From the NCBI GenBank assembly GCA_014138725.1, contig JACJID010000010.1, forward strand, positions 1-64,000: 64,000 bases of DNA, read 5' to 3'. The translations under genes and the position numbers were made by a program. Under the pieces are notes generated by a model. That model was given only the letters and a program-made list of their open reading frames with translations. It did no database searches and was not told the origin of the DNA. This DNA comes from Kutzneria viridogrisea (GTDB lineage Bacteria > Actinomycetota > Actinomycetes > Mycobacteriales > Pseudonocardiaceae). Position 1 is the stretch's first letter, and every line of letters begins with the position of its first letter. Shown here piece by piece: positions 1-64,000 of this stretch.

Positions 1-306
1 GAACACGCCGAGCCCGACCCAGAAGCTGCCGAACGGGATCAGCAGGCCGCCCACCAGGAACAGGAAACCCAGGTGCGCGCCGTACATGACGCGCATCAGG
101 TCGAAGGAGTCCAACTCGGCGTACTGCCCCCTGCTCCCGCGCAGCGCGAAGGTCAGTGCGAGCACCGCCACCACGTAACCCACGATGGCGGCGAGGAAGT
201 ACAGCCAGGGCACGTCCCACCGCCGGACGAACGCGATGCCCACCGCGGCGAGCACCAGCGCGACACCCAGGACACCGTGCCAGTTCACGCGGACCTTCTC
301 GTTCAT
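1..306 (-). CDS. Small multi-pass membrane protein, partial (3' end outside window)
   Basis: An open frame runs without a stop from an ATG at 306 to the window edge, so the gene is truncated here and at least 102 residues are visible. It starts MNEKVRVNWHGVLG and has three hydrophobic stretches (about residues 10-27, 33-52 and 80-100) separated by RRWD and by a polar loop holding LRGSRGQYAELDSFDLM. It follows the ATP synthase a-subunit gene by about 65 bp on the same strand, where subunit c (AtpE) would normally sit. The visible sequence lacks the AtpE hairpin and its acidic residue, so it is not AtpE. I do not recognise the family. An accessory membrane protein of the same transcript is an inference from spacing alone. 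Confidence 0.6.
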   Translation of the reverse strand, partial: MNEKVRVNWHGVLGVALVLAAVGIAFVRRWDVPWLYFLAAIVGYVVAVLALTFALRGSRGQYAELDSFDLMRVMYGAHLGFLFLVGGLLIPFGSFWVGLGVF

Positions 307-370
307 GGGCGTGCTCCTCCAGGACGAAGTCAGCCATCCCTTCGGAACTGGGCAGTACCCCGTTACAGGG

Positions 371-1140
371 TCAGTGGCCCTCGGCCAGCGCGGCACCGAT
401 GTAGTGCGCGGTCAGCATCGTGAAGACGTAGGCCTGCAACACCTGGATGAGCAGTTCCAGGAAGCTCAGGCCGACCGCGAGCAGGAAGGCCACCGGCGAG
501 AGCAGTTTCAGACCGATGACCGACTGCTCCAGGAAGTAGACCCCGCCGGTGACGAAGACCAGCAGCATGACGTGCCCGGCGAACATGGTCGCGAACAGCC
601 GCAGCGCCAGGGTGATCGGCCGCAGGATGAAGGTGGACAGCACCTCGAACGGAGCGTAGATCAGCCACACCGGCTTGGGCACGCCGGGCGGGAACAGGGT
701 CCTTGCCGAGTAGCGCAGCACCCCGTGCCGCCGGATGCCGACCACGATGACAGCACGTACACCAGTCCGGCCAAACCGGCCGGGGAACGCGATGCGCGCC
801 ATCGTCGCAACTGGAAGAACGGCAGGAAGCCGAACAGGTTGTTCACCAGGATGAAGGTGAACATGGTCAGCAGCAGCGGCAGGTAGCGCAGCAGGTCGGC
901 CTTCTCGATCTGCTCGCGGCCGATGCCGTTGCGGACGAATTCGTAGAGGAATTCCGAGCCGAACTGCACCCGGCTCGGCACGAATTTCAGCCGACCGGAC
1001 ACGAGAACCGAGACCACGCCGATGAGCAGCACCGCGAGCAGGATCTGCAGCACGGGCTTGGTCAGCCCCGGAAGCATTTCCGGGTACAGAAAGCTCTGCG
1101 GTCCCGGCGTGTCGAACTGTGCGTCGGCGCGTGCGAACAC
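371..1140 (-). pseudogene. atpB: ATP synthase F0 subunit a, frameshifted (probably sequencing errors)
   Basis: This is the proton-channel subunit a of the F0 sector in the cytoplasmic membrane. The conserved helix with the essential arginine is present (LALRLFATMFAGH), as is NNLFGFLPFF. The best start is GTG at 1140, preceded by GGGGGA. The frame breaks between about 745 and 805: reading FFQL, then TMARIAFP, then AGLAGLVYV, then VVGIRRHG needs three single-base corrections, all in short homopolymers (a missing C, an extra C and a missing T). All family blocks survive, so I read this as a functional gene with base-calling errors. Only 11 bp separate it from the permease gene upstream, and no other ATP synthase genes are visible in the window. 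Confidence 0.75.
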
Positions 1141-1151
1141 GGCAATTCCCC

Positions 1152-2380
1152 CTACGTCACCCGGCTTGCGGTCAGCCGATAAACGACTGCTCCCAGTCCG
1201 AGAATCGCGGAACCGGCCAGCACGGAACCGATTGGCAGGGCACCGGCGAGCAGTACGCAGCCGAGAATACCGAACACGGGCACACAACGCGAAAGCCAAA
1301 CCTCACGTGGCGTGAGGTTCAGTGCGGAGGCGTTGGCGATGGCGTAGTAGGCCAGTACGCCGAACGAGGAGAAGCCGATCGCGGCGCGCAGGTCCACCGT
1401 GGCGGCGAGCAGGGCGGCGACCGCGCCGACGGCCAGCTCCGCGCGGTGCGGCACACCGGTCCGCGGGTGCACGACAGCGAGGACCCGGGGCAGGTGCCGG
1501 TCGCGTGCCATGGCGAAGGTGGTGCGCGAGACGCCGAGCAACAGCGCGAGCAGCGAACCCAGTGCGGCGATCGCGGCGCCCCACGCGGACGACCGGGGGC
1601 CAGTGCGGGCAACACCGGCCGCCCGCACGGCCTCGGCGAGCGGATCGACGGCCGAGGCCAGGCGCTGCGGCCCGAGCACCAGCAGCACCGAGATCGCCAC
1701 GGCCACGTAGACGACCAGCGTGCAGCCCAGGCGATCGGCACCGCGCGTGGGATGGTGCGGCGCGGGTCGCGGACCTCCTCGCCGAGTGTGGCGATGCGGG
1801 CGTACCCGGCGAAGGCGAAGAACAACAGCCCGGCGGCGCGCAGCACGCCCAGCGGGTCGGTCCCACCGCCCAGCAGGGGGGCTCGCAGTCCCTGCGGACA
1901 GGCAGGCGACGACCACCGCCGCGAGCACCGCGAGCACCAGCGCGACGATCACCTTGGTGAGCCAGGCGGCCTTCTGCACACCGGCACAGCTCACCGCGGT
2001 CAGCACGAGCACCGCGGCCACCGCGACCAGGTGCGCCTGTTCGGGCCACAGGTAGGCGCCGACGGTGAGGGCCATCGCCGCGCAGGACGCGGTCTTGCCG
2101 ACCACGAAGCCCCACCCGGCGAGGTAGCCCCAGAACGGGCCGAGCCGTTCCCGGCCGTAGACGTAGGTGCCGCCCGAGGGACGGGTAGCGCGCCGCGAGC
2201 CGCGCGGAGGAGGTGGCGTTGCACCAGGCCACCAGCGCGGCCAGCGCCAGGCCGAGCAGCAGCCCGGACCCGGCTTCCGCCGCCGCGGGGGCCAGCGCGG
2301 CGAAGACCCCGGCGCCGATCATCGCGCCGAGTCCGATCACCACGGCGTCAACCGACGCCCAGCTCGCGCCGCAACCGCAC
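1152..2380 (-). pseudogene. APC-family amino acid permease, frameshifted (probably sequencing errors)
   Basis: A multi-pass amino acid/polyamine/organocation transporter. The first-helix signature VVIGLGAMIGAGVFAAL and later blocks (LRAAGLLFFAFAGYARIATLGEE, LLGVSRTTFAMARD, GFSSFGVLAYYAIANASALN) are typical of the family but lie in three frames. At least four single-base indels are needed, for example one extra G after the N-terminal LRRELGV. I place the start at the GTG at 2380 because GGAGGAAGACC lies just upstream and VRLRRELG is a typical N-terminus. The longer open frame from 2418 would run into the upstream terminator hairpin. The substrate cannot be told from the sequence. Confidence 0.7.
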
Positions 2381-2403
2381 CGGTCTTCCTCCGCTGAACA
2401 CGT

Positions 2404-2439
2404 GGATGGGGCGGCCACCGGTCGGTGGCCGCCCCATCC
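2404..2439 (-). terminator. Intrinsic terminator hairpin after the M4 protease gene
   Basis: Perfect 16-bp arms (GGATGGGGCGGCCACC and its complement) surround a 4-base loop, 10 bp past the stop of the metalloprotease gene. It separates that transcript from the permease gene. No strong T-tract follows, as is usual in high-GC actinobacteria. Confidence 0.7.
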
Positions 2440-2448
2440 TCCCGCCCG

Positions 2449-4079
2449 CTAGGCGTTCTGCAACAGCTGGGTGGCCTTCACCGCGTTGGCCACCTGGGTG
2501 CAGTCGGCGGTCGTGGTGCCCGCGACCCCGGTCCTGGCGTTGGTGGTGCACGCCGTGTTCAGCGCGTTGCCCAGGTCCTTGAACGTGGCCGAGGAGCGCA
2601 GCAGGTTCTCCACCTTCCACCACAGCGCGATCGACTTGTTCTCGCCGAGGCCCGGGACGGTCTGCCCGTTGAAGGTGTCCCCGTCGGTGATCAGGTAGTC
2701 CACCTTGCCGACCACTCCGGCGTTGATGTGCTCGTCACCGTCCGGGCCGACCCAGTACTTGCCGTTGACCCGGTCCGGGCCGGGCCCTCACCGGAGTTGG
2801 CCGGGTTCTTCATGTCCCGGACCTGGCCGATCGAGGAGCCCACGCCGAGCAGCCAGCGGTTGGCCCCGGTCGCGTTGGGGTCGTTGGCCTTGATGGCGAT
2901 GAACTTGCCGAACACGTCGGACATGCCCTCGTTGATGGCCTGGGCGTAGCCGCCCTTGAGGCCGTTGACGTGCTGGGTGACGCCGTGGGTCAGCTCGTGG
3001 CCGGTGATGTCCAGCGTGGTCACGCCCTCACCGAAGGCCATCTGCTCACCGTCCCAGAAGGCGTTGGCCCACGGGCACTGGCGTGTGCCGCAGGCCGTCG
3101 TTGCCGGTGCTGATCTCGCACATGCGCACGGTGCCGCGCAGCGCCTTGCCCCGGCCGTCGTTGTAGTTCGCGCCGATGTTGGCCGTCAGGTCGTAGCCGG
3201 TGTAGGTGCTGTAGAACGACTGCGCCGAGCCGAAGTAGTCGTACACCTTGTTGACGTCGGCGGTCGCGGCGGCGGCCTGGCCCTCGGCCCTGCTGACGCC
3301 GAACGCCTGCCCGGTGCCGCAGCGGATGTCGGCCAGCGTGGCCGTGTCCAGGTCCACGATCTTGCGCTTGGCGTCGCACACCACGCGGTTGGTCGCGTGC
3401 CGCGCCTCGCCCCAGACGGTCAGCACCTGGTTCGTCTCGGCCCGCACCACCACGGTCCACTTGTCCTCGGGGTCCGCGCCGTGCACCGGCACGAAGTAGG
3501 CCGGGACCGCGGTGGCGCTGGTGCCGTCGGTGCCCAGGCCTCGCGTCGTACCAGTAGTTCTCGGCAGCGTCCGCGCGCAGGGCCTTGGCGGTGCTGTCCT
3601 TCTTGGCCACCGCGTCCACGGCGGCCTTGCCCGCCTTGGCCTTCGCGGCCGTGCTGTCGGCGGGGGAAGCCGCCCTCGCTGCGCTGGCTGGTCTTGCCGA
3701 CGGCGGCGAGCAGGGCGCCCGAACCGTCGAGGTCCTGCACGATCTGCGCGCCGAAGACCGGCACGCCGCCGATCCGCTGTTGCAGCTTGGCGATGCTGCC
3801 GCCGGGCAGCTGCCGCACCTCGGACAGCACCAGTTCGCCGACCGGCAGGCCGAACTGCCTGGCCAGCCGCGCGGTGTGCGACTGGGCGGCACCGGCCGTG
3901 CTCGCGCCCTGTGGGGCGGCGACCGGGGTGGTCGGCTCGACGGCGATGACGCGGCCCGAGCCGTCGGTGCTGAGCTGGTCGGTCTGCGCGGATGCCGTTG
4001 CGGCACCGCCGATCCCGCCCGCGATCAGCGAGGAGGCTGCCAACGCGGCCGCGATCGCGGCCGTTCTCCTGGAGGACAT
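2449..4079 (-). pseudogene. Secreted M4 (thermolysin-like) zinc metalloprotease, frameshifted (probably sequencing errors)
   Basis: An extracellular neutral protease precursor. The ATG at 4079 begins MSSRRTAAIAAALAASSLIAGG, a clear signal peptide, followed by a propeptide with an FTP-like block (IGGVPVFGAQIVQDLDGSG). The catalytic zinc site HELTHG lies near 3000 and the third ligand is in NEGMSDVFG. The downstream active-site histidine is in DEHINAGVVGK near 2710. Four or more frame changes interrupt the gene. Two that I checked are single extra C residues (in a C-run near 3663 and near 3080) and all domain blocks are preserved. I therefore interpret the breaks as sequence errors rather than decay. 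Confidence 0.8.
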
Positions 4080-4171
4080 TCGGTGGAACCTTCCGCAGGG
4101 GAGGTCAACTGACGTGACCCGTGCGGGAATCCTCCGTAAACACCGACAACTGTCAAAGAGCAGAAAGTCGG

Positions 4172-5442
4172 TCACACACCCCCCGAACGGCGGGTTGCGG
4201 ACACAGGGCACGTACCCATTGCGGCGTCAACGACCTCCGCCACCCGCCCCGCGCCGTCCTCCTGGGCGATCCGCCGCGCGATGGTCTCGGCACGGCGGCG
4301 GTGCGCGGGGCGCGCCAACGGCCTGGGCCAGTGCGGCACCGAGCCGGTCGGCGCGCAGACCTCGCAGCGGCAGCGCCGCGGGCGCCACGCCCAGTTCCAC
4401 GAGTCGGCGCGCCCAGAACGGTTGGTCGTGCGCGAGCGGAACGGGTACCGCGGGCACACCGGCTCGCAGTCCGGCGGCGGTGGTTCCCGCGCCCGCGTGG
4501 TGCACCACGGCCGACACGCGGGGCAGCAACCACTCGTGCGGCACGTGGTCCACTGTGCACACGTTCTCGCCGGACGCCGTCAGCTCTGCCCAACCGCGGT
4601 GCACGATCGCGCGGAATCCCGTGCTGCGCAGGGTTTCCCGCACGACCTGGCCGAGCCGTTCGCCGCGGCCCACGCCCATGCTGCCGAATCCGATGTAGAC
4701 CGGGGGCGGGCCCGCCGCGAGGAAGTCGACCAGTTCCGGTGAGGGCCGCCAGTCGGCCGGGGTCGGCGGCCACCAGTAGCCGACGACCTCCATGCCGCGC
4801 GGCCAGTCCGGTGGGCGGGGCACCACCGTGGGGCTGACCCCGTGCAGCACCGTCCACCGCGCCGTCGTTGTCCGCGCGCGCCGGGAGAGGCCCAGTTCGG
4901 CGCGCAGGTCGCGCACGACCCCGCCGAACAACGCCTGCCCCAGCAGCCCGAACGCCGTGGCACTGGCCTTGTTCGCCCACGGACCGAGGTCGCGCCCGCC
5001 CAACGGTGACGGTGGCAGGTACCGGGGTCGGCGCCGAGGTCTGCAACGGCACGGCGAGGAACCGGCTGCCCTGGGCCTCGGCGATCTGCGCGCCGAACAG
5101 CAGCGTGGACAACGAGCACATGATCACGTCCGCGGTGGAGCAGGCGGCGATCATCTCCGGGATCTGCGCGCGCAGGACGTCCACGCCGATGCGCATGACC
5201 GAGGCGGTGCCGCGCGGACCCGAGGTGTTGGCCGCCTGGCCGCGTTTCGTGGCGGCGACAGCGCGTGGATCCTGCTGCGACAACGGGTGGAAGTCCAAGC
5301 CAGCACTGGTGATCAGCGGCCCGAACCGGTCCGCCGCGGCGATGCCGACCTCGTGCCCGGCCGCGCGCAGGCGTGCCCCGAGTCCGGCGTAGGGGGCGAC
5401 ATCACCGTGGCTGCCGCTGGTCATGATGAGGATGCGGGTCAT
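4172..5442 (-). pseudogene. GT1-family (MGT/UGT-like) glycosyltransferase, frameshifted (probably sequencing errors)
   Basis: A GT-B-fold glycosyltransferase of the type that decorates antibiotics and sterols. The N-terminal acceptor domain begins MTRILIMTSGSHGDVAPYAGLG at 5442. The C-terminal nucleotide-sugar domain contains PPPVYIGFGSMG, HVPHEWLLPRVSAVVHHAGAGTT and PLAHDQPFWARR, the classic donor-binding region. The frame changes near 5005 and again near 4300. The end reads AETIARRIAQEDGAGRVAEVV before the stop at 4172. The start overlaps the stop of the upstream TetR gene by 4 bp (ATGA), so the two are co-transcribed. Donor and acceptor are unknown. Confidence 0.75.
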
Positions 5443-6092
5443 GTCGGCCTCCTCGTGGCCAGGTCGAAGGTGGTGACCAGTTCGGCGGCGAAGGCGCGCA
5501 CGTCGAAACCGGGGTCGCGGGACAGGCAGTTGCCCGCGCTGTCGATGGCGCTGCGCACCGCGATGCCCATGGCCGCCGGTTCGAACTCGCGGAACTCCCC
5601 GCTGCGCAGGCCTTCCTGGAAGATCGGGAGCAGGTCCAGCGCGGCCAGTCCGTGTGGCAGCGGCATCGCCTGCTCGGCCAGCTGGTCCAGGCGCAGGCCC
5701 TCCGGGGTGCGGTAGCTGCTGCCGAGCTCCACCAACGCCAGGGCGTCCAACCGGTGCGCGGCGGTGAACTCCAGGTTGGCGCTGATGTAGGCGCGCAGCT
5801 TGCCCGATGCGGAGTGCTCGCGGCTGACGGCCGCGCCGATGGCCGCCGCGCCGCGCTCGTAGACGTCCCAGATCAGCGCGCGGATCAGCGAGTCCTTGTC
5901 GGTGAAGTGGTACAGGATCACGCCCTTGCTGACGCCGATCTGCCGGGCGATCCGCGCCAGCGAGGTCTTCGCGTACCCCAGTTCGGCGATCACCTCGGCG
6001 GTGGCTCGCAGGATCTGGGCCCGCCGCGCCGCCTCCAGGAACGTCTGACCGTCTGGTTCAGTGTCTGACCGCACGGTCAGAGCATGAACCAT
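5439..6092 (-). CDS. TetR-family transcriptional regulator
   Basis: An N-terminal TetR helix-turn-helix is clear (ILRATAEVIAELGYAKTSLARIARQIGVS, then KGVILYHFTDKDSLI), with a helical ligand-binding C-terminal part. It is translationally coupled to the glycosyltransferase by a 4-bp overlap, so it probably controls that gene and itself. Three starts are possible: GTG 6113, ATG 6092 and GTG 6074. All lie in or beside a large dyad repeat, so the start is uncertain. I chose the ATG at 6092. The ligand is unknown. Confidence 0.85.
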   Translation of the reverse strand: MVHALTVRSDTEPDGQTFLEAARRAQILRATAEVIAELGYAKTSLARIARQIGVSKGVILYHFTDKDSLIRALIWDVYERGAAAIGAAVSREHSASGKLRAYISANLEFTAAHRLDALALVELGSSYRTPEGLRLDQLAEQAMPLPHGLAALDLLPIFQEGLRSGEFREFEPAAMGIAVRSAIDSAGNCLSRDPGFDVRAFAAELVTTFDLATRRPT

Positions 6093-6101
6093 GCGGTCAG
6101 G
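6044..6101. promoter_or_regulatory. 58-bp dyad with four TGACCG half-sites, probable TetR operator
   Basis: The core is TCTGACCG-CA-CGGTCAGA (6064-6081). An outer pair of the same half-sites (6044-6051 and 6094-6101) and a GGTTCA/TGAACC pair lie symmetrically about the same centre at 6072/6073. By hand count 22 of 29 positions pair. It overlaps the 5' end of the TetR gene and lies just upstream of the divergent DinB gene, so it could control both. Confidence 0.65.
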
Positions 6102-6128
6102 AGGCGTCAACACCTACACTCACCGCCC

Positions 6129-6668
6129 ATGACCGACCTGGACGAGCACGGTCGCCCGCACCCGCCCTCAGCCGGCGACGAGACCGCGACCTTGCTGGGC
6201 TTCCTGGAGGTGCAGCGCGCGACCCTGGCGTGGAAGTGCGGTGGCCTGGACGCGGCCGGGCTGCGGGCGAGCCTCACGCCGACGTCGATGACCCTCGGCG
6301 GCATGCTCAAGCACATGTCCTACGTGGAGGACCACTGGTTCTCCCACTGGCTGTACGGCCAGGACCCGCAGCCCCCATGGGATTCGGTGGACTGGAAGGC
6401 CGACCGCGACTGGGACTGGAACTCCGCCGCCGAGGACACGCCCGAGCAGCTCCACGCCCTCTGGCAGGGCACCGTGGCCCGCTCGCGCACCCTGGTCGAG
6501 CAGGCGCTGGCCAACGGCGGCCTGGACCAGTTGGCCCGGCGCTCCAGCCCCGACGGGCAATCCCCCAGCCTGCGCTGGATCCTGTTCCACATGATCGAGG
6601 AGTACGCGCGGCACGTCGGCCACGCCGATCTGCTGCGCGAATCGGTGGACGGGCTCACCGGGGAGTAG
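6129..6668 (+). CDS. DinB-family (DUF664-like) protein
   Basis: A 179-residue four-helix-bundle protein of the DinB/YfiT superfamily, whose members bind a divalent metal through three histidines and often act in thiol-dependent detoxification. Visible family blocks are TLGGMLKHMSYVEDHWFSHWL (candidate metal histidines), WDWNSAAEDTPEQL and WILFHMIEEYARHVGHADLLRE. The ATG at 6129 has no Shine-Dalgarno sequence. A TACACT box ends 8 bp upstream, so a leaderless transcript is likely. It diverges from the TetR gene and may share its operator. The substrate is unknown. Confidence 0.85.
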   Translation: MTDLDEHGRPHPPSAGDETATLLGFLEVQRATLAWKCGGLDAAGLRASLTPTSMTLGGMLKHMSYVEDHWFSHWLYGQDPQPPWDSVDWKADRDWDWNSAAEDTPEQLHALWQGTVARSRTLVEQALANGGLDQLARRSSPDGQSPSLRWILFHMIEEYARHVGHADLLRESVDGLTGE

Positions 6669-6740
6669 CCCGGTGGGGCCCGGACAGCCTGCCCGGCCGG
6701 GTAGCTTTTGACCTCACCGGGCAGGTTGTACGGTTCCCCG

Positions 6741-7871
6741 ATGCGCCTGCTGTTCTCCTCCGGTGCCGGGCACAGCCACATCGTGCCAATGCTGCCGCTG
6801 GCCGTGGCCGCGCGGGACGCCGGGCACGAGGTGGTGTTCGTGACCGGGCCGACCGCCGTCGAGTTCCCGCAGGCTGCCGGTCTGCACACCGTGGCCATCG
6901 GCTCGGCGGTAACGGCCCCGCCTGCCGGGTCGATTCCTCCGGACTTCGGCGAGATGTCGGCCGAGCAGCGGCTGTCGCACATCGTCGCGCACTACATGGT
7001 CGGCATCGGCGCCGCTGCCCGACTCGACGACATGCTGGCCTTCGTGCGCGAGTGGCGGCCCGGCCTCGTGGTGGCCAACCTCGCCGAGCGGGCCGCGGTC
7101 ATGGCGGCGGCGCTGGCGGAGGTCCCCTACGCCATGCACGCGATCGGCCCGCCGAAGACCGCCGCCGTGATGGCCGAGGCCTGGCAGGTGGCCGAGCGGC
7201 TCGTGGGCGAACGCGGACTGGACGGGCAGCCCAGCCGCGATGCCGTGCCGTACCTGGACATCTGGCCGGACGGCCTGTGCCCGGCCGGGGTCGAGTGGGA
7301 GTACCCGACCCGGTGGCCGCTGCGACCGGACACCGTGCTGCCGCAGCCCGGTGACCGGCCCGCCGTGCTGCACGGACTGCCGCACCGGCGCACGGTCTAC
7401 CTCACGCTCGGCACCACCCACAACACCCGGCCCGGTGTGCTGGAGGCGATGGTCGAGGCCCTGCACGGGGAACCGGTCAACGTGATCGTCACGATCGGCC
7501 ACAACGGGGACCGCGCGCGTTTCGGCGCCCAGCCGGGCAATGTGCGCATCGAGCACTTCGTTCCCCAGTCGCGGTTGCTGCCCCACGTGGACCTCGTGGT
7601 CTGCCATGCGGGTGCGGGATCGGTGCTGGGTGCGCTGGCGCACGGTGTGCCGCTCGTGGTGTCCCCGTTGGCCACCGACCAGTTCGACATGGCCGACCAG
7701 GTCGTGGCCGCGGGTGCGGGCCTGCACGCGAGTCCGGACCAGGTGGGCGTGGCGGCCCGCCAGGTCCTGGCCGACACGTCCTTCCGTGCCGCGGCAACGG
7801 GGATCGGCGCGCAGCTCCGCGCGATGCCGTCCCCGGCGGAGGTGCTGGAGCGCCTGCTCACACGGTTTTGA
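6741..7871 (+). CDS. GT1-family glycosyltransferase
   Basis: A GT-B fold enzyme of 376 residues related to macrolide and glycopeptide glycosyltransferases. The N-terminus MRLLFSSGAGHSHIVPMLPLA carries the first Rossmann loop. The C-terminal half has TVYLTLGTTHN, VPQSRLLPHVDLVVCHAGAGS and PLATDQFDMADQV, the nucleotide-sugar binding stretch. I preferred the ATG at 6741 over the longer frame from 6708 because family members begin directly with this motif. It is a paralogue of the broken gene at 4172-5442 but lies on the opposite strand. Its 3' end overlaps the convergent SDR gene by 14 bp. Donor and acceptor are not deducible. Confidence 0.88.
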   Translation: MRLLFSSGAGHSHIVPMLPLAVAARDAGHEVVFVTGPTAVEFPQAAGLHTVAIGSAVTAPPAGSIPPDFGEMSAEQRLSHIVAHYMVGIGAAARLDDMLAFVREWRPGLVVANLAERAAVMAAALAEVPYAMHAIGPPKTAAVMAEAWQVAERLVGERGLDGQPSRDAVPYLDIWPDGLCPAGVEWEYPTRWPLRPDTVLPQPGDRPAVLHGLPHRRTVYLTLGTTHNTRPGVLEAMVEALHGEPVNVIVTIGHNGDRARFGAQPGNVRIEHFVPQSRLLPHVDLVVCHAGAGSVLGALAHGVPLVVSPLATDQFDMADQVVAAGAGLHASPDQVGVAARQVLADTSFRAAATGIGAQLRAMPSPAEVLERLLTRF

Positions 7872-8649
7872 TCACGCCGCCGTCGACCAGGTAGTCGGTA
7901 CCGGTGATGTTCGCGGCGTGCGGTGAGGCCAGGAAGGCCACCAGCGCGGCGGTCTCCTCGGGCTCGGCGAGCCTGCCGGTGGTGATGCCCATGCTGGCGG
8001 GCAACCGCTCCAGGAAGGTGTCCAGGTCGAGGCCCTGCTCGCGGGCCAGGTCGCCGGCCATGCTCGCAGGGTCCGACCAGTTCCGCGTGCGGGTGGGCCC
8101 GGGACTGACGGTGACCACGCGCACGCCCAGCGGCCCCAGTTCCTCGGCCAGCGCCTTGCTCAGGTTGGTCAGCGCGGCCTTGGCGGCCCCGTACTCGATC
8201 GGCGGGTGGGCGAACCGCGCGCCGATCGAGGAGATGTTCACGATGACGCCACGCCGCCGCACCAGGCTGTCCACTGTGGACCTGGTGACCCGGACGGTGC
8301 TGAACAGGTTGAGCTCGAAGGTCTCCTGCCACGCCTGGTCGGTGATCGAGGCGAAGCTCTCCCCGTGCCTGATGCCGGTGCGCACCCCGCCGAGGTTGTT
8401 CACCAGCAGGTCGATCCCGCCGAGTGCGGCCAGCGCCTCGGTCACGGCGGCGGCCGGACCGTCCGGTGTGGACAGATCGGCACGGACGGCCGTGACCTGC
8501 TCGCCCAGCGCGAGGAGTTCGGGCGTCACGGTGCGGGCCACGGCGGCCACCCGCACGCCCTCCTCGACCAGGCGCCGCACGACGGCGAGCCCGATGCCCT
8601 TGCTCGCACCGGTCACCAGGGCGGTCCTGCCGGTCAGCCGAAGGTCCAC
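7858..8649 (-). CDS. SDR-family NAD(P)-dependent oxidoreductase
   Basis: A classical short-chain dehydrogenase/reductase of 263 residues. The cofactor motif TGASKGIG is at residues 13-20, NNLGG follows, and the catalytic Ser (NISSIGA) and YGAAK (YxxxK) are present. The C-terminus EPEETAALVAFLASPHAANITGTDYLVDGG is typical of family members that reduce or oxidise small carbonyls or alcohols. The gene follows a TetR gene, with a palindromic candidate operator in the 51-bp gap, so it is probably the regulated target. The substrate is unknown. Confidence 0.9.
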   Translation of the reverse strand: MDLRLTGRTALVTGASKGIGLAVVRRLVEEGVRVAAVARTVTPELLALGEQVTAVRADLSTPDGPAAAVTEALAALGGIDLLVNNLGGVRTGIRHGESFASITDQAWQETFELNLFSTVRVTRSTVDSLVRRRGVIVNISSIGARFAHPPIEYGAAKAALTNLSKALAEELGPLGVRVVTVSPGPTRTRNWSDPASMAGDLAREQGLDLDTFLERLPASMGITTGRLAEPEETAALVAFLASPHAANITGTDYLVDGGVIKTV

Positions 8650-8659
8650 GATGATTCCT

Positions 8660-8681
8660 TTCTGGAACTCTAGTTACAGAA
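8660..8681. promoter_or_regulatory. Palindromic operator candidate before the SDR gene
   Basis: TTCTGgAACT-CT-AGTTaCAGAA is a 22-bp imperfect palindrome with one mismatched pair, 11 bp upstream of the SDR start codon. Its TTCTGGAAC half also occurs in the promoter region of the adjacent TetR gene (9297-9305), which suggests that regulator as the binder. Confidence 0.55.
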
Positions 8682-8700
8682 TTTGGGTAAAAAAACACAC

Positions 8701-9279
8701 TCAGAGCAGGCGCAGCGCGGTGTCGGCGAGCCGCGACAGGCGCGCGGGGTCGGGATCGGCCTTGGCGAGCACGCGGATGCCGTTGATCGTCGCGAGCAGG
8801 GCTGAGGCCAGCGCCGCGGCGTCGGCCTCGCGGTCGATCTCCCCCGCGAGCTGGCCTTCCTCGATGGCGCCGCGGAAGGCGGCCTCCTGGCGGTCGAACA
8901 CCCGCCGCACCAGGTGGCCGACGATCTCGTCGGTGCCGCCGAACTCCACCGCCGCGTTGGCGATCATGCAGCCACGGCCGCCGGAGTCCCGCAACGAGGC
9001 CGTCACCACCAGGTCCAGCGCCGCCCGGATCCGGTCACGGGCCGGGCCGTGGCCGTCCAGGACCTCGATCAGCCGCGCGGTCTCGCTCTCCTGGTAGCGG
9101 CGCAGCGCCCGCTCGTACAGGGCATGCTTGCTGGTGAAGGCGTTGTAGAGGCTGCCACGGCCAATGCCCAGCGCGTCCACGAGCTGCTGAGGAGTGGTCC
9201 CGGCGTAGCCGTTGGTCCAGAAGACCTGCATCGCCGCGTCCACGGCCGCCTCGGTGTCGAAGCTCTTCGCCCTGGCCAT
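8701..9279 (-). CDS. TetR/AcrR-family transcriptional regulator
   Basis: A 192-residue repressor with the TetR DNA-binding domain at the N-terminus (AVDAAMQVFWTNGYAGTTPQQLVDALGIGRGSLYNAFTSK) and a C-terminal effector domain containing a cysteine in GGRGCMIAN. TetR relatives with a cysteine at this place, such as NemR-like regulators of reactive electrophiles, sense thiol-active compounds. Applying that here is inference. It lies upstream of the SDR gene on the same strand. A strong inverted repeat precedes it and a similar motif precedes the SDR gene, so it probably regulates both. Confidence 0.88.
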   Translation of the reverse strand: MARAKSFDTEAAVDAAMQVFWTNGYAGTTPQQLVDALGIGRGSLYNAFTSKHALYERALRRYQESETARLIEVLDGHGPARDRIRAALDLVVTASLRDSGGRGCMIANAAVEFGGTDEIVGHLVRRVFDRQEAAFRGAIEEGQLAGEIDREADAAALASALLATINGIRVLAKADPDPARLSRLADTALRLL

Positions 9280-9288
9280 GGAGCGAGG

Positions 9289-9326
9289 CTAGCCAGTTCT
9301 GGAACCACAAGTCAAGAACTGGCTAG
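9289..9326. promoter_or_regulatory. Inverted repeat upstream of the TetR gene, probable autoregulatory operator
   Basis: Perfect 12-bp arms CTAGCCAGTTCT / AGAACTGGCTAG are separated by 14 bp, beginning 10 bp upstream of the regulator start codon. The left arm continues into TTCTGGAAC, shared with the operator candidate before the SDR gene. Confidence 0.6.
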
Positions 9327-9379
9327 TGGCGCGGCGGTGCCGCGTCCCGCTGGCCCCATGTCATGAAGGTGCGGCGGAT

Positions 9380-10567
9380 TCATGTGGTGGTTGCAACGGG
9401 GGGTTGGTGTGACAGTACCCGGGTCAGGGACTGGGCAGGGGTCAGCATGCCCAGGGTCTCGCGGGGGCGGCTGTTGAGCTGGGCGGCTACCGTGGCGAGG
9501 TCCTCGGCGGTGTGGACCGCCAGGTCGGTGCCTTTGGGGAAGTACTGGCGTAGCAGGCCGTTGGTGTTCTCGTTCGACCCGCGTTGCCAGGGTGAGCGCG
9601 GGTCGCAGAAGTAGATCGCCATGTCCGTGGCCAGGGTGATCTCGGCGTGTCGGGCCATCTCGGTGCCCCGGTCCCAGGTCAGGGACCGGCGCAGCTGGGT
9701 CGGCAGGGACCGGATGGCCTCGATCATCCGGTCCCGCACCGCGATCGCGTCATGCCCGTTCGGTAGGTGCAGCAGCAGGCAGAACCGGGTGGAGCGCTCG
9801 ACCAGGGTGCCGATCGCTGACCGATTGCCACGCCCCAGGATCAGGTCACCTTCCCAGTGACCAGGCACTCGACGGTCATCGGCCTCCGGCGGGCGCTGGG
9901 CGATCGGTACCAGGTCGGGGATCCGTGACGAGCGGGCCGCGGCCTGGGTCTGCCGGGTGGGCTTGCGTAGGTCCCGCCCGGTCCGCAGGCACACCGCCAA
10001 CTCCCTGCGCAGCGCACCCCGGCCCTGGACGTAGATCGACTGGTAGATCGTCTCGTGGGACACCCGCATCTCCGGCCGGTCGGCGAACACTGTGTTCAGT
10101 GTGAGCGCGATCTGCCGTGGTGACCATCGTTGTAGCAGCGCGGTCTGCACCCAGTCACGCAGCTCGGGGTGGGCTGCCAGTTTCGCGGTCTTGGGTCGGC
10201 GGGCGCGCTCGCGCGCGGCCCGGTCCGCGGCCACGGCCCGGTAGCGGTGGCGGCCGCCGTTGTTGTCGACCTCGCGTTTGATCGTGGACGGGCTGCGTCC
10301 CAGATCGGCGGCGATGCGACGGTAGGGGCGCCGGGCGGTCAGGCCACGGGAGATCTCCTCGCGCTCGCACAAGGACAGGAACCGGTTCGACAGTGGGCGG
10401 GGTGCGTTACCGATCACCCCGCCAGCCTGCCGGAACCAGGCCGGGCCGGGCCCGTGGCTGATCCCCGCCGCGTGGCACGCCTGCCGCAGCGACAGTCCGC
10501 TACGGATACCGTCCCAGAACGTGATCCGCACAGCGCGGGGTAGCTGGGCCCGTCCAGTCATCACCAC
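9380..10567 (-). CDS. IS30-family transposase
   Basis: A DDE transposase of 395 residues. The N-terminal DNA-binding part has two helix-turn-helix regions, including EISRGLTARRPYRRIAADLGRSPSTIKRE. The catalytic core carries GHWEGDLI (first Asp), TWDRGTEMARH (second Asp) and QRGSNENTNGLLRQYFPKG (Glu), the IS30 signature. The gene appears complete. Its stop codon at 9380-9382 falls at or just outside the left inverted repeat, so the last codons are formed at the junction with the target. This copy should be competent unless the ends are damaged. Confidence 0.93.
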   Translation of the reverse strand: MVMTGRAQLPRAVRITFWDGIRSGLSLRQACHAAGISHGPGPAWFRQAGGVIGNAPRPLSNRFLSLCEREEISRGLTARRPYRRIAADLGRSPSTIKREVDNNGGRHRYRAVAADRAARERARRPKTAKLAAHPELRDWVQTALLQRWSPRQIALTLNTVFADRPEMRVSHETIYQSIYVQGRGALRRELAVCLRTGRDLRKPTRQTQAAARSSRIPDLVPIAQRPPEADDRRVPGHWEGDLILGRGNRSAIGTLVERSTRFCLLLHLPNGHDAIAVRDRMIEAIRSLPTQLRRSLTWDRGTEMARHAEITLATDMAIYFCDPRSPWQRGSNENTNGLLRQYFPKGTDLAVHTAEDLATVAAQLNSRPRETLGMLTPAQSLTRVLSHQPPVATTT

Positions 10568-10601
10568 TCCACTCGGTCACCAGGGGTGTTGCAACCACCC
10601 C
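9384..10601. mobile_element. IS30-family insertion sequence
   Basis: One transposase gene sits between terminal inverted repeats. GGTGGTTGCAAC near 9386-9397 matches the complement of GTTGCAACCACC at 10588-10599, each flanked by a G/C run. The element separates the TetR gene from an IS5 remnant that begins at about 10614. The exact outer ends and the short target duplication could not be fixed by eye. Confidence 0.8.
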
Positions 10602-10613
10602 CTGAACCCAAGC

Positions 10614-10712
10614 TGTGTCCGTGACTACGAACGACTTCCACACCACCACGAAGCGATGGTCCGCTGGGCCATGATCCGCATCACCAGCCGCCGATTGACA
10701 CAGACCCTGTAG
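10614..10712 (+). pseudogene. IS5-family transposase, C-terminal remnant
   Basis: The short frame ending VRDYERLPHHHEAMVRWAMIR and then ITSRRLTQTL before a stop matches the usual carboxyl end of IS5-family transposases. Nothing upstream encodes the rest, because the IS30 copy starts about 12 bp away. It is a scar of an older insertion sequence into or beside which IS30 moved. Confidence 0.6.
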
Positions 10713-11154
10713 ATCAGAAACGGGCACTTAGAGTGAGTGCAACTCGTCCATTTCTGTCCATGTCGATCATGTCCAGTGGTGTCCATTCAATCCCCACGGC
10801 TGATCACAAAGCCCTATGTTGAGACCTGTCTCTGAGAGGCTCTCGCTGATCAGTACACACGTCCTGGAGCCTGCTGTGGACCGGTTGAGCACAGGATGGG
10901 CGGCGGTTCCTGTTCCAGCAGGACCGCGCCCCATGTCAGGGCCGCACCGTTGGACGGTGCGGCCCTGACTCGTTTCCCACCCGATCCGCCGTGGCCGACC
11001 ACACCGCGCACGGGACAACGTCGAACGGCCCTACCAGGTGCTGCGGCGGCGGCTCGGCGCCGTCCCGACCGGCTCGGTGATCACCGCCGTGGCCACGCTG
11101 CGCCAGACCGGCCTGCTGTGGCCATCCAGTGGCTGCCCCCACAGAATCAGGATC
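10713..11154. other. Non-coding stretch between the IS5 remnant and the ANTAR gene
   Basis: No supportable gene is seen. It holds a perfect 16-bp stem-loop (listed separately) and a short frame upstream of the ANTAR start whose composition looks like decayed coding sequence. Confidence 0.4.
10935..10969. terminator. Strong stem-loop, terminator-like
   Basis: GTCAGGGCCGCACCGT and its exact complement are separated by TGG. It is bidirectional in form. No gene ends immediately beside it, so it may have served a gene lost to the surrounding transposon damage. Confidence 0.5.
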
Positions 11155-11724
11155 ATGAGTACCGGCGGGGGCGATCAGGACGACGAGTTGACGCGGTTGC
11201 GGCGGGCTGTGGCGGGTATGCGTCGGGCGATGGACTCGCGGTCGGTGATCGAGCAGGCCATCGGCGTGCTCGCCGGGGCCCACGGCATCGACCCCGACAC
11301 CGCCTTCGAGCACCTGGTGCGCCTGTCCCAGCACCACAACATCAAGCTGACACGGATGGCCGTGGTGCTGGTCGAGCTGACCGCCGAGGCCGGGCCGGCC
11401 ACCGCCACCGCCACCGCGGTGATCCACCGCCTGGAGTCCGCCGACCCGCTGATCGAGCGGGCCGTCGAGGCCAACAGCGCACGCGGCGCGGACTGGGACC
11501 GGCAGCTGCCCGGCCCGGTGGTCGCGGCCGCCCGCACCCTGGCCGACGCCCACGACGCGTTCCCCCTCGGCGACACCGCGACCCCGGACACCGCCGCGCG
11601 AGACCGGCTGATCGCCGCGCGCACCACGCTGTACACCGAACTGATCCGCCTGGGCTGGGTCCCACCCCTGCCGGTACCCGAGGAGCTCGCCGACTTCCTC
11701 GGCGAGGACCACCCCCAGGACTGA
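11155..11724 (+). CDS. ANTAR-domain protein
   Basis: A 189-residue protein with an N-terminal ANTAR RNA-binding domain: RSVIEQAIGVLAGAHGIDPDTAFEHLVRLSQ, then HHNIKLTRMAVVLVE. ANTAR proteins bind paired hairpins in nascent RNA and prevent termination. The remaining two thirds is a helical region (ADPLIERAVEANSA to ELADFLGEDHPQD) with no recognised sensor domain. I chose the ATG at 11155 because the ANTAR core follows directly. The upstream extension to 11038 has no domain. No obvious dual-hairpin target was found next to it. Confidence 0.75.
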   Translation: MSTGGGDQDDELTRLRRAVAGMRRAMDSRSVIEQAIGVLAGAHGIDPDTAFEHLVRLSQHHNIKLTRMAVVLVELTAEAGPATATATAVIHRLESADPLIERAVEANSARGADWDRQLPGPVVAAARTLADAHDAFPLGDTATPDTAARDRLIAARTTLYTELIRLGWVPPLPVPEELADFLGEDHPQD

Positions 11725-11954
11725 AGCTCCACTCCACGCCGGAGCGGTGTGATCGTCGGGGACCGGGGTACCCGCCCGTGTGGTGGCCGACGGTGAATGG
11801 AGCTGGACGCTTATCCCCGTCGCCCACCCGGCGACCGGTGGTCAGCTCCCCGGCCTGCAGCAGACCCGGCCCGCACCCGTCGCCACCCCAACCACCGGTC
11901 CCGGCCGACGAACCGCGCACCGCTCCCCCACTGCTCAGGCCACTCGTGTGGGTG

Positions 11955-12450
11955 GCCTGACCTGCGCGGTTCGTCGGCCGGTCCTGGATGACCCGCTCGA
12001 CGGCGTACCGGCCGAACTGGTCGCCTACCTGGCCGAGCAATTGGACATCGCTGACCCGTCGTGCGTGAAGTCCTACGAGGAACGGGAAAAGACCCGGTTC
12101 GAGCATCTCCGGGAGATCCGCGCCGCCGATCGGTGACGGGGAGTGCGCCGAGGTCGAGGCCGAGCTGGGCACGTGGATCGACGGCTGGGCCTGGACCACC
12201 GGCGACGGGCCGAAGGCGCTGTTCGACGCGAGCGTGGGCTGGCTGCGGAACGCCGCGTGCTGCTGCCCGGCGTGACCACACTGGTCCGGCTGGTTGCCAG
12301 CCGCCGGACGCGGGGCACCCAGCGGCTGTGGGAGATTCTGTGCGACCTGCTCACCGACGCCCAGGAGCTGTGCTTGACGCGCTGCTGGAGATCGGCGAGG
12401 GCCAGCGCAGGTCCCGGCTGGACACGCTGCGCCGGTGCGGTCGGCGCCCT
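11955..12450 (+). pseudogene. Tn3-family transposase (TnpA) N-terminal remnant
   Basis: Several frames encode pieces of the DUF4158-type N-terminal domain of Tn3 transposases: RFVGR then DDPLDGVPAELVAYLAEQL, DPSCVKSYEEREKTRFEHLRE, then ASVGWLR, RRVLLPGVTTLVRLVA and TQRLWEILCDLLTDAQ. At least three frameshifts separate them, and no catalytic core follows. It is a decayed end of a Tn3-type transposon on the plus strand. A C-terminal remnant of the same family lies at 39.3 kb. Confidence 0.65.
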
Positions 12451-13028
12451 GACCACCGTCCCCGTGTGGCTGCTCGCCAGTCTCGACGTCACCGTTCCGT
12501 CCGAGGTGCCACCGCCTTCACGGCCCTGCTCATGTTTGGCGCCGCCTACCTCAGGTCTGAGCGCCTCACAGGCCAGTGCGCCAGACGACGGTGCCGCTGT
12601 CTGCTCCTGAGTGCTCGGCGCAGACCGCGCAGGACGGCGACCACCGAGGGGGACAGTGTCGGAACCAGTACCCGAACGGCAAACAAAGAACCGCCTTCAG
12701 ATACGAAATCCACCCGCTTAACATTTGACAATATCTAGTCTGATTGGATGATCATTTGTCAGGTAGAGACAAAGAGCGCGTACAGCCTTGCTGAACATCA
12801 CGCCCCATGGCATAGTCAAAATGTGACGCGATGACGTCACCGGGCGGCATGGTTGCCAATGGGGGTTGCGTGTTTCTCGGCCTGTCTCCATAGTCGAGCT
12901 CAGGCATGGCGCGGATTCTACGAATAGCGTTCGAGGCGGCTCTGCGCGGCGAACCTGTTTCCCCATCTATCGCGACCCGACTGCCGCACGTGTGCGTAAC
13001 TACTTCCGTGTACATGATGGGGGTGTCA
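12451..13028. other. AT-richer non-coding stretch upstream of the nuclease gene
   Basis: No supportable gene. Base composition drops noticeably around 12700-13030 compared with the flanks, and codon use in the following gene is also less GC-rich, which suggests a horizontally acquired segment with its promoter here. Confidence 0.4.
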
Positions 13029-14384
13029 ATGCGATACAAACTGGGGGTCATGGCGCTCGCCGGTCTTATGCTGGCGGGTACGGCACAGAACGCTTTCTCG
13101 CAACCGGACGCGGGTGGCTTGTCGGTGAACTTCGGAGACAGTCACGCGACAGCCGGAACCTCAAGCGCCCCGCTATCCGGCGCGAGCCGCGAATTCAGGT
13201 CTACCCTGCCCAACGGCAGGCAACTTCTGGAGCAGTATCTCCAGGAAGCAAAATCCGCCCGTCACGTCGTCCGCGTGTCGGACCTGCTCGACAACGCACT
13301 CCGCGATAGCGCTCGCCTCGATGGAATCTCGGGCACGACACCGGACGAGATAACAATCGATGAATGCAGAAACCATTTCGGGAATCCCAGCGACCCGCAG
13401 TACTGGTACAAGAACCGGTACAACAGCTGCATGGTCACTCCGGCGAGGATCATCCAGAAGAACGGTCAAGGCGTAGAGGTCGGTTCGGACAACTTCCGAC
13501 TCACCGTCATCGGCAAAGGCAGTCTCGGTCTCGACGGCGATGGCACACGCTCGATGCGCTACCAGTTCGCCACCGACGGCGACAGCACCCGAGGCGCAGA
13601 ACTGCCGCCGGACTGGGACTACGCCCGATTCGGATTCAAGTGTATCTCCTACGACCCGAACGTCACATGCGGTCTGCCGACGCAGGCCTCCAGGATCACC
13701 ATCGGCACGATCCGAGCGGGTAACTGGACATCCCCCGAATTCACTCTCACCGAGAACAGTGCGGGCGCGGGCGGCGTGGACAACAAAGTCTTCTTCGACC
13801 TATCCTACACGATGCAGGCCGGCCCCTCGTGGAACAACTCCGAAACGCCCGTACAAATCACCCGCTGCGATCAAGCCAAGTATGCCTCCGGTGGGGGCTG
13901 CGTCTTCATGGACGTCGACTCGTGGATTCAGTACCACAAGAGCGACATTCGGATCAAAGCCGTCGCCGAACACATCGGTGACGCTTTCGATGACATCACC
14001 CGAACCAAGCCGGGGCTCGTTGGCACCGAGGTGATGGGCAGCCGGAAATCCGGCGCCAAGCTGAGTCGAATGTACGAGGGCTACGAGCCGTCGAGGTATA
14101 ACCGAAACAATTATATCGCGGTCCAGGAGTGCAAGAAATGGTGGGGTGACGATTACGCCACCAGCGACCCGGCCGGACCTCGGGACTGCGATGAGTATCC
14201 GTTCCGGTCAACATTTGAAGGAGCGGCATACGGCGAGATCGTTGGCGGCCACTCCAAGTGGTCATACTCGGCGCGAGTGGTCCCCAGTAGCGACAACCGT
14301 TTGGCCGGCAACGCTCTAGGTGAGTTTTACCGGCAGGATCACATTATCCACTCCGACCGCTTCTGGGTGGACATTGCGGATTAG
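13029..14384 (+). CDS. Secreted protein with C-terminal NucA/NucB-type DNase domain
   Basis: A 451-residue exported protein. The ATG at 13029 starts a signal peptide (MRYKLGVMALAGLMLAG then TAQNAFSQ) with GGGGGTG just upstream as ribosome-binding site. The middle region has cysteine-rich strands (KCISYDPNVTCGLP, CDQAKYASGGGCVFMD). The C-terminal part NYIAVQECKKWWGDDY, then DCDEYPFRSTFEGAAYGE, matches the conserved DEYP box of NucA/NucB extracellular DNases, a domain used in sporulation, biofilm control and interbacterial toxins. The small gene downstream could encode an immunity protein, but this is inference. Its lower GC compared with the flanks and the island setting point to transfer. Confidence 0.75.
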   Translation: MRYKLGVMALAGLMLAGTAQNAFSQPDAGGLSVNFGDSHATAGTSSAPLSGASREFRSTLPNGRQLLEQYLQEAKSARHVVRVSDLLDNALRDSARLDGISGTTPDEITIDECRNHFGNPSDPQYWYKNRYNSCMVTPARIIQKNGQGVEVGSDNFRLTVIGKGSLGLDGDGTRSMRYQFATDGDSTRGAELPPDWDYARFGFKCISYDPNVTCGLPTQASRITIGTIRAGNWTSPEFTLTENSAGAGGVDNKVFFDLSYTMQAGPSWNNSETPVQITRCDQAKYASGGGCVFMDVDSWIQYHKSDIRIKAVAEHIGDAFDDITRTKPGLVGTEVMGSRKSGAKLSRMYEGYEPSRYNRNNYIAVQECKKWWGDDYATSDPAGPRDCDEYPFRSTFEGAAYGEIVGGHSKWSYSARVVPSSDNRLAGNALGEFYRQDHIIHSDRFWVDIAD

Positions 14385-14402
14385 TGCACACCCTCGTTAG
14401 AG

Positions 14403-14432
14403 TGGGGTGCCCACCAAGTGGTGGGCACCCCA
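14403..14432 (+). terminator. Terminator hairpin between nuclease gene and small downstream gene
   Basis: Perfect 14-bp arms (TGGGGTGCCCACCA and complement) with a 2-base loop lie 18 bp after the nuclease stop. The hairpin ends 20 bp before the next ATG, so the two genes may be uncoupled or attenuated. Confidence 0.65.
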
Positions 14433-14451
14433 CCGCTCGCGAGAGGTTACC

Positions 14452-14916
14452 ATGATCGAGTATGATGCCTCGGTTTCTGTTGAGCACTCCACCTTTTTTC
14501 TCACCAACTGGCCGAGTGACCCTGAAACTCACCCTGGCAAGCTCGATCTCATTGCCAATCTCCCTGACGATGAGATCGTGTTCGCTGGCATAGGCGGCCT
14601 CGGCTTCATAAGCGTCGGGAGCAACCACTACGCGGCAGTGCATGTTCGCATCCATCCCTCGGTGCAGGCCGCCGAGAGTGCCGGCTTGAAGCCGGTCCAC
14701 TCGTTCATCACGCACAGCCCAGAACTAGCCGTGGTCACCACCATGGACTTTCCCAGTTGCGTCTTCCCCGCACCTGCGCAAGGACGCATCTTCGCCGAGG
14801 TCAGCTGCACCGGACGCGACAGAGCGCACTACCTCCTGCACGAAGCCCGCCTCGACGACGTGCGCAACGCCGAGCAGTGGACGGTCAACCTATGGCCGGA
14901 AACGACCGCATACTAG
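14452..14916 (+). CDS. Small hypothetical protein, possible immunity partner of the nuclease
   Basis: A 154-residue acidic, probably cytoplasmic protein (MIEYDASVSVEHSTFFLTNW at the start, ending VNLWPETTAY). It has no signal peptide or membrane segment and is not a family I recognise. The ATG at 14452 follows GAGAGG. It sits 68 bp downstream of the secreted nuclease, in the order typical of toxin then immunity genes, and is less GC-rich than the flanks like its neighbour. A terminator-like hairpin stands between them. Alternative: an unrelated passenger gene. Confidence 0.6.
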   Translation: MIEYDASVSVEHSTFFLTNWPSDPETHPGKLDLIANLPDDEIVFAGIGGLGFISVGSNHYAAVHVRIHPSVQAAESAGLKPVHSFITHSPELAVVTTMDFPSCVFPAPAQGRIFAEVSCTGRDRAHYLLHEARLDDVRNAEQWTVNLWPETTAY

Positions 14917-15045
14917 CCCGCCACGACGTACACGAACTGTGCAAACGAGACGCGAAGCGATCTGCTCGTGTCGATCGCGGCGTTCATTGTCGACGATTCG
15001 TGAAGACTGGTTCTGGCAGGGTTTCCGTGATCTGGCTCGTTCGGT

Positions 15046-15460
15046 TCAGTCGGTGAGCAGGACGCGTTTGCGGAGCAGGTCGGGTTTGGCGCGGCCGAAC
15101 ATCTGGCGTTTGAGCATCTTGAGTCGGTTCACGTGGCCTTCGACGGTCCCGCTGCTCCAGGGCAGGGTGAGCCCGGCGGTGACCGCGTCCTGATCACGGC
15201 GCAGACCCCGAACGAAGGACCGCAGTGCTGGTTGATCATCGGTGTCGGCGTCGGTCATCCATGCCTCCAGTTCCTGGCCGCGTCGAGAGCACATGATGGT
15301 GGCGAAGGCGCGGACGTGGCCGGCCAGTGCGGTCAGGTGTGGGCTGGCGGCGAGGATGGCGTCCAGCTTCCGCTGGTCGGTCTCGTTCATGTTCGGTGGG
15401 TCGGTCATGATCCAGCCGACGACGCGACGGACCGAGGGCGGTTTGCGCGGTGGTAGCTGG
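15046..15460 (-). pseudogene. ISL3-family transposase, C-terminal fragment (split gene, part 2)
   Basis: Reading leftward from 15460 the frame gives LPPRKPPSVRRVVGWIMTD, then a helical stretch, then SSGTVEGHVNRLKMLKRQM and FGRAKPDLLRKRVLL before the stop. This is the carboxyl end of ISL3 transposases with the catalytic Glu (TVEGHVNR). The missing front of the protein lies in the same orientation at 27300-28481, ending exactly where this fragment begins, so the gene was split by the 11.8-kb element between them. Confidence 0.8.
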
Positions 15461-15585
15461 ATGCCAGCGGTTCTCCAGTCCGTTCAGATGTGTCTCATCG
15501 GTATCGGACAGTCGGGGCGGTTCATTGGTGGAGGTATTGGTGCGTTTGGGTTCTCCGTACTCATCACTCGATCTACGGAGGCCCA

Positions 15586-17046
15586 GTGGAGTTGTTCTTC
15601 ACGGATCGGTCACGTGTCCGGGCGGGGACGGCCGTTGCTGGTCTGGAGCCGGACGAGGTGGCTGGATTGTTCGAGCGCCGTTTGGTGCCGGACGGCATGC
15701 CGATTCTGCTGGACGACGCGATGCGGCCGGTCGAGCCGTTGTCATCGTGGTTTCGGCAGCTTGCCTTGGCCGGCCGGAGCCCGAAGACAATGCGCAAGTA
15801 CGCCTACGTTGGGTTGCGATTGCAGGAGTTCCTAGCTCAGCGCGGGCTCAGCTTCGCCACGGCCACGGAGACGGACCTGCTCGAATACCGCCTGCTGCGT
15901 ACCCGGGTTCAGGACCAGCCGGTCGCCAGGTCCACGTGGGAAGTCGAGGCCACCGCGATCAACGGGCTCTATGGCTGGCTCGTCGACCAGCAACTGGTGC
16001 CGGCGCGTCCGTGGCGGCGGCATGGCGCCCGCGACTCCTGGCGCAACGGCGTGAGCCGGGATCTGCGAGTTCGGCACATGACCTTGGAGCAATACCTGTA
16101 CTTCCGCGATGTCGGCCTGGCCGGCTAGCGTCCCGACTCCACGATCGACCCGTCATTTCGAGGCAGCAGCCCTCACCGCAGCCGGGCCGGCGCCGAGTTG
16201 GCGCTGCTGACCGGGATGCGGCTGGGCGAATGGTCCTCGGTCTTGCTACCGGAGCTGGGGATCGACCCTGCCCAGCTTTGCCGCCCGCGCGAGGGAGTGA
16301 CATTCCGCCTGGGGGCGTGCGCGAAGAACCAGCGCCCGCGTGAAGTCCACGTGCCTCGGGCCGCGCTCGACTCGACGGCCACCTACCTCAGCATGGAACG
16401 CGGCCACGTGGTCGACGCCGCGCAGGCGGGACTGGCCAAACGCCGAGCCGACTTGTTCATCGTCAAGCCTGTTCAGCATGAGCGAGGCGCGCTGCGCGGT
16501 GTCCTCGACGGTGCCACGGTCTCTCGCCGGATCACCGATATGCCGCCCCGGTTGCGCCGGATCACCGTCATGGACACAGGCGACAGACTGGAACCGATGG
16601 GGGTGTTCATCGGCACAGGCGGCTGGATGCCACATCCGTCGACCTGGGACAAGATTCGTTGGCGCGCGTGGGAAAGGATGCGCAAACACGCCGATCATCC
16701 GGCCGCCGCGCCGTTGCCGACGCTGCCGTGGCTTTTCCACGACCTACGCCACACCTTCGCGCTGCGGCTGCTGCTGTTCCTGATGCGCAAAGCCGTCGCC
16801 GACGCCGCCGATCTGCCGATGACCACGCTGACCGACCACATCGCCCGCAACCCGCTTCTGGAGGTGCAACGCAGGCTCGGCCACGCGAACCCGGCCAGCA
16901 CCTACATCTACCTGCGTTACCTGACCGACCCGATGGCCGAGGTCGACGAAGCGTTCCGCGAGTGGACCGACCGCGATGCCAGCTACGCCGAGATCGGGCA
17001 GACCCTCTTCACCGCCGTGGGAGTCGCCGATGCCCCGCAAAGGTGA
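15586..17046 (+). pseudogene. Element A tyrosine recombinase 1, interrupted by an in-frame amber codon
   Basis: A site-specific integrase of about 486 codons from a GTG at 15586 (GGAGG just upstream). The N-terminal SAM-like domain (RSPKTMRKYAYVGLRLQEFLA) is intact. At 16126-16128 a TAG follows GLAG and the same frame continues RPDSTIDPSFRGSSPHRSR, into the catalytic domain. Catalytic residues are all present: TGMRLGEW (Arg), HDLRHTF (HxxR), LGHANPAST (His) and IYLRY (Tyr). Only one base separates it from a complete gene. The 3' end overlaps the next recombinase by 17 bp. A truncated N-terminal product and a separate catalytic fragment (start near 16198) are alternatives to simple loss. Confidence 0.8.
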
Positions 17047-17197
17047 ATACCGGCGCAGCGACCGGGCCGTCGAACAGCTACAGTCGCCACGGCGCATCGG
17101 GATTCGCGAGGTGTCCGGCTGGCAGCACGGTCAGGGACACCGGACAATCCGACTCGACCCCGCGCAGTTCAGCTGCTCGCTGTTGGCCAGCGAGCTA
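17030..17197 (+). pseudogene. Element A recombinase 2, 5' fragment (split by IS630-family insertion)
   Basis: The ATG at 17030, inside the end of recombinase 1, begins MPRKGEYRRSDRAVEQLQSP and the frame runs to CSLLASEL at the TA where the IS630-family element entered. Joining base 17197 to 18394 continues in frame as ADEWVELSAAAELAMG. The fragment alone has no recognised domain. Confidence 0.75.
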
Positions 17198-18391
17198 GTG
17201 GTTCGTCACGCAACCTTGGTCGGGTAATGCGTCCAGGTCCGGATCGGCGAGTCGGTGGCGAACCCGGTCTTGGGCCGGGCACGAGCGTTGCGCCAACGGA
17301 CATACGCCTCGATCGCGGCGTTCTGCTCGGCGTGGCTGCGGTGGTCGGTCCCGTTGAGCGCGAAGTAGCGCAGCGCGGCGAACTCGGCCTCGATCCAGTT
17401 CAACCACGACCCGTAGGTCGGCAGGAACACCAACTCCACCTGATTGTCGGCGCACCACGTGCGAACCTTCGGGTGGCGATGCGGGGAGAAGTTGTCCGCG
17501 ATGACGTACAACTTCTCCCCAGGCCAGCGGGCGCGGAGGACCTTGAGCAGGTTGAGGAACTCGAGGTGACGTTTACGGTCTCGGATCCGGTAGAAGATCT
17601 TGCCGGTGGCCAGATCCAAGGCGGCGAGCATGTGCTTCACACCGTTGTAGCGGTTGTAGGTGGCCCGCTGTCGCATCGGTCTGGTCGCAGACCGCCAGGC
17701 TTTTCCCTTGCGGGGCTGCAGGTTCAGCGGCCCGAACTCATCCACGCAGACCACGCGGCCGTCGTCGGGTGGCTGGTCGTAGAGGCCCAGGATGCGGTGC
17801 ATCTTGACGATGAACTCCGGATCCGTCGATGCCTTCCACGTGGTGGTCGTCTGCCAGCTGACGCCGCCGGCGCGCAGGATCCGACGCAGGGTCTCCGTGG
17901 AAATGGCCACCACAGTGCCGCGGTCGAGCAGATGCTGGCGCAGCTTGGAAAGTGACCAGGTCGCGAACGCGGTGATGCCCCAGTCAGCGGGGGACGTCCG
18001 GGCGATCAGACAGATCCGCTCGCGGATCTGCTCACCGATCGTCTTCGGTCGTCCCCCGTTCCATTTTGGGTCCAGCGCGTCGAACCCCCGCTCGTTGAAC
18101 GCGTGGATCACATCGCGTACATAGTCGGGGCTGACCTGCAGCAACGAGGTGATGTCTCGCACGGCCTGGCCCTGGCCGGACATCAGGACCACGATCGCCC
18201 GCCGCATCTTGACCGGGTCCTTCGCGGTCCTGGTCACCCGTTGCAGTTTGCGGCCTTCCTCCATCGACAGCGTCCGGACGAACACTTCGGGTCGACGAGC
18301 CACAACCACCTCCCACAGTCAGCCTGCGGGACCAGCCTCGCCTACCCCTGGCGAAGATCAATTATCGGGTCAACGATCCGAGACGAGCCAC
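17198..18391. mobile_element. IS630-family insertion sequence inside recombinase 2
   Basis: The ends read TAGTGGTTCGTC at left and, complemented, TAGTGGCTCGTC at right, with the TA target dinucleotide duplicated at 17196-17197 and 18392-18393, as expected for IS630/mariner insertion at TA. One transposase gene fills the element. Removal together with one TA restores the host recombinase frame exactly. Confidence 0.88.
17206..18309 (-). CDS. IS630-family transposase
   Basis: A DDE/DDD transposase of 367 residues. The N-terminal helix-turn-helix is in VRDITSLLQVSPDYVRDVIHAF. The catalytic core has VVCVDEFGPLNLQPR (first Asp), LYVIADNFSPHRHPKV (second Asp) and LVFLPTYGSWLNWIEAEFAAL (final acidic residue), the IS630 pattern. 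It appears full length and undisturbed, so this copy may still move. It is oriented opposite to the recombinase it interrupts. Confidence 0.93.
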   Translation of the reverse strand: MVVARRPEVFVRTLSMEEGRKLQRVTRTAKDPVKMRRAIVVLMSGQGQAVRDITSLLQVSPDYVRDVIHAFNERGFDALDPKWNGGRPKTIGEQIRERICLIARTSPADWGITAFATWSLSKLRQHLLDRGTVVAISTETLRRILRAGGVSWQTTTTWKASTDPEFIVKMHRILGLYDQPPDDGRVVCVDEFGPLNLQPRKGKAWRSATRPMRQRATYNRYNGVKHMLAALDLATGKIFYRIRDRKRHLEFLNLLKVLRARWPGEKLYVIADNFSPHRHPKVRTWCADNQVELVFLPTYGSWLNWIEAEFAALRYFALNGTDHRSHAEQNAAIEAYVRWRNARARPKTGFATDSPIRTWTHYPTKVA

Positions 18392-18393
18392 TA

Positions 18394-20133
18394 GCCGACG
18401 AATGGGTGGAGCTGTCGGCCGCAGCCGAGCTGGCGATGGGCACGGTCCATTGCTATCGCCACGCGGTCGTCGAGTTCTGCACTTTCGTCGACCAGACCAC
18501 CCCGGCTGCGGCCACCGCGACGCTGGAGCACGCCGAGCCCGATCTGCTGCACGTCATCCTGGAGTGGGTGCGCGGCCTGCCCTCCCGCTACCCCGCCGGA
18601 TCGCAGCAACCGGCCGGACTGGCGTCCCGGGTGCGCAACCTAATCATTCATCGGTCCCAGCACCCGGATCGACCCGTGACAGCGCTGCTGAACGGGTGGC
18701 TCACCGGGGCGATCGGCCTGCGCAAGGGCGTCACCCAAGAGGTCGACGAGTTCACCCGAGCCGACAAACGAGCCCTCATCCGCGCGGCCTGGGACGACCT
18801 CCGAGCGCTGGAGCAGCGCCTCGACCGCGGCGGCGAACTGCTCGCGGCCGGAGCCGACCCCCGCGCCGACATCGACGGCTGGACATCGCCGTCCAACCTG
18901 TTGTGGGCGATCGACCACGGCGTCGAGACCCGCGAGATCCTGGACCATCTTCCACCGCCGGACCACTGGCCGCCCGCGCTGGTCGGACTGCTGCCACCGA
19001 CCGCGGCCAGCGCGACGATGCGCCGCCGCGCGCTGCTTCGAGCGCTGGCCGGGATGCTCTATCCACACAACCTGGACCTACACGCCCTCCGAGTTTTGCT
19101 GGTCGCCGCCACCGGCCACACCTCGGAGGAGGTGACCGGGCTGGCCGAGGCGGACGTCGAGTTCACCGCACACGGCGTCCAGCTGACCTTCACCAAACTC
19201 CGCGCCCACGCCGTCCGCCGCCGCGCCTACGGCACTGCCCCGGCCCCGCAGACGACCTCGGTCCCTCATCTGAGCAGGCCGCGCCTGGACGCCGCCGACA
19301 TCGTGCGCCGGTTGATGGCGGTCACCGAGCGCCTGCGCCGCCGCAGCGGCCTGCCCTCGCCGCCGTTGTTCCTGCGGGCCGTCGTGCACGTCTACGACCT
19401 GACCATCCGACCGTTCAACGGCGACATGAAGGGCGCCAGCCTCAAGTCATGGCTTGATCGCGTGGGGCTGACGCTGGACGGCCCGGCCGACATACGACGG
19501 CTGCGCAAGTCCGGCAAAGTCGAGAAGGCCCTGGCCTATCGAGGCCGCGTCAACGACATCACGGACGACCATTCGGTTGAGGTGTTCCGCGGCCACTACG
19601 CCCACGGCACCACCCTGCACGTCATCGCCGGCCATGTCATCACCACGGCCCAACAACGCTGGTTCGCCGAAGCGACCACCGGCCCCATGGTGCTGACCAG
19701 CGACGGCGAAGCCGAACTCGACCACCCGCAGGCCTCGTCGATGGTCGGGCTGTCCACCGAGCAGATCGGACGGTTGCGCGACGGCGCGATGGACATGGGC
19801 GTCAGCAGTTGCCGCGACCCACTCGACTCGCCGTTCGGCAGACCAGGACAACCATGCCCGGTTGCGCCCCTGCGCTGCCTGGAATGCCGCCACGCGGTCG
19901 TGCTGCCGTCGAACCTGCCGCAACTGCTGCTCCTAGCCGACCACCTCGACGCGCTGCGACGCCGACTCACACCCCAGCACTTCCACACCCTCTGGGGCCA
20001 GAGCCACGCCAACCTCACCGCCGTCCTGCAGGACCGCACCGACGCCGAGATCGCGTTGGCCCGCACACAGATCGCCAACGGCGAGGAAACCCTGCACATT
20101 CCGTTGTCCGCCCGAGCGGAGTTCGACCGATGA
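18394..20133 (+). pseudogene. Element A recombinase 2, 3' fragment
   Basis: About 580 codons continue recombinase 2 after the IS630 element (ADEWVELSAAAELAMGTVH to SARAEFDR). The C-terminal part resembles the tyrosine recombinase fold, but the usual box I is degenerate (ATGHTSEEVTGL, where Arg would be expected) and the late region FRGHYAHGTTLHVIAGHVITT is divergent. A cysteine pair cluster CPVAPLRCLECRHAV lies near the end. By analogy with TnpB of Tn554 it probably acts as a partner to the other recombinases. The stop overlaps the next ATG (ATGA at 20130-20133). Upstream frame extends into the IS, so no natural start remains. Confidence 0.75.
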
Positions 20134-21233
20134 ACACACGCCTTCCACTGCAGATGCCGCGCTCGGTGTTCGCCGACGACGAACCGGTGGTGCAGACGCA
20201 TCCGATGCTGCCCGACGCGAGCCCACCCCGTTTCAGGGCCACCGGCATCTGGGACCTCAACAGCGTCGTCGAGCGGCCCGTCAACCAGCCAACGACGAAC
20301 TACCGCATCTCCTTCGCCGGGTTGAACCCCGCCTGGAACCTGCGAGCGCGGGAACTGGCGATGACCTGGCTCAACCCACGCCACCCCGCAGTGCTCGCCG
20401 CCGGCCTCCACCTCAAGCCTGATCCCCGCGAGCCGCGGACAGTCACCTCGCGCGTCGGCATCCTGCGCGCCCTGGCCAAATGGGCAGCCGAACAGGACCT
20501 GCCCGACGACCTGTCCGCTTGGGAACGTGACGACTTCCACCGCTATATCCGCTCGCGCGCTGAGACTCGGGCGATCGGGAGCGTCAACGAGCACATCGTC
20601 GTCGTCAAGACCCTGCACCAGTTCAGCCCGGTGCTCACCGACGGCGGTATCACCACCGACCCCTGGCCCGGCCAACCGGCAAGCCGGGTGCTCGGGCTGC
20701 GCGACACCGGCGAGCTGTCGACGCCTGTCATCCCGCCGGAGACCTGGTTCCCGCTGATCCGGGCAGCCTGGACCTACATCGGCACCTTCGGGCCGGACAT
20801 CCTGCGGGCACGCGTGATCTGGCAGGGACTGCGGAACTCCGCCCGGCGTCTTGGCGTCGACGCGGACGCCGCGCTGGCCACCTGGCTAAGCGACCCCGAC
20901 CACCGGATCCCGATCCACAGCGACCTCGCCGGGCCGCTGAACGGGCAGGTCAACTGGTCGCTGCTCGCAGCATTCATCGGCGCGGAGAAGGGGGACTTTA
21001 CCGACCAATCCGCAGCCGGACGCCGGCGTCGCGACCTTGTTCACGCGCACGTCGCCCACGGGCAGACCCAAACCGGCGTCATCTGCGACCTGCGCCAAGT
21101 GCCACGGCCCGACGGCACAATCGGCCCCTGGCACCCCGACCTGCAACCCCGGCAGATGTGGTTGGAATGCACCGCATTGCGCAACGCCTGCTACATCTTC
21201 GTCGCCGCGCTGTCGATGATGCGCGACAGCGAG
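20130..21233 (+). pseudogene. Element A recombinase 3, 5' fragment (split by element B)
   Basis: It starts with ATG overlapping the previous stop and runs 368 codons (MNTRLPLQMPRSVFADDEPV to ALSMMRDSE). The last residues are box I of the tyrosine recombinase catalytic site (MMRDSE, holding the first catalytic Arg). Immediately after GAG at 21231-21233 the sequence changes to element B. The continuing protein, IRAITRNSIVEHYGAPAV, is found in the matching orientation at 25244. Family members read through this point without interruption. Confidence 0.8.
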
Positions 21234-21407
21234 AAACGGGCGAAGTTGCATCTGATGAAGCATTCGGCACGCTCGAATACTGGCGAAGCCGCAGCTCAGG
21301 GCGCTGTGTGGAGACAGCTTGCCGCTTGATCGACGGATCTGCCAGGGCCTCTTGCGCTCGAGCCTCCTCGACTCAACAATGTTGCATCTGATGTAACGGA
21401 GGTTGGA

Positions 21408-22529
21408 GTGGGTCGAGCGGCTGATCTGCCGGGTGCTGCGCATCTGGTGCTGGCGGGCAACGTCGTGCACCTTGACCCGGCGCCGGTGGTGTTCAAGGGG
21501 ATGCTGGAGGGCTGGAGCCGGCAGCAGCGGACGCGGTTTCTGAAGTGGGAAGGGACGATCAAGCCTCGGTTGTCACTGGTCCGCCGGTTCGCCGAGTTCA
21601 CCAACCAGTACCCGTGGGAGTGGGAGCCCGCCGAGGTCGAGGCGTTCTTCGACCATCTTCGGTCGAAGAATCCGAACCTCACGGTCTCGACGGGGCGGCA
21701 GTACCAAAACGGTCTGCGGATGTTCATGGACTTCATCACCGACGCTCGTTACGGATGGCTCGCCACCTGCCTTGAGCAGTTCGGCAGGGTTCCGGCGCAA
21801 ATCCTGCACGAGTGGAACTCAGTCAGCCACGTGGCCGAATTCGAGGGACAGCCCGGTCGTCGTCCGCTGACCTACGAGGAGGTCCAATCGCTGTTTGACG
21901 CGGCGGACGCCCGGGTGGACGACAAACGTGCCCGTGGCCGCAAGGGCGCGTTGACCGCGATGCGGGATTCCGCGCTGCTTAAGGCTTTCTACGCCTTCGG
22001 CCTACGTCGCCAGGAGATGGTCGGCCTGGACCTGGCGGATCTGCGACACAACCCCAAGACCCCGGACTTCGGTCAGTACGGCGCGCTGTTCGTCAGGTTC
22101 GGCAAGTCGTCCAACGGCAGCCCGCCCAAGCGCCGCACCGTGTTCACCGTCCCGGAGATGGACTGGATCGTCGACGTTCTCGACCACTACGTCACAGAGG
22201 TCCGTCCACGGTTCGACGTCGGTCAGCACCCGGCGTTCTGGGTGACCGAACGGCGCGGCCGGTTGTCCAAGCGCGGCGCCAACGAGGCGTTCGAGACCGC
22301 CCGCCAGGCCGCCGGGCTGCCCGAGGAGCTCGACCTGCACAGCCTCCGCCACTCCATGATCACGCACCTCGTGGAGTTCGATTACCCCGAGAGATTCGTT
22401 CAAGATCAGGCAGGCCACAAGGTAGCCGCCACGACAGCGATCTACACGGGTGTGTCGGATGAGTACCGCAACCGGCTGCTGAAGAGCAAGCTCACCGCCC
22501 GCCATGCCGAACTCTGGGAGAAGCCGTGA
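21408..22529 (+). CDS. Element B tyrosine recombinase/integrase
   Basis: A 373-residue tyrosine recombinase with an N-terminal core-binding domain (LSLVRRFAEFTNQYPWEWEP to GRQYQNGLRMFMDF) and a complete catalytic domain: FGLRRQEMVGL (Arg I), a lysine-bearing beta hairpin (RFGKSSNGSPPKRR), LHSLRHSMITH (HxxR), QAGHKVAATT (His) and AIYTGVSDEY (nucleophilic Tyr). The start is GTG at 21408 with GGAGG 5 bp upstream. The stop overlaps the next GTG (GTGA). All catalytic residues are kept, so it is the likely active enzyme for moving element B. Confidence 0.9.
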   Translation: MGRAADLPGAAHLVLAGNVVHLDPAPVVFKGMLEGWSRQQRTRFLKWEGTIKPRLSLVRRFAEFTNQYPWEWEPAEVEAFFDHLRSKNPNLTVSTGRQYQNGLRMFMDFITDARYGWLATCLEQFGRVPAQILHEWNSVSHVAEFEGQPGRRPLTYEEVQSLFDAADARVDDKRARGRKGALTAMRDSALLKAFYAFGLRRQEMVGLDLADLRHNPKTPDFGQYGALFVRFGKSSNGSPPKRRTVFTVPEMDWIVDVLDHYVTEVRPRFDVGQHPAFWVTERRGRLSKRGANEAFETARQAAGLPEELDLHSLRHSMITHLVEFDYPERFVQDQAGHKVAATTAIYTGVSDEYRNRLLKSKLTARHAELWEKP

Positions 22530-22849
22530 TCAAGAAGATGGGGATCCGCTGGAACCTGCGCAAGCTCATGGCTGCCCGCGACATGTTCCAGACCACCGAT
22601 CTGGGGCCTCCGCTTGCCGAGCGAGGCATCCACTTGTCCCGTGAGCAGGTGTTCCGGCTGGTCACTCAACCGCCGCAACGCTTGTCGATGGACACCCTCG
22701 CCGCGCTCTGCGACATCCTTGCCTGCACCCCGAACGACCTCATCGAGGTCGAGACCGTCAACGCCGAGGTCCGCAAGACCGCCGGCGAGACGACAGCCCC
22801 GGCGCCGGCGGTGCGCCGCACCTCGATCCGGAAACCCAAAGGGCTATGA
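22526..22849 (+). CDS. XRE-like helix-turn-helix protein of element B
   Basis: A 107-residue protein whose first 75 residues form a Cro/C1-type helix-turn-helix (RWNLRKLMAARDMFQTTDLG, LSREQVFRLVTQ, LSMDTLAALCDILACTPNDLI), followed by a basic proline-rich tail (RRTSIRKPKGL). It sits between the two recombinases with 4-bp overlaps on both sides, so all three are made together. A role as repressor or as directionality factor for recombination is inferred from this setting. A second start at 22538 (MGIRWN) is possible. Confidence 0.85.
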   Translation: MIKKMGIRWNLRKLMAARDMFQTTDLGPPLAERGIHLSREQVFRLVTQPPQRLSMDTLAALCDILACTPNDLIEVETVNAEVRKTAGETTAPAPAVRRTSIRKPKGL

Positions 22850-25227
22850 CCGCACCCTCCACCGCAGCTCGGCTCGCCCGCCAAGCGGAACGGCTGGACA
22901 CCGCGATAACGGCTGCGACCGCCCAGGTGACCAGCGCCCTTCCAGAGGTGAGCGCCGACGAAGCCAGGGCGGCGCTAGAGGTCGTGGTGCCACTCACGAT
23001 GAAGGGCCAGGGTCCAGCCCGGTTCCTGGAGGAACTGGCCGCGCATATGGCCGAGAAACCCGAGGCCCTCACCTCGGGTGACCCCCGCTGCTCCCTGGTG
23101 CTCATCCGCCTGACCCATGTCCTGCACGACGCCGGGCGGCCCGTCGTCCGGCCTGGCTGCGCACGCTGCGGAAAGATCCACCTCGACCTTCGACACGGTC
23201 GACCCGAGGGCCGGATCTGCGGGACCTGCTATGCGCGTGAGCGCAAGGCCACGTGCGGACGCTGCGGCGCCACTGAGACAAAGATCGTGGCCAGGAGGCC
23301 TGAGGGCGGTATCTGCAATCGGTGCTACCGCGCCGACCCCGAGGTCGTCGAAGAATGCGCCGAGTGCGGCTCACACCGTTGCCCGGCTGTCCGTCTCCCC
23401 GACGGCCGCGCGCTTTGCCAGTCCTGTTGGAAGAGCCGACGGCCCATGCACACATGTGTGTCCTGCGGGAAGACTGCTGCCGCAGCACTCATCGACGAGC
23501 AGGGCGCCTACTGCCACTTGTGCTACACCCGGCATCGGCGTCCGCGACGGACCTGCGGCCGTTGCGGCCGCCCCGGCAAGATCGCCCGCAACGCTCACGG
23601 CGATCAGCCCGACCTCTGCGACAGCTGCTACCGAGGACCGGTACGGACCTGCTCACGTTGCGGACGGGTACGGCCTTGTCAACGGATCACCTCCGGCGAG
23701 CCGATCTGCCACACCTGCTACGCCCGCGATGAGCGTCCCCGCGTGACCTGCACTCGCTGCGAGCGCGACAAGCCCGTCATGACCTACTGGCCGATCGGGC
23801 CGGTCTGTCAGAGCTGCTACACCGCCATCGTCCGGTCCCCAGCCGAGTGCGCCCGCTGCCATGAGCCCCACCCGCTCATCGCCCGGGACGCCAGCGGAGC
23901 CGGGCTCTGCGGTCCCTGCGCAGGGCATGACGTCGACTACACCTGCCGGCAGTGCGGACGGTCAGGGAATCCTTACGGGCACGGGCGTTGCGCCCACTGC
24001 GTCCTCGCCGACAAGGTCAACGACCTGCTCGCCGGTCCGGACGGGACCATCCCAGCTCAACTCCAGCCGCTCGCGGACGGCCTCACCAGTACTCATGCGC
24101 CGTTCAAGGCTATCCAGTGGGTTCACGAGCATCCGAACGCCCAACTGCTGGCCGCGTTCGTCACCGAAGGCCGCCCGATCAGTCACGACCTCCTGGACGA
24201 GTTGCCGCCCGGTGCTGCTCTTCAGCATCTCCGGCAGATGATGGTGCAGACCGGGGTGCTCCCCGAACGACACGAGGATCTCGAACGTGTTCCGGCCTGG
24301 TTGGAGCACCACCTGGTCAATAAACCGGTCGAACACGCCAACCTCGTCCGTCCGTTCCTGCACTGGCACCTGCTGCGCCGAGCCCGAAGCCGGGCGGGCA
24401 AACGCACTTTCCCCACCACCGTCGGCCGTGACCTGCGCCGTCGGATCCTGGTCGCCCTCGACCTCCTGGCCTGGATCAGCGCCCAGAAAACCACCTTGGA
24501 AGAGCTCCGCCAGGACGACCTCGACCGATGGCTTGACGAGGAGAACACCCAGCGCCGCAACCGGGTCCGCTACTTCCTCGGCTGGACAGCTGACCGCGGC
24601 CTCAGCCGCCGGCTCACCGTTCCCTCCATCCCGCGGCAGGAACCTGCCGACCTACTCGACGACGACGAACGCTGGCGACTCGTGCAACGCTGCCTGACCG
24701 ACGAGACCCTTCCCATCGAGGTCCGGGCAGCCGGAGCGCTCATCATCCTGTTCGCCCTCCAAGCCCAGCGGATCCGGCACCTCACCGCAGACCAGCTCAC
24801 CGAGAAGGGAGACGACACCTACCTGACGGCGGGCCGTCACCCGATCCTGCTGCCGCCGCGCCTCGGCGCTTTGCTCCGTGGCCTGGTCTCCCGGCCGCCA
24901 ACCCCGCTCATGATCCCCCACGGCCCGAACACACCCAGGTGGCTGTTCCCCGGCCGCGTTCCCGGCCAACCCATCGACGGGCACAGCCTCACCAACCTGC
25001 TCAACCGACATGGCATCAGCGCGCGGCCAGCCCGCAACGGCGCGCTCGCCGCGCTCGCCGCCGACCTCCCGGCCGCTATCCTCGCCGACCTCCTCGGCCT
25101 CCACGTCAACACCGCAGTCCGCTGGGTCACCTACGCCCGCCGAGACTGGGCCGACTACCTCGTCCTCCGGGCCGCCGACCAGAAGGAGAACGCCAAGAAG
25201 CAGGGGAATAGTGCACGGCCGGAATAA
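22846..25227 (+). CDS. Element B large recombinase-like protein with nine zinc ribbons
   Basis: A 793-residue protein. Residues about 1-95 are helical. Residues about 97-385 carry nine successive CxxC...CxxC zinc ribbons (for example CARCGK with CGTC, CGRCG with CNRC, CSRCG with CHTC, the last CRQCG with CAHC). Residues about 390-790 form a tyrosine-recombinase-like region: a core-binding helical part (LVALDLLAWISAQ), FALQAQRIRHLTADQL (Arg I present), then a divergent late part ARNGALAALAADLPAAIL, DLLGLHVNTAVRWVTYARR in which HxxR is not recognisable. It is probably a non- or weakly catalytic partner that binds DNA through the ribbons. It is coupled by ATGA to the XRE gene. I know no characterised protein with this layout. 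Confidence 0.82.
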   Translation: MTAPSTAARLARQAERLDTAITAATAQVTSALPEVSADEARAALEVVVPLTMKGQGPARFLEELAAHMAEKPEALTSGDPRCSLVLIRLTHVLHDAGRPVVRPGCARCGKIHLDLRHGRPEGRICGTCYARERKATCGRCGATETKIVARRPEGGICNRCYRADPEVVEECAECGSHRCPAVRLPDGRALCQSCWKSRRPMHTCVSCGKTAAAALIDEQGAYCHLCYTRHRRPRRTCGRCGRPGKIARNAHGDQPDLCDSCYRGPVRTCSRCGRVRPCQRITSGEPICHTCYARDERPRVTCTRCERDKPVMTYWPIGPVCQSCYTAIVRSPAECARCHEPHPLIARDASGAGLCGPCAGHDVDYTCRQCGRSGNPYGHGRCAHCVLADKVNDLLAGPDGTIPAQLQPLADGLTSTHAPFKAIQWVHEHPNAQLLAAFVTEGRPISHDLLDELPPGAALQHLRQMMVQTGVLPERHEDLERVPAWLEHHLVNKPVEHANLVRPFLHWHLLRRARSRAGKRTFPTTVGRDLRRRILVALDLLAWISAQKTTLEELRQDDLDRWLDEENTQRRNRVRYFLGWTADRGLSRRLTVPSIPRQEPADLLDDDERWRLVQRCLTDETLPIEVRAAGALIILFALQAQRIRHLTADQLTEKGDDTYLTAGRHPILLPPRLGALLRGLVSRPPTPLMIPHGPNTPRWLFPGRVPGQPIDGHSLTNLLNRHGISARPARNGALAALAADLPAAILADLLGLHVNTAVRWVTYARRDWADYLVLRAADQKENAKKQGNSARPE

Positions 25228-25243
25228 CACCCCTCCACCAGTA

Positions 25244-26197
25244 ATCCGGGCCATCACCCGCAACAGCATCGTCGAGCACTACGGCGCGCCCGCAGTCGTG
25301 TCCACCAAGCGCAAACGGGACCCTGACCGGCCTACCGAACGCTGGTGGATCATCGAGCCGGTCGCTCAGGCCATCTTCACCGCAACGCAACTGTCCGAAC
25401 ATCCCGACCTAGCGTTCGCCGGCGTCCGCGGCACCGGCAACACCGCCGACGCGTTCGCCAGCGCCGGGGCGATCGAAGCGTTCATCGCGCGGGTCAACAC
25501 CCACCGCCACCACACCGGACTGGAGCCGATCCCCACTGACCGAGTGACCCCGCACATGTTTCGCAGGACCATGGCGATGCTCACCCGCGACTATCCCGGC
25601 TCCGAGATCGCCCTGGGCATGCAGTTGAAGCACGCCGCGACCCGAGCCCTGGCCAAGAGGTCGACCCAGGGCTACGCGGCCAGCGCTCCAGCCTGGGCCG
25701 CATACTTCGACGTCGCCCTCGCTGACGCGCGATTCGAGAAGCTGCGCGACCTCTACGACGCCCATCGGCGCGGCGACACCATCGGATACGGTCCTGGCTC
25801 AGACCAACTCCGCGGGGCCTTCGACGCGGTCACCGCCACCGCCCAGGCTCAACACGGCGACGCCCGCGTCGAATACGACCTGCTACGGAAAGCCCGGATC
25901 GCCGTCCGGTTCGGCGCCGTGAACCACTGCACCCTCGACGAGTCCAACCCAGTCGACGCGAAGTGCCTGGAGAACACCGTCGTGCCACCAGGGCACCGCG
26001 GTCCCCTCGTCGACCGATGCCAGCCCGCGCGCTGCCCCAACAGCGTCATCGCCCCCGAGCACCTCGTCGTCTGGCGCACCGAGGAACGCAGCCTGCTCAC
26101 CATCCTTGAGACCCCAAAACTCGCCCCCATCAGGCGCGCGCAGCTGCAGCGGGAACTCGACGACGTCCGCGTCGTGATCAGGAGGACGACACCGTGA
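25244..26197 (+). pseudogene. Element A recombinase 3, 3' fragment
   Basis: About 317 codons completing recombinase 3 after element B. It begins IRAITRNSIVEHYGAPAV and carries the remaining catalytic set: TPHMFRRTMAML (HxxR), GMQLKHAATRAL (His) and TQGYAAS (Tyr). A cysteine pattern follows (HCTLDESNPVDAKCLEN, RCQPARCPNSV). Frame is kept with the 5' fragment across the junction. The open frame extends upstream into element B's last gene, so a chimeric start is possible but unlikely to yield active protein. The stop overlaps the next GTG by 4 bp. Confidence 0.78.
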
Positions 26198-26634
26198 CCA
26201 CGACCCACGACGAAGTCTCGCCGCAGGCGGCCAGCGCTCTGCGCGAGGCCATGAACCGGCTCCTCATCGGCCAATCCCGTCACACCAACGGCCAGCTGAC
26301 CAAAGCCAACCTCGGCCGAGAGGCACGCCTGAGCCACGCCACGGTCCACCGGGCCAAGACCATCCTCAAAGAGTGGGACGAGGCTGTCGCGGCCTGCGGC
26401 GGAACCACCGCCCAACAACTGCGCCACGACGGCGAGACCGCAGACCTGCGGGCCCGCCTGGCGACAAAGACCCAGGAATGCCGGGAACTTCACCGGCAGC
26501 TCGAAGCCGCGGCAACGGTAATCGCCACCTTGCACCACGAGAACACCGCGCTCCGAGCCCTGCTCAACCGACAGGGAACCGTCGTCCCGCTTGGGATTCG
26601 CCATGCGACGGCCGAGCTGGAGCCGGTCCCATGA
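26194..26634 (+). CDS. TnpC-like accessory protein of element A
   Basis: A 146-residue protein with an N-terminal DNA-binding-like segment (LTKANLGREARLSHATVHRAKTIL) and a C-terminal coiled coil (LRARLATKTQECRELHRQLE, ATVIATLHHENTALRALLN). Length, position after the recombinases and coiled coil match TnpC of Tn554-type elements, which aids transposition efficiency and orientation. The GTG start overlaps the preceding stop. It appears intact although every recombinase of its own element is broken. Confidence 0.72.
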   Translation: MTTTHDEVSPQAASALREAMNRLLIGQSRHTNGQLTKANLGREARLSHATVHRAKTILKEWDEAVAACGGTTAQQLRHDGETADLRARLATKTQECRELHRQLEAAATVIATLHHENTALRALLNRQGTVVPLGIRHATAELEPVP

Positions 26635-26672
26635 GCCATCTGACCTTGGACCGAGCCAGACGCAGCGAGATG

Positions 26673-27095
26673 TCAGTCATTGGCGCTCAGGGGCGCGGAC
26701 CGCGTCGGTTCCACACCGAACTTCTCGATCATGAAACGCCAGAAGAGCGGCACTGCCTCATCACTGGTTCGGAAGATCCGATCATCGTGGCCAGTGATCG
26801 AACGGTGCTCGATGAAAACACCGCCTGCGCCCACATAGCCGGACGAAGGCGACCGGACGATGACGACCTCGATCGGCGGAGCCTCTGGGACTGGGCGAGC
26901 TGTGACCACCAGATCATGCATCGAGGTAAGTCCCGCCAGTCGCTGCTCGCCCCCGCACGCCAGAACGCTGTCGACGATGTCCGCCATATGGCGGAACTCA
27001 GGGTGTTCGGCAGCCATCGCATGAAACCGGGAGGCGATCTCACCCCACGCGACCTCATCGAAGCGGTAAGCCCACGCTCGCGAGTTCATGCGCAT
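26673..27095 (-). CDS. Hypothetical protein, passenger of element A
   Basis: A 140-residue protein facing the recombinases (start MRMNSRAWAYRFDEVAWGEI, end PTRSAPLSAND). It looks globular and cytoplasmic, with no membrane segment and no domain I recognise. It is the only cargo gene of element A outside the recombination series and lies about 200 bp from the right element end. Defence or anti-plasmid functions would fit a cargo position, but nothing in the sequence shows this. A shorter start at 27089 is possible. Confidence 0.65.
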   Translation of the reverse strand: MRMNSRAWAYRFDEVAWGEIASRFHAMAAEHPEFRHMADIVDSVLACGGEQRLAGLTSMHDLVVTARPVPEAPPIEVVIVRSPSSGYVGAGGVFIEHRSITGHDDRIFRTSDEAVPLFWRFMIEKFGVEPTRSAPLSAND

Positions 27096-27299
27096 GCAAC
27101 CAGTGTCTCAACGTCCAGGCGGCCCTGTCGCGCCAGATTCACGCTGGCCACAGATCCACCCGCTCGCCATCACCGCCGACTTGTCAGGCCACGAGTGTCT
27201 GGGGACCTGCGTCGGAGACTGCGTCTTGCCATGCGTCGCGGGCTGCAACCACCCAGCGGCCTATCTCGCGACCCCAGACGTCTCATGAGACACCGAATT

Positions 27300-28481
27300 C
27301 TGGGGAACGGCGGTGGCGCGGAACTGGTGCAGGTAGCGGCGTACGAGGTTCTGGCCGCCGCAGTAGCCGAGTGCGGTGATCTCGGTGAACAGGGCGGTGG
27401 CTTTGGTGCGGCCCTCGTTCCAGCGTTGGTGCAGGTAGGGCTTGAACGGCTCCAGGATGCTGGTCCGGCGCCCAGTTCCGTTGCGGTTTAACAACTCCTC
27501 GACGGTGTCGGCGCGGGCGAAGCGGCGTACTGTACCGCGCGCGAGACCGAGTTGTCGGCAGATCGCTGTGATCGCCACGCCTTGAGCCAGTAGCGCGTGC
27601 ACGGCCACGTGCCGTTCGCGCGCTCGAAGCGCCCATCGATCCGTCCGGTCCGCCGGTGCAACGGGTGTCGCCGGCCGCGGCTGCTCGTCTGGATCGGGCT
27701 GGCCGTCGCCAACAGCCTCGCCTTCGGCGTTGCTGTCGGTCCGGATGGCCAGAGCAGCGGTCACGCAGTCCTGATGCCGGGCCACGGTGCGTTCGACCGC
27801 CTCGGCCAGGTTGTGCCAGACGTGCCAGCGATCGGCGACCTGGACCGCGTCCGGTGCGCCGTCGCGGGCGCCGTCGGCGTAGGCGCCAGCACGGTCTCGG
27901 CAGATGATCTGCACGCCGGGATGGGTACGCAGCCACTCGGTCAGCGTCTGGGCGGTGCGGTCGGTGAGCACGTCGACCGGGCGGTGGGACTCGAGGTCGA
28001 CCAGGAGCGTGCCGTAGTGGTGACCGCGACGTAGGGCGAAGTCGTCCACGCCGAGGATCCTGGGGGTGGGCTGTTGCGGGTCGGACAGGCCGCGCAGGAT
28101 GTGCAGCAGCGTCATCCGGCTGACCGAGGCCGCCAGGTGCTGAGTCAGTCGCGCACCGGCACGGCCACCCAGCGCCAACGCGACCGCGGCCAGCACCCGC
28201 TCCAGGATCGTGGTGCGTCGAGCGTGTCGACGTGCCAGCTCGGGCACCTGTTCGGCGAACGTGGTCTTGGCGCACTCGGCGTTGTCGCAGAACAACCGCC
28301 GGACCCGCAGCCGAATCAGTACTTCCCGGCCTGCCGTGGCGGTGTCGGATAGGTGGCGGTCGTAGCGGCTGCGCACTCGGCCCGATGCCGTCCCGCAGCC
28401 TGGGCAGGGAGCCGGTGCCTCGCTCGTGCGTGCCTGGATCCGCACCACACAGCCAGCCGCTCGTACTGCCTCGATCCGCAC
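27300..28481 (-). pseudogene. ISL3-family transposase, N-terminal fragment (split gene, part 1)
   Basis: About 394 codons: the zinc-finger N-terminus (PCPGCG then [11 protein letters not shown]), and the DDE core with [20 protein letters not shown] (first Asp) and [14 protein letters not shown] (second Asp), then the helical insertion and [21 protein letters not shown]. The protein then meets element A at AVP. The missing end with the catalytic Glu is at 15046-15460. The read-through frame ends within element A at 27261. Confidence 0.85.
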
Positions 28482-28629
28482 GCAGGTCAGATGCGGCCAG
28501 AGGACCCGAACCAGATCACGATCAACGCACTTCGCTCATGGTCGACTATCCGGCGACCGGCTCGACACCGGGGGCCAGATCCAGCTCGAGTGAGAGTCTT
28601 GCGGCCCACGCTGTGGGCAGGAAGGCTCG

Positions 28630-28917
28630 ATGACGATGAGTACCAGGAAGCGGCACACCCCCGAGCAGGTCGTGCGGAAGCTGGCCCAGGCCGACCGGCT
28701 GCTGGGCGAGGGCAAGGACATCGCGGATGTCTGCCGGGAGTTGCAGGTCAGCGAGCCGACCTACTACCGGTGGCGTAACCAGTTCGGCGGTCTGAAGGCC
28801 GATGACGCCAAGCGGTTGAAGGACCTGGAACGAGAGAACGCCACCCTCAAGCGGCTGTTGGCCGACGCGGAACTGGAGAAGGCGGCGCTCAAGGAGATCG
28901 CCAAGGGAAACTTCTAA
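28630..28917 (+). CDS. IS3-family transposase OrfA
   Basis: A 95-residue protein with a helix-turn-helix ([40 protein letters not shown]) and a leucine-zipper-like coiled coil ([19 protein letters not shown]) used for multimerisation. It binds the IS ends. The frame ends with a stop just past a GGGAAAC slippery heptamer, so ribosomes slipping back one base make the OrfAB fusion. There is an identical copy at 43902-44189. Confidence 0.92.
28905..28911 (+). promoter_or_regulatory. Programmed -1 frameshift heptamer GGGAAAC
   Basis: In the orfA frame it reads G GGA AAC, the X XXY YYZ form. Slipping back one base leads through [11 protein letters not shown] into orfB without a stop. It lies 4-13 bases before the orfA stop codon. 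The equivalent site in copy 2 is at 43908-43914 on the minus strand. Confidence 0.7.
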
Positions 28918-28940
28918 GCCCGGACCGCCGGCGGGCGGCC

Positions 28941-29750
28941 GTGCACCACCTGATGCGGGCGCTCGGGGTGAGTGAACGGTTCGCCTGCCGGGTGACCGGG
29001 CAGAACAGGGGCACCCACCGGCGGGCGCCGGTGACCCAGACCCCGGCAGATCCGGACGCGGCGTTGCGGGCCTGGCTGCGGGACTACGCGAAGGCGCATC
29101 CGCGATGGGGGTTCCGGCGGGCCTACCACGACGCCCGTGGCGAGGGCTGGACGGTCAACCACAAGAAGGTCCAGCGGTTGTGGCGCGAGGAGGGCTTACG
29201 GGTGCCCCAGCGGCGTCGCCGCAAGCGTCTGGGCACCTCGACCGCGAAAGACACTCCGAAGGCGGACGCGCCGAATCGCGTGTGGGCGGTCGACTTCCAG
29301 TTCGATGCCACCACCGATGGCAAACCCGTCAAGATTGTGTCCATTGTGGATGAGCACACCCGGGAATGTCTGGGCGGTCTGGTCGAACGCTCGATCACCG
29401 CGGAACGCCTGATCGATGAGCTGGACCGCATCGCTGGCGATCGGGGCTACCCGGCGGTGCTGCGCAGTGACAACGGTCCCGAGCTGGCCTGCGCGGCGAT
29501 GAGCGACTGGGCCGGTGAGCGTGTCGGGTTGGCGTTCATCCCGCCGGGCCAGCCGTGGCGCAACGGCTATGTCGAGTCGTTCAACGGCCGGCTCCGTGAC
29601 GAATGCTTGAACATCAACCTGTTCTGGTCGCTGATCCAGGCCCGGGTCGTGATCAGCGACTGGAAGGACGAGTACAACCACCATCGCAGGCACTCCGCGC
29701 TGGGCTATCAGACCCCGGCCGGCTACGCTGCGGCCTGCATCCACCGATAA
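28941..29750 (+). CDS. IS3-family transposase OrfB (DDE integrase domain)
   Basis: A 269-residue catalytic part with an HTH_21-like region ([20 protein letters not shown]) and a retroviral-type integrase core: [15 protein letters not shown] (Asp), [15 protein letters not shown] (Asp) and [19 protein letters not shown] (Glu). It is expressed as an OrfAB fusion by frameshifting. The listed start codon is only the first start-like codon (GTG) in the frame. It is complete, so the element could be mobile. There is an identical copy at 43069-43878. Confidence 0.93.
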
Positions 29751-29792
29751 CCGACTCTCACAGACGGTGGGCCACTTCACGGGGTCCCGTCA

Positions 29793-30632
29793 ACCGCCAT
29801 GACGGCGTCGCATCAGATGGCCGAACTTGCGTTCCACTGTGGGGCGGGTGGCCCGGTAGTCGGCTTTCCAGGCGGGATCGGCCTGTCGGGCGCGGCCGGC
29901 GGCCAACTCGGCTTCGTAGTGGCCGATGGTGATGGTGCGGCCGGCCTTGGCGGTGGTGCATCCGGTGGCTAGCGGGCAGGTGGCGCAGGCGGTGCCGAAC
30001 TCGGCGATCCCCAGCGTGGCGCTCGTGGCCGAGGGCGCGGATGGTGGCGGTGATCCCAGCCGGGCAGGTCACAGTCTGCGCGTCAAGATCGATAGCGAAG
30101 CGGTCTTTGGGGAAGTGCCCCTTGATCCGTGCCGACGGTTACACCTTGAGTCCGTTGTGGATGGACGCATTATCCAGCCGTGCCAGCAATTCGCCCGCGC
30201 CGTAGGCGGCATCACCGTAAACCGCGATCTGTTGGTCGGCTTCGGCTTCGGCTTCGGCTTCGGCTTCGGCTTCGGCTTCGGCTTCGGCTTCGGCTTCGGC
30301 TTCGGCTTCGGCTTCGGACGGCAGGATGTCGCTCAACAGCCCTTCGGCAACCTCGGCATCCCCGCTGTTGCCCGCGGTGACCCCGGTAGCAGTGATGATC
30401 TCCGAATCAGGATCGACGGCGAGATGCCCCTTGTAGCCGTCGAACCCCCGCGCGGAGGTCTTGTGCCCGTGCCGGGCGTCGGTGTCCACCGTGGAAATCA
30501 CCCGGTCGGCGGCGACCTTGCGGACGATCCGCACGACCCCGTCCCCGCCCTCGACGAGGTCCTGACCGACCACGCACGCCAGCAACGCGACAGCTTGACC
30601 GACCCGCTCAGCCAGCCTGCGACCCTGGCTCT
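29793..30632 (-). pseudogene. IS1182-family transposase remnant
   Basis: Minus-strand blocks of an IS1182 transposase: VVGQDLVEGGDGVVRIVRKV, STVDTDARHGHKTSARGFDG, YKGHLAVDPDSEIITATGVT, then AVYGDAAYGAGELLARL, and beyond an in-frame TAA (30139) IKGHFPKDRFAIDL. After a frameshift near 30030 the zinc-cluster region continues. Both ends are missing: the start is cut at an IS5 scrap and the end at IS3 copy 1. An expanded GCCGAA repeat lies within it. Not functional. Confidence 0.75.
30235..30317. repeat. Hexanucleotide tandem repeat (TTCGGC), about 13.5 units
   Basis: Twelve uninterrupted TTCGGC units plus partial units at each end. On the minus strand it encodes a run of Glu-Ala pairs inside the dead IS1182 transposase, where related proteins have only a short acidic linker. 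The perfect repetition suggests recent slippage expansion. Confidence 0.92.
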
Positions 30633-30633
30633 C

Positions 30634-30732
30634 ATGACACGGTTCCAATTGCTGTCCGACGAGCAGTGGGCGTTGATCGAGGACCTGTTACCGGTGTGGA
30701 CGCTGATCGCCTGCCTCAAGCTGTTCAGGTGA
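30634..30732 (+). pseudogene. IS5-family transposase, N-terminal scrap
   Basis: The frame begins MTRFQLLSDEQWALIEDLLP, the standard amino end of IS5-type transposases, and then loses similarity within a few codons before a stop. It abuts the truncated start of the IS1182 remnant. A C-terminal scrap of the same family lies at 10.6 kb. Confidence 0.6.
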
Positions 30733-30740
30733 GGTGCGAT

Positions 30741-30782
30741 CGCTCCGGTTCGCGGAGTCGGCGGGCTCCGCGAACCGGAGCG
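30741..30782 (-). terminator. Terminator hairpin after monooxygenase 2
   Basis: Perfect 17-bp arms (CGCTCCGGTTCGCGGAG and complement) with an 8-base loop, 14 bp past the monooxygenase stop codon. Confidence 0.75.
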
Positions 30783-30796
30783 GACTGGCATCCGGA

Positions 30797-32182
30797 TCAG
30801 GCCGTCGCCTGCTTCTTCTGCTTCTCCTGGTCACGGTCCTTGTCCATGTTCTCCGCGATCTTCATCTTCATCTGCCGCGGCAGGTTGTTGACCAGGCGCA
30901 TCCCGGTCCGGCCGATCATTGCCACGATTGGCCCGATGACCGGCTTGTACACGGCGTCGTCACCGGTGCCCGCCGACCGCGACTTGATGACGGCGTCGAA
31001 GCCGTACTCGACCATCTGTGTCTCGTAGTCGTGGATCGCGTCCAGCAACGTCATGCCGCCTTCCCTGGCCTTGACCAGGTTCTCGCACAGCAGCCGTGCG
31101 TCGCGCAGCGCCGTGTTGGCGCCGATGCCGCGGCCCGGAGTCATGGTGTGGATGGCGTCGCCGAGGAGCGTGATGGTGGTGGTCTTCCACTGGGGGATCG
31201 GCTCGGAGGTGCGGATGTTGATCGGGAAGATCGTGGAGGTGTCGCCCAGCAAGAACAGCTTGCGCAGGTTGGGGTGCCAGCGTGTGGTGCGCTCGATGAC
31301 CAACTCACGCAGCTGTGGCCCCTTCAAGCCCATCAGGTCCGCCGGCATCTTGTGTTGTGCGCTGCCGAAGGACCACATGATGTAGTCGCGGGTGTTGTCG
31401 TAGAGCAGGCCCGGCCAGCTCTCGATCAGTTCGGAGTTGGTGCCGCCGATGGTGTCCTTCGGCTTGCCGTCCTGGCCCCACGGGAACTCCATGACGTGGA
31501 TGATGGTGCTGTACCCACCGGGTCCGCTGACGATGGAAATACCGTTGAACACCTTGTCCGGCAGAAGTTTCCTGGTCTCTTCGGTCAACGGTGTCTTGCC
31601 GACCAGACCGATCAGTTTGGCGTCCACGAGCTTGGCGTCGGGGAGGTACTGCCCGCGGACGCGGGAGTTGGAACCGTCCGCGGCGACCAGCACGTCGCCG
31701 GTGGCCGAGGTGCCGTCGTCGAAGAAGGCGGTGACCGTGCCGTCAGGCCGCTGTTCGTAGTGGGTGAAGGTCTTGTCGAACTGCACGACGTCCTCGAGTC
31801 CGGTCAGCAGCACCTGCCGCAGCGTCATGCGGCTGACCGACCTGTCCTGCGCGATCGGGTCGGGCTCCGGCGGCTGCTGCCCCTCGGTCAGTTCGGGGCC
31901 GAACACCAACAGTTCCCTAAGTTGTTCGCTCCACATGCCGAAGTAGAAGGGTTTCCTGGCGCAGGTCGCGACGAAGACGTCCCAGAGTTCCGGTGGCAGG
32001 CACGCGTGCAGTGCGCGGCTGCCGTCAGGCGAGATGCCGACGCGGTAGCCCTGCAGGCCGTCGCGCCGAGTACGGTCACGTTCGGAGACCGTGACCTTGA
32101 CCCCGGCCTGTTTGAGTCCTTGCGCGAGGCACAGTCCGCCAGTGCCCGCCCCGATGATGATCACGTGTGGCGAAGTGGACAT
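30797..32182 (-). CDS. FAD-dependent monooxygenase (group A flavoprotein), paralogue 2
   Basis: A 461-residue aromatic-ring-hydroxylase-type flavoenzyme. The dinucleotide-binding motif is IIIGAGTGGLCLAQGLKQAG at the N-terminus, the middle motif is DVLVAADGSNSRVRGQY, and the second FAD motif is TITLLGDAIHTMTPGRGIGAN. The C-terminal tail is unusually charged (KMKIAENMDKDRDQEKQKK). It is a tandem paralogue of the gene at 32417-33790, separated by a terminator hairpin and about 235 bp, so each may have its own promoter. I used the ATG at 32182 because it aligns with the paralogue's start. The substrate is unknown. Such enzymes hydroxylate polyketides or inactivate aromatic drugs. Confidence 0.9.
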   Translation of the reverse strand: MSTSPHVIIIGAGTGGLCLAQGLKQAGVKVTVSERDRTRRDGLQGYRVGISPDGSRALHACLPPELWDVFVATCARKPFYFGMWSEQLRELLVFGPELTEGQQPPEPDPIAQDRSVSRMTLRQVLLTGLEDVVQFDKTFTHYEQRPDGTVTAFFDDGTSATGDVLVAADGSNSRVRGQYLPDAKLVDAKLIGLVGKTPLTEETRKLLPDKVFNGISIVSGPGGYSTIIHVMEFPWGQDGKPKDTIGGTNSELIESWPGLLYDNTRDYIMWSFGSAQHKMPADLMGLKGPQLRELVIERTTRWHPNLRKLFLLGDTSTIFPINIRTSEPIPQWKTTTITLLGDAIHTMTPGRGIGANTALRDARLLCENLVKAREGGMTLLDAIHDYETQMVEYGFDAVIKSRSAGTGDDAVYKPVIGPIVAMIGRTGMRLVNNLPRQMKMKIAENMDKDRDQEKQKKQATA

Positions 32183-32375
32183 GGTGATGACCCCCATGTG
32201 ATGTCGTTGAGTGTGTCTCCCGTGCGGGGGAATGCCCTGACCTGCCTCTGGTCAGCGCGAACGGATCACCGCTGACCCGGCGGAAATGAGATGCGGTCTA
32301 AGCCGTGCGCGCCTTCCTGACCCTCCTCGTGCGCGTGCTCGCCGCGCTCGGTTCGGCCATGTCCGGGTGCCCGCT

Positions 32376-32409
32376 GGTCCCGTCCACGCCGTCGGGCGTG
32401 GACGGGACC
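32376..32409 (-). terminator. Terminator hairpin after monooxygenase 1
   Basis: 15-bp perfect arms (GGTCCCGTCCACGCC and complement) with a GTCG loop, 7 bp past the stop of the upstream monooxygenase gene. Confidence 0.75.
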
Positions 32410-32416
32410 GGTCCGG

Positions 32417-33790
32417 TCAGTCCTCGGTCGTGCGACCGGCGCCGCGGAACTCCGCCTCCGCCATTGCCATCTTCCGCTTGACGAAGGTCATCTGGTTCAT
32501 CGCCCGCATGCTGGTCCGCATCATGCCGCGAACCAGCATGCCCTGCAGGCCGCTTTTGTGGTTGGCCGAGTGGCCGTCCATGCTCTGCCGGGACTTGATC
32601 ACGGCCTCGAAGCCGTACTTGACCATCTTTGTCTCGTAGTCGCGCACGGCGTCGAGCAGGCTGGTCCTGCCCTCCTGTGCGGCCACCAGGTTCTTGCACA
32701 GCAGCGCCGCGTCACGCAGTGCCGTGTTGGCTCCGACGCCGCGGCCGGGCGTCATCGTGTGGATGGCGTCACCGATCAGCGTGACGTTGGTGGTCTTCCA
32801 CTGTGGGATCGGCTCGGAAGTGCGGATCTTGAGCGGGAAGCAGCTGTTTGAGTCGCCGAGCGCGAACAGTTGGCGCAGGTTCGGGTGCCAGTCGGCGGTG
32901 AGTTCCTGTACCAGTCGCTGCGCCTGTGCGCCCTTGCGCTGCATGGTGTCCTCCGGCAGCCAGTGGTCGGCTGCGGCGAAGCCCCACATGATGTAGTCGC
33001 GGGAGTTGGCGTAGAGCAGGCCGGGCCACTGCCTGATCAGTTCGGTCTCGGTGCGGCCGATGCCGTCCTTGAGCTCGCCGTGGGTGTCCCACGGAAACCG
33101 CATCACGTGCAGGATGCACATGAAGCCCTTCTTGCCCTGAACCATCGACACGCCGTCAATGACCTGCCTGGGCAGCAACTTGCGGGTCTGGTCGGTCAGC
33201 AGCGTCTTGCCCGTGATGCCGATCAGACCAGTGTCCACCAGCTTGGCCTGCGGCAGGTACTGCGTGCGGACCTTCGAGTTGGTGCCGTCGGCCGCGACGA
33301 GCACGTCACCGGTCACCGAGGTGCTGTCCTCGAAGAAGGCGGTGACCTTACCGTCGGGGCGCTGCTCGTAGTGCGTGAACCGCTTCTCGAAGTGCACGAC
33401 GTCGTCGAGGCCGGTCAACAGCACCTGCCGCAGCGTCATCCGGCTGACCGACTCGTCCAGGTCGAGCTCGTCGAAGTTCGGCGGCTCCTTGAAGATCTCC
33501 GGCCCGGAGGAGAACAGTTCCGACAGTTGCTCGGTGTACTGGTTGAAGTAGACCGGCCGCTTCGCGCAGGTGGCGATGAAGGTGTCGTAGAGCTGTTCGG
33601 ACAGGCAGGCGCGCAGCGCGCGCTTGCCGTCCGGGTCGATGCCGACGCGGTAGCCCTGCAGGCCGTCGCTGCGGGTCTGGTCGCGTTCGTAGACCGCGAC
33701 GCTGACGCCCGCGCGCTTGAGCCCCTGCGCAAGGCATAGACCGCCGGTTCCGCCCCCGATGACGAGGACCTGCAACGGTGCGGTGGACAT
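32417..33790 (-). CDS. FAD-dependent monooxygenase (group A flavoprotein), paralogue 1
   Basis: A 457-residue flavoenzyme with VLVIGGGTGGLCLAQGLKRAG (FAD ADP-binding), DVLVAADGTNSKVRTQY and NVTLIGDAIHTMTPGRGVGAN. It is highly similar to the gene downstream along its full length (for example SRMTLRQVLLTGL and THYEQRPDG in both), which indicates a tandem duplication followed by divergence. It lies about 37 bp downstream of a PadR regulator on the same strand and is probably controlled by it. Substrate unknown. The two copies may act on successive positions or related compounds. Confidence 0.9.
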   Translation of the reverse strand: MSTAPLQVLVIGGGTGGLCLAQGLKRAGVSVAVYERDQTRSDGLQGYRVGIDPDGKRALRACLSEQLYDTFIATCAKRPVYFNQYTEQLSELFSSGPEIFKEPPNFDELDLDESVSRMTLRQVLLTGLDDVVHFEKRFTHYEQRPDGKVTAFFEDSTSVTGDVLVAADGTNSKVRTQYLPQAKLVDTGLIGITGKTLLTDQTRKLLPRQVIDGVSMVQGKKGFMCILHVMRFPWDTHGELKDGIGRTETELIRQWPGLLYANSRDYIMWGFAAADHWLPEDTMQRKGAQAQRLVQELTADWHPNLRQLFALGDSNSCFPLKIRTSEPIPQWKTTNVTLIGDAIHTMTPGRGVGANTALRDAALLCKNLVAAQEGRTSLLDAVRDYETKMVKYGFEAVIKSRQSMDGHSANHKSGLQGMLVRGMMRTSMRAMNQMTFVKRKMAMAEAEFRGAGRTTED

Positions 33791-33827
33791 GGTGTTACCC
33801 CCAAATGAGCAGGAAGGTGTGTCGGTT

Positions 33828-34472
33828 CTACTCGGCCGACTCCGGGGCGCTCGCCTGCTCGGCGAACGAACGCAACTGCTCCTCGGTCCAGGTGATCACT
33901 CCGGCGCGCAGGTCCTCGATGATCGACGTGACCCACGTCAGTTCGACGTCGGTCGTCGCCCGGAGGAACTCCATCTCCAGCATGAACAGCCGTGGCAGGT
34001 CGTCTTCGGCGCCTAGCTCCTTGTCGATACGCGCCAACTCGGTCTCGAGCGATCCGCGGCGCTTCTCCAGTTGGCTGAGCACCTCGTGCGGCGAGAGCAT
34101 CGGGATGAACGCGATCGCTGCCGGAAACTCCGGGAAGTCCCTCGTGGGAGTTGCCAGTGCGTCGAGCATCCACTGCCGCCACGTGACGCGGCCCTGTTGG
34201 GTCAGCGAGTAGGTGGTCCGCTCCGGTCGCGCCCCTTCCCTCGAGACTTCGTGCACCCCGATTAGCCCCGACCTGCGGAGGCGGTCAATCGTCCGGTACA
34301 GGCTGGCCCGCTGGCCGACGTTGACGACCTGATCCTTGCCACGAGCCTTGATCAGCTGCTGCATCCGGTAGGGGTGCATGGCCGTCTCGCCCTGCTGTTC
34401 GGTCTCCGCGAGCAGGGAGAGCACCGCCAAGGCGAGGGTGGAGCGACGATAGGAGCCATCCATAGTCTCCAT
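33828..34472 (-). CDS. PadR-family transcriptional regulator
   Basis: A 214-residue protein with a winged-helix domain (STLALAVLSLLAETEQQGET, MHPYRMQQLIKARGKDQVVN, ASLYRTIDRLRRSGLIGVHE, ERTTYSLTQQGRVTWRQWML) and a C-terminal dimerisation helix region. PadR proteins repress detoxification or efflux genes and release DNA on binding phenolic or drug-like ligands. It heads the two monooxygenase genes, so an inducible oxidative detoxification unit is likely. ATG 34472 and ATG 34463 (MDGSYRRS) are both possible starts. Confidence 0.88.
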   Translation of the reverse strand: METMDGSYRRSTLALAVLSLLAETEQQGETAMHPYRMQQLIKARGKDQVVNVGQRASLYRTIDRLRRSGLIGVHEVSREGARPERTTYSLTQQGRVTWRQWMLDALATPTRDFPEFPAAIAFIPMLSPHEVLSQLEKRRGSLETELARIDKELGAEDDLPRLFMLEMEFLRATTDVELTWVTSIIEDLRAGVITWTEEQLRSFAEQASAPESAE

Positions 34473-34587
34473 GCTACTAGTCGCTGAGCGTCTATACAAC
34501 GCGCGGTGGTGGGACGCCGATTCAAGTGCCCTCCGAGGTGGGCGGGCCACCGTAGCCAGCAGCACTCGGACCACCAGAGGGGGAGCG

Positions 34588-35205
34588 GTGCACGACGAGA
34601 TCGCCACGGAACAGGTCGAGCGGCTTATCTCGGCGGCTGGTAGCCGGGAGCTCTCCGCCGCGATCAAGCAGCTCGGCGTCGCGGGCACCGGCTCGGTGGT
34701 CGCCGAGGAGCTGGTGTTCCGCTGTGAACCGCCGCGCAACAGGTGCGGCGTACGTATCCAGATCGACCTGGCGCAGCGGGCGTGCCAGGAGCTGCCACAG
34801 CCACTGGGGGCGATCCTGTCCCCGCGCGGGGAGGCGACCTTGACCGGGGCACGGCCGGGCGCTCGTGCGGCGGGGGATCTCCGATACTGGGTGGATGCGC
34901 ATCCGGTGGGTTGTTGTGGTGCTGGTCGTGGTGCTCGCTGGGCTGGTCGGCGGGTACCTGTGGATCCAGTACGGCGGTGTGGTCGTGGCCGAGGGCAGGG
35001 TGACAGTCCGCGTCACCCGCGCCTGGGCAGGGGACCCCACCGTGGGAGCCGACTACCTCAGCGGGTCACTGACCGGGCCCCAGTCCTCGGTTCCCTCGCT
35101 CCTGCACATCGATCGCCACCAGGCGCCCAGTGGTGTGCGCGAGGGCGAGGTACTGGACTGCGCCTACCTGCAACGCAGCGCTCCCATCGTCGATCGTGTC
35201 CGTGA
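34588..35205 (+). CDS. Hypothetical protein (doubtful 3' half)
   Basis: A GTG at 34588 with GGGGGAG upstream opens a frame reading VHDEIATEQVERLISAAGSR, then AIKQLGVAGTGSVVAEELVF. The first about 95 codons have plausible amphipathic composition. The rest overlaps, in another frame, a better-supported membrane protein gene from 34895, so either the true stop was lost by an indel near 34850-34890 or the whole frame is spurious. Family unknown. Confidence 0.35.
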   Translation: MHDEIATEQVERLISAAGSRELSAAIKQLGVAGTGSVVAEELVFRCEPPRNRCGVRIQIDLAQRACQELPQPLGAILSPRGEATLTGARPGARAAGDLRYWVDAHPVGCCGAGRGARWAGRRVPVDPVRRCGRGRGQGDSPRHPRLGRGPHRGSRLPQRVTDRAPVLGSLAPAHRSPPGAQWCARGRGTGLRLPATQRSHRRSCP

Positions 35206-35242
35206 GCCGGTGCTCACCGACTGCCGGCGCGTGACGGGCTAG
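34895..35242 (+). CDS. Small membrane-anchored protein
   Basis: A 115-residue protein with one N-terminal transmembrane segment (MRIRWVVVVLVVVLAGLVGG then YLWIQY) and an outside domain containing two cysteines (EGEVLDCAYLQR and VLTDCRRVTG) that could form a disulphide. The start at 34895 directly precedes the hydrophobic segment. It converges on the alpha/beta hydrolase gene with a 4-bp end overlap. The family is not recognised. Confidence 0.6.
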   Translation: MRIRWVVVVLVVVLAGLVGGYLWIQYGGVVVAEGRVTVRVTRAWAGDPTVGADYLSGSLTGPQSSVPSLLHIDRHQAPSGVREGEVLDCAYLQRSAPIVDRVREPVLTDCRRVTG

Positions 35243-37209
35243 AACCAGGCGCCCAGGGTGTTGTCCCACACCCAGCCCGCGCCCTGGGCCACCGCCTTGC
35301 CCGCCTCGACCACGCCCCCGGCGGTGTTGACCGCGACGTCAGCGACCGCCTCGCCGGAGTTGACGACGAAGCCGCCCACGGTCGTGGCGGCATCGGCCGC
35401 CGCGTCACCCCAACGGCCGTCCCCGATGTCGTCGACGGTCCGTTCAACACCGTGGTAGACGTCCGCGCCGGTCTGCGCCACGTCCTTGACGAACGTGCCC
35501 GCCGTGGTGCCGACGACCGGGATGCTCGAGGTGGCCTCCGGGGGCAGTGGGCTGTCCTGCCAGTGCTGCTCGGAGACCTGCCCGTAGTTGCCGGTGGCGA
35601 TGTTGCCGAGGTTGCGCAGCGATTCCGAGCCGGGCTCGTAGTAGCCGGAGTGCGCGTTGCCGGTCCAGGTGCCGTCGACGGCGCCGAACTGGCGGGCACC
35701 GAAGGAGCTGTCGTAAGGGCCGCGGGGCGTGCCGTCCTCGGTGAACCAACTGCCCTGGGTGGCCTGCACGACCGGGTCATGCCGCGTAGCTCCGGCCCAC
35801 ACGTGCCCGGCCCCGGCGGTGAGCTGGTCGGCGCTGGAGGCGCCGACACCGGGCGAGCCGACGAAGACGATGTCGTCAGCGGCCAGTCCGTGCATGCCCG
35901 CCTTGCCCACCACGGTGCTGCCGTAGCTGTGCCCGATCACGGTCAGGTGCTGGTGGTTGCCCGCCTGCTCGGCGGCGGCCCGGTAGCCGTCCACATCGGC
36001 CACCAGGCGGGGCGCGCCCTCATCGGCGTCGTGCGGACTGGACACCTGACTACCGAGCAGTGAGTCCGGCGCGTCGTAGTCCAGGTCCTCGATGACCGCG
36101 TTGCCGCTGCCGGCGGCGTCCATCTGGGCCTTGAGGTTGGCCGCGCGGTCCAGGTCGAAGCCGTCCGCGCCGAGGGTGGCCGTGGTCCCCGGCACGCAGA
36201 CCGCGACGTTCTTCGCGGTGTCGGGGTTGCCGAAGGCCACCGCCATGGTGCCCTGCTTCTGGCCGGGTCCGTCGGGGTCCCAGGCCAGCAGGTACACGCC
36301 GTCGCCCTTGCCCCTGCTGTCGGCGTCGGCGAGCCGGTCGGCGGCGTGCAGCGCGTTGTCCAGTCGCCGACCAGCGTCCTGGCGTTCGTTGAGCAGCAGG
36401 GACAGCTCGACGTCGTTGGCCTCGCGCAGCTTCTCCTCGTCGTTGGGATTGAGCCCCAACTGCGTGGCCCGCTCAATCACCCGAAGGTTGAGTGCGTCAC
36501 CGTGTTCCTTGAACCGTTTCGCGTCGACGTCGATGCGGCGGCGGTTGGCGGTGTTGAGTACCTCGGCCGGTAGGCCGCGCAGCCTGCCCAGCTCGTCGAA
36601 GTTCGTGGCCAGCAGGGAATCCCGCTGCTGCGCAGTCAGCCCGGCCCACCACCGTGCGACATCCCGCGGGCTGGTGCCCGGCGGCGGCAGGGGCACCGAC
36701 TGGACCGCGGTCGCCTGCCAGGACGGGGCCTGTCCGGCCTTCTGACCGAACCCCGGTTGGATCGCACGCAGCCTGCCGGTGGCGGAGTCCAGCGCCCGTT
36801 CGTACTCCTGCTGAACCTCCTCCAGCTCACGGGTGACCCGCTCGCCCAGTTTCGCGAGCTCGGGCGGCGTGAGGGTGGCCGGTTTCACTACCCAGTCGGT
36901 GATCGCGCGTTCGGCGGCGGCCCGGACCTGGCGGCAGCTGTCGGCCACCGACTGCAGGACGGTGACCGCCTCGGCGAGGTTGTCCTTGGCGGTGCTGATC
37001 GCGGTGGTCGTCAGCTGGGCACGGTCGGCGAAGGCCGCCGCGGCCTGGCCGGTCCAGGACTCGATTGCGGAGGCGGCTCCGGTGTGGACGGCCTGCCCGG
37101 CGCGGTCCAGGGCGCTGATCGAGGCGGTGATCGGGTCGGTCGCGGCCGCTACCTGGCCCGCGTCCGCGGCGGCCAGCCGCGTGTAGAGCTCGGTCGGGTC
37201 GCTGCTCAC
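35239..37209 (-). CDS. DUF1023-type alpha/beta hydrolase with N-terminal WXG100-like helical domain
   Basis: A 656-residue protein. The first about 130 residues form a helical hairpin with SWTGQAAAAFADRA, like WXG100/EspC-type secretion domains. A central helical linker follows. From about residue 320 an alpha/beta hydrolase domain of the DUF1023 family is present (VAVCVPGTTATLGADGFDLD and the nucleophile elbow TVIGHSYGSTVVG). The C-terminus is a repetitive helical tail (VGTTAGTFVKDVAQTGADV to GWVWDNTLGAWF). It is coupled by ATGA to a small WXG100-like gene upstream, so it is probably exported through a type VII (ESX-like) system as an effector or wall-acting enzyme. No secretion ATPase is in the window. 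Confidence 0.85.
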   Translation of the reverse strand: MSSDPTELYTRLAAADAGQVAAATDPITASISALDRAGQAVHTGAASAIESWTGQAAAAFADRAQLTTTAISTAKDNLAEAVTVLQSVADSCRQVRAAAERAITDWVVKPATLTPPELAKLGERVTRELEEVQQEYERALDSATGRLRAIQPGFGQKAGQAPSWQATAVQSVPLPPPGTSPRDVARWWAGLTAQQRDSLLATNFDELGRLRGLPAEVLNTANRRRIDVDAKRFKEHGDALNLRVIERATQLGLNPNDEEKLREANDVELSLLLNERQDAGRRLDNALHAADRLADADSRGKGDGVYLLAWDPDGPGQKQGTMAVAFGNPDTAKNVAVCVPGTTATLGADGFDLDRAANLKAQMDAAGSGNAVIEDLDYDAPDSLLGSQVSSPHDADEGAPRLVADVDGYRAAAEQAGNHQHLTVIGHSYGSTVVGKAGMHGLAADDIVFVGSPGVGASSADQLTAGAGHVWAGATRHDPVVQATQGSWFTEDGTPRGPYDSSFGARQFGAVDGTWTGNAHSGYYEPGSESLRNLGNIATGNYGQVSEQHWQDSPLPPEATSSIPVVGTTAGTFVKDVAQTGADVYHGVERTVDDIGDGRWGDAAADAATTVGGFVVNSGEAVADVAVNTAGGVVEAGKAVAQGAGWVWDNTLGAWF

Positions 37210-37541
37210 TGGCCACCGGCCTTGCGTAGCCCGTTGGCGGCATCCTCGTCCGCCCGCTGGTAGAGCGAGGCCGTGCTGGTCAGGTTCTCCGCGGCATCGT
37301 CGACCCAGGTCGACCCGTGCCGCTGGTCCTGGCTGTGGGCGGTGGTGAACTCCCGGACCGCCGCCGCGAACCGCTGGGCCGCGGGCACTTCCCCGAGGGC
37401 TGAGGAGTTCAGCCGGAGCAGGTCGAGCAGCGCGGCGGCCTCACCGATCGCGTCGGCGCCCTCCCGGACCTGCTGGGACGCCCTGCGCACGGCGTCCACT
37501 TCGATGCCGAACCCCTCGCCCACCAGCACGCACTCCTTCAC
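37206..37541 (-). CDS. WXG100-like (EspC/ESX-type) small helical protein
   Basis: A 111-residue, almost entirely helical protein (GFGIEVDAVRRASQQVREGA, AAALLDLLRLNSS, AAVREFTTAHSQ, AAENLTSTASLYQRADED) ending LRKAGGQ. The YxxxD/E-type end (YQRADED) resembles the type VII export signal. It overlaps the start of the large hydrolase gene by 4 bp, typical of a partner or chaperone-like co-substrate. The GTG at about 37529 is an alternative start. Confidence 0.8.
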   Translation of the reverse strand: MKECVLVGEGFGIEVDAVRRASQQVREGADAIGEAAALLDLLRLNSSALGEVPAAQRFAAAVREFTTAHSQDQRHGSTWVDDAAENLTSTASLYQRADEDAANGLRKAGGQ

Positions 37542-37600
37542 TCACCGGCACCACCGACTACAGTCAGTATGTCGGATACGACTGATCGGAGGCGCTGGTC

Positions 37601-38311
37601 GTGAACATCCCCTGGGTGAGGGTTTTCACCGAACAGTCGAGGATGTTTCGCCAGGCCGTCGGCACCGCCGAGCTGACCGCCCCCGTCCCGGCCTGTCCCG
37701 GATGGACCTTCACCCACCTGGTCCTGCACGTCGGCCGGTTCCTCCAGTCCGCGACCGCCTACCTGACCAGTGGCAGCACCGTCCCGCTCCGCCCGCTCGA
37801 GGTGCCCTCGACCACCGACCCGCTGGCATATCTGGATGCGCAGTTGGACAACGCGGCTAGGGTGTTACCGGCGGTTCCAGGCAACCGGCCGGTGTGGACG
37901 TTCTCCCCCGCGGCGCCCGACCTGGCGTGGGTGTGGCTGCGGCGCATCGCCCACGAGGTGACCCTGCGCCGGTGGGACGCCCAAGCCGCACTCGTCGCCC
38001 TGGTGCCCACCGACCGCGACCAGGCCGCCGACGGGGTCGACGAGGTGCTCGGCACGATCCTGGCCGCCCGCACCACCGGCGACGTCCCCTCCCGCACCTC
38101 CGGCACCGCACTGGTCGCATGCACCGACGGCCCGGAAACCTGGCTGGTCCGATTCACACCCGGCGAGGTACCCACCGTCACCAGAGACCCCGCACCCGCA
38201 GACGCACGGCTGACCGGATCCGCGTCCTCGCTGTTCTACCAGCTCTGGGGCCGTCTCGAACTCACCGGCGAGGGCGAGGGCACGGTACTCGCAGCGCTCA
38301 CAGCGGCCTGA
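37601..38311 (+). CDS. Maleylpyruvate isomerase-fold, mycothiol-dependent-type protein
   Basis: A 236-residue member of the DinB/MDMPI superfamily: FRQAVGTAELTAPVPACPGW, THLVLHVGRF (metal His candidates), WLRRIAHEVTLRRWDAQ (second metal motif), then a C-terminal SCP2-like domain (TWLVRFTPGEVPTV, GSASSLFYQLWGRL). Such proteins use mycothiol as a co-substrate in detoxification or isomerisation. The start is GTG at 37601, about 60 bp from the divergent WXG100-like gene. The actual substrate is unknown. Confidence 0.85.
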   Translation: MNIPWVRVFTEQSRMFRQAVGTAELTAPVPACPGWTFTHLVLHVGRFLQSATAYLTSGSTVPLRPLEVPSTTDPLAYLDAQLDNAARVLPAVPGNRPVWTFSPAAPDLAWVWLRRIAHEVTLRRWDAQAALVALVPTDRDQAADGVDEVLGTILAARTTGDVPSRTSGTALVACTDGPETWLVRFTPGEVPTVTRDPAPADARLTGSASSLFYQLWGRLELTGEGEGTVLAALTAA

Positions 38312-38719
38312 CCCGAGGACCCCGCCTCCCCTGCTCCAGAACTGACAGTCCTCTTGTGGTGGTACACGCGGCGTCCCGCTGACGCACGATGCCACGGCAC
38401 GGCGCGACCAGGCGCGGCACGACAGCACAGCCTGAGGGGTGGGTGCGGCCCCAGACCTTCGCGAGGTGCACACCGCGCGACCTGACCGCGCGGCAGGACA
38501 GTGCGCGGACCACGCGGGGCCCTGCGCGGTCGGGCAACCGTGTGACCAGGAGCCAGAGCGACACCAGCCCCCGCTCGGTGAGCACCGTGCCTACCACGAG
38601 AACGGGCCTTCGGGGGCGAGCCCGACGTGGCGGCCCGATGCGGTTACTCTGCCAACTCTGCCACCGATCGCAGAAGGTGCGAGCTGTGCACATGACGTGC
38701 GACCGTCGGCGTTCGGCGG
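38312..38719. other. Intergenic stretch without recognised genes
   Basis: High-GC sequence between convergent genes. Frames here lack family motifs and start signals, and I see no RNA gene. Confidence 0.4.
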
Positions 38720-38968
38720 TTACGTGTTCGTATTCGGAGCAGGTAGCTGCGTCAACGCGCGGCGCAGTTCGGTAACCAGGTGTGGCGGGTTGCTGCCTGC
38801 CGCCAGGTAGGAGTCGAGGAACTCGCGGGCGCACCGCGCACGCTGCGGATCTTCACGTGCTACCGAGAGCAGGAGTTCGATATCCGCAACCCTGGTGGCG
38901 AGAGCGTCCCGGTCCGTGATCAGCTCGATCGTGACAGACAGGCGGTCGTGGAGTGCGTCTGCGGTCAT
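38720..38968 (-). CDS. Small hypothetical protein
   Basis: An 82-residue helical protein (MTADALHDRLSVTIELITDR to LTQLPAPNTNT), with ATG at 38968 and GAGGAAGG upstream. The pattern of helices with LLLSVAREDPQRARCAREFL suggests a small regulatory or structural protein. No family is recognised. Confidence 0.55.
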   Translation of the reverse strand: MTADALHDRLSVTIELITDRDALATRVADIELLLSVAREDPQRARCAREFLDSYLAAGSNPPHLVTELRRALTQLPAPNTNT

Positions 38969-39311
38969 GGGGCCTTCCTCGTCAGCAACGGGAGGTGATG
39001 GGCTCGCGGCTCCGGCTCGCTCCACAACTCGCGACGCCGCGACCCGCGATCCCATCAGTAGTTTCCGTTGTCTCGCAAGGGGTGTAGCTAACGCATGACG
39101 TGTTCTCCCAGGACAGGGGTCAGTGGGGGTTCTACGGCGGCCGGGTGGCGCGGCGACGTGCGAGCACAGCGCGGCTGGGGGTGGTGCCCGACCTACCCTC
39201 CGAGCGGCGTCCCGCCGCCGTCAGGCGGCGGGACGCCGGGGGACGGAGGTTCATCATGGTCGACCGTTCAATCGTCCCGATCTCTGCGCCGCCGAGCGCA
39301 CTTCGCGGTCC
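38969..39311. other. Intergenic stretch bordering a Tn3 remnant
   Basis: No supportable gene. A GCGGCGGGACGCC-type inverted repeat near 39208-39236 forms a hairpin. It may include a decayed part of the Tn3 transposase upstream of the recognisable fragment. Confidence 0.35.
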
Positions 39312-39885
39312 CCCAGAATCCGGGTCGGCCGCGTCGAGCAGCATTTCGACGACGTGATGCGGGTCGCGCTGTCGATCAAGGAAGGGAAGATCTCCTCGGC
39401 GATGCTGTTGCGCCGGTTGTCGACCTACTCGTGGCGCAACAACTACCACAAGGCGTTCCTGGAGATCGGCCGTGTCATCCGTACGATCCAGAATGTTGCG
39501 GTTCCTGTCGGATCCGAAACTGCGGAGGCGGACGACGGCGGCGACCAACACGATCGGGTCCTACAACCGGTTCTCCTCGTGGTGCCGGTTCGGCAACCAT
39601 GGGGTGATCGCCGACAACGATTCTGACGAGCAGGAGAAGGTCGTCAATTTCTCGACCTTGTTGACCAACGCGGTCATCTTCCACACCACACTGGACATGA
39701 TGGGGGTGATCCGTGAGCTGATCGCGGAAGGCTGGGAGATCGCCCCGGAGGATTTGGCGGTGCTCTCGTCGTACCTGACCGCCCGGATTCAGCGGTTCGG
39801 TGTCTACGCCACCGACGAGATCACCCTGACCCCCGACGCCTACGACGCTCATCTGGGCGTCACGCTGGCCGACGCCGGCCGATAG
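39312..39885 (+). pseudogene. Tn3-family transposase (TnpA), C-terminal remnant
   Basis: Two frames encode conserved late TnpA blocks: QHFDDVMRVALSIKEGKISS, LEIGRVIRTIQ, then after a frameshift near 39485 FSSWCRFGNHGVIADNDSDE, TNAVIFHTTLDMMGVIREL and ATDEITLTPDAYDAHLGV before the natural stop. The N-terminal two thirds are absent. An N-terminal remnant on the same strand is at 11955-12450. Whether both come from one transposon is open. Confidence 0.78.
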
Positions 39886-40046
39886 GCGACGCCACCGGGA
39901 TCACCGATTGGCCGTCTACGGGGCACCGGCGGAAGCGTGGCTTCTTCGCGGGCTCGGCGGCTGTCACTGATCTGCCCCAGTGCAAAGTGGCCGAGCGTGA
40001 CCGCGATGACACCGTGATCGTTGTGTCAGGGCTGTTCTTCGCCCTG

Positions 40047-40463
40047 TCAGCCGGACACCATGTGAAGGATCGTTGTCGCGGTTAGGGCCAGGGTGCTCGG
40101 AACCCAGACAAATAAGGACCGGACGCGGAGCCGCAGGATTGCAATGCCTAGAAATCCGGCGGTCGCCGCGAGAGTCGCGGCGAGACCCAAGCCGCCGCCG
40201 AGTGTGAGGCCAGAGGCAGCGCATGCGGCCTCGAATCCCAGGAACCACACGACATGTGGCCATCCGATGGGAAGGGCTGGCGAGTTAGTGACCCTGAACG
40301 TGAATATCGCGCAGGTGAGAACTGCTCCCCAGGCTATCCAGGCTATCCAGCATTGGTCAAAGGAGCCTGCTGCCGCGCACACTACCCATTGAACCAGACT
40401 GATTGCAATGGCGTAATGGTCGCCGTCTAAGGGCGACCGCTCGACATCCTGCGAGCGACCCAT
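40047..40463 (-). CDS. Four-helix membrane protein next to the caspase gene
   Basis: A 138-residue integral membrane protein with four predicted transmembrane segments (AIAISLVQWVVCAAAGS, WIAWGAVLTCAIFTF, GLGLAATLAATAGFLGIAIL, LFVWVPSTLALTATTIL). The ATG at 40463 follows a strong GGAGGGAGAA site. It lies 14 bp after the caspase stop and so is the third gene of the EACC1-caspase operon. The family is not recognised. A role as pore or membrane partner of the caspase effector is inference from position. Confidence 0.7.
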   Translation of the reverse strand: MGRSQDVERSPLDGDHYAIAISLVQWVVCAAAGSFDQCWIAWIAWGAVLTCAIFTFRVTNSPALPIGWPHVVWFLGFEAACAASGLTLGGGLGLAATLAATAGFLGIAILRLRVRSLFVWVPSTLALTATTILHMVSG

Positions 40464-40477
40464 TTCTCCCTCCGATT

Positions 40478-41923
40478 CTACCCCCCCACTGACCGTGATA
40501 TCACCATCCATGTCAGCGCCATGGGGAGGATGAAAGCGCCAAGAATGCTGAAAGCGGAGGTGCCGAAGGATGGGGTCATGCCAAGCTCCGTCATCAGTTC
40601 CCGCAACACGGCTCCCGAGAATCTGCTGAGGAAGAATTCCAGTGCTGGCACAATGATCCCCATCAAGATCGCCGCCATGACGCGTCTGCGGCCTTCGCGG
40701 CCGGCCGGCAAGCCGGCGGCCACCTTTATCAGGTCGCTGGCGTTCCGATACCGCCCGGTGCCACACATGGCTCTGAGGACCGCCGCGATGTGTCTTGGCG
40801 CGCGCGTGTCGACCACCGCGCGGAGGACTACCTCGACGTCATAGGGAGCGGTCAGATCGGCGAGCAGCGCGACGACAGTCGCGATCACCTGGGGGGTCCA
40901 CCAGGCCGCCACGCACTGGAGGATCTGGTTGGCTTCGGCGTGCCTGTCGTCCCGCCGTAGCCTGGCGACGGTGTCAACGAACTCGCGTGAGGAGGTCATG
41001 AACACGGCACGGCGGCCGAGTTCGTCGAGGTCCTCGCCGATGTCGGGGTCGATCTCCTTGGCGTCCGTGGCCCGGGAGGCGCTGGGGTGCTGGCTGGCGG
41101 AGTCCACAGCGGTCGTCGCTCCCGCCCCGTCTGGGCCGGACTCGGCTGTGGCCTGGGGCGGAGCAGCAGGAGAGAACTTCCTGTTTCGGGCGAACACGAA
41201 GGCCGCGCCGGTGTCGTCGCTGCGCTGGTTGGGCCGGGGTAGTCCCTTCGCGCCCAGCCGCCGCAGGATCGGGTAGATCTCCCCGAGCGTGAGGCCGGCC
41301 GGGCCGCCGGCGACGCCATCGTGGCCCAACAGGTCCAACAGTTCGCCGGTGAACGCGGTGCGCGGGTTGCCCTCGCCACCAGGGGGCACGTGGGCGAGGT
41401 GGTCGCTGGCGGTGAGGGTGTAGGCACCGGCGGTCTCGCTCAGGTTCGCGAGCTGCGAGCCGTGATTGTCGGTGCCCAGCCCGATGGCGCGGCCGGAGAA
41501 GCAGCAGTCCAGGATCGCGATCCTGGTGGTGGCCGGGGTGCCGTCGTACAGCATCCTCTTGATCTTGGTGTACTCCAGGCCGGTGGCGTCCGGGTTGGCG
41601 GGGTCGGTGTCGGTGACGGCCAGGCACAGTTCGCCGTGCTCGCTGAGGACACCGTGGCCGACGAAGTACAGCAGCAGCACCCCGGTGGTGGTCTCGGCCA
41701 AGCCCCGTAGCCAGCTCAGGAGCCGGCCGGCGTTCGCGGGGTCGACGACCTTCTTCACATGCTTCTCCTGCCAGCCGCACAGGCCGGACTCGACCAGCAG
41801 CCGGTACATGCCCTCGACGCTGTTGCCGACGGCCTCGTACGACCGGTACTCGGCGTCCCGGTAGTGGGGGACGCCGATCAGGACGGCGTGCGAGCCGGGC
41901 GGGATGACGGGCTCACCGCTCAT
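40478..41923 (-). CDS. Caspase-family (C14) peptidase with helical and membrane C-terminal region
   Basis: A 481-residue protein. Residues about 10-245 form a caspase-like domain: HAVLIGVPHYRDAEY, LLLYFVGHGVLSEHGELCLA with the catalytic His, and IAILDCCFSGRAI with the catalytic Cys. A linker rich in Ala, Pro and Ser follows, then a helical repeat region (VDTVARLRRDDRHAEANQIL, VVALLADLTAPYDVEVVLRA) and C-terminal hydrophobic helices (AAILMGIIVPALEFFL, AFILPMALTWMVIS). Bacterial caspases in this arrangement act as death effectors in conflict systems. It overlaps the upstream EACC1 gene by 11 bp, so both are one unit. The protease substrate and trigger are unknown. Confidence 0.87.
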   Translation of the reverse strand: MSGEPVIPPGSHAVLIGVPHYRDAEYRSYEAVGNSVEGMYRLLVESGLCGWQEKHVKKVVDPANAGRLLSWLRGLAETTTGVLLLYFVGHGVLSEHGELCLAVTDTDPANPDATGLEYTKIKRMLYDGTPATTRIAILDCCFSGRAIGLGTDNHGSQLANLSETAGAYTLTASDHLAHVPPGGEGNPRTAFTGELLDLLGHDGVAGGPAGLTLGEIYPILRRLGAKGLPRPNQRSDDTGAAFVFARNRKFSPAAPPQATAESGPDGAGATTAVDSASQHPSASRATDAKEIDPDIGEDLDELGRRAVFMTSSREFVDTVARLRRDDRHAEANQILQCVAAWWTPQVIATVVALLADLTAPYDVEVVLRAVVDTRAPRHIAAVLRAMCGTGRYRNASDLIKVAAGLPAGREGRRRVMAAILMGIIVPALEFFLSRFSGAVLRELMTELGMTPSFGTSAFSILGAFILPMALTWMVISRSVGG

Positions 41924-42269
41924 CGGCGTCGCGTAGTAGTTCGCTGAGCAGTTGCAGCTCCTGCGTGTTGGCGTTGCGGGCGCGCAGCTCGACGGTGCGG
42001 CCCTTGGGGGTGATGGTCACCTTGGCGCTGATGACCCGCCTCCGGCTGCTCAGCCACGTATTCAGCGAGGTGGTGAGGGCGACGCCGAGCCCGCCGGAGC
42101 CGACCGCGACCGTCAGCATCTCGACCACGCCGCCGTCCAGGCCGCCGTCGACCGGCGGGCCGGACACCTGACGGACCCGGCCGCGGAAATCGCGGTTCCC
42201 GTTCAGCCAGTCGGCCAACGCGACGTAGTCGGTGACCGTCCCGCCCTCGATGCGGATCTGCAGATCCAT
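41913..42269 (-). CDS. EACC1-like effector-associated component
   Basis: A 118-residue protein (MDLQIRIEGGTVTDYVALAD to LSELLRDADER) with a beta-rich N-terminal part, a central hydrophobic helical segment (VVEMLTVAVGSGGLGVALTT) and a beta-rich end (RVISAKVTITPKGRTVELRA). This matches the small Effector-Associated Constant Component 1 that comparative genomics finds directly upstream of caspase, trypsin and other effectors in conflict modules of multicellular bacteria. Here it precedes a caspase with an 11-bp overlap. It is probably a signal-transducing or membrane-tethering adaptor. The mechanism is not established. Confidence 0.78.
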   Translation of the reverse strand: MDLQIRIEGGTVTDYVALADWLNGNRDFRGRVRQVSGPPVDGGLDGGVVEMLTVAVGSGGLGVALTTSLNTWLSSRRRVISAKVTITPKGRTVELRARNANTQELQLLSELLRDADER

Positions 42270-42387
42270 TGCCCTCCCCCTGATGCCCCCGTTGGTCGCT
42301 GACCGGCTGTGGACCGGCGCCCCGACGGGGACCTACCCTCCGGGGGGATCGTTTCAGGAAATGGCCCTTCTGTGAAGGAAACTTGCC

Positions 42388-42862
42388 ATGGCCACAACCC
42401 CCACCTCGGCAGGCGTCCCACAGGATCGGCCCGAGTTCGCATCACGAACGGTGCTGACCGTCCACGGGGTGCCCGCCGAGGACACCGCGACGCTCGGGTT
42501 CTGGATCCAGGCGTACCTGACCGCCACCGTGCACGGTGTCCGCTCGCCGGAGGTCGCCGGCACGATCGCCCGCCACCTCGGCCGGTTCCACGACTGGATG
42601 ACCGCGGGCTTCGGGCACGACCGCGTGCACGGCGGTCACCGCCCGCGAGGTCATCGAGTGGCGCGAGCACCCCACCATCACTGAGGTGCGCGGTCTCGCG
42701 GAGGATCGAGCACAGACGATGGCGCCGGCGACGGTGAACAACCATCTGGCCCATCTGTCGACGCTGTTCACCTGGGTCGCCGCGCACGCCTTCGGCGAGA
42801 CACTGCCCCAGGGCGATCCGACCAAGGGCGTCGACCTGCTGCCGCTGCCCGCGCCGTGGTGA
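42388..42862 (+). pseudogene. Tyrosine integrase N-terminal fragment, frameshifted
   Basis: The frame from ATG 42388 reads ATLGFWIQAYLTATVHGVRS then ARHLGRFHDWMTAGFGHDR. After a shift near 42625 it continues TAVTAREVIEWREH and ATVNNHLAHLSTLFTWVAAH, the SAM-like core-binding domain of phage-type integrases. A stop follows at 42860 with no catalytic domain. It is a scar of another integrative element. Confidence 0.65.
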
Positions 42863-43068
42863 TGTGTGTGGCCTCAGGACATGCCTACCCGTGTGTTATC
42901 ACGACATGCCTGACCGGGGATCGGTGATTACCGGCGCCTGGCCGGTGACTTCACGTGCCGGAGGGGTCGGTTGGTCGTACGGGATGGACCGCGAGTTCTG
43001 TCTCGCCGTCCATGATCCGGACGTGGTGACGGGACCCCGTGAAGTGGCCCACCGTCTGTGAGAGTCGG

Positions 43069-43878
43069 TTATCGGTGGATGCAGGCCGCAGCGTAGCCGG
43101 CCGGGGTCTGATAGCCCAGCGCGGAGTGCCTGCGATGGTGGTTGTACTCGTCCTTCCAGTCGCTGATCACGACCCGGGCCTGGATCAGCGACCAGAACAG
43201 GTTGATGTTCAAGCATTCGTCACGGAGCCGGCCGTTGAACGACTCGACATAGCCGTTGCGCCACGGCTGGCCCGGCGGGATGAACGCCAACCCGACACGC
43301 TCACCGGCCCAGTCGCTCATCGCCGCGCAGGCCAGCTCGGGACCGTTGTCACTGCGCAGCACCGCCGGGTAGCCCCGATCGCCAGCGATGCGGTCCAGCT
43401 CATCGATCAGGCGTTCCGCGGTGATCGAGCGTTCGACCAGACCGCCCAGACATTCCCGGGTGTGCTCATCCACAATGGACACAATCTTGACGGGTTTGCC
43501 ATCGGTGGTGGCATCGAACTGGAAGTCGACCGCCCACACGCGATTCGGCGCGTCCGCCTTCGGAGTGTCTTTCGCGGTCGAGGTGCCCAGACGCTTGCGG
43601 CGACGCCGCTGGGGCACCCGTAAGCCCTCCTCGCGCCACAACCGCTGGACCTTCTTGTGGTTGACCGTCCAGCCCTCGCCACGGGCGTCGTGGTAGGCCC
43701 GCCGGAACCCCCATCGCGGATGCGCCTTCGCGTAGTCCCGCAGCCAGGCCCGCAACGCCGCGTCCGGATCTGCCGGGGTCTGGGTCACCGGCGCCCGCCG
43801 GTGGGTGCCCCTGTTCTGCCCGGTCACCCGGCAGGCGAACCGTTCACTCACCCCGAGCGCCCGCATCAGGTGGTGCAC
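43069..43878 (-). CDS. IS3-family transposase OrfB, copy 2
   Basis: The predicted 269-residue protein is identical to that at 28941-29750, including [30 protein letters not shown] and [15 protein letters not shown] (the DDE triad). It is produced as an OrfAB fusion through the GGGAAAC site (43908-43914, minus strand). Identity between copies indicates recent transposition or gene conversion. Confidence 0.93.
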
Positions 43879-43901
43879 GGCCGCCCGCCGGCGGTCCGGG
43901 C

Positions 43902-44189
43902 TTAGAAGTTTCCCTTGGCGATCTCCTTGAGCGCCGCCTTCTCCAGTTCCGCGTCGGCCAACAGCCGCTTGAGGGTGGCGTTCTCTCGTTCCAGGTCCTT
44001 CAACCGCTTGGCGTCATCGGCCTTCAGACCGCCGAACTGGTTACGCCACCGGTAGTAGGTCGGCTCGCTGACCTGCAACTCCCGGCAGACATCCGCGATG
44101 TCCTTGCCCTCGCCCAGCAGCCGGTCGGCCTGGGCCAGCTTCCGCACGACCTGCTCGGGGGTGTGCCGCTTCCTGGTACTCATCGTCAT
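43902..44189 (-). CDS. IS3-family transposase OrfA, copy 2
   Basis: The 95-residue helix-turn-helix and coiled-coil protein is identical to that at 28630-28917. It recognises IS ends and, by -1 frameshifting near its stop, supplies the N-terminal part of the OrfAB transposase. Confidence 0.92.
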
Positions 44190-44225
44190 CGAGCCTTCCT
44201 GCCCACAGCGTGGGCCGCAAGACTC

Positions 44226-44714
44226 TCACTCGAGCTGGATCAACCCAACGGGGTCACGCCAAAATGCCAGGATCATCTGATCAAGTGCGCGTGCATTCTG
44301 GATCACTACGGTGTGGTGCTCCGGTGCAGCCGCGAGCAGGACCTGGTCTCCGATCCGCATGCGACATTGGGTGCGCACGGACGCGGGGATGGTCAGGGTG
44401 TTCCGGGTGCTGCGGGTAAAGAGTCCACCAGGGTGAGGTCGAATGATCACCACACCAGCAATGACGTGGAATTCGAGCCGGTCTCCGGGGGCCCAACCTA
44501 CGGCGTGGGCGATGTGCCTGTCACTGACGCGGCCGGAGTCGTCCAGGCGTGCTACCGCATAGACGAAGGAACTGTCACCGCAGTTGGCAGACAGTCGCTC
44601 CGGCAGGGGCAGCGGCACTGCACGGCTCCCCACCATTGCCACCGGCGAAACATCACAGGCTGGCGTTGAGGGGGAGAGCTTAGGTACCAGCCCAGGGATC
44701 AGACGGTTACTCAT
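44226..44714 (-). CDS. AbrB/SpoVT-like DNA-binding protein, C-terminus replaced by IS3 sequence
   Basis: A 162-residue frame from ATG 44714. It holds two AbrB-like swapped-hairpin segments: GRVSDRHIAHAVGWAPGDRL, EFHVIAGVVIIRPHPGG and then NTLTIPASVRTQCRMRIGDQ, VLLAAAPEHHTVVIQN. Native sequence ends at DPVG. The last residues (about LIQLE) and the stop are encoded by the end of the IS3 copy inserted at 44241. Since the DNA-binding cores are complete, the truncated protein could still function. AbrB-like proteins act as global repressors or antitoxins. Its original partner, if any, is lost. Confidence 0.75.
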   Translation of the reverse strand: MSNRLIPGLVPKLSPSTPACDVSPVAMVGSRAVPLPLPERLSANCGDSSFVYAVARLDDSGRVSDRHIAHAVGWAPGDRLEFHVIAGVVIIRPHPGGLFTRSTRNTLTIPASVRTQCRMRIGDQVLLAAAPEHHTVVIQNARALDQMILAFWRDPVGLIQLE

Positions 44715-44966
44715 CGTGGCCACCTCACGGCTGAGGTGGCCACGATGACGGGACATGCCCGCCCACCGCACCGGGCATCCTGGCCACGCCAGGAGCCTGA
44801 GCTCAGGCCAGTACGGGCACCTTCAGGCTGCCGGAGAGTTACCCGCCGCCGTTCTCGTGGACCCCCTTCTGCTGAGGTTCACCTGCTGGCCACAGTCTGC
44901 GCCGTGCCGCGTGGGAGGGCTCCCCGTGTGGCGCTGAGCGGCCGGTACCGGCTGGCTGGTGGCCGC

Positions 44967-46721
44967 CTAACCGGGCAGTTTGGCGGCGACCGCGGTGGCC
45001 AGATCGGTGGCGGTACCACACAACTGGTTGCGCACCTTGTCGCCGGTGACCTCCAGCAGCAGGAGCTCGGCGGTGGGCGGCCCCTGCGGGCTGCCATAGG
45101 TGCGGTAGGAGACCCGGATCGCGCAGCTGTTGGGGCCGTCCTCCCCCTGGGACAGGTAGCCGGGGCGGCTGCCGACCTGGACAGGGGTGCCGTCGTTGGC
45201 GGACAGCGGCTGGTTGCGGTCGAAGCGCAGGTCGACGGAGGTGTTGGCGGAGGGGCTGTCCCAGCGGCACTGCCAGTCGCCGAACCCGGGCTGGCTGTGC
45301 GCGGCGTCCACCTCGGGCAGCCTGGCGAGGGCCCGCGCGTCGAGCAGGTCGCAGGAGGTCAGCTTGGCCAGTGACCTGTCGTCGAAGGGCTGTGGGCGGC
45401 GAGCGACCGGCCCGGCGTTGAGCCGGTCCACGGCCTGGTCCGTGGCCGCGTCAGCCATGGCGCACAGGTCGGCGGGACCGCTGTCGCGACCCAGGCGGCC
45501 GACGACGACAACGAGGTTGCCGTCGGCGAGCACGAGCGTGCGGCGGCACTCCTCGCTCTCGCGCACACCGCGGACGATGCCGACCGCGCCGATCTTCTGC
45601 GCGCCGCCGGTCAGCGGATCGGCCGAGGTGGGGGGATTCTGGAACTGCACCTCCAGGTCGACCCGCATGGAACCGTTTTGCACCAACACGTCGCAGCGGT
45701 CGAAGTTGCCGTAGGCGGTGTCCAGCTCGGTGTCGCCGAACCGCGACAACACAGCACGGTCGAGCAGTGAGCACGGGTCGGCGCCACGCGGCTCGCCAAG
45801 CACGGCGCGCGGGCTCTGGGCCGCGGGCGAGGTCGCGTGGGAGGCAGACATGAAGCCGAGTATCACCAACGCGCACACGGCGTGCCCGGCGATGGTGGCG
45901 GCGGAGACGTGTCGCCGCGCGGGCTTGGGCGGCACGGGGTCGAAGGTGCTGGTCCTGCCGTAGTTGCCCGCGATCGTCCGCAGCATGCGGCGCACGTTGG
46001 CCGCGTCGGGACGGTCGTCGGGCTCGGTTTCGAGCATGGCGGTGAGCAGCGGAGCGAGGTCACCCGCGTTGCGCAGCGGCTTGCGGTCCCCCTCGGGCGA
46101 GGGCACCGCGCCCTCCACGGCCGCGTACAGGGTGACGCCCAGGGAGTACACGTCCGAGGCGGGCACGGCGGGGGCCGAGCGCACCTCGGGCGCCATGTAC
46201 GGCGGGGTGCCGCGCACCTTGTGGTTGCCGGTCAAGGTGATCGCGTTCCACTTGGAACGGGCCACGCCGAAGTCGGTGAGCTTGGCCGAGTCGTTCTCGG
46301 TGACCAGCACGTTGTTCGGGGTGATGTCCCCGTGCACCACCTCGCGGGCGTGCACCTCCTGCAGGGCGGCGGCGATCTGCGCCCCGATGTGCGCGACCCG
46401 GTCGGGCGGCAGGGTTCGGTGCTTGCACAGCAACTTGGACAGCGTGCAGGAGGGCACGTGCTCCATGACGATCCACGGGCTGCCCAGGCCGTCGTCGATC
46501 AGGTCGTAGACCGAGACGATGTTGTTGTGCTGGAAACCGGCGCCGATGCACGCCTCGTCGCCGAGTTGCCTGGCCTCGGTGCCGGTGGACCGCTTCATGG
46601 CCACCACCCGCTTGAGCACCCGGTCCCAGCCCTGCCAGACCTCGCCCATCCCGCCCGCGCCGATGCGCCGCACCAGCTCGTAGCGGTCACTGATCAGCTG
46701 CCCCGTCATGTCCTCAGCCAT
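44967..46721 (-). CDS. Membrane-anchored Ser/Thr protein kinase with duplicated extracellular domain
   Basis: A 584-residue PknB-type kinase. The kinase domain occupies residues about 10-275: RIGAGGMGEVWQGWD (glycine loop), VVAMK (Lys), VHGDITPNNVLV (catalytic loop with HGD instead of HRD, so a non-RD kinase), TDFGVAR and YMAPEVRS. One transmembrane helix (AGHAVCALVILGFM) follows. The outside part has two related cysteine-containing DUF3558-like units: DPCSLLDRAVLSRFGDTELD ... FDRCDVLV, and TSCDLLDARALARLPEVD ... WQCRWDS. It likely senses an extracellular or wall signal. I chose ATG 46721 (MAEDMTGQ) over the longer frame from 46877. ATG 46709 is also possible. Confidence 0.88.
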   Translation of the reverse strand: MAEDMTGQLISDRYELVRRIGAGGMGEVWQGWDRVLKRVVAMKRSTGTEARQLGDEACIGAGFQHNNIVSVYDLIDDGLGSPWIVMEHVPSCTLSKLLCKHRTLPPDRVAHIGAQIAAALQEVHAREVVHGDITPNNVLVTENDSAKLTDFGVARSKWNAITLTGNHKVRGTPPYMAPEVRSAPAVPASDVYSLGVTLYAAVEGAVPSPEGDRKPLRNAGDLAPLLTAMLETEPDDRPDAANVRRMLRTIAGNYGRTSTFDPVPPKPARRHVSAATIAGHAVCALVILGFMSASHATSPAAQSPRAVLGEPRGADPCSLLDRAVLSRFGDTELDTAYGNFDRCDVLVQNGSMRVDLEVQFQNPPTSADPLTGGAQKIGAVGIVRGVRESEECRRTLVLADGNLVVVVGRLGRDSGPADLCAMADAATDQAVDRLNAGPVARRPQPFDDRSLAKLTSCDLLDARALARLPEVDAAHSQPGFGDWQCRWDSPSANTSVDLRFDRNQPLSANDGTPVQVGSRPGYLSQGEDGPNSCAIRVSYRTYGSPQGPPTAELLLLEVTGDKVRNQLCGTATDLATAVAAKLPG

Positions 46722-47121
46722 CGAGGCAGCACGGTACTCCGGTTGCCGCAACGGCGAGACCGGGCTCACAAGATCATGGCCGGCGTCCCCGTTCGGCCCA
46801 GTGAATCCTTCCGGCGATCGGAATGAACCCCGCGCCACTCCCCTGCGTAGCGAGATTTCCGCCGACTCCGGTAACACCCGGGTAAACCGGTTGACGAATC
46901 AATCTTCCCCGCCTGTAGCCCAGCTCACAATCGTCGCCGCCTTTGTCAACCGGGGCCAGATCCCCAGGTCCAGCGTTGACACCAGCCGACAGACACGCTT
47001 TTCCGCAGGAGCCCGGATACCCCACGCCGGGGATATTCGCCCTCGCGCATTCCGGCGTTCACCGCCGCACCTCTAGCGTCCGTTTCGGCCTCGGACCCTC
47101 GAGCAGAAATCGGAACAACTC
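46722..47121. other. Divergent promoter region between kinase and secreted-protein genes
   Basis: No supportable gene in 400 bp. The region must hold the promoters of both divergent genes, but I could not assign clear -10/-35 boxes or an operator. Confidence 0.4.
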
Positions 47122-48807
47122 ATGGCGAAACCTCGGCTAGTCATCGCCGCCAGCGGCCTGCTCGTGGCAGGCCTGATCGGCGGCCCCGTGCTGGTGGCCT
47201 CCGCGCACCAGGGCGAGGACCACAGCCAGTCCCAGCAGGCCCAGCCCACGCAGGCCCAGCCGAGCCCGGTCGCCACGGCGGCCCCGGAGGGCGACAACGG
47301 CAAGGACGTGCCCGCCCCGGCCGCACCCCAGCACGGCAGCCCGGTGTCCAAGGCGAGCAAGCTGTTCGGCACCGGGGTGGGCAACGTGTACCCGGACCCG
47401 GTGGACGGGCGCACCTTCGACCGCTACCCCGGCGAGTGGACCCAGGACCGCAGCAACGAGGTCTGCCAGTTCGCCATCTCCTGCTCCGCGGTGGACGGGT
47501 TCTGGTTCTTCGCGGGCACCAACGGCATGCTGCGCGCCCAACTCGGCGGCTCCAGCGAGGCCAGCGGCACGCTCACCCACACCTGGACCTCCCCGAAGTT
47601 CGAGTACAAGGGCAACGACGGACGCCAGCCCGCCGAGAACGTCATCCAGTACCGGCTGCGCGCCAACCGGGACAAGTTCGCCGACCAGGAGATGACCGGC
47701 GGCAGCTTCAAGGTCCAGGTCGTGGACGAGGGCGGCAGCGTGGTCGCGCAGAACAGCGGGCACGAACTGGTGCCACACAAGGACTGGAAGGCCACGAGGT
47801 TCTCCGTACCGGGCAACGCCTTGCGGGTGGGCGGCACCTACCAGCTGCGCGCGATCACCCAGATCCCCAAGGTGGGCGGGCACGCCACCGGCGGAACCGT
47901 GGACTGGGACTGCGTCGCGGTGACCGCGCGCAGCGGGGTGATGACCGGCACCGAGGGCTGCGGCGCGGGCGACACCCCGCCGGACCCGGGCGAGGTCGTG
48001 GAGGGCGGCGGCTCCAGCCCGGTCTGCCAGTCCACAGTGGACCCGCTGACCGGACCGCTGCTGGCCACGCTGCGGCAGCTGTTCACCGGCCCCAACCAGC
48101 TCAGCGCGGGCGTGGGCAGCAGCACCAGCGAGGTGGTCGACGCCCTGCTCGACCCGGCCCGCCCGCTGGGCACCGCGATCGGCGACCTCACCGGCACCTT
48201 CGCGGCCACCGGCAACGGCCTGTCCGGTCCGACCGGTGAGCTGGCCAGGCGGTTGCAGCCGTTCGGCGAGGGCATCCTCAAGGCGGTGGGCCCTGGGGCG
48301 AACGCGCTGTCCGGGCTGCTCACCCCGCTGGCCAAGGTGCTCAGCGACACCGCGGGCACGGTGACCAAGCCCGCGGGCGCACTGGTCGCCGGCGTGCTCA
48401 GCCCCGCCGGTGAGCTGGCGGCCCCGCTGGTGCCGGTCTACAACGCGCTGGTCCGCCCGATCACCCAGCCCTTCGTGTCCACGCTGATGAACAACCTCAA
48501 ACCCGCGATGGTCAACGCGCTGGGCCCGGAGGGCACCAGGACCCTGGGTAGCCTGCTGATCCCACTGGAGGAGGCCGCACGCGGCACGGCGGGCCCGTTC
48601 ACCGCGGCGATCGGCACCCTGCACCCGGTGCACGCCACCCTGGTGAACCTGCTCGACCCGATCTACACCGGCTACCTGACCGCGCTGGGCCCGGACGCCG
48701 AGCAGTACACGAAATTCGTGCGCAGCGCCTACGTGCACTCCTTCAAGGGCTTCTGCCCAGGACAGGCCGACACCGACTCGCCGCCGATGCACGGTCACGA
48801 CCACTGA
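47122..48807 (+). CDS. Secreted protein of unknown function
   Basis: A 561-residue exported protein with signal peptide (MAKPRLVIAASGLLVAGLIG then GPVLVASAHQ). A Gln/Pro-rich linker follows, then a domain with VCQFAISCSAVDGFWFFAGT and a beta-rich region (GGSFKVQVVDEGGSVVAQNS, LVPHKDWKATRF) ending with DWDCVAVTARSG, and a long helical, Leu/Gly-rich C-terminal half (PLTGPLLATLRQLFTG, GPTGELARRLQPFGEGILKA) ending HGHDH. No catalytic motif is seen. It lies 13 bp upstream of the cholesterol-oxidase-like gene, probably one transcript. Family unknown. Confidence 0.8.
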   Translation: MAKPRLVIAASGLLVAGLIGGPVLVASAHQGEDHSQSQQAQPTQAQPSPVATAAPEGDNGKDVPAPAAPQHGSPVSKASKLFGTGVGNVYPDPVDGRTFDRYPGEWTQDRSNEVCQFAISCSAVDGFWFFAGTNGMLRAQLGGSSEASGTLTHTWTSPKFEYKGNDGRQPAENVIQYRLRANRDKFADQEMTGGSFKVQVVDEGGSVVAQNSGHELVPHKDWKATRFSVPGNALRVGGTYQLRAITQIPKVGGHATGGTVDWDCVAVTARSGVMTGTEGCGAGDTPPDPGEVVEGGGSSPVCQSTVDPLTGPLLATLRQLFTGPNQLSAGVGSSTSEVVDALLDPARPLGTAIGDLTGTFAATGNGLSGPTGELARRLQPFGEGILKAVGPGANALSGLLTPLAKVLSDTAGTVTKPAGALVAGVLSPAGELAAPLVPVYNALVRPITQPFVSTLMNNLKPAMVNALGPEGTRTLGSLLIPLEEAARGTAGPFTAAIGTLHPVHATLVNLLDPIYTGYLTALGPDAEQYTKFVRSAYVHSFKGFCPGQADTDSPPMHGHDH

Positions 48808-48820
48808 GGGGAGTTCCCTG

Positions 48821-50530
48821 GTGAGCAGAGGAAACCCGGCGGCGGGCACCGGTCGGCACCGGCTGGTCTCCCGGCGCTCGGTGATGAAGGCGACCGCCGC
48901 GGCGGCCGTGGTCTCGGCGACGGCCTGGCAGCCCGTGGCCTCGGCCGCGACCACGCTCCAGGCCCCGCCGGGGTTCCCCCAGTCGCTGGAGATCCGGCAG
49001 CGGGCGTTCCGCAACTGGTCCGGGCAGGTCAGCGTGGACCAGGCGTGGACGTGCAGCCCGCGCACCGCCGAGGAGGTGGTGCGGCTGGCCAACTGGGCGC
49101 ACGCCACCGGCTGGACCCTGCGCCCACGCGGGCAGGCACACGGCTGGAGCCCGTTCGTGCTGGCGCCCGGGCACAGCGCCAGCACGATCCTGCTCGACCT
49201 GCGCGAGCACTTCACCGCGCGGCGGGTGGACCCGGCGGCCGCCCCCACCGTGACGGCCCAGGCGGGCGTGCTGCTGGAGGACCTGCTCGCCGACCTGGAG
49301 CGGGCCGGTCTCGGGCTGGCCGCCCACCCCGCTCCCGGGGACCTGACCATCGGCGGGGTGCTGGCGATCGGCGGGCACGGCACCGGCATCTCCACCGGCC
49401 CCGGCGACACCGCCCGGTACGGGTCGGTGAGCAACCTCGTGCGATCCCTGCGCGCGATCGTCTGGGACCCGGCCAGCCAGGGCTACCGGGAGCGCGAGTT
49501 CGGCCGGGGCGACCCGGAAATGCCCGCCCTGCTGGTGAACCTGGGCCGGGTCCTGATCACCGAGGCCACCCTGGACGTGCAGCCCAACCGGCGGCTGCTG
49601 TGCCGCAGCGTGCTGGACGTGCCGGTCGGGGAGGTGTTCGCCGCGCCGGAGCACGCCACCGAGCGCAGCTTCGCCAACCAGCTGGCCGCCACCGGGGCCG
49701 CCGAGGTGATCTGGTTCCCCTACACCGAGTTCCCCTGGACGAAGTACTGGTCGGTGCGGCCGGAGGCCCCGCGGTGCGCGCGCCGCGTGGCCTCCCCGTA
49801 CAACTACGGCTTCTCCGACAGCCTGCCCGACTCCGTGACGGCGGTGGTCGGCCAGGTCACCGCGGGCGCCTGCGCGCTGACCCCGGCCCTCATGCACGCG
49901 CTGATCACCGTGGCCTCCACGGGGTTGCTGGCCACCGGCACGCTCGACGTGTGGGGCTGGGCCAAGGACGTGCTGCTCTACGTGCGGCCGACCACCCTGC
50001 GCGTCACCGCCAACGGCTACGCCGTGCTGACCCGCCGCGCTGAGGTCCAGCGCGTGGTCAGCGATTTCCACCAGGCGCTGGAGCAGTTGCTGGGTGACTA
50101 CCGCGCGCGGGGCGAGTACCCGATGAACGGCCCGCTGGAGGTCCGCGTCACCGAACTGGACGAGCACGCCGCTCCCCCACTGCTGTCGGCGATCAAGCCG
50201 TGCCCACAGCGGCCGGAGTTCGACGTGGCGGTGTGGTTCGACGTGCTGACCGTGCCGGGGACCCACGCCAGCGGCAACTTCTTCCGGGACCTGGAGGAGT
50301 GGGCGGTCGACCACTACTGCGGCGACTACGCGCTGGTCCGTCCCGAGTGGTCCAAGGGCTGGGCCTACGGCGCGGGCGGGGCCTGGTCCGACGAGCACTT
50401 CCTGACCAGGACGATCCCCGCCGCGCACGGGCGCGCCGACTGGGACCGGGCCGCCGCGCTGTTCGAGCGGATGGACCCGCACGGGGTGTTCGCGGGCCCC
50501 TTGCACCGCACGCTGTTCCCCACACCGTGA
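48821..50530 (+). CDS. Secreted FAD-dependent oxidase, type II cholesterol-oxidase-like
   Basis: A 569-residue VAO-family flavoenzyme. A Tat-type leader (SRRSVMKATAAAAVVSATAW) precedes the FAD-binding domain: TAEEVVRLANWAHATGWTLR, RGQAHGWSPF (candidate site for covalent FAD-His linkage), GDLTIGGVLAIGGHGTG and GSVSNLVRSLRAIVWDP. The substrate domain contains EVIWFPYTEFPWTKYWSVRP and ends with AALFERMDPHGVFAGPLHRT. The layout matches bacterial type II cholesterol oxidase, which oxidises and isomerises cholesterol to cholestenone. Other sugar or alcohol oxidases of the family are possible. The GTG start at 48821 has GAGGGGAG just upstream. Co-transcription with the preceding secreted protein is likely. 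Confidence 0.83.
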   Translation: MSRGNPAAGTGRHRLVSRRSVMKATAAAAVVSATAWQPVASAATTLQAPPGFPQSLEIRQRAFRNWSGQVSVDQAWTCSPRTAEEVVRLANWAHATGWTLRPRGQAHGWSPFVLAPGHSASTILLDLREHFTARRVDPAAAPTVTAQAGVLLEDLLADLERAGLGLAAHPAPGDLTIGGVLAIGGHGTGISTGPGDTARYGSVSNLVRSLRAIVWDPASQGYREREFGRGDPEMPALLVNLGRVLITEATLDVQPNRRLLCRSVLDVPVGEVFAAPEHATERSFANQLAATGAAEVIWFPYTEFPWTKYWSVRPEAPRCARRVASPYNYGFSDSLPDSVTAVVGQVTAGACALTPALMHALITVASTGLLATGTLDVWGWAKDVLLYVRPTTLRVTANGYAVLTRRAEVQRVVSDFHQALEQLLGDYRARGEYPMNGPLEVRVTELDEHAAPPLLSAIKPCPQRPEFDVAVWFDVLTVPGTHASGNFFRDLEEWAVDHYCGDYALVRPEWSKGWAYGAGGAWSDEHFLTRTIPAAHGRADWDRAAALFERMDPHGVFAGPLHRTLFPTP

Positions 50531-50577
50531 CGGCCTGTCGGCTTGGCCCGGCGCCCGCTGGGAGGTAGGCATGGGCC

Positions 50578-50961
50578 ATGCCGCAGACCATCACACCGTT
50601 CCTGATGTTCGAGGGCGACGCGCAGGCCGCGCTGACCTTCTACACCGGACTGTTCCCCGACGCGGAGGTGGTGTCGCTGACCCGTCGCCCCGACGACACC
50701 GTGCTGCACGCCGTGTTCTCCTTGGCGGGCCAGCGGTTCATGTGCATCGACAGCGACGTCCACCACGAGTTCGGCTTCACGCCGTCGATCTCGCTGTTCG
50801 TGCAGTGCGAGTCCGAGCAGGAGGTCGACCGCCTGTTCGCCGCGCTGGCCGAGGGCGGCCAGGAGCTGATGCCCTTGGGCGACTACGGGTTCAGCGCGAG
50901 GTTCGGCTGGGTCAACGACCGGTTCGGGGTGTCCTGGCAGCTGAGCCTGCCGCTCGCGTGA
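50578..50961 (+). CDS. VOC-superfamily protein (PhnB-like)
   Basis: A 127-residue glyoxalase/bleomycin-resistance-fold protein of the PhnB (3-demethylubiquinone methyltransferase-like) subgroup: QTITPFLMFEGDAQAALTFY, LFPDAEV, FSLAGQRFMCIDS, FGFTPSISLFVQCESEQEVD, then FGWVNDRFGVSWQLSLP. Proteins of this group bind metal or small molecules as dimers, and functions are mostly unassigned. It stands alone between the oxidase gene and the convergent protease gene. Confidence 0.88.
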   Translation: MPQTITPFLMFEGDAQAALTFYTGLFPDAEVVSLTRRPDDTVLHAVFSLAGQRFMCIDSDVHHEFGFTPSISLFVQCESEQEVDRLFAALAEGGQELMPLGDYGFSARFGWVNDRFGVSWQLSLPLA

Positions 50962-51005
50962 GCGCGGGCCGGGGGCGGGACGCCACGCCCCCGGCCCAGG
51001 TTCAC

Positions 51006-51752
51006 TCAGCCCGCCGTGGTGGTCCGGATCCAGTCCAGCACCGTGGACACGTCGCCGTAGATGGAGTTGGTCTTGCCGCAGGTGTCCGCGCCGGGACCGT
51101 CCGCGCCGCGGCTGTCCACGCCGACCACCTTGCCGTCGACCACGGCCGGGCCGCCGGAGTCGCCGTAGCAGTCGGTGGCCCTGGTGCTCGTGTCGAAGCA
51201 CAGCTCCACCGAGCCCTGGATGCCGCCGCACTGGCTGTCGGCGACCACCTTGGTGCCCACCGACTTGAGCACCGAGCTCATGTCACCGCAGCCGCGGGTG
51301 GCACAGGTCTGGCCGTTGCCGTACAGCGTGACCGAGGCCCCGCTCGCGGGCGAACTGCTGGCCAGGGTCGCGGGCGCGTTCGACACCGGCGCCGACAGCT
51401 TGTACAGCGAGAAGTCGTAGCCGGTGGAGTACTTCGGGTGGCGCACCCACTTGGACACGTTGGCCAGCGTGCCGCCGCTGGTGGTGTTCTTCGAGCCGAT
51501 GCGGATCACCTTGCCGCCCTCGCAGTGGGCCGCGGTGAGCACCCACTGCTTGGCGACCAGGGTGCCGCTGCACCACATGTCCGAGCCGCTGGTGCCGACC
51601 ACCGCCGTCCAGGACGGGGCCGTGGTGACCGGGCTGCCGCCGACGATGCTGGGGCTGGCCGTGCTGGTCGGGCTCGCCGCGGCGGGCACGCCCGCGACCG
51701 CGATGGCCGCCGCCGCGATGGCAACGCCGACGGGCAGGGAGATGCGCTTCAT
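51006..51752 (-). CDS. Secreted trypsin-like serine protease (S1)
   Basis: A 248-residue precursor with signal peptide (MKRISLPVGVAIAAAAIAVA then GVPAAASP), a short propeptide and the mature N-terminus IVGGSPV. The triad is complete: WVLTAAHCEGG (His), YDFSLYKLSAP (Asp) and DCYGDSGGPAVVDG (Ser). Six cysteines in the mature part can form three disulphides. Specificity pocket position before the catalytic Ser appears to be Asp (TDCYGDSGG), which fits trypsin-like cleavage after Arg or Lys. It is transcribed away from a 21-bp repeat array beginning about 130 bp upstream. Confidence 0.92.
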   Translation of the reverse strand: MKRISLPVGVAIAAAAIAVAGVPAAASPTSTASPSIVGGSPVTTAPSWTAVVGTSGSDMWCSGTLVAKQWVLTAAHCEGGKVIRIGSKNTTSGGTLANVSKWVRHPKYSTGYDFSLYKLSAPVSNAPATLASSSPASGASVTLYGNGQTCATRGCGDMSSVLKSVGTKVVADSQCGGIQGSVELCFDTSTRATDCYGDSGGPAVVDGKVVGVDSRGADGPGADTCGKTNSIYGDVSTVLDWIRTTTAG

Positions 51753-51882
51753 CGTTCCGCCTCCAGTGCAGGGTTTCTGTGAGCGGGTCGGGTGCTCACG
51801 CTAGGCACACACCGGACATCAGCGGAAGATCCGGTCGTCGGGTTGACGTGACCAGCCCCGATCCGCTAAGCGCGCCTTGCCA

Positions 51883-52450
51883 CGAGTCCCGGTCTGGCGC
51901 ACGCGAATCCCGGTCACTGGTCGGCGAGTCCCGGTCTGGGGAGCGCGAGTCCCGCCCTGCGGTCCGCGAGTCCCGGTCTCCTGCACGCGAGTCCCGGTCG
52001 CCGGTCGCCGAGTCCCGCCCAGGTGCACGCGAGTTCCGTCCTGCGGAGCGCGAATCCCGTTCACTGGTTCGCGAGTCCCGCTCTGGCGCACGCGAATCCC
52101 GTCTTGGGGAGCGCGAGTCCCGCTCTCTCGTCGCCGAGTCCCACCCTGGCGCACGCGAATCCCGGTCGCCGAGTCCCGCCCAGCGGTCCACGAGTCCCAT
52201 CCTGCGGAGCGCGAGTCCCCGTTACCGGTCCGCGAGTCCCGTCCTGGCGCACGCGGGTCCCAGTTACCTGCACGCGGGCTCCGGTCTCCGTTCGCCGGAT
52301 CCCGCCCAGGTGCCCACGAGTCCCGTCTTGCGGTTCGCGAGTCCCGATTACCTGCAAGCGAATCCCGGTCGCCGAGTCCCGCTCTCCGGTCCGCGGGTCC
52401 CGCCCTCTCGCACGCGAATCCCGTTCTCCCGTCACCGAGTCCGCTTTCAC
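51883..52450. repeat. 21-bp-period degenerate tandem repeat array, about 28 units
   Basis: Units follow the form CGAGTCCCG plus about 12 variable bases, and 25 of the first 27 are exactly 21 bp. Two units (starting about 52135 and 52338) are 14 bp (CGAATCCCGGTCGC). The variable halves come from a small set that recurs, for example CCTGGCGCACG, CCTGCGGAGCG and TTACCTGCACG. Two inverted units (GCGGGACTCG) lie beyond at about 52525-52555. It sits between the upstream region of the protease gene and the end of the GlxA-like gene. Long open frames on both strands are a by-product of the 21-bp period. Confidence 0.9.
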
Positions 52451-52563
52451 CCATACCGCAACCGCCAACACGCCGTACCGGTACGTCCGACACGCGGTAC
52501 CGGAAACGCCGACACGCGCCGCAGAGCGGGACTCGTCGTCGGCTGGGCGGGACTCGCGCGGGG

Positions 52564-53499
52564 TTAGCCGGTGGTGCGGAAGCGGGCGGCGTAGGCCGAG
52601 GGCGTGGTGGACAGGTGCCTGGCGAACGCCCTGCGCAGGGTCTCGTCGCTGCCCAACCCGCTGCGCCGTGCCGCCGAGGTGACCGGCTCACCGCCCTCCA
52701 GCAGCATCTTGGCCGCCTCCAACCGGACCGCCTCCACGTGGGCGGCCGGGGTGGTGCCGAGCTGCTCGCGGAACAACCGGGTCAGGTGGCGCTGGCTGAG
52801 CCCGGCGCGACGGGCCATGGCGCCCAGCCCGTGGTCGGCGGCGGGGTCGGCGGCCACGGCGTCCAGCAGCGGGCGCAGCACGGGGTGCCGGGTCGGCGCG
52901 GTGCGCGAGGCGGCGGCGAACTGGGACTGGCCGCCGGGGCGTTGCAGGAACACCACCAGGTCCCGGGCCACGGTGCGGGCCAGGTCGGGGCCGTGGTCCT
53001 GCTCGACCATGGCCAGGCACAGGTCGATGCCCGCGCTGACCCCGGCCGAGGTCAGCACCGGCCCGGCCCGCACGAAGATCTCGTCGGCGGCCACCTCCAC
53101 CGCGGGGTAGCGCCGCGCCAGCGCCTCGGCGTGCTCCCAGTGCGTGGTGGCGCGGCGCCCGTCCAGCAGTCCCGCCTCGGCCAGCACGAACGCTCCCGTG
53201 CACACCGAGGCCACCCGCCCGGCCCGTGCCGCCAGCCCGGCCACGAGCCCGATCTGGTCAGCGCGCCCCAGGAAGCCAGCCCAGTCCGCCGGTCCCGGCA
53301 CGACAAGCGTGTCGACCCGGTCCACCTGACTTGCCGCGAGGTCGGCGTGCACGCGCAGGCCCGTGGAACTGCGCACGCCGAGGCCGTCGCTGGTGCAGAC
53401 CCGCACGGTGTAGCGGCCCGCCGTGCCGAAGACCTCCAGCGGGGCGGCGAGGTCGAGCAGCCGCACCCCGTCGAAGGCGTAGACGATCACCTGGTGCAC
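52564..53499 (-). CDS. GlxA-family AraC-type regulator (DJ-1/PfpI domain plus AraC HTH)
   Basis: A 311-residue protein from GTG 53499 (VHQVIVYAFDGVRLLDLAAP). Residues about 1-175 are a DJ-1/PfpI-like domain (RVASVCTGAFVLAEAGLLDG with the nucleophile-elbow Cys, TTHWEHAEAL, TSAGVSAGIDLCLAMVEQ). Residues about 215-310 hold an AraC double helix-turn-helix (AMARRAGLSQRHLTRLFREQ, VTSAARRSGLGSDETLRRAF). Such regulators respond to small metabolites. It diverges from the HD-domain gene with about 90 bp between starts, so that gene is the likely target. Confidence 0.9.
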   Translation of the reverse strand: MHQVIVYAFDGVRLLDLAAPLEVFGTAGRYTVRVCTSDGLGVRSSTGLRVHADLAASQVDRVDTLVVPGPADWAGFLGRADQIGLVAGLAARAGRVASVCTGAFVLAEAGLLDGRRATTHWEHAEALARRYPAVEVAADEIFVRAGPVLTSAGVSAGIDLCLAMVEQDHGPDLARTVARDLVVFLQRPGGQSQFAAASRTAPTRHPVLRPLLDAVAADPAADHGLGAMARRAGLSQRHLTRLFREQLGTTPAAHVEAVRLEAAKMLLEGGEPVTSAARRSGLGSDETLRRAFARHLSTTPSAYAARFRTTG

Positions 53500-53590
53500 A
53501 GGGTCGAGGCTAACCGCCGTGTCCAGATCTGTGGGGTACCTGTCGCTGTGGACATGGCCGTGCGCACCGCACCGGAGCAGGCTCAGTGCC

Positions 53591-54229
53591 ATGACCACTG
53601 ACGTCGCCGGAGTGCCCGTTCCCGACAGCAAGCTCGCCGTGCAGGCCACCGAACTGGTACGCGACTGCACCGACGAACTGATCTTCCACCACTCCAACCG
53701 GGTCTACCTGTTCGGTGCGCTACAGGGCCGCAACCGGGACCTGGACTTCGACCCCGAACTGCTCTACGTCGGCGCGCTGTTCCACGACCTGGGGCTGTCC
53801 GAGCGGTTTCACGGCAGCGGTCGGCGGTTCGAGGTGGACAGCGCCGACGAGGCGCGGAGCTTCCTGCGCTCGCACGGGGTGGACGAGGACGCGGTGCGCC
53901 GGGTGTGGACGGCGATCGCCCTGCACACCACGCCGGGCGTGCCGGAGTACATGGAGCCGGAGGTCGCCCTGGTCACCGCCGGGGTGGAGTACGACGTGCT
54001 GGGCATCGGCTACGCCGACATCAGCGCCGCCCAGCGCGCGGAGATCACCGCGCGGCACCCGCGCCCGGACTTCAAGCGCCGGATCCTGGCCGCGTTCGCC
54101 GCGGGCGTCTCCCCCAAGCCGGAGACGACCTTCGGCAACGTCAAGGCCGATGTGCTGGCCCACTTCGTGCCCGGCTTCACCCGGGACGACTTCGTCAGCA
54201 CGATCCTGGAATCGCCCTGGCCCGAGTAG
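53591..54229 (+). CDS. HD-domain protein, cyanamide-hydratase-like
   Basis: A 212-residue metal-dependent HD-superfamily protein: FHHSNRVYLFGALQG (first His), LLYVGALFHDLGLSERF (the HD pair), AIALHTTPGVPEYMEPEVAL (further His). This order matches proteins related to cyanamide hydratase/Ddi2-type enzymes. ATG 53591 was chosen because the family core starts soon after. It is divergent from the GlxA-like regulator. Its end overlaps the convergent membrane protein gene by 35 bp. The substrate is unproven. Confidence 0.85.
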   Translation: MTTDVAGVPVPDSKLAVQATELVRDCTDELIFHHSNRVYLFGALQGRNRDLDFDPELLYVGALFHDLGLSERFHGSGRRFEVDSADEARSFLRSHGVDEDAVRRVWTAIALHTTPGVPEYMEPEVALVTAGVEYDVLGIGYADISAAQRAEITARHPRPDFKRRILAAFAAGVSPKPETTFGNVKADVLAHFVPGFTRDDFVSTILESPWPE

Positions 54230-55139
54230 GTTCCGGCGCCGGGTCAAGTCGCATACCCACCCGATGACCGGCTGGCACATCGCGTGCCGCGAGCGTGACC
54301 ACAACCCGCCCGTCGTCGTCAATCCCAGTGGCCAGTTCATGCTCCACACCACCGGGCTCCAGTCCGATCGCTTCGTAACACACCGCGAGTCCAGCGGGTA
54401 GGACCACCGAATAGCGGAGGTTCGGCAGCGGGTTGGCGAAACTGCGAGCGAACTCCTCAACGCTGCCCCCACGAGCCAGCGGCAGGCACTTGGCTGGCCA
54501 GAAAACGCTGATGTCGAAGCTGGCCTCGTCGCCGTGGCGGAGCGATCTCGGCAGGTGGATCGCACTCGCGACCGCGTTGTCGGAGATCCAGAAGTGGACC
54601 AGATCCGGTCGTGTGCCGCCCTGATCGCCCCGCATCGCCGTGCGTGCGGTGACCTGGAACCGTCGCTGGTGGCGCCGAGGCCAGTGCCACCCCGCGCCCG
54701 ACCAGAAAACGAATGACTCCACTTGATCACCCTCGACGATCCCGGTCAGACTGATCGTCTCGATGGTGTCGCCGTTCTGCTGGACCCTGATCACATGGCG
54801 CCAACTCGTGATGCGCCAGTCAGGGAGCGTGTGCCGGTCGAGCATCGAGTAGCACCGGCGCACTGTCTTGCGCATCAGTTCCAGTTCGCGCCCCATGCGC
54901 GACTGCCTGGCGAACAGGATCGCCATCAGCCCGAGTACCCCGAGCATCGCGCCGACCAGGATCCCGGCTCTGATGCCGCTGTCCCCGAACAACACGCTGA
55001 GGAGCCCACCGAAACCGAGCACGCCGAGCACACCCTGGACCAAGCCGGTGACACCCTCCCAGCGTGTGTAGTCCTCAAGCCACTCGATGAATGTGGCCAG
55101 CATCGTGATGCGCCGTGGCTGCTTGCTCCTGCTCCCCAT
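54195..55139 (-). CDS. Hypothetical membrane-anchored protein
   Basis: A 314-residue protein with two N-terminal transmembrane segments (LVQGVLGVLGFGGLLSVLFG and AGILVGAMLGVLGLMAILFA), then a short coiled part (RMGRELELMRKTVRRCY) and a cytoplasmic beta-rich domain (DTIETISLTGIVEGDQVESF, ASFDISVFWPAKCLPL, AVCYEAIGLEPGGVEHEL, VVVTLAARDVPAGHRV). No family is recognised. Composition is slightly less GC-rich than the neighbours. A later start at 55103 (MLATFIEW) is possible. Confidence 0.7.
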   Translation of the reverse strand: MGSRSKQPRRITMLATFIEWLEDYTRWEGVTGLVQGVLGVLGFGGLLSVLFGDSGIRAGILVGAMLGVLGLMAILFARQSRMGRELELMRKTVRRCYSMLDRHTLPDWRITSWRHVIRVQQNGDTIETISLTGIVEGDQVESFVFWSGAGWHWPRRHQRRFQVTARTAMRGDQGGTRPDLVHFWISDNAVASAIHLPRSLRHGDEASFDISVFWPAKCLPLARGGSVEEFARSFANPLPNLRYSVVLPAGLAVCYEAIGLEPGGVEHELATGIDDDGRVVVTLAARDVPAGHRVGMRLDPAPEPTRARAIPGSC

Positions 55140-55309
55140 CAGTTGCCCCTCTCCCGACGGTCCTCACTGAAGCAGCACAGCCACGGGCAGGGCAATTCAC
55201 CTGCTGCATGGATGGCGGATGAGAACCGTTGCGCCAAAAGGGGGTTCATCGACGAGCATGCACTCGAACGGCGGCGTGCCGTCCACTGTGGACGGCACAC
55301 CGCGGCTGC

Positions 55310-58300
55310 TCAGCGCCAGGCGCTGACGGGGTTGCCCTGCCAGCGGGTCCGGGCGGGCAGTTGCTCGTCACGCATCACCAGCGACACCGCGCCGACGGTG
55401 GTCGACTCACCGACCCGGGATCCGGGCAGCACGATGCTGTGCGGCCCCACGGTGGCGCCGCGGCCCAGTTCCACCTGGTCCAGGCGCATCAGCCGGTCGT
55501 GGAACAGGTGGGTCTGCACCACGCAGCCCCGGTTGACGCTGGCGCCCTCACCGATGCTGACCAGGTCGTACTCGGGCAGCCAGTGGGTCTCGCACCACAC
55601 GCCGCGGCCGATGCGCGCGCCGAGGGTGCGCAGCCAGCCGGTGAGCAGCGGGGTGCCCTCGGCGAGACGGCCCAGCCAGGGCACGCCGAGCTCCTCCACG
55701 AAGGTGTCGGCCAGTTCGTTGCGCCACACGAAGGAGCTCCACAGCGGGTGCTCGCCGCGCCGGAACCTGCCCAGCAGCAGCCACTTGACGCCGCTGGTCA
55801 GCAGGCAGGCGACCAGGCCCGCAGCCAGCAGCACCAGCCCGGACGCGGCCAGCGCCCACGCGCCCCCGGCCAGGACGTCGACCGACTGCAGGGCGATGGC
55901 CACCGACTCGGCGAGCATGGCGGCCAGCAGCAGCGGCAGCACCCGCAGCGACTCCACGGCGGCCCGGGCCAGCACCAGGCCGCGTGGCGGTTCGAAGGTG
56001 CGGGTGGGGTCGGTGGTCTCTGCGGTGCGGGGCAGGCGGATCGCCGGGCGTCCCAGCCAGGAGGAGGACGTGTTCGCGGCCTCGGGGGCCGTGGACAGCA
56101 CGCCGATCAGCGCCTGGTCACCGACCTGACGGTCGGCGCCGACGATGCCGGAGTTGCCGACGAACGCGCGCCGCCCCACGCGGGCGGTGCCCAGCCGCAG
56201 CCAGCCGCCGCGCAGTTCGGCGGGGGCCAGCAGGCAGTCGTCGGCGAGGAACGCCCCGTCGGCCACGTGCAGCAGGCTGGGCGCGGTGTGCACGGTGGAC
56301 GCCTCGACCCGGCGGCCGATCTTGGCGCCGAGCAGCCGCAGCCAGTGCGGGGTGAGCAGCCCGGCGTAGAGCGGGAACAGGGTCTGCCGCGCGGTGTCGG
56401 TGAGCTTGGTGGTCAGCCAGGCGCCCCAGGCGGTCCAACCGTCGCTGGGGTGCGTTCCGGGGCGGACGAGCCTGCCGAGCAGGCGGACCGCCAGCGCCAG
56501 CAGCGCGGCGTAGCAGAGCACGGTGAGCAGGGTCGCGGGCACGACCGACTCCAGCAGGTTGACCACGACCTGGCCCAGCGTGCTGTCCTGGTTGACCATC
56601 ACCCAGGTCAGCAGCAGGCCGGGCAGCACGGCCAGCATCGGCAGCAGGCCCAGCAGTTGCAGCGAGGTGGTGTAGAGCCAGCGCAGACCCGTGGACCGGT
56701 CGGCCCGCGCCTGCGGCCAGGTCCCAGCCGGTTCGTCCTGCGCGGTGCCGGTGACGCAGGTGCCCGGCGCGACCTCGGCGCCCTGTGCCACAACGGATCC
56801 GGGCATCAGCGTGCTGCGTGTGCCGACCCGGGCGCCCGCGCCGACGCGCACGGTGCCCACGTGCAGCACGTCCCCGTCCAGCCACCAGCCAGCCAGGTCC
56901 ACTTCGGACTCCACAGAGCAGCCGTCACCGAAGCTGCCCAGCCCGGTGACCGGCGGCAGCGCGTGCAGTTCCACGTTCTCGCCGACCTGGCAGCCCAGTG
57001 CCCTGGCGTAGCGCAGGCACCAGTGCGTGCCGGTGATCTCGGCGAGCCCGCCCAGCAGCACGAGCCGTTCCGCGGTCCACAGCCGCAGGTGCGTGGCCCC
57101 GCCTCGGCGGTGCTCGCCGGGGGCGATGCCCTTGGTGAGCAGCCGGATCGCGAGGACCGTGGTGGCGAGCCGACCGGGCAGGGTGATCAGCAGTGCCCAG
57201 CCCGCGAGGACCAGCGGCCACGGCGCGGTGGGCGCCCACTGGTCCGCGCCGAACAGCCAGGTGACCACGTTGTCGAACAGTGCCAACAGGGTCAGCCAGC
57301 GGGCGCCGCGCACGGTCAGCAGTGCCACCAGGATCAGGGTCTGCGACACGCCGACGTGCCGGGGCACCGGGCGCACGGCGCGCGCGCTGGCGGTGGTCGC
57401 ACCGAGCTCGTCCAGGCGGGCGGTCAGCTCGCCCAGTGTCGGGCACTGGTAGAGGTCGGCCACCGACAGAGCTGGGAACCGTTGGCGGACAAGGGAGACG
57501 AGGTGGGCGGCGGCCAGGCTCGCGCCACCCGCGGCGAAGAAGTCGGTGTCGGCGGTGACCGGCACACCGAGGACCTTGGTCCACTGCTGGGCCAGCCAGG
57601 ACTGCTCCCCCGCGCCGGTGTCGGGCAGCGGCCACGGCAGGGCCGAACGGTCCACCTTGCCCGAGGCCCTGGTGGGCAGGTCGTCCAGCACCGCGATCAG
57701 CGGCACCACCGCGGCGGGCAGCCTGCGGGTGATCAGCGTGCGGTCCAGTTCGGTGACCCCGTCGGCGAGGATCACGTAGCCGACCAGGACCTGTTGTCCC
57801 GCTTCGGTTGTCTGCACGGCGGTGACCGCGGCGGCGACCCCGGGCAGTGCCAGCAGCGCCGCGTCCACCTCGCCCAGTTCGATGCGGCGGCCCCCGATCT
57901 TGACCTGGCCGTCCTCGCGGCCAAGGAACACCAGCCCCTCGGGGTCGGCGCGGACCAGGTCCCCGCTGCGGTAGGCGCGGTCCCAGCCCAGTGCGGGCAG
58001 TGGTGCGTACTTCTGCGCGTCCTTGACCGGGTCGAGGTAGCGGGCCAGCCCCACCCCGCCGATGACCAGTTCCCCGGTCTCGCCCCAGCCGACGGGTTCG
58101 CCGCGCTGGTCGACCACGGCCAGGTCCCAGCCGTCCAGCGGCAGGCCGATGCGCACCGGCTGCCCGGCGTGCAGGCGGGTCGCGCAGGCCACGACGGTGG
58201 CCTCGGTGGGGCCGTAGGTGTTCCACACCTGCCTGTCCGGCCCGTCCAGGCGCGCGGCCAGTTCCGGCGGGCAGGACTCGCCGCCGAGGATGAGCAGCCG

Positions 58301-59122
58301 GATCCCGGACAGCGCTTGCACGGGCCACATCGCGGCCAGCGTGGGCACGGTGGACACCACGGAGATCCGTCTGCTGGTCAGCCAGTCCCCGAGGTCGGCG
58401 CCGCTGCGCACGACCGAGCGGGGTGCGGGCACCAGGCAGGCTCCGTGCCGCCAGGCCAGCCACATCTCCTCGCAGGAGGCGTCGAAGGCCACGGACAGAC
58501 CGGCCAGCACCCGGTCACCCGGGCCGATCGGGTTGCGCGGCAGGAAAAGCCGGGCCTCGGCGTCGACGAAGGCCGCGGCGCTGCGGTGGCTGACCGCCAC
58601 GCCTTTCGGGGTGCCGGTGGAGCCCGAGGTGAAGATGATCCAGGCCTCGTCGGCGGGCCGCGGCCGGTCCGCCGACCCGGTCGGGGCGCCCAGCCGGGTC
58701 AGCTGCCCGCCGGTACCGGCCACCGCGCACACCCCGGCCTGCGCCCAGACCAGTTCGGCGCGGTCCTCGGGGTCCTCGGCGTCCACCGGCACGTAGGCCG
58801 CGCCCGCGGCCAGCACGCCGAGGATCGTCACGTACAGCTCGGCGGTGCCGGAGGCGATGCGGATCCCCACCCGGTCACCGCGCCCGATGCCCGCCTGGCG
58901 CAGCCGCCGCGCGGTGTGCTCGGTCCCGGCCACCAGTTCCCGGTAGGTCAGCACGCTGGTGCCGTCGTCCAGCGCCTCGGCGTCGGGGCAGGCCGCCGCG
59001 GTGGCGTCCAGCAGGTCGATCAGGGTCCTGGGTGCGGCCGCCTCGCGGCCCTGGTAGATCGCGCGGGTGCCGATGTCGATCGAGTCGACCGAACGGTCCG
59101 CCCCCCAGAGCGTCTCGCTCAT
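55310..59122 (-). CDS. Pls/PosA-family single-module peptide synthetase (A-T plus membrane domains)
   Basis: About 1270 residues. An adenylation domain (residues about 20-495) shows IIFTSGSTGTPKGVAVSHRS (A3), AFDASCEEMWLAW (A4), NTYGPTEATV (A5), YRSGDLVR (A7) and GRRIELGEVDAALL (A8). A carrier domain follows (DTDFFAAGGASLAAAHLVSL, with the Ser for phosphopantetheine). The rest alternates transmembrane helices with three hexapeptide-like/C-type segments (VGAGARVGTRSTLMPGSVVA; VGRRAFVGNSGIVGADRQVG; LGRGATVGPHSIVLPGSRVG). This is the architecture of epsilon-poly-lysine synthetase, which polymerises a basic amino acid at the membrane. The product here is unknown. D-A-E at the first specificity positions is compatible with a basic substrate. 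I favour ATG 59122 because GGAGGA precedes it. 59152 is an alternative. Confidence 0.9.
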   Translation of the reverse strand: MSETLWGADRSVDSIDIGTRAIYQGREAAAPRTLIDLLDATAAACPDAEALDDGTSVLTYRELVAGTEHTARRLRQAGIGRGDRVGIRIASGTAELYVTILGVLAAGAAYVPVDAEDPEDRAELVWAQAGVCAVAGTGGQLTRLGAPTGSADRPRPADEAWIIFTSGSTGTPKGVAVSHRSAAAFVDAEARLFLPRNPIGPGDRVLAGLSVAFDASCEEMWLAWRHGACLVPAPRSVVRSGADLGDWLTSRRISVVSTVPTLAAMWPVQALSGIRLLILGGESCPPELAARLDGPDRQVWNTYGPTEATVVACATRLHAGQPVRIGLPLDGWDLAVVDQRGEPVGWGETGELVIGGVGLARYLDPVKDAQKYAPLPALGWDRAYRSGDLVRADPEGLVFLGREDGQVKIGGRRIELGEVDAALLALPGVAAAVTAVQTTEAGQQVLVGYVILADGVTELDRTLITRRLPAAVVPLIAVLDDLPTRASGKVDRSALPWPLPDTGAGEQSWLAQQWTKVLGVPVTADTDFFAAGGASLAAAHLVSLVRQRFPALSVADLYQCPTLGELTARLDELGATTASARAVRPVPRHVGVSQTLILVALLTVRGARWLTLLALFDNVVTWLFGADQWAPTAPWPLVLAGWALLITLPGRLATTVLAIRLLTKGIAPGEHRRGGATHLRLWTAERLVLLGGLAEITGTHWCLRYARALGCQVGENVELHALPPVTGLGSFGDGCSVESEVDLAGWWLDGDVLHVGTVRVGAGARVGTRSTLMPGSVVAQGAEVAPGTCVTGTAQDEPAGTWPQARADRSTGLRWLYTTSLQLLGLLPMLAVLPGLLLTWVMVNQDSTLGQVVVNLLESVVPATLLTVLCYAALLALAVRLLGRLVRPGTHPSDGWTAWGAWLTTKLTDTARQTLFPLYAGLLTPHWLRLLGAKIGRRVEASTVHTAPSLLHVADGAFLADDCLLAPAELRGGWLRLGTARVGRRAFVGNSGIVGADRQVGDQALIGVLSTAPEAANTSSSWLGRPAIRLPRTAETTDPTRTFEPPRGLVLARAAVESLRVLPLLLAAMLAESVAIALQSVDVLAGGAWALAASGLVLLAAGLVACLLTSGVKWLLLGRFRRGEHPLWSSFVWRNELADTFVEELGVPWLGRLAEGTPLLTGWLRTLGARIGRGVWCETHWLPEYDLVSIGEGASVNRGCVVQTHLFHDRLMRLDQVELGRGATVGPHSIVLPGSRVGESTTVGAVSLVMRDEQLPARTRWQGNPVSAWR

Positions 59123-59511
59123 CATTTCCTCCACGGACTGCGGGTTACGCATTCAATCTGTACTACGAATTCGGCTTCAGTAGATCTTCAGGAATTAACA
59201 GCCTGAACGTGATGTGTCAGCCAACTGAAAGTTCGCTGGGAATTCCCCGGACAACACAGGCGAATTGCCCGCCGCTCACAGCCGACACACAGACTCGTTC
59301 GGCCGACGGCGTGATTTGCTGTGACATGACCGACAATCCCGCAGGTCCGCGATGCTTCTCATACGTTCACGTGAGGTTCACGCGCAGGGGCTGGTCGTGC
59401 ACTGCTCATCCGATTCGGGTGATCTCACGTGTTCGCCCGAAGCGCCCGCACACCCCCGCGCGGTTGTATTGCCGCAGTCGCAGAACAACTGAGCCGGAAC
59501 GAGGCAGGACG
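59123..59511. other. Divergent promoter region of the Pls-like synthetase and hydrolase genes
   Basis: About 390 bp without a supportable gene, locally AT-richer (59150-59240), consistent with promoters for the two divergent transcripts. No specific operator was recognised. Confidence 0.4.
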
Positions 59512-60219
59512 ATGAGTGAGAAGCAGACCACGGTGGTCCTGGTGCACGGCGCGTTCGCCGACGCGTCGAGCTGGTCGGTAGTGGTCAGCGGGCTGCGTGA
59601 GCGCGGGGTGCCCGTGCTGGCGGTGGCCAACGAGCTGCGGGGCGGCGCCTCCGACGGCGCACGGGTGGCGGCGCTGGTCCGCGAGATCGACGGCCCCGTG
59701 CTGCTGGTGGGCCACTCCTACGGTGGGGTGGTCATCACCGAGGCGGCCTCCCGCGCCGAGAACGTGGTCGGCCTGGTGTACGTGACCGCCTTCGCGCTGG
59801 CGGAGGGCGAGGCGGTGCAGGAGCTGCTCAGCCACTACCCCGACAGCAGCCTCGGCGCCGCGCTGGTGCCGCACGAGCTGCCCGGGCAGGACGTGGTGCT
59901 GTCCCTGCGCGAGGACGCGTTCGGTGCGGTGTTCGCCGCCGACCTGCCCGCCGAGCGGAACTCGGTGCTCGCGGTCAGCCAGCGGCCGATCGCGGCGGCG
60001 GCCTTCGGTGAGAAGGCCGGTCCCGCGGCGTGGCGGACCCTGCCCAGCCACTACCTGGTTGCCACCGCCGACCAGGCGATCCACCCGCAGGCGCAGCGCG
60101 GCATGGCCGAGCGGATCGGTGCCACCGTGCGCGAGGTCGACGCCTCGCACGCGGTCGCGGTGTCGCGTCCCGACGCCGTGCTGGACCTGATCGACACCGC
60201 GCTGAAGGTGACCCGATGA
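59512..60219 (+). CDS. Alpha/beta hydrolase, cytoplasmic paralogue
   Basis: A 235-residue alpha/beta hydrolase: TVVLVHGAFADASSW (oxyanion region), VLLVGHSYGGVVI (nucleophile Ser elbow), YLVATADQAIHPQAQ (acid region) and EVDASHAVAVSRPD (catalytic His). Closest in pattern to small esterase-like hydrolases common in actinobacteria. The ATG at 59512 follows GAGGCAGG. The stop overlaps the next gene's ATG by 4 bp. The downstream gene is a secreted paralogue, so the pair probably acts on related esters or lactones inside and outside the cell. Confidence 0.9.
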   Translation: MSEKQTTVVLVHGAFADASSWSVVVSGLRERGVPVLAVANELRGGASDGARVAALVREIDGPVLLVGHSYGGVVITEAASRAENVVGLVYVTAFALAEGEAVQELLSHYPDSSLGAALVPHELPGQDVVLSLREDAFGAVFAADLPAERNSVLAVSQRPIAAAAFGEKAGPAAWRTLPSHYLVATADQAIHPQAQRGMAERIGATVREVDASHAVAVSRPDAVLDLIDTALKVTR

Positions 60220-61004
60220 GGATCACCGGACTGGCCACGGCCCTCGCGCTGACCGGCGCGCTGGCCCTGGCCGCGGGCACGCCCGCCACCGCCTCGGCGC
60301 CGGTCGAGCGGCACGCCAAGCCGACGATCGTGCTGGTGCACGGGGCGTTCGAGGACGCCGCGGCCTGGAGCGGGGTGACCGCTCGCCTGCAACGCGAGGG
60401 CTACCAGGTGTTCGCACCGGCCAACCCGTTGCGGGGCCTGGCATCGGACGCGGAGTACCTGCGTGCCGCACTGGCCGGGGTGAGCGGCCCGCTGGTGCTG
60501 GTCGGCCACTCCTACGGCGGCATGGTGATCAGCGAGGCCGCCGCGGCACTGCCCTCGGTCACGGCGCTGGTCTACGTCGCGGCGTTCATCCCGCGGGCCG
60601 GGGAGAGCGCGCTGGCGCTGAACTCCCGCTACCCCGGCTCGCTGCTGGGGCCGGACACCACGCGGACCGTGGACTACCCGGGCGGCACCGACCTGTACGT
60701 CAGGGCCGACAGCTTCCGGACCCTGTTCGCCGCCGACCGCGGCGCCGCGGAGGCAGCCGTGGCCGCCGCGGGGCAGCGCCCGATCGCCCCGGCCGCGCTG
60801 AACGAGCCCGCCGCGCACGGCGCTCCCCCGGCACCAGCCAAGTACGCGCTGGTCGCCGCGGCGGACCGGGCCATCCCGCCCGCCGCCGAGCGGTTCATGG
60901 CCCAGCGGGCCGGTGCCCGCACCACCGAGGTGCCGGCCGCCCACGACCTGCCCGCCTCCCAGCCCGGCGTGGTCGCCGCCACGATCGAGCGCGCCGCCCG
61001 CTGA
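60216..61004 (+). CDS. Alpha/beta hydrolase, secreted paralogue
   Basis: A 262-residue precursor with signal peptide (MRITGLATALALTGALALAA then GTPATASA) followed by the same hydrolase fold as the upstream gene: TIVLVHGAFEDAAAWSG, LVLVGHSYGGMVISEAAAAL, KYALVAAADRAIPPAAERFM and TEVPAAHDLPASQPG. It is translationally coupled (ATGA) to the cytoplasmic copy. A strong bidirectional hairpin follows 8 bp after the stop. Tandem duplication with gain or loss of a signal peptide is the simplest origin. Confidence 0.9.
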   Translation: MRITGLATALALTGALALAAGTPATASAPVERHAKPTIVLVHGAFEDAAAWSGVTARLQREGYQVFAPANPLRGLASDAEYLRAALAGVSGPLVLVGHSYGGMVISEAAAALPSVTALVYVAAFIPRAGESALALNSRYPGSLLGPDTTRTVDYPGGTDLYVRADSFRTLFAADRGAAEAAVAAAGQRPIAPAALNEPAAHGAPPAPAKYALVAAADRAIPPAAERFMAQRAGARTTEVPAAHDLPASQPGVVAATIERAAR

Positions 61005-61012
61005 GGGGTGGC

Positions 61013-61059
61013 GTGAAGGTGGCTTTCACTGCGCTGGGTGCGGTGAAAGCCACCTTCAC
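61013..61059. terminator. Bidirectional terminator hairpin
   Basis: Perfect 17-bp arms (GTGAAGGTGGCTTTCAC and complement) with a 13-base loop between the convergent hydrolase and LuxR genes. The arm itself is nearly palindromic (GTGAA...TTCAC), so each arm can also fold alone. Confidence 0.8.
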
Positions 61060-61080
61060 GGCGTTAGTCCGGACGTTGCG

Positions 61081-63609
61081 TCAGTCCGGGCGTTGCAGCA
61101 CCAGCTTGGCCAGTTGCACGCGGGAGTTGACCCCGAGCTTGGTGAAGACCGCGCGCAGGTGGGTGTTGATCGTGCTGGGCGAGAGGGTCAGTTCCTGCGC
61201 GGCCGAGCGGTTGGTGTGCCCGTCGGCGATGAGCAGCGCCACGGTCCGCTCCATCTCGGTCAGCGCCGCCCAGCCGGTCTCGGGACGGCTCGGCGCGGGC
61301 GCCCAGCGGCGGCGGCGCACCCCGGCGCCCTGCAACAGCCGTTGCACGCGAGCGGCGGACGCGACCGCACCCATCTCGGTGTAGGCGTCCCACGCGGCGT
61401 CCAGCGCCTCGATCGCGGCCTCACGGTCGGCGCCGCCCAGCGTGGCGCGGCCGAAGTCCTCACGGACCTGCGCCAGCAGCAGCGGCCGGTCGGCAGTGGC
61501 CAGCAAGTCCACCGCACGTGAGTGCTCGCCCAGAGCCAGCGCGCGGGTCGCCTCGAACACCGCCACTCCGGGATTGCGCGCGGCCAACTCCGCCAGCGGC
61601 CCCGCGGCGGCCTCGTCCCCACCGCTGCGGCGCGCGGAACACAAGGCGTGCACGAGGATCTCCTCCCGCCACGGCGTACTTGCCGCCAGCGCCACCAGAT
61701 CGGCGGGCGAGTCGGCCAGCAACGCTTGCAGCACAGGGATTTCCCCGGCGTACTGACGAGCCGCCGCGTGGTCGCCGCGCAGCAGCCCCGTGACGACGAG
61801 CACGAGCAGCACGTGGGCCCGCGCGACCTCGTCGTGCAGGTCGTCCATCAGCCGCAGGGCCCGCGCCGCCTCCTCAGCGGCCTGGGTGAGCCGCCCGCGC
61901 ACCAGGTGCAGGTGCGCCCGCAGCCAGCCGACCTGGGGCGCCAGCCAGGACTCGGCGGCCCCCGCGTCCAGCACGGCGCCGAGCCGGTCGGTGTCGCCGA
62001 GGTAGGCGCCGACCAGGACCTCGCGCAGTTCCAGGTGGCCGCGGTCGGGGGCGCCGACCTGCCCGGTGGCCGCCGCACGGGCCTGGGCGTACCAGTGTGC
62101 GGCGGCGGCGAACTCCCCCGCGGTCTCGGCACGTTCTCCGCGCACGGCAAGCACAACGGGGTCGGCGGCCGCGGGGACCTCGCCGCCGCCGTGGGCCCGG
62201 TAGGCGGCGAGCCGGGTGGCCAGTTCGGGGTCGGCGCCGGGGATGTCGGCGGCGTGGCGCAGCAGGTCCTGGTGGCGGCCGGTCAGCCACAGCCGGGGCG
62301 CCAGCCGCAGGTGCACGCGGGCGGTCGTACCGGGGTCCAGCGGCCCTTGCAGCAGGTGGTCGGCGAACTTCTCGGCCTCGGCGAACTGCCGTGCGGCCAG
62401 CAGGATCGCCACCACCTCCTCGCCGACCTCGGGCCAGCGCGGGTCCTGCGGGGTGAGCAGGTCGAACGCCTGGCGGATCAGGTCCATCGAGGTGATCGAC
62501 ATGGTGTCCAGCACCTCGTGCGCGGCCCGGCGCAGCACGTCCACTGCGAAGGCGTCACCGGGGGTGGCGGTCGCGCTGACGTGCGGGGCGGCCTCGGCGG
62601 CGGGCCGCCCGGCGGCGAGCAGGTACTCGGCGACCGCCCGGTGCGCGGCCCGCCGTGCCGAGGGCGGGATGTCCCCGTACACGGCCTGGCGCAACAGGTC
62701 GTGCCGGAAGGCGATCGCGGTGCCCTCGTCGCGCAGCAGCCCGGAGTCGATCGCCTCCCGCAGTGGATCGGCCAGCCGCGCGGGGTCCTGGCCACCCAGC
62801 GCGGCGGCGTCCTCCAGTCGGAACCGGGCGCCCAGCACGGCGCCCTGCCGCAGCAGCGCCCGGCAGGACTCGGAGGTGGCCGCCACTCGGCGGCGAACCC
62901 CGTCGAGCAGGTCCTCACCGGGGTTGAGCAGGCCGTCCACGAGTTGCACCACCAGGAACGGCACGCCACCCGCGGCGATCAGCTGCCGGGCCAGCGCGGG
63001 GTCGGCGCCGTGGCCGAGGCGGTCGGCGGCGATGTCCAGCGCCGCGTCCTCGGCCAGCGGCCCGAGGGTGGTCCGGTGCACCGGCACGCCCCGTTCGGCG
63101 ACCTGCGCGATCTGGTCCACCGGCCCGCCGGGCTGCTCGCGGCTGGCCAGCAGCCACACGATCGGCGCGGCGGCCAGCCGGATCGGCAGCATGCGCAGCA
63201 CGAACGCCGACAGCGGGTCGGCCCACTGCACGTCGTCCAGGGACAGCAGCACGGGCTGGTCCCGTGCGCGGACCTCCAGCAGTGCCGCCAACTGCTCGGC
63301 CAGCCACAGCGGCTGCTCGGCCAGTGGGGCCAGCGCCAGGAACTCCGCCGAGCTGATCAGCGGATCGGGCCCGAGCCGCAGGGCCGGCCCGAGCGAGGCC
63401 AGTGGCGTGACGTTGTCGGCCTCGTGCGCCGCCGCGCTGCCGGTGCGGTACCCCATCCGGGCGGCCTGCTCCGCGGCGGCGTCGACCAGTGCCGTCTTGC
63501 CGATGCCCGGTTCGCCGCGCACGACGAGCACCGCCGCCGAGCCCGCTCGCAGCACGCGCAGTACGAGGTCGAGTTCGGCCGCGCGCCCGCGCAGCGGAGG
63601 GGTCACCAC
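61081..63609 (-). CDS. LAL-type LuxR-family transcriptional regulator with AAA ATPase domain
   Basis: An 842-residue large ATP-binding LuxR regulator. The N-terminal AAA domain shows LLRGRAAELDL-like start (PPLRGRAAELDLVLRVLRAG), Walker A GEPGIGKTAL and Walker B VLLSLDDVQWAD. A long TPR-like helical region fills the middle. The C-terminal LuxR helix-turn-helix is ALTEMERTVALLIADGHTNR, SAAQELTLSPSTINTHLRAV, FTKLGVNSRVQLAKLVL. LAL regulators (MalT/PikD type) often control secondary metabolism. It starts with ATG/GTG at 63609, about 70 bp from a divergent MarR gene. The peptide synthetase at 55-59 kb is a possible but unproven target. Confidence 0.9.
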   Translation of the reverse strand: MVTPPLRGRAAELDLVLRVLRAGSAAVLVVRGEPGIGKTALVDAAAEQAARMGYRTGSAAAHEADNVTPLASLGPALRLGPDPLISSAEFLALAPLAEQPLWLAEQLAALLEVRARDQPVLLSLDDVQWADPLSAFVLRMLPIRLAAAPIVWLLASREQPGGPVDQIAQVAERGVPVHRTTLGPLAEDAALDIAADRLGHGADPALARQLIAAGGVPFLVVQLVDGLLNPGEDLLDGVRRRVAATSESCRALLRQGAVLGARFRLEDAAALGGQDPARLADPLREAIDSGLLRDEGTAIAFRHDLLRQAVYGDIPPSARRAAHRAVAEYLLAAGRPAAEAAPHVSATATPGDAFAVDVLRRAAHEVLDTMSITSMDLIRQAFDLLTPQDPRWPEVGEEVVAILLAARQFAEAEKFADHLLQGPLDPGTTARVHLRLAPRLWLTGRHQDLLRHAADIPGADPELATRLAAYRAHGGGEVPAAADPVVLAVRGERAETAGEFAAAAHWYAQARAAATGQVGAPDRGHLELREVLVGAYLGDTDRLGAVLDAGAAESWLAPQVGWLRAHLHLVRGRLTQAAEEAARALRLMDDLHDEVARAHVLLVLVVTGLLRGDHAAARQYAGEIPVLQALLADSPADLVALAASTPWREEILVHALCSARRSGGDEAAAGPLAELAARNPGVAVFEATRALALGEHSRAVDLLATADRPLLLAQVREDFGRATLGGADREAAIEALDAAWDAYTEMGAVASAARVQRLLQGAGVRRRRWAPAPSRPETGWAALTEMERTVALLIADGHTNRSAAQELTLSPSTINTHLRAVFTKLGVNSRVQLAKLVLQRPD

Positions 63610-63682
63610 CAGCGCAACCTACCGAACGACCGATCATCAGCCCAGACTGGACAGTCTGAACTGATAAGTCTAGGCTGAGCAC

Positions 63683-64000
63683 ATGGCGGAGGACACGGAG
63701 GGCGTCTCGGAGTCGGCGGTCCGCGCGGCGCAGGACGTGCGGGCGGTGTTCAGCCGCCTGCGACGTGCCCTGCGCGGGGTCCCGGTGACAGCTGACGGGC
63801 TCACCCCCTCGCAGACCTCGGTGCTGAGCAGGCTCAGCAGGGACGGGGCGGCGTCGGCCAGCGCGCTGGCGGCGGCGGAGCGGGTGCGGCCGCAGTCGAT
63901 GGCGGCGACCCTGGCGGCGCTGGAGCAGCACGGGCTGATCCGGCGCGACCAGGACCCCGAGGACGGCCGCAAGCAGCTGGTGACCCTCAGCGCGGCGGGT
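63683..64000 (+). CDS. MarR-family transcriptional regulator, partial (3' end outside window)
   Basis: The visible 106 residues begin MAEDTEGVSESAVRAAQDVR and include the winged-helix core: GLTPSQTSVLSRLSRDG, ASALAAAERVRPQSMAATLA, ALEQHGLIRRDQDPEDGRKQ, LVTLSAAG (the wing DPEDGRKQ is diagnostic). The gene runs off the right edge. It diverges from the LAL regulator. TAGGCT at about 63670 lies close enough to the ATG for a leaderless transcript. MarR proteins usually repress a neighbouring efflux or oxidoreductase gene, which would be outside the window. Confidence 0.88.
   Translation, partial: MAEDTEGVSESAVRAAQDVRAVFSRLRRALRGVPVTADGLTPSQTSVLSRLSRDGAASASALAAAERVRPQSMAATLAALEQHGLIRRDQDPEDGRKQLVTLSAAG

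What the first reader, a model, noticed from the sequence alone, without database searches (positions are those of the whole stretch)
21408..25227. Candidate undescribed transposition system: tyrosine recombinase, XRE protein and nine-zinc-ribbon recombinase-like partner
Three genes with 4-bp start-stop overlaps. The first has a complete R-K-HxxR-H-Y set. The 793-residue partner carries nine tandem CxxC...CxxC ribbons fused to a recombinase-like domain with Arg I but no recognisable HxxR. I know of no characterised element using a zinc-ribbon array in this way. The ribbons may read a long DNA target such as the recombinase box I site.
Basis: partly seen in the sequence, partly recalled or inferred. 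Interest (0 to 1): 0.85.

Follow-up and report, generated by a model that had tools for sequence, protein, structure and literature searches.

The report
Transposon that invades recombinase active-site codons
This is a small jumping DNA element of soil bacteria, built from a DNA-cutting enzyme, a regulator and an unusual partner protein with a row of zinc-binding modules; it lands with near single-base precision in the most conserved part of other elements' recombinase genes, and our searches found no earlier description of it.

Summary
The three genes are the core of a 4,010-bp mobile element, window 21234-25243. A second copy, 100% identical, sits elsewhere in the same genome with unrelated flanks. 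Both copies, and two relatives (gene 3 about 90% and 58% identical), interrupt a recombinase gene at the same codon junction, beside the catalytic Arg-I box. In six of six sites tested the frame rejoins with no base gained or lost. A sister clade inserts beside the catalytic tyrosine codon of recombinase genes in 14 of 19 resolved insertions. Other clades use other coding sites; target follows element phylogeny. YR, XRE protein and zinc-ribbon partner travel together: 29 of 30 loci found with the YR alone. The partner has 1-14 ribbons and a tyrosine-recombinase-like domain without Tyr at the nucleophile position. A palindrome at the left end and in the promoter marks a likely XRE site. Gene set and footprint match none of the five YR transposon groups tabulated in PMC10214605. 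That the ribbons read the target is not shown. Novelty: new variant of a known kind.

The parts
21234..25243 (+). whole mobile element, 4010 bp (AAACGGG...CACCAGTA); ends placed with the help of L037, uncertain by 1-2 bp from W and L006 alone
   Evidence: 100% identical 4015-bp block shared with L006, minus target bases; empty-site rejoining
21246..21260 (+). left-end palindromic box TTGCATCTGATGAAG (likely P2 site)
   Evidence: box with <=3 mismatches at the left end in 32 of 50 elements, 0.25 expected
21382..21396 (+). second palindromic box TTGCATCTGATGTAA before gene 1
   Evidence: box with <=4 mismatches before gene 1 in 35 of 50 elements, 1.7 expected
21408..22529 (+). gene 1, tyrosine recombinase (P1), complete catalytic set
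22526..22849 (+). gene 2, XRE/Cro-type HTH protein (P2)
   Evidence: PF13443 E 5.7e-16
22846..25227 (+). gene 3, zinc-ribbon array fused to a YR-like domain (P3), 793 aa
23158..24000 (+). nine tandem zinc ribbons (18 CxxC), residues 105-385 of P3
24001..25224 (+). YR-like domain of P3, residues 386-793, no Tyr at the nucleophile position
25205..25243 (+). right end: two GGAATA repeats and CACCAGTA terminus, overlapping the 3' end of gene 3
   Evidence: same pattern, with variations, in L037, L155, L039, L044, L046, L047, L050
20130..21233 (+). 5' part of the interrupted recombinase gene (third gene of an older recombinase cluster)
   Evidence: homologous to L091, L093, L095, L096, L097, L102
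25244..26197 (+). 3' part of the interrupted recombinase gene

Best explanation
A compact tyrosine-recombinase transposon. SHOWN by comparison: it moves as a unit with fixed ends; the sites tested show no target duplication or loss; most clades with several placed insertions keep to one kind of coding site, here the Arg-I box of a recombinase gene; its three genes stay together; some relatives carry variable cargo between gene 3 and the right end. INFERRED: gene 1 (P1) makes and rejoins the breaks with Tyr346, probably through a circular intermediate. Gene 2 (P2) binds the palindromes TTGCATCnGATGCAA at the left end and before gene 1, so that it both controls expression and marks the left end. 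Gene 3 (P3) is a catalytically dead recombinase-fold partner, as Tfp and GinC are in SEs and GInts; its ribbon array adds DNA contacts, most likely to the target. Landing in recombinase genes lets the element ride on, and in this clade break, other mobile elements.
For: Identical copy with unrelated flanks. Arg-I-box insertion in 4 of 4 resolved members of the clade: W, L006, L037, L155. Tyr-box clade: 14 of 19 resolved; in these 14 the Tyr codon is 15 nt (11) or 19 nt (3) from the TTGCATC box. Frames rejoin in 6 of 6 sites. Near-identical copies elsewhere: L059/L060, L055/L056, L055 tandem array. Partners downstream in 29 of 30 P1-seeded loci. Palindromes 32 of 50 and 35 of 50 against 0.25 and 1.7 expected. 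Thirteen target classes on 35 labelled rows of the P1 tree need 12 changes, the minimum, against 22.3 for shuffled labels. P3 has no Tyr at aligned positions 753-762 in 20 of 20. The left target arm does not resemble the element's right end in six sites (2.5 of 12 matches, 3.0 for shuffles), which leaves room for a separate target reader.
Against: No experiment. The role of P3 rests on weak homology and analogy. The right target arm does resemble the element's left end a little over the first 12 bases (4.2 matches, 2.95 for shuffles, 78 of 3000 shuffles as high; not over 20 bases; W and L006 share that end), so part of the recognition may be ordinary core-site homology read by P1. Same-target pairs have divergent arrays (L044/L050 ribbon part 43% identical; L046/L051 48%, 8 against 4 ribbons), and two Tyr-box elements (L071/L076) have gene 3 only 51-52% identical at 77% in gene 1. 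The palindromes are not found in the 14-ribbon clade (L065-L069). The one fold made is unusable (pLDDT 41). Tyr-clade numbers come from a search seeded with a Tyr-box element, 18 of its 26 listed records at 45% identity or more. Five of 19 resolved Tyr-clade insertions lie outside YR genes: three copies in a WXG-like gene, one in an IS3-type transposase gene, one in a GNAT-type gene of a more distant member. No circular form was sought.
Confidence: 0.8

Rival explanations
1. The ribbon array binds the element's own ends (for example the GGAATA repeats of the right end) as an architectural partner, and P1 itself chooses the target.
For: Right-end repeats recur in several clades. Elements with different arrays share a target. 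The right target arm resembles the element's left end slightly over 12 bases. Elements with 3 ribbons mostly have the left box 216-247 bp before gene 1, those with 4-10 ribbons mostly 140-167 bp.
Against: The left target arm does not resemble the right end; P1 is 69-81% identical between several elements with different targets while both halves of P3 drop to 44-64%.
Confidence: 0.37
2. A member of a described group (Tn554, SE, GInt or RIT).
For: Multi-protein YR systems with target specificity; Tfp of SEs and GinC of GInts are likewise recombinase-fold proteins without RHRY.
Against: Different gene set (one YR, an XRE protein, a zinc-ribbon partner; no further gene between gene 3 and the right end in this copy), no 6-bp footprint, no hit to a model named for those groups in three libraries.
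Confidence: 0.05
3. Not a transposon: a three-gene operon duplicated by chance together with a larger segment.
For: Three genes only and no cargo in this copy.
Against: The identical block stops at the same base on both sides in unrelated surroundings, and the empty site rejoins exactly.
Confidence: 0.01

Closest known systems
[quoted passage not shown] PMC10214605, abstract and passages read)
   Same: tyrosine recombinase with a recombinase-fold partner lacking catalytic residues; target specificity; overlapping operon
   Different: two active YRs and Srap in SEs; 6-bp footprint; median 15.7 kb; found only in Gammaproteobacteria; no XRE gene or zinc ribbons in what I read
GInts (GinA-D; PMC5385486, abstract and opening read)
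   Same: recombinase operon including GinC, which lacks RHRY (per PMC10214605)
   Different: three putative integrases plus a small helix-loop-helix gene; imperfect direct repeats; cargo 2.5 to at least 70 kb. A GInt- or RIT-like cluster is the TARGET here
Tn554 family (via PMC10214605 passages; otherwise recalled)
   Same: transposon with tyrosine recombinases, site preference, no target duplication
   Different: TnpA, TnpB, TnpC; 6-bp footprint; no zinc-ribbon partner
RIT elements (via PMC10214605 and PMC8138268 passages)
   Same: compact three-gene YR element
   Different: three catalytic YRs and 34-bp terminal inverted repeats

Membership tests
Tn554 | TnpA, TnpB (both with RHRY) and TnpC | tested here: not met
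   one RHRY protein, one XRE protein, one partner without the nucleophile Tyr
Tn554 | 6-bp footprint next to the element | tested here: not met
   0 bp gained or lost in 6 of 6 sites; the Tn554 property is from PMC10214605
SE | intA-tfp-intB-srap operon | tested here: not met
SE | Tfp-like partner with recombinase fold and no RHRY | tested here: inconclusive
   P3 domain is YR-like without the nucleophile Tyr; direct homology to Tfp was not tested
SE | strand-biased circle, empty site not restored | not testable with these tools
   needs cells
GInt | ginABCD operon at one end, cargo, AT-rich 3' end | tested here: not met
   no such operon inside 21234-25243
RIT | three adjacent catalytic YRs | tested here: not met
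RIT | 34-bp terminal inverted repeats | tested here: inconclusive
   right end against reverse complement of left end over six sites: 4.7 of 12 matches, 3.3 for shuffles, 46 of 3000 as high; 6.3 of 20, 5.1 for shuffles, 213 of 3000: at most weak, short inverted similarity
Tyrosine recombinase superfamily (gene 1) | R-K-HxxR-H-Y | tested here: met
   invariant in 23 of 23
Tyrosine recombinase superfamily (gene 3) | catalytic tyrosine | tested here: not met
   no Tyr at positions 753-762 in 20 of 20; Tyr763 in 2 of 20 (the window's among them) and Tyr771 in 18 of 20 lie further on and were not tested as nucleophiles

The most novel reading that the evidence does not exclude
The ribbon array is a modular DNA reader: by gain, loss and divergence of ribbons these elements have repeatedly been re-aimed at conserved coding motifs, among them the two catalytic boxes of tyrosine recombinases. 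In the Tyr-box clade the element even supplies a replacement C-terminal tail, so that the invaded recombinase may stay active. (Lowered from 0.30 to 0.28 after one search showed slight similarity of one target arm to an element end.)
Probability: 0.28. Interest if true: 0.95.

Novelty: new variant of a known kind. Interest (0 to 1): 0.82.

Why it matters
PMC10214605 names five groups of tyrosine-recombinase transposons; this would be a further one. Relatives of gene 3 occur in 100 of 297 sampled genomes of the host family and in 238 plasmid records, where the listed ones are annotated as hypothetical protein, site-specific integrase or regulator. It offers a natural system in which a DNA-joining enzyme with an exact, footprint-free product is aimed at different coding sites, with related elements aimed elsewhere for comparison. 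It also suggests that mobile elements parasitise the active-site codons of other mobile elements' recombinases, an idea that can be tested directly.

Tried and rejected
Rejected: passive segmental duplication; membership in Tn554, SE, GInt or RIT (membership test); a phage home (no match at E 1e-5 in 50,697 phage records; relatives of gene 1 lie on six viral contigs; one search found none); a defence system (no PADLOC hit).

Led nowhere: one-sequence fold of gene 3 (pLDDT 41); first profile-profile comparison (0.4%), better with broader alignments; whether ribbon similarity predicts target: same-target and different-target pairs overlap, inconclusive; a residue-by-residue analysis of ribbons was begun and not finished; Pfam scan of eight further gene-3 proteins gave only weak hits. 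A target half was first translated in the wrong frame (tW_C) and corrected. One search placed several left ends wrongly; replace it.

Rows dropped: 7 of 26 Tyr-clade elements have no resolved left end: L209, L211, L212, L213, L215, L220, L225 (missing, degraded or cut by the record end). A first, less related copy in L071 (dprA-like target) is not counted in that clade. Of the 26 listed plasmid records at 45% identity or more I fetched 18. In the window's clade L004 and L049 (the same contig, right end lost) and L005 (fragment) are unresolved. One search used 50 of 53 distinct elements (3 with too little upstream DNA). labels 35 of 68 rows. One search used 30 of the 31 matches listed (one came without a locus). 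Of 34 stretches without the gene chain, six were fetched as target sites (L136-L139, L150, L151); the others I did not examine one by one.
Full report
Observation. Gene 1 is a complete tyrosine recombinase, gene 2 an XRE/Cro-type HTH protein; gene 3 carries 18 CxxC motifs, that is nine ribbons, and a C-terminal domain of about 400 residues.

It is a mobile element with exact ends. The window's genome (10.25 Mb, 11 contigs) holds two copies of gene 3 that are 100% identical and one distant paralogue, 31%. The identical DNA spans 4,015 bp, with unrelated sequence on both sides. The outermost bases belong to the target: the element is 21234-25243, AAACGGG...CACCAGTA, 4,010 bp. Near-identical copies at different places occur in other genomes: L059/L060 (3,330 bp), and L055/L056 (3,238 bp, 100%), where L055 is a head-to-tail array of three copies with an extra 465-bp piece in one joint. 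Some relatives carry different cargo between gene 3 and the conserved right end: L046 an ArsR-type regulator and a methyltransferase, L047 a P-type ATPase.

Target of this clade. In the window the element splits the third gene of an older, decayed recombinase cluster; the copy in L006 splits a distantly related gene (linked through L082 and L150). Four intact homologues of the L006 gene, L137-L139 and L150, read straight through the site. The junction lies between the Glu codon and the next codon of the Arg-I box (GMRxGE|V). L037 (gene 3 90% identical, another genus of the family) has both ends there; L155 (Streptomyces sp. NBC_00053 plasmid, gene 3 about 58% identical over the matched part; gene 1 not found) is seen only from its right end, where the downstream half of such a gene starts. 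That is 4 of 4 resolved members; L004/L049 and L005 could not be resolved.

A second recombinase-hunting clade. Elements with gene 1 about 76-80% identical to that of L197 and their plasmid relatives insert beside the catalytic tyrosine codon of recombinase genes. I examined 26 elements: 8 from genomes or a viral contig and 18 from plasmids. Nineteen left ends were resolved; 14 lie at the Tyr box of a YR gene: L071, L076, L156, L174, L197, L210, L214, L216, L217, L218, L221, L223, L224, L226. The invaded genes include a phage-type integrase on a viral contig (L197) and gene 1 of another copy of the family (L071). The five exceptions are L061-L063 (copies in a WXG-like gene), L222 (an IS3-type transposase gene at a look-alike sequence) and L219 (a GNAT-type gene, more distant element); these gene names are my reading of translations. 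Gene 1 of L222 and L197 is nearly identical (branch 0.0026), so one element type can use both, which points to recognition of DNA sequence, not of gene family. The distance from Tyr codon to the TTGCATC box is 15 nt in 11 and 19 nt in 3 of 14, and in all 14 the invaded gene keeps its Tyr codon and gains a tail of 16-33 residues from the element's side. Whether such enzymes still work is open.

Other clades. Reading flanks by eye, other targets include the 3' end of NlpC/P60 genes, the 3' end of ATP-dependent DNA ligase genes, a PAPS-reductase-like gene, comM, dprA and the start of a replication-relaxation gene. In four Rhodococcus plasmids the element follows the stop codon of a YR gene. On a tree of 68 gene-1 proteins, 35 with a target label, 13 target classes need 12 changes, the minimum, against a mean of 22.3 for shuffled labels; the Tyr-box class by itself needs 3, because the transposase and WXG insertions nest within it. 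Near-copies contribute to this clustering.

Precision. In the six sites where I had both ends (W, L006, L037, L222, L223, L224) the reading frame rejoins with no base gained or lost. In W and L006 the base after the junction is A where homologues have G, which I take as sequence variation because L037 keeps G; from W and L006 alone the ends are uncertain by a base or two. SEs and Tn554 are reported to leave 6 bp. The four Rhodococcus sites show a short TGACC-type repeat at both ends, so exactness may differ between clades.

The three genes stay together. Seeding with gene 3, the order 1-2-3 was found in 71 of 105 stretches (75 chains). Seeding with gene 1 instead (200 genomes of the order, 23 with matches at E <= 1e-60), 29 of 30 loci had both partners directly downstream; the exception is a partial gene 1, profile positions 5-236 of 372. 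Gene 3 relatives occur in 100 of 297 genomes of the family and, with a profile, in 25 of 396 of the phylum, the window's genome counted in both.

What the parts probably do. A 15-bp palindrome TTGCATCnGATGCAA lies at the left end (<=3 mismatches in 32 of 50 elements; 0.25 expected from dinucleotide shuffles) and again before gene 1 (<=4 mismatches in 35 of 50; 1.7 expected); the 14-ribbon clade lacks it. The pattern was taken from these sequences, so this shows enrichment, not discovery from outside. Gene 2 is the natural binder (inference). Gene 3 has from 2 CxxC motifs (L171, L179) to 28 (L066, L067, L069) and a YR-like domain: PF00589 in 3 of 20 members, XerD as the only recombinase among the 60 shown of 79 PDB profile hits, at a weak E 0.089, profile-profile E 8e-5. 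Arg730, aligned with the Arg of HxxR, is kept in 20 of 20 and Arg642 in 16 of 20; positions 753-762, where the nucleophile should be, hold no Tyr in 20 of 20, though Tyr771, further on, is kept in 18 of 20. It thus resembles Tfp of SEs and GinC of GInts, which also lack RHRY. The left target arm does not resemble the element's right end, but the right target arm resembles the left end slightly over 12 bases (78 of 3000 shuffles as high) and not over 20: a separate target reader is plausible, not proven. Gene 3 diverges faster than gene 1 in most pairs listed. Against a simple code, elements with the same target can have different arrays.

Literature. Ten searches of the open PMC library found no description. 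I read the abstract and opening of PMC5385486, the abstract and passages of PMC10214605 and passages of PMC8138268; the rest only as search listings. Most subscription journals, ISfinder and TnCentral could not be searched, so 'undescribed' holds only within that library.

Noticed in passing
15490-17046, 18103-20133, 20130-26197, 26194-26634: An older, decayed recombinase cluster (first YR in two frames, a second recombinase-like ORF, a third gene split by the element, a small coiled-coil-like gene), with a transposase-like ORF at 17206-18309 on the minus strand (IS630-type by eye) between the first two; GInt- or RIT-like layout.
   Followed up: partly
28578-29792 and 43027-44241: Two 100% identical 1215-bp inverted copies of an IS3-like element (IS3-like by eye).
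   Followed up: no
30977-32196 and 32588-33803: Two neighbouring segments 75% identical to each other, the first overlapping a flavin-monooxygenase-like ORF on the minus strand (name by eye).
   Followed up: no
29926-30732: A run of repeated Gly-Phe codons (Glu-Ala on the other strand) inside overlapping ORFs that look like a transposase remnant.
   Followed up: no
51883-52442: Imperfect direct repeats, about 72-82% alike.
   Followed up: no
L055 1192-11362: Head-to-tail array of three element copies; the joints carry 5-bp spacers AACTA and AAGTA, and AAGTA also flanks the single copy in L056, as if left-flank bases travel with the element in that clade.
   Followed up: partly
L071 1967-3327: One copy sits at the start of a dprA-like gene, and a second copy sits in its gene 1 just after the Tyr codon: nested copies.
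   Followed up: partly
L037 and L155: Relatives in the window's clade with long inserts: the L037 element is 11,294 bp, and L155 has two right ends about 3.8 kb apart.
   Followed up: partly
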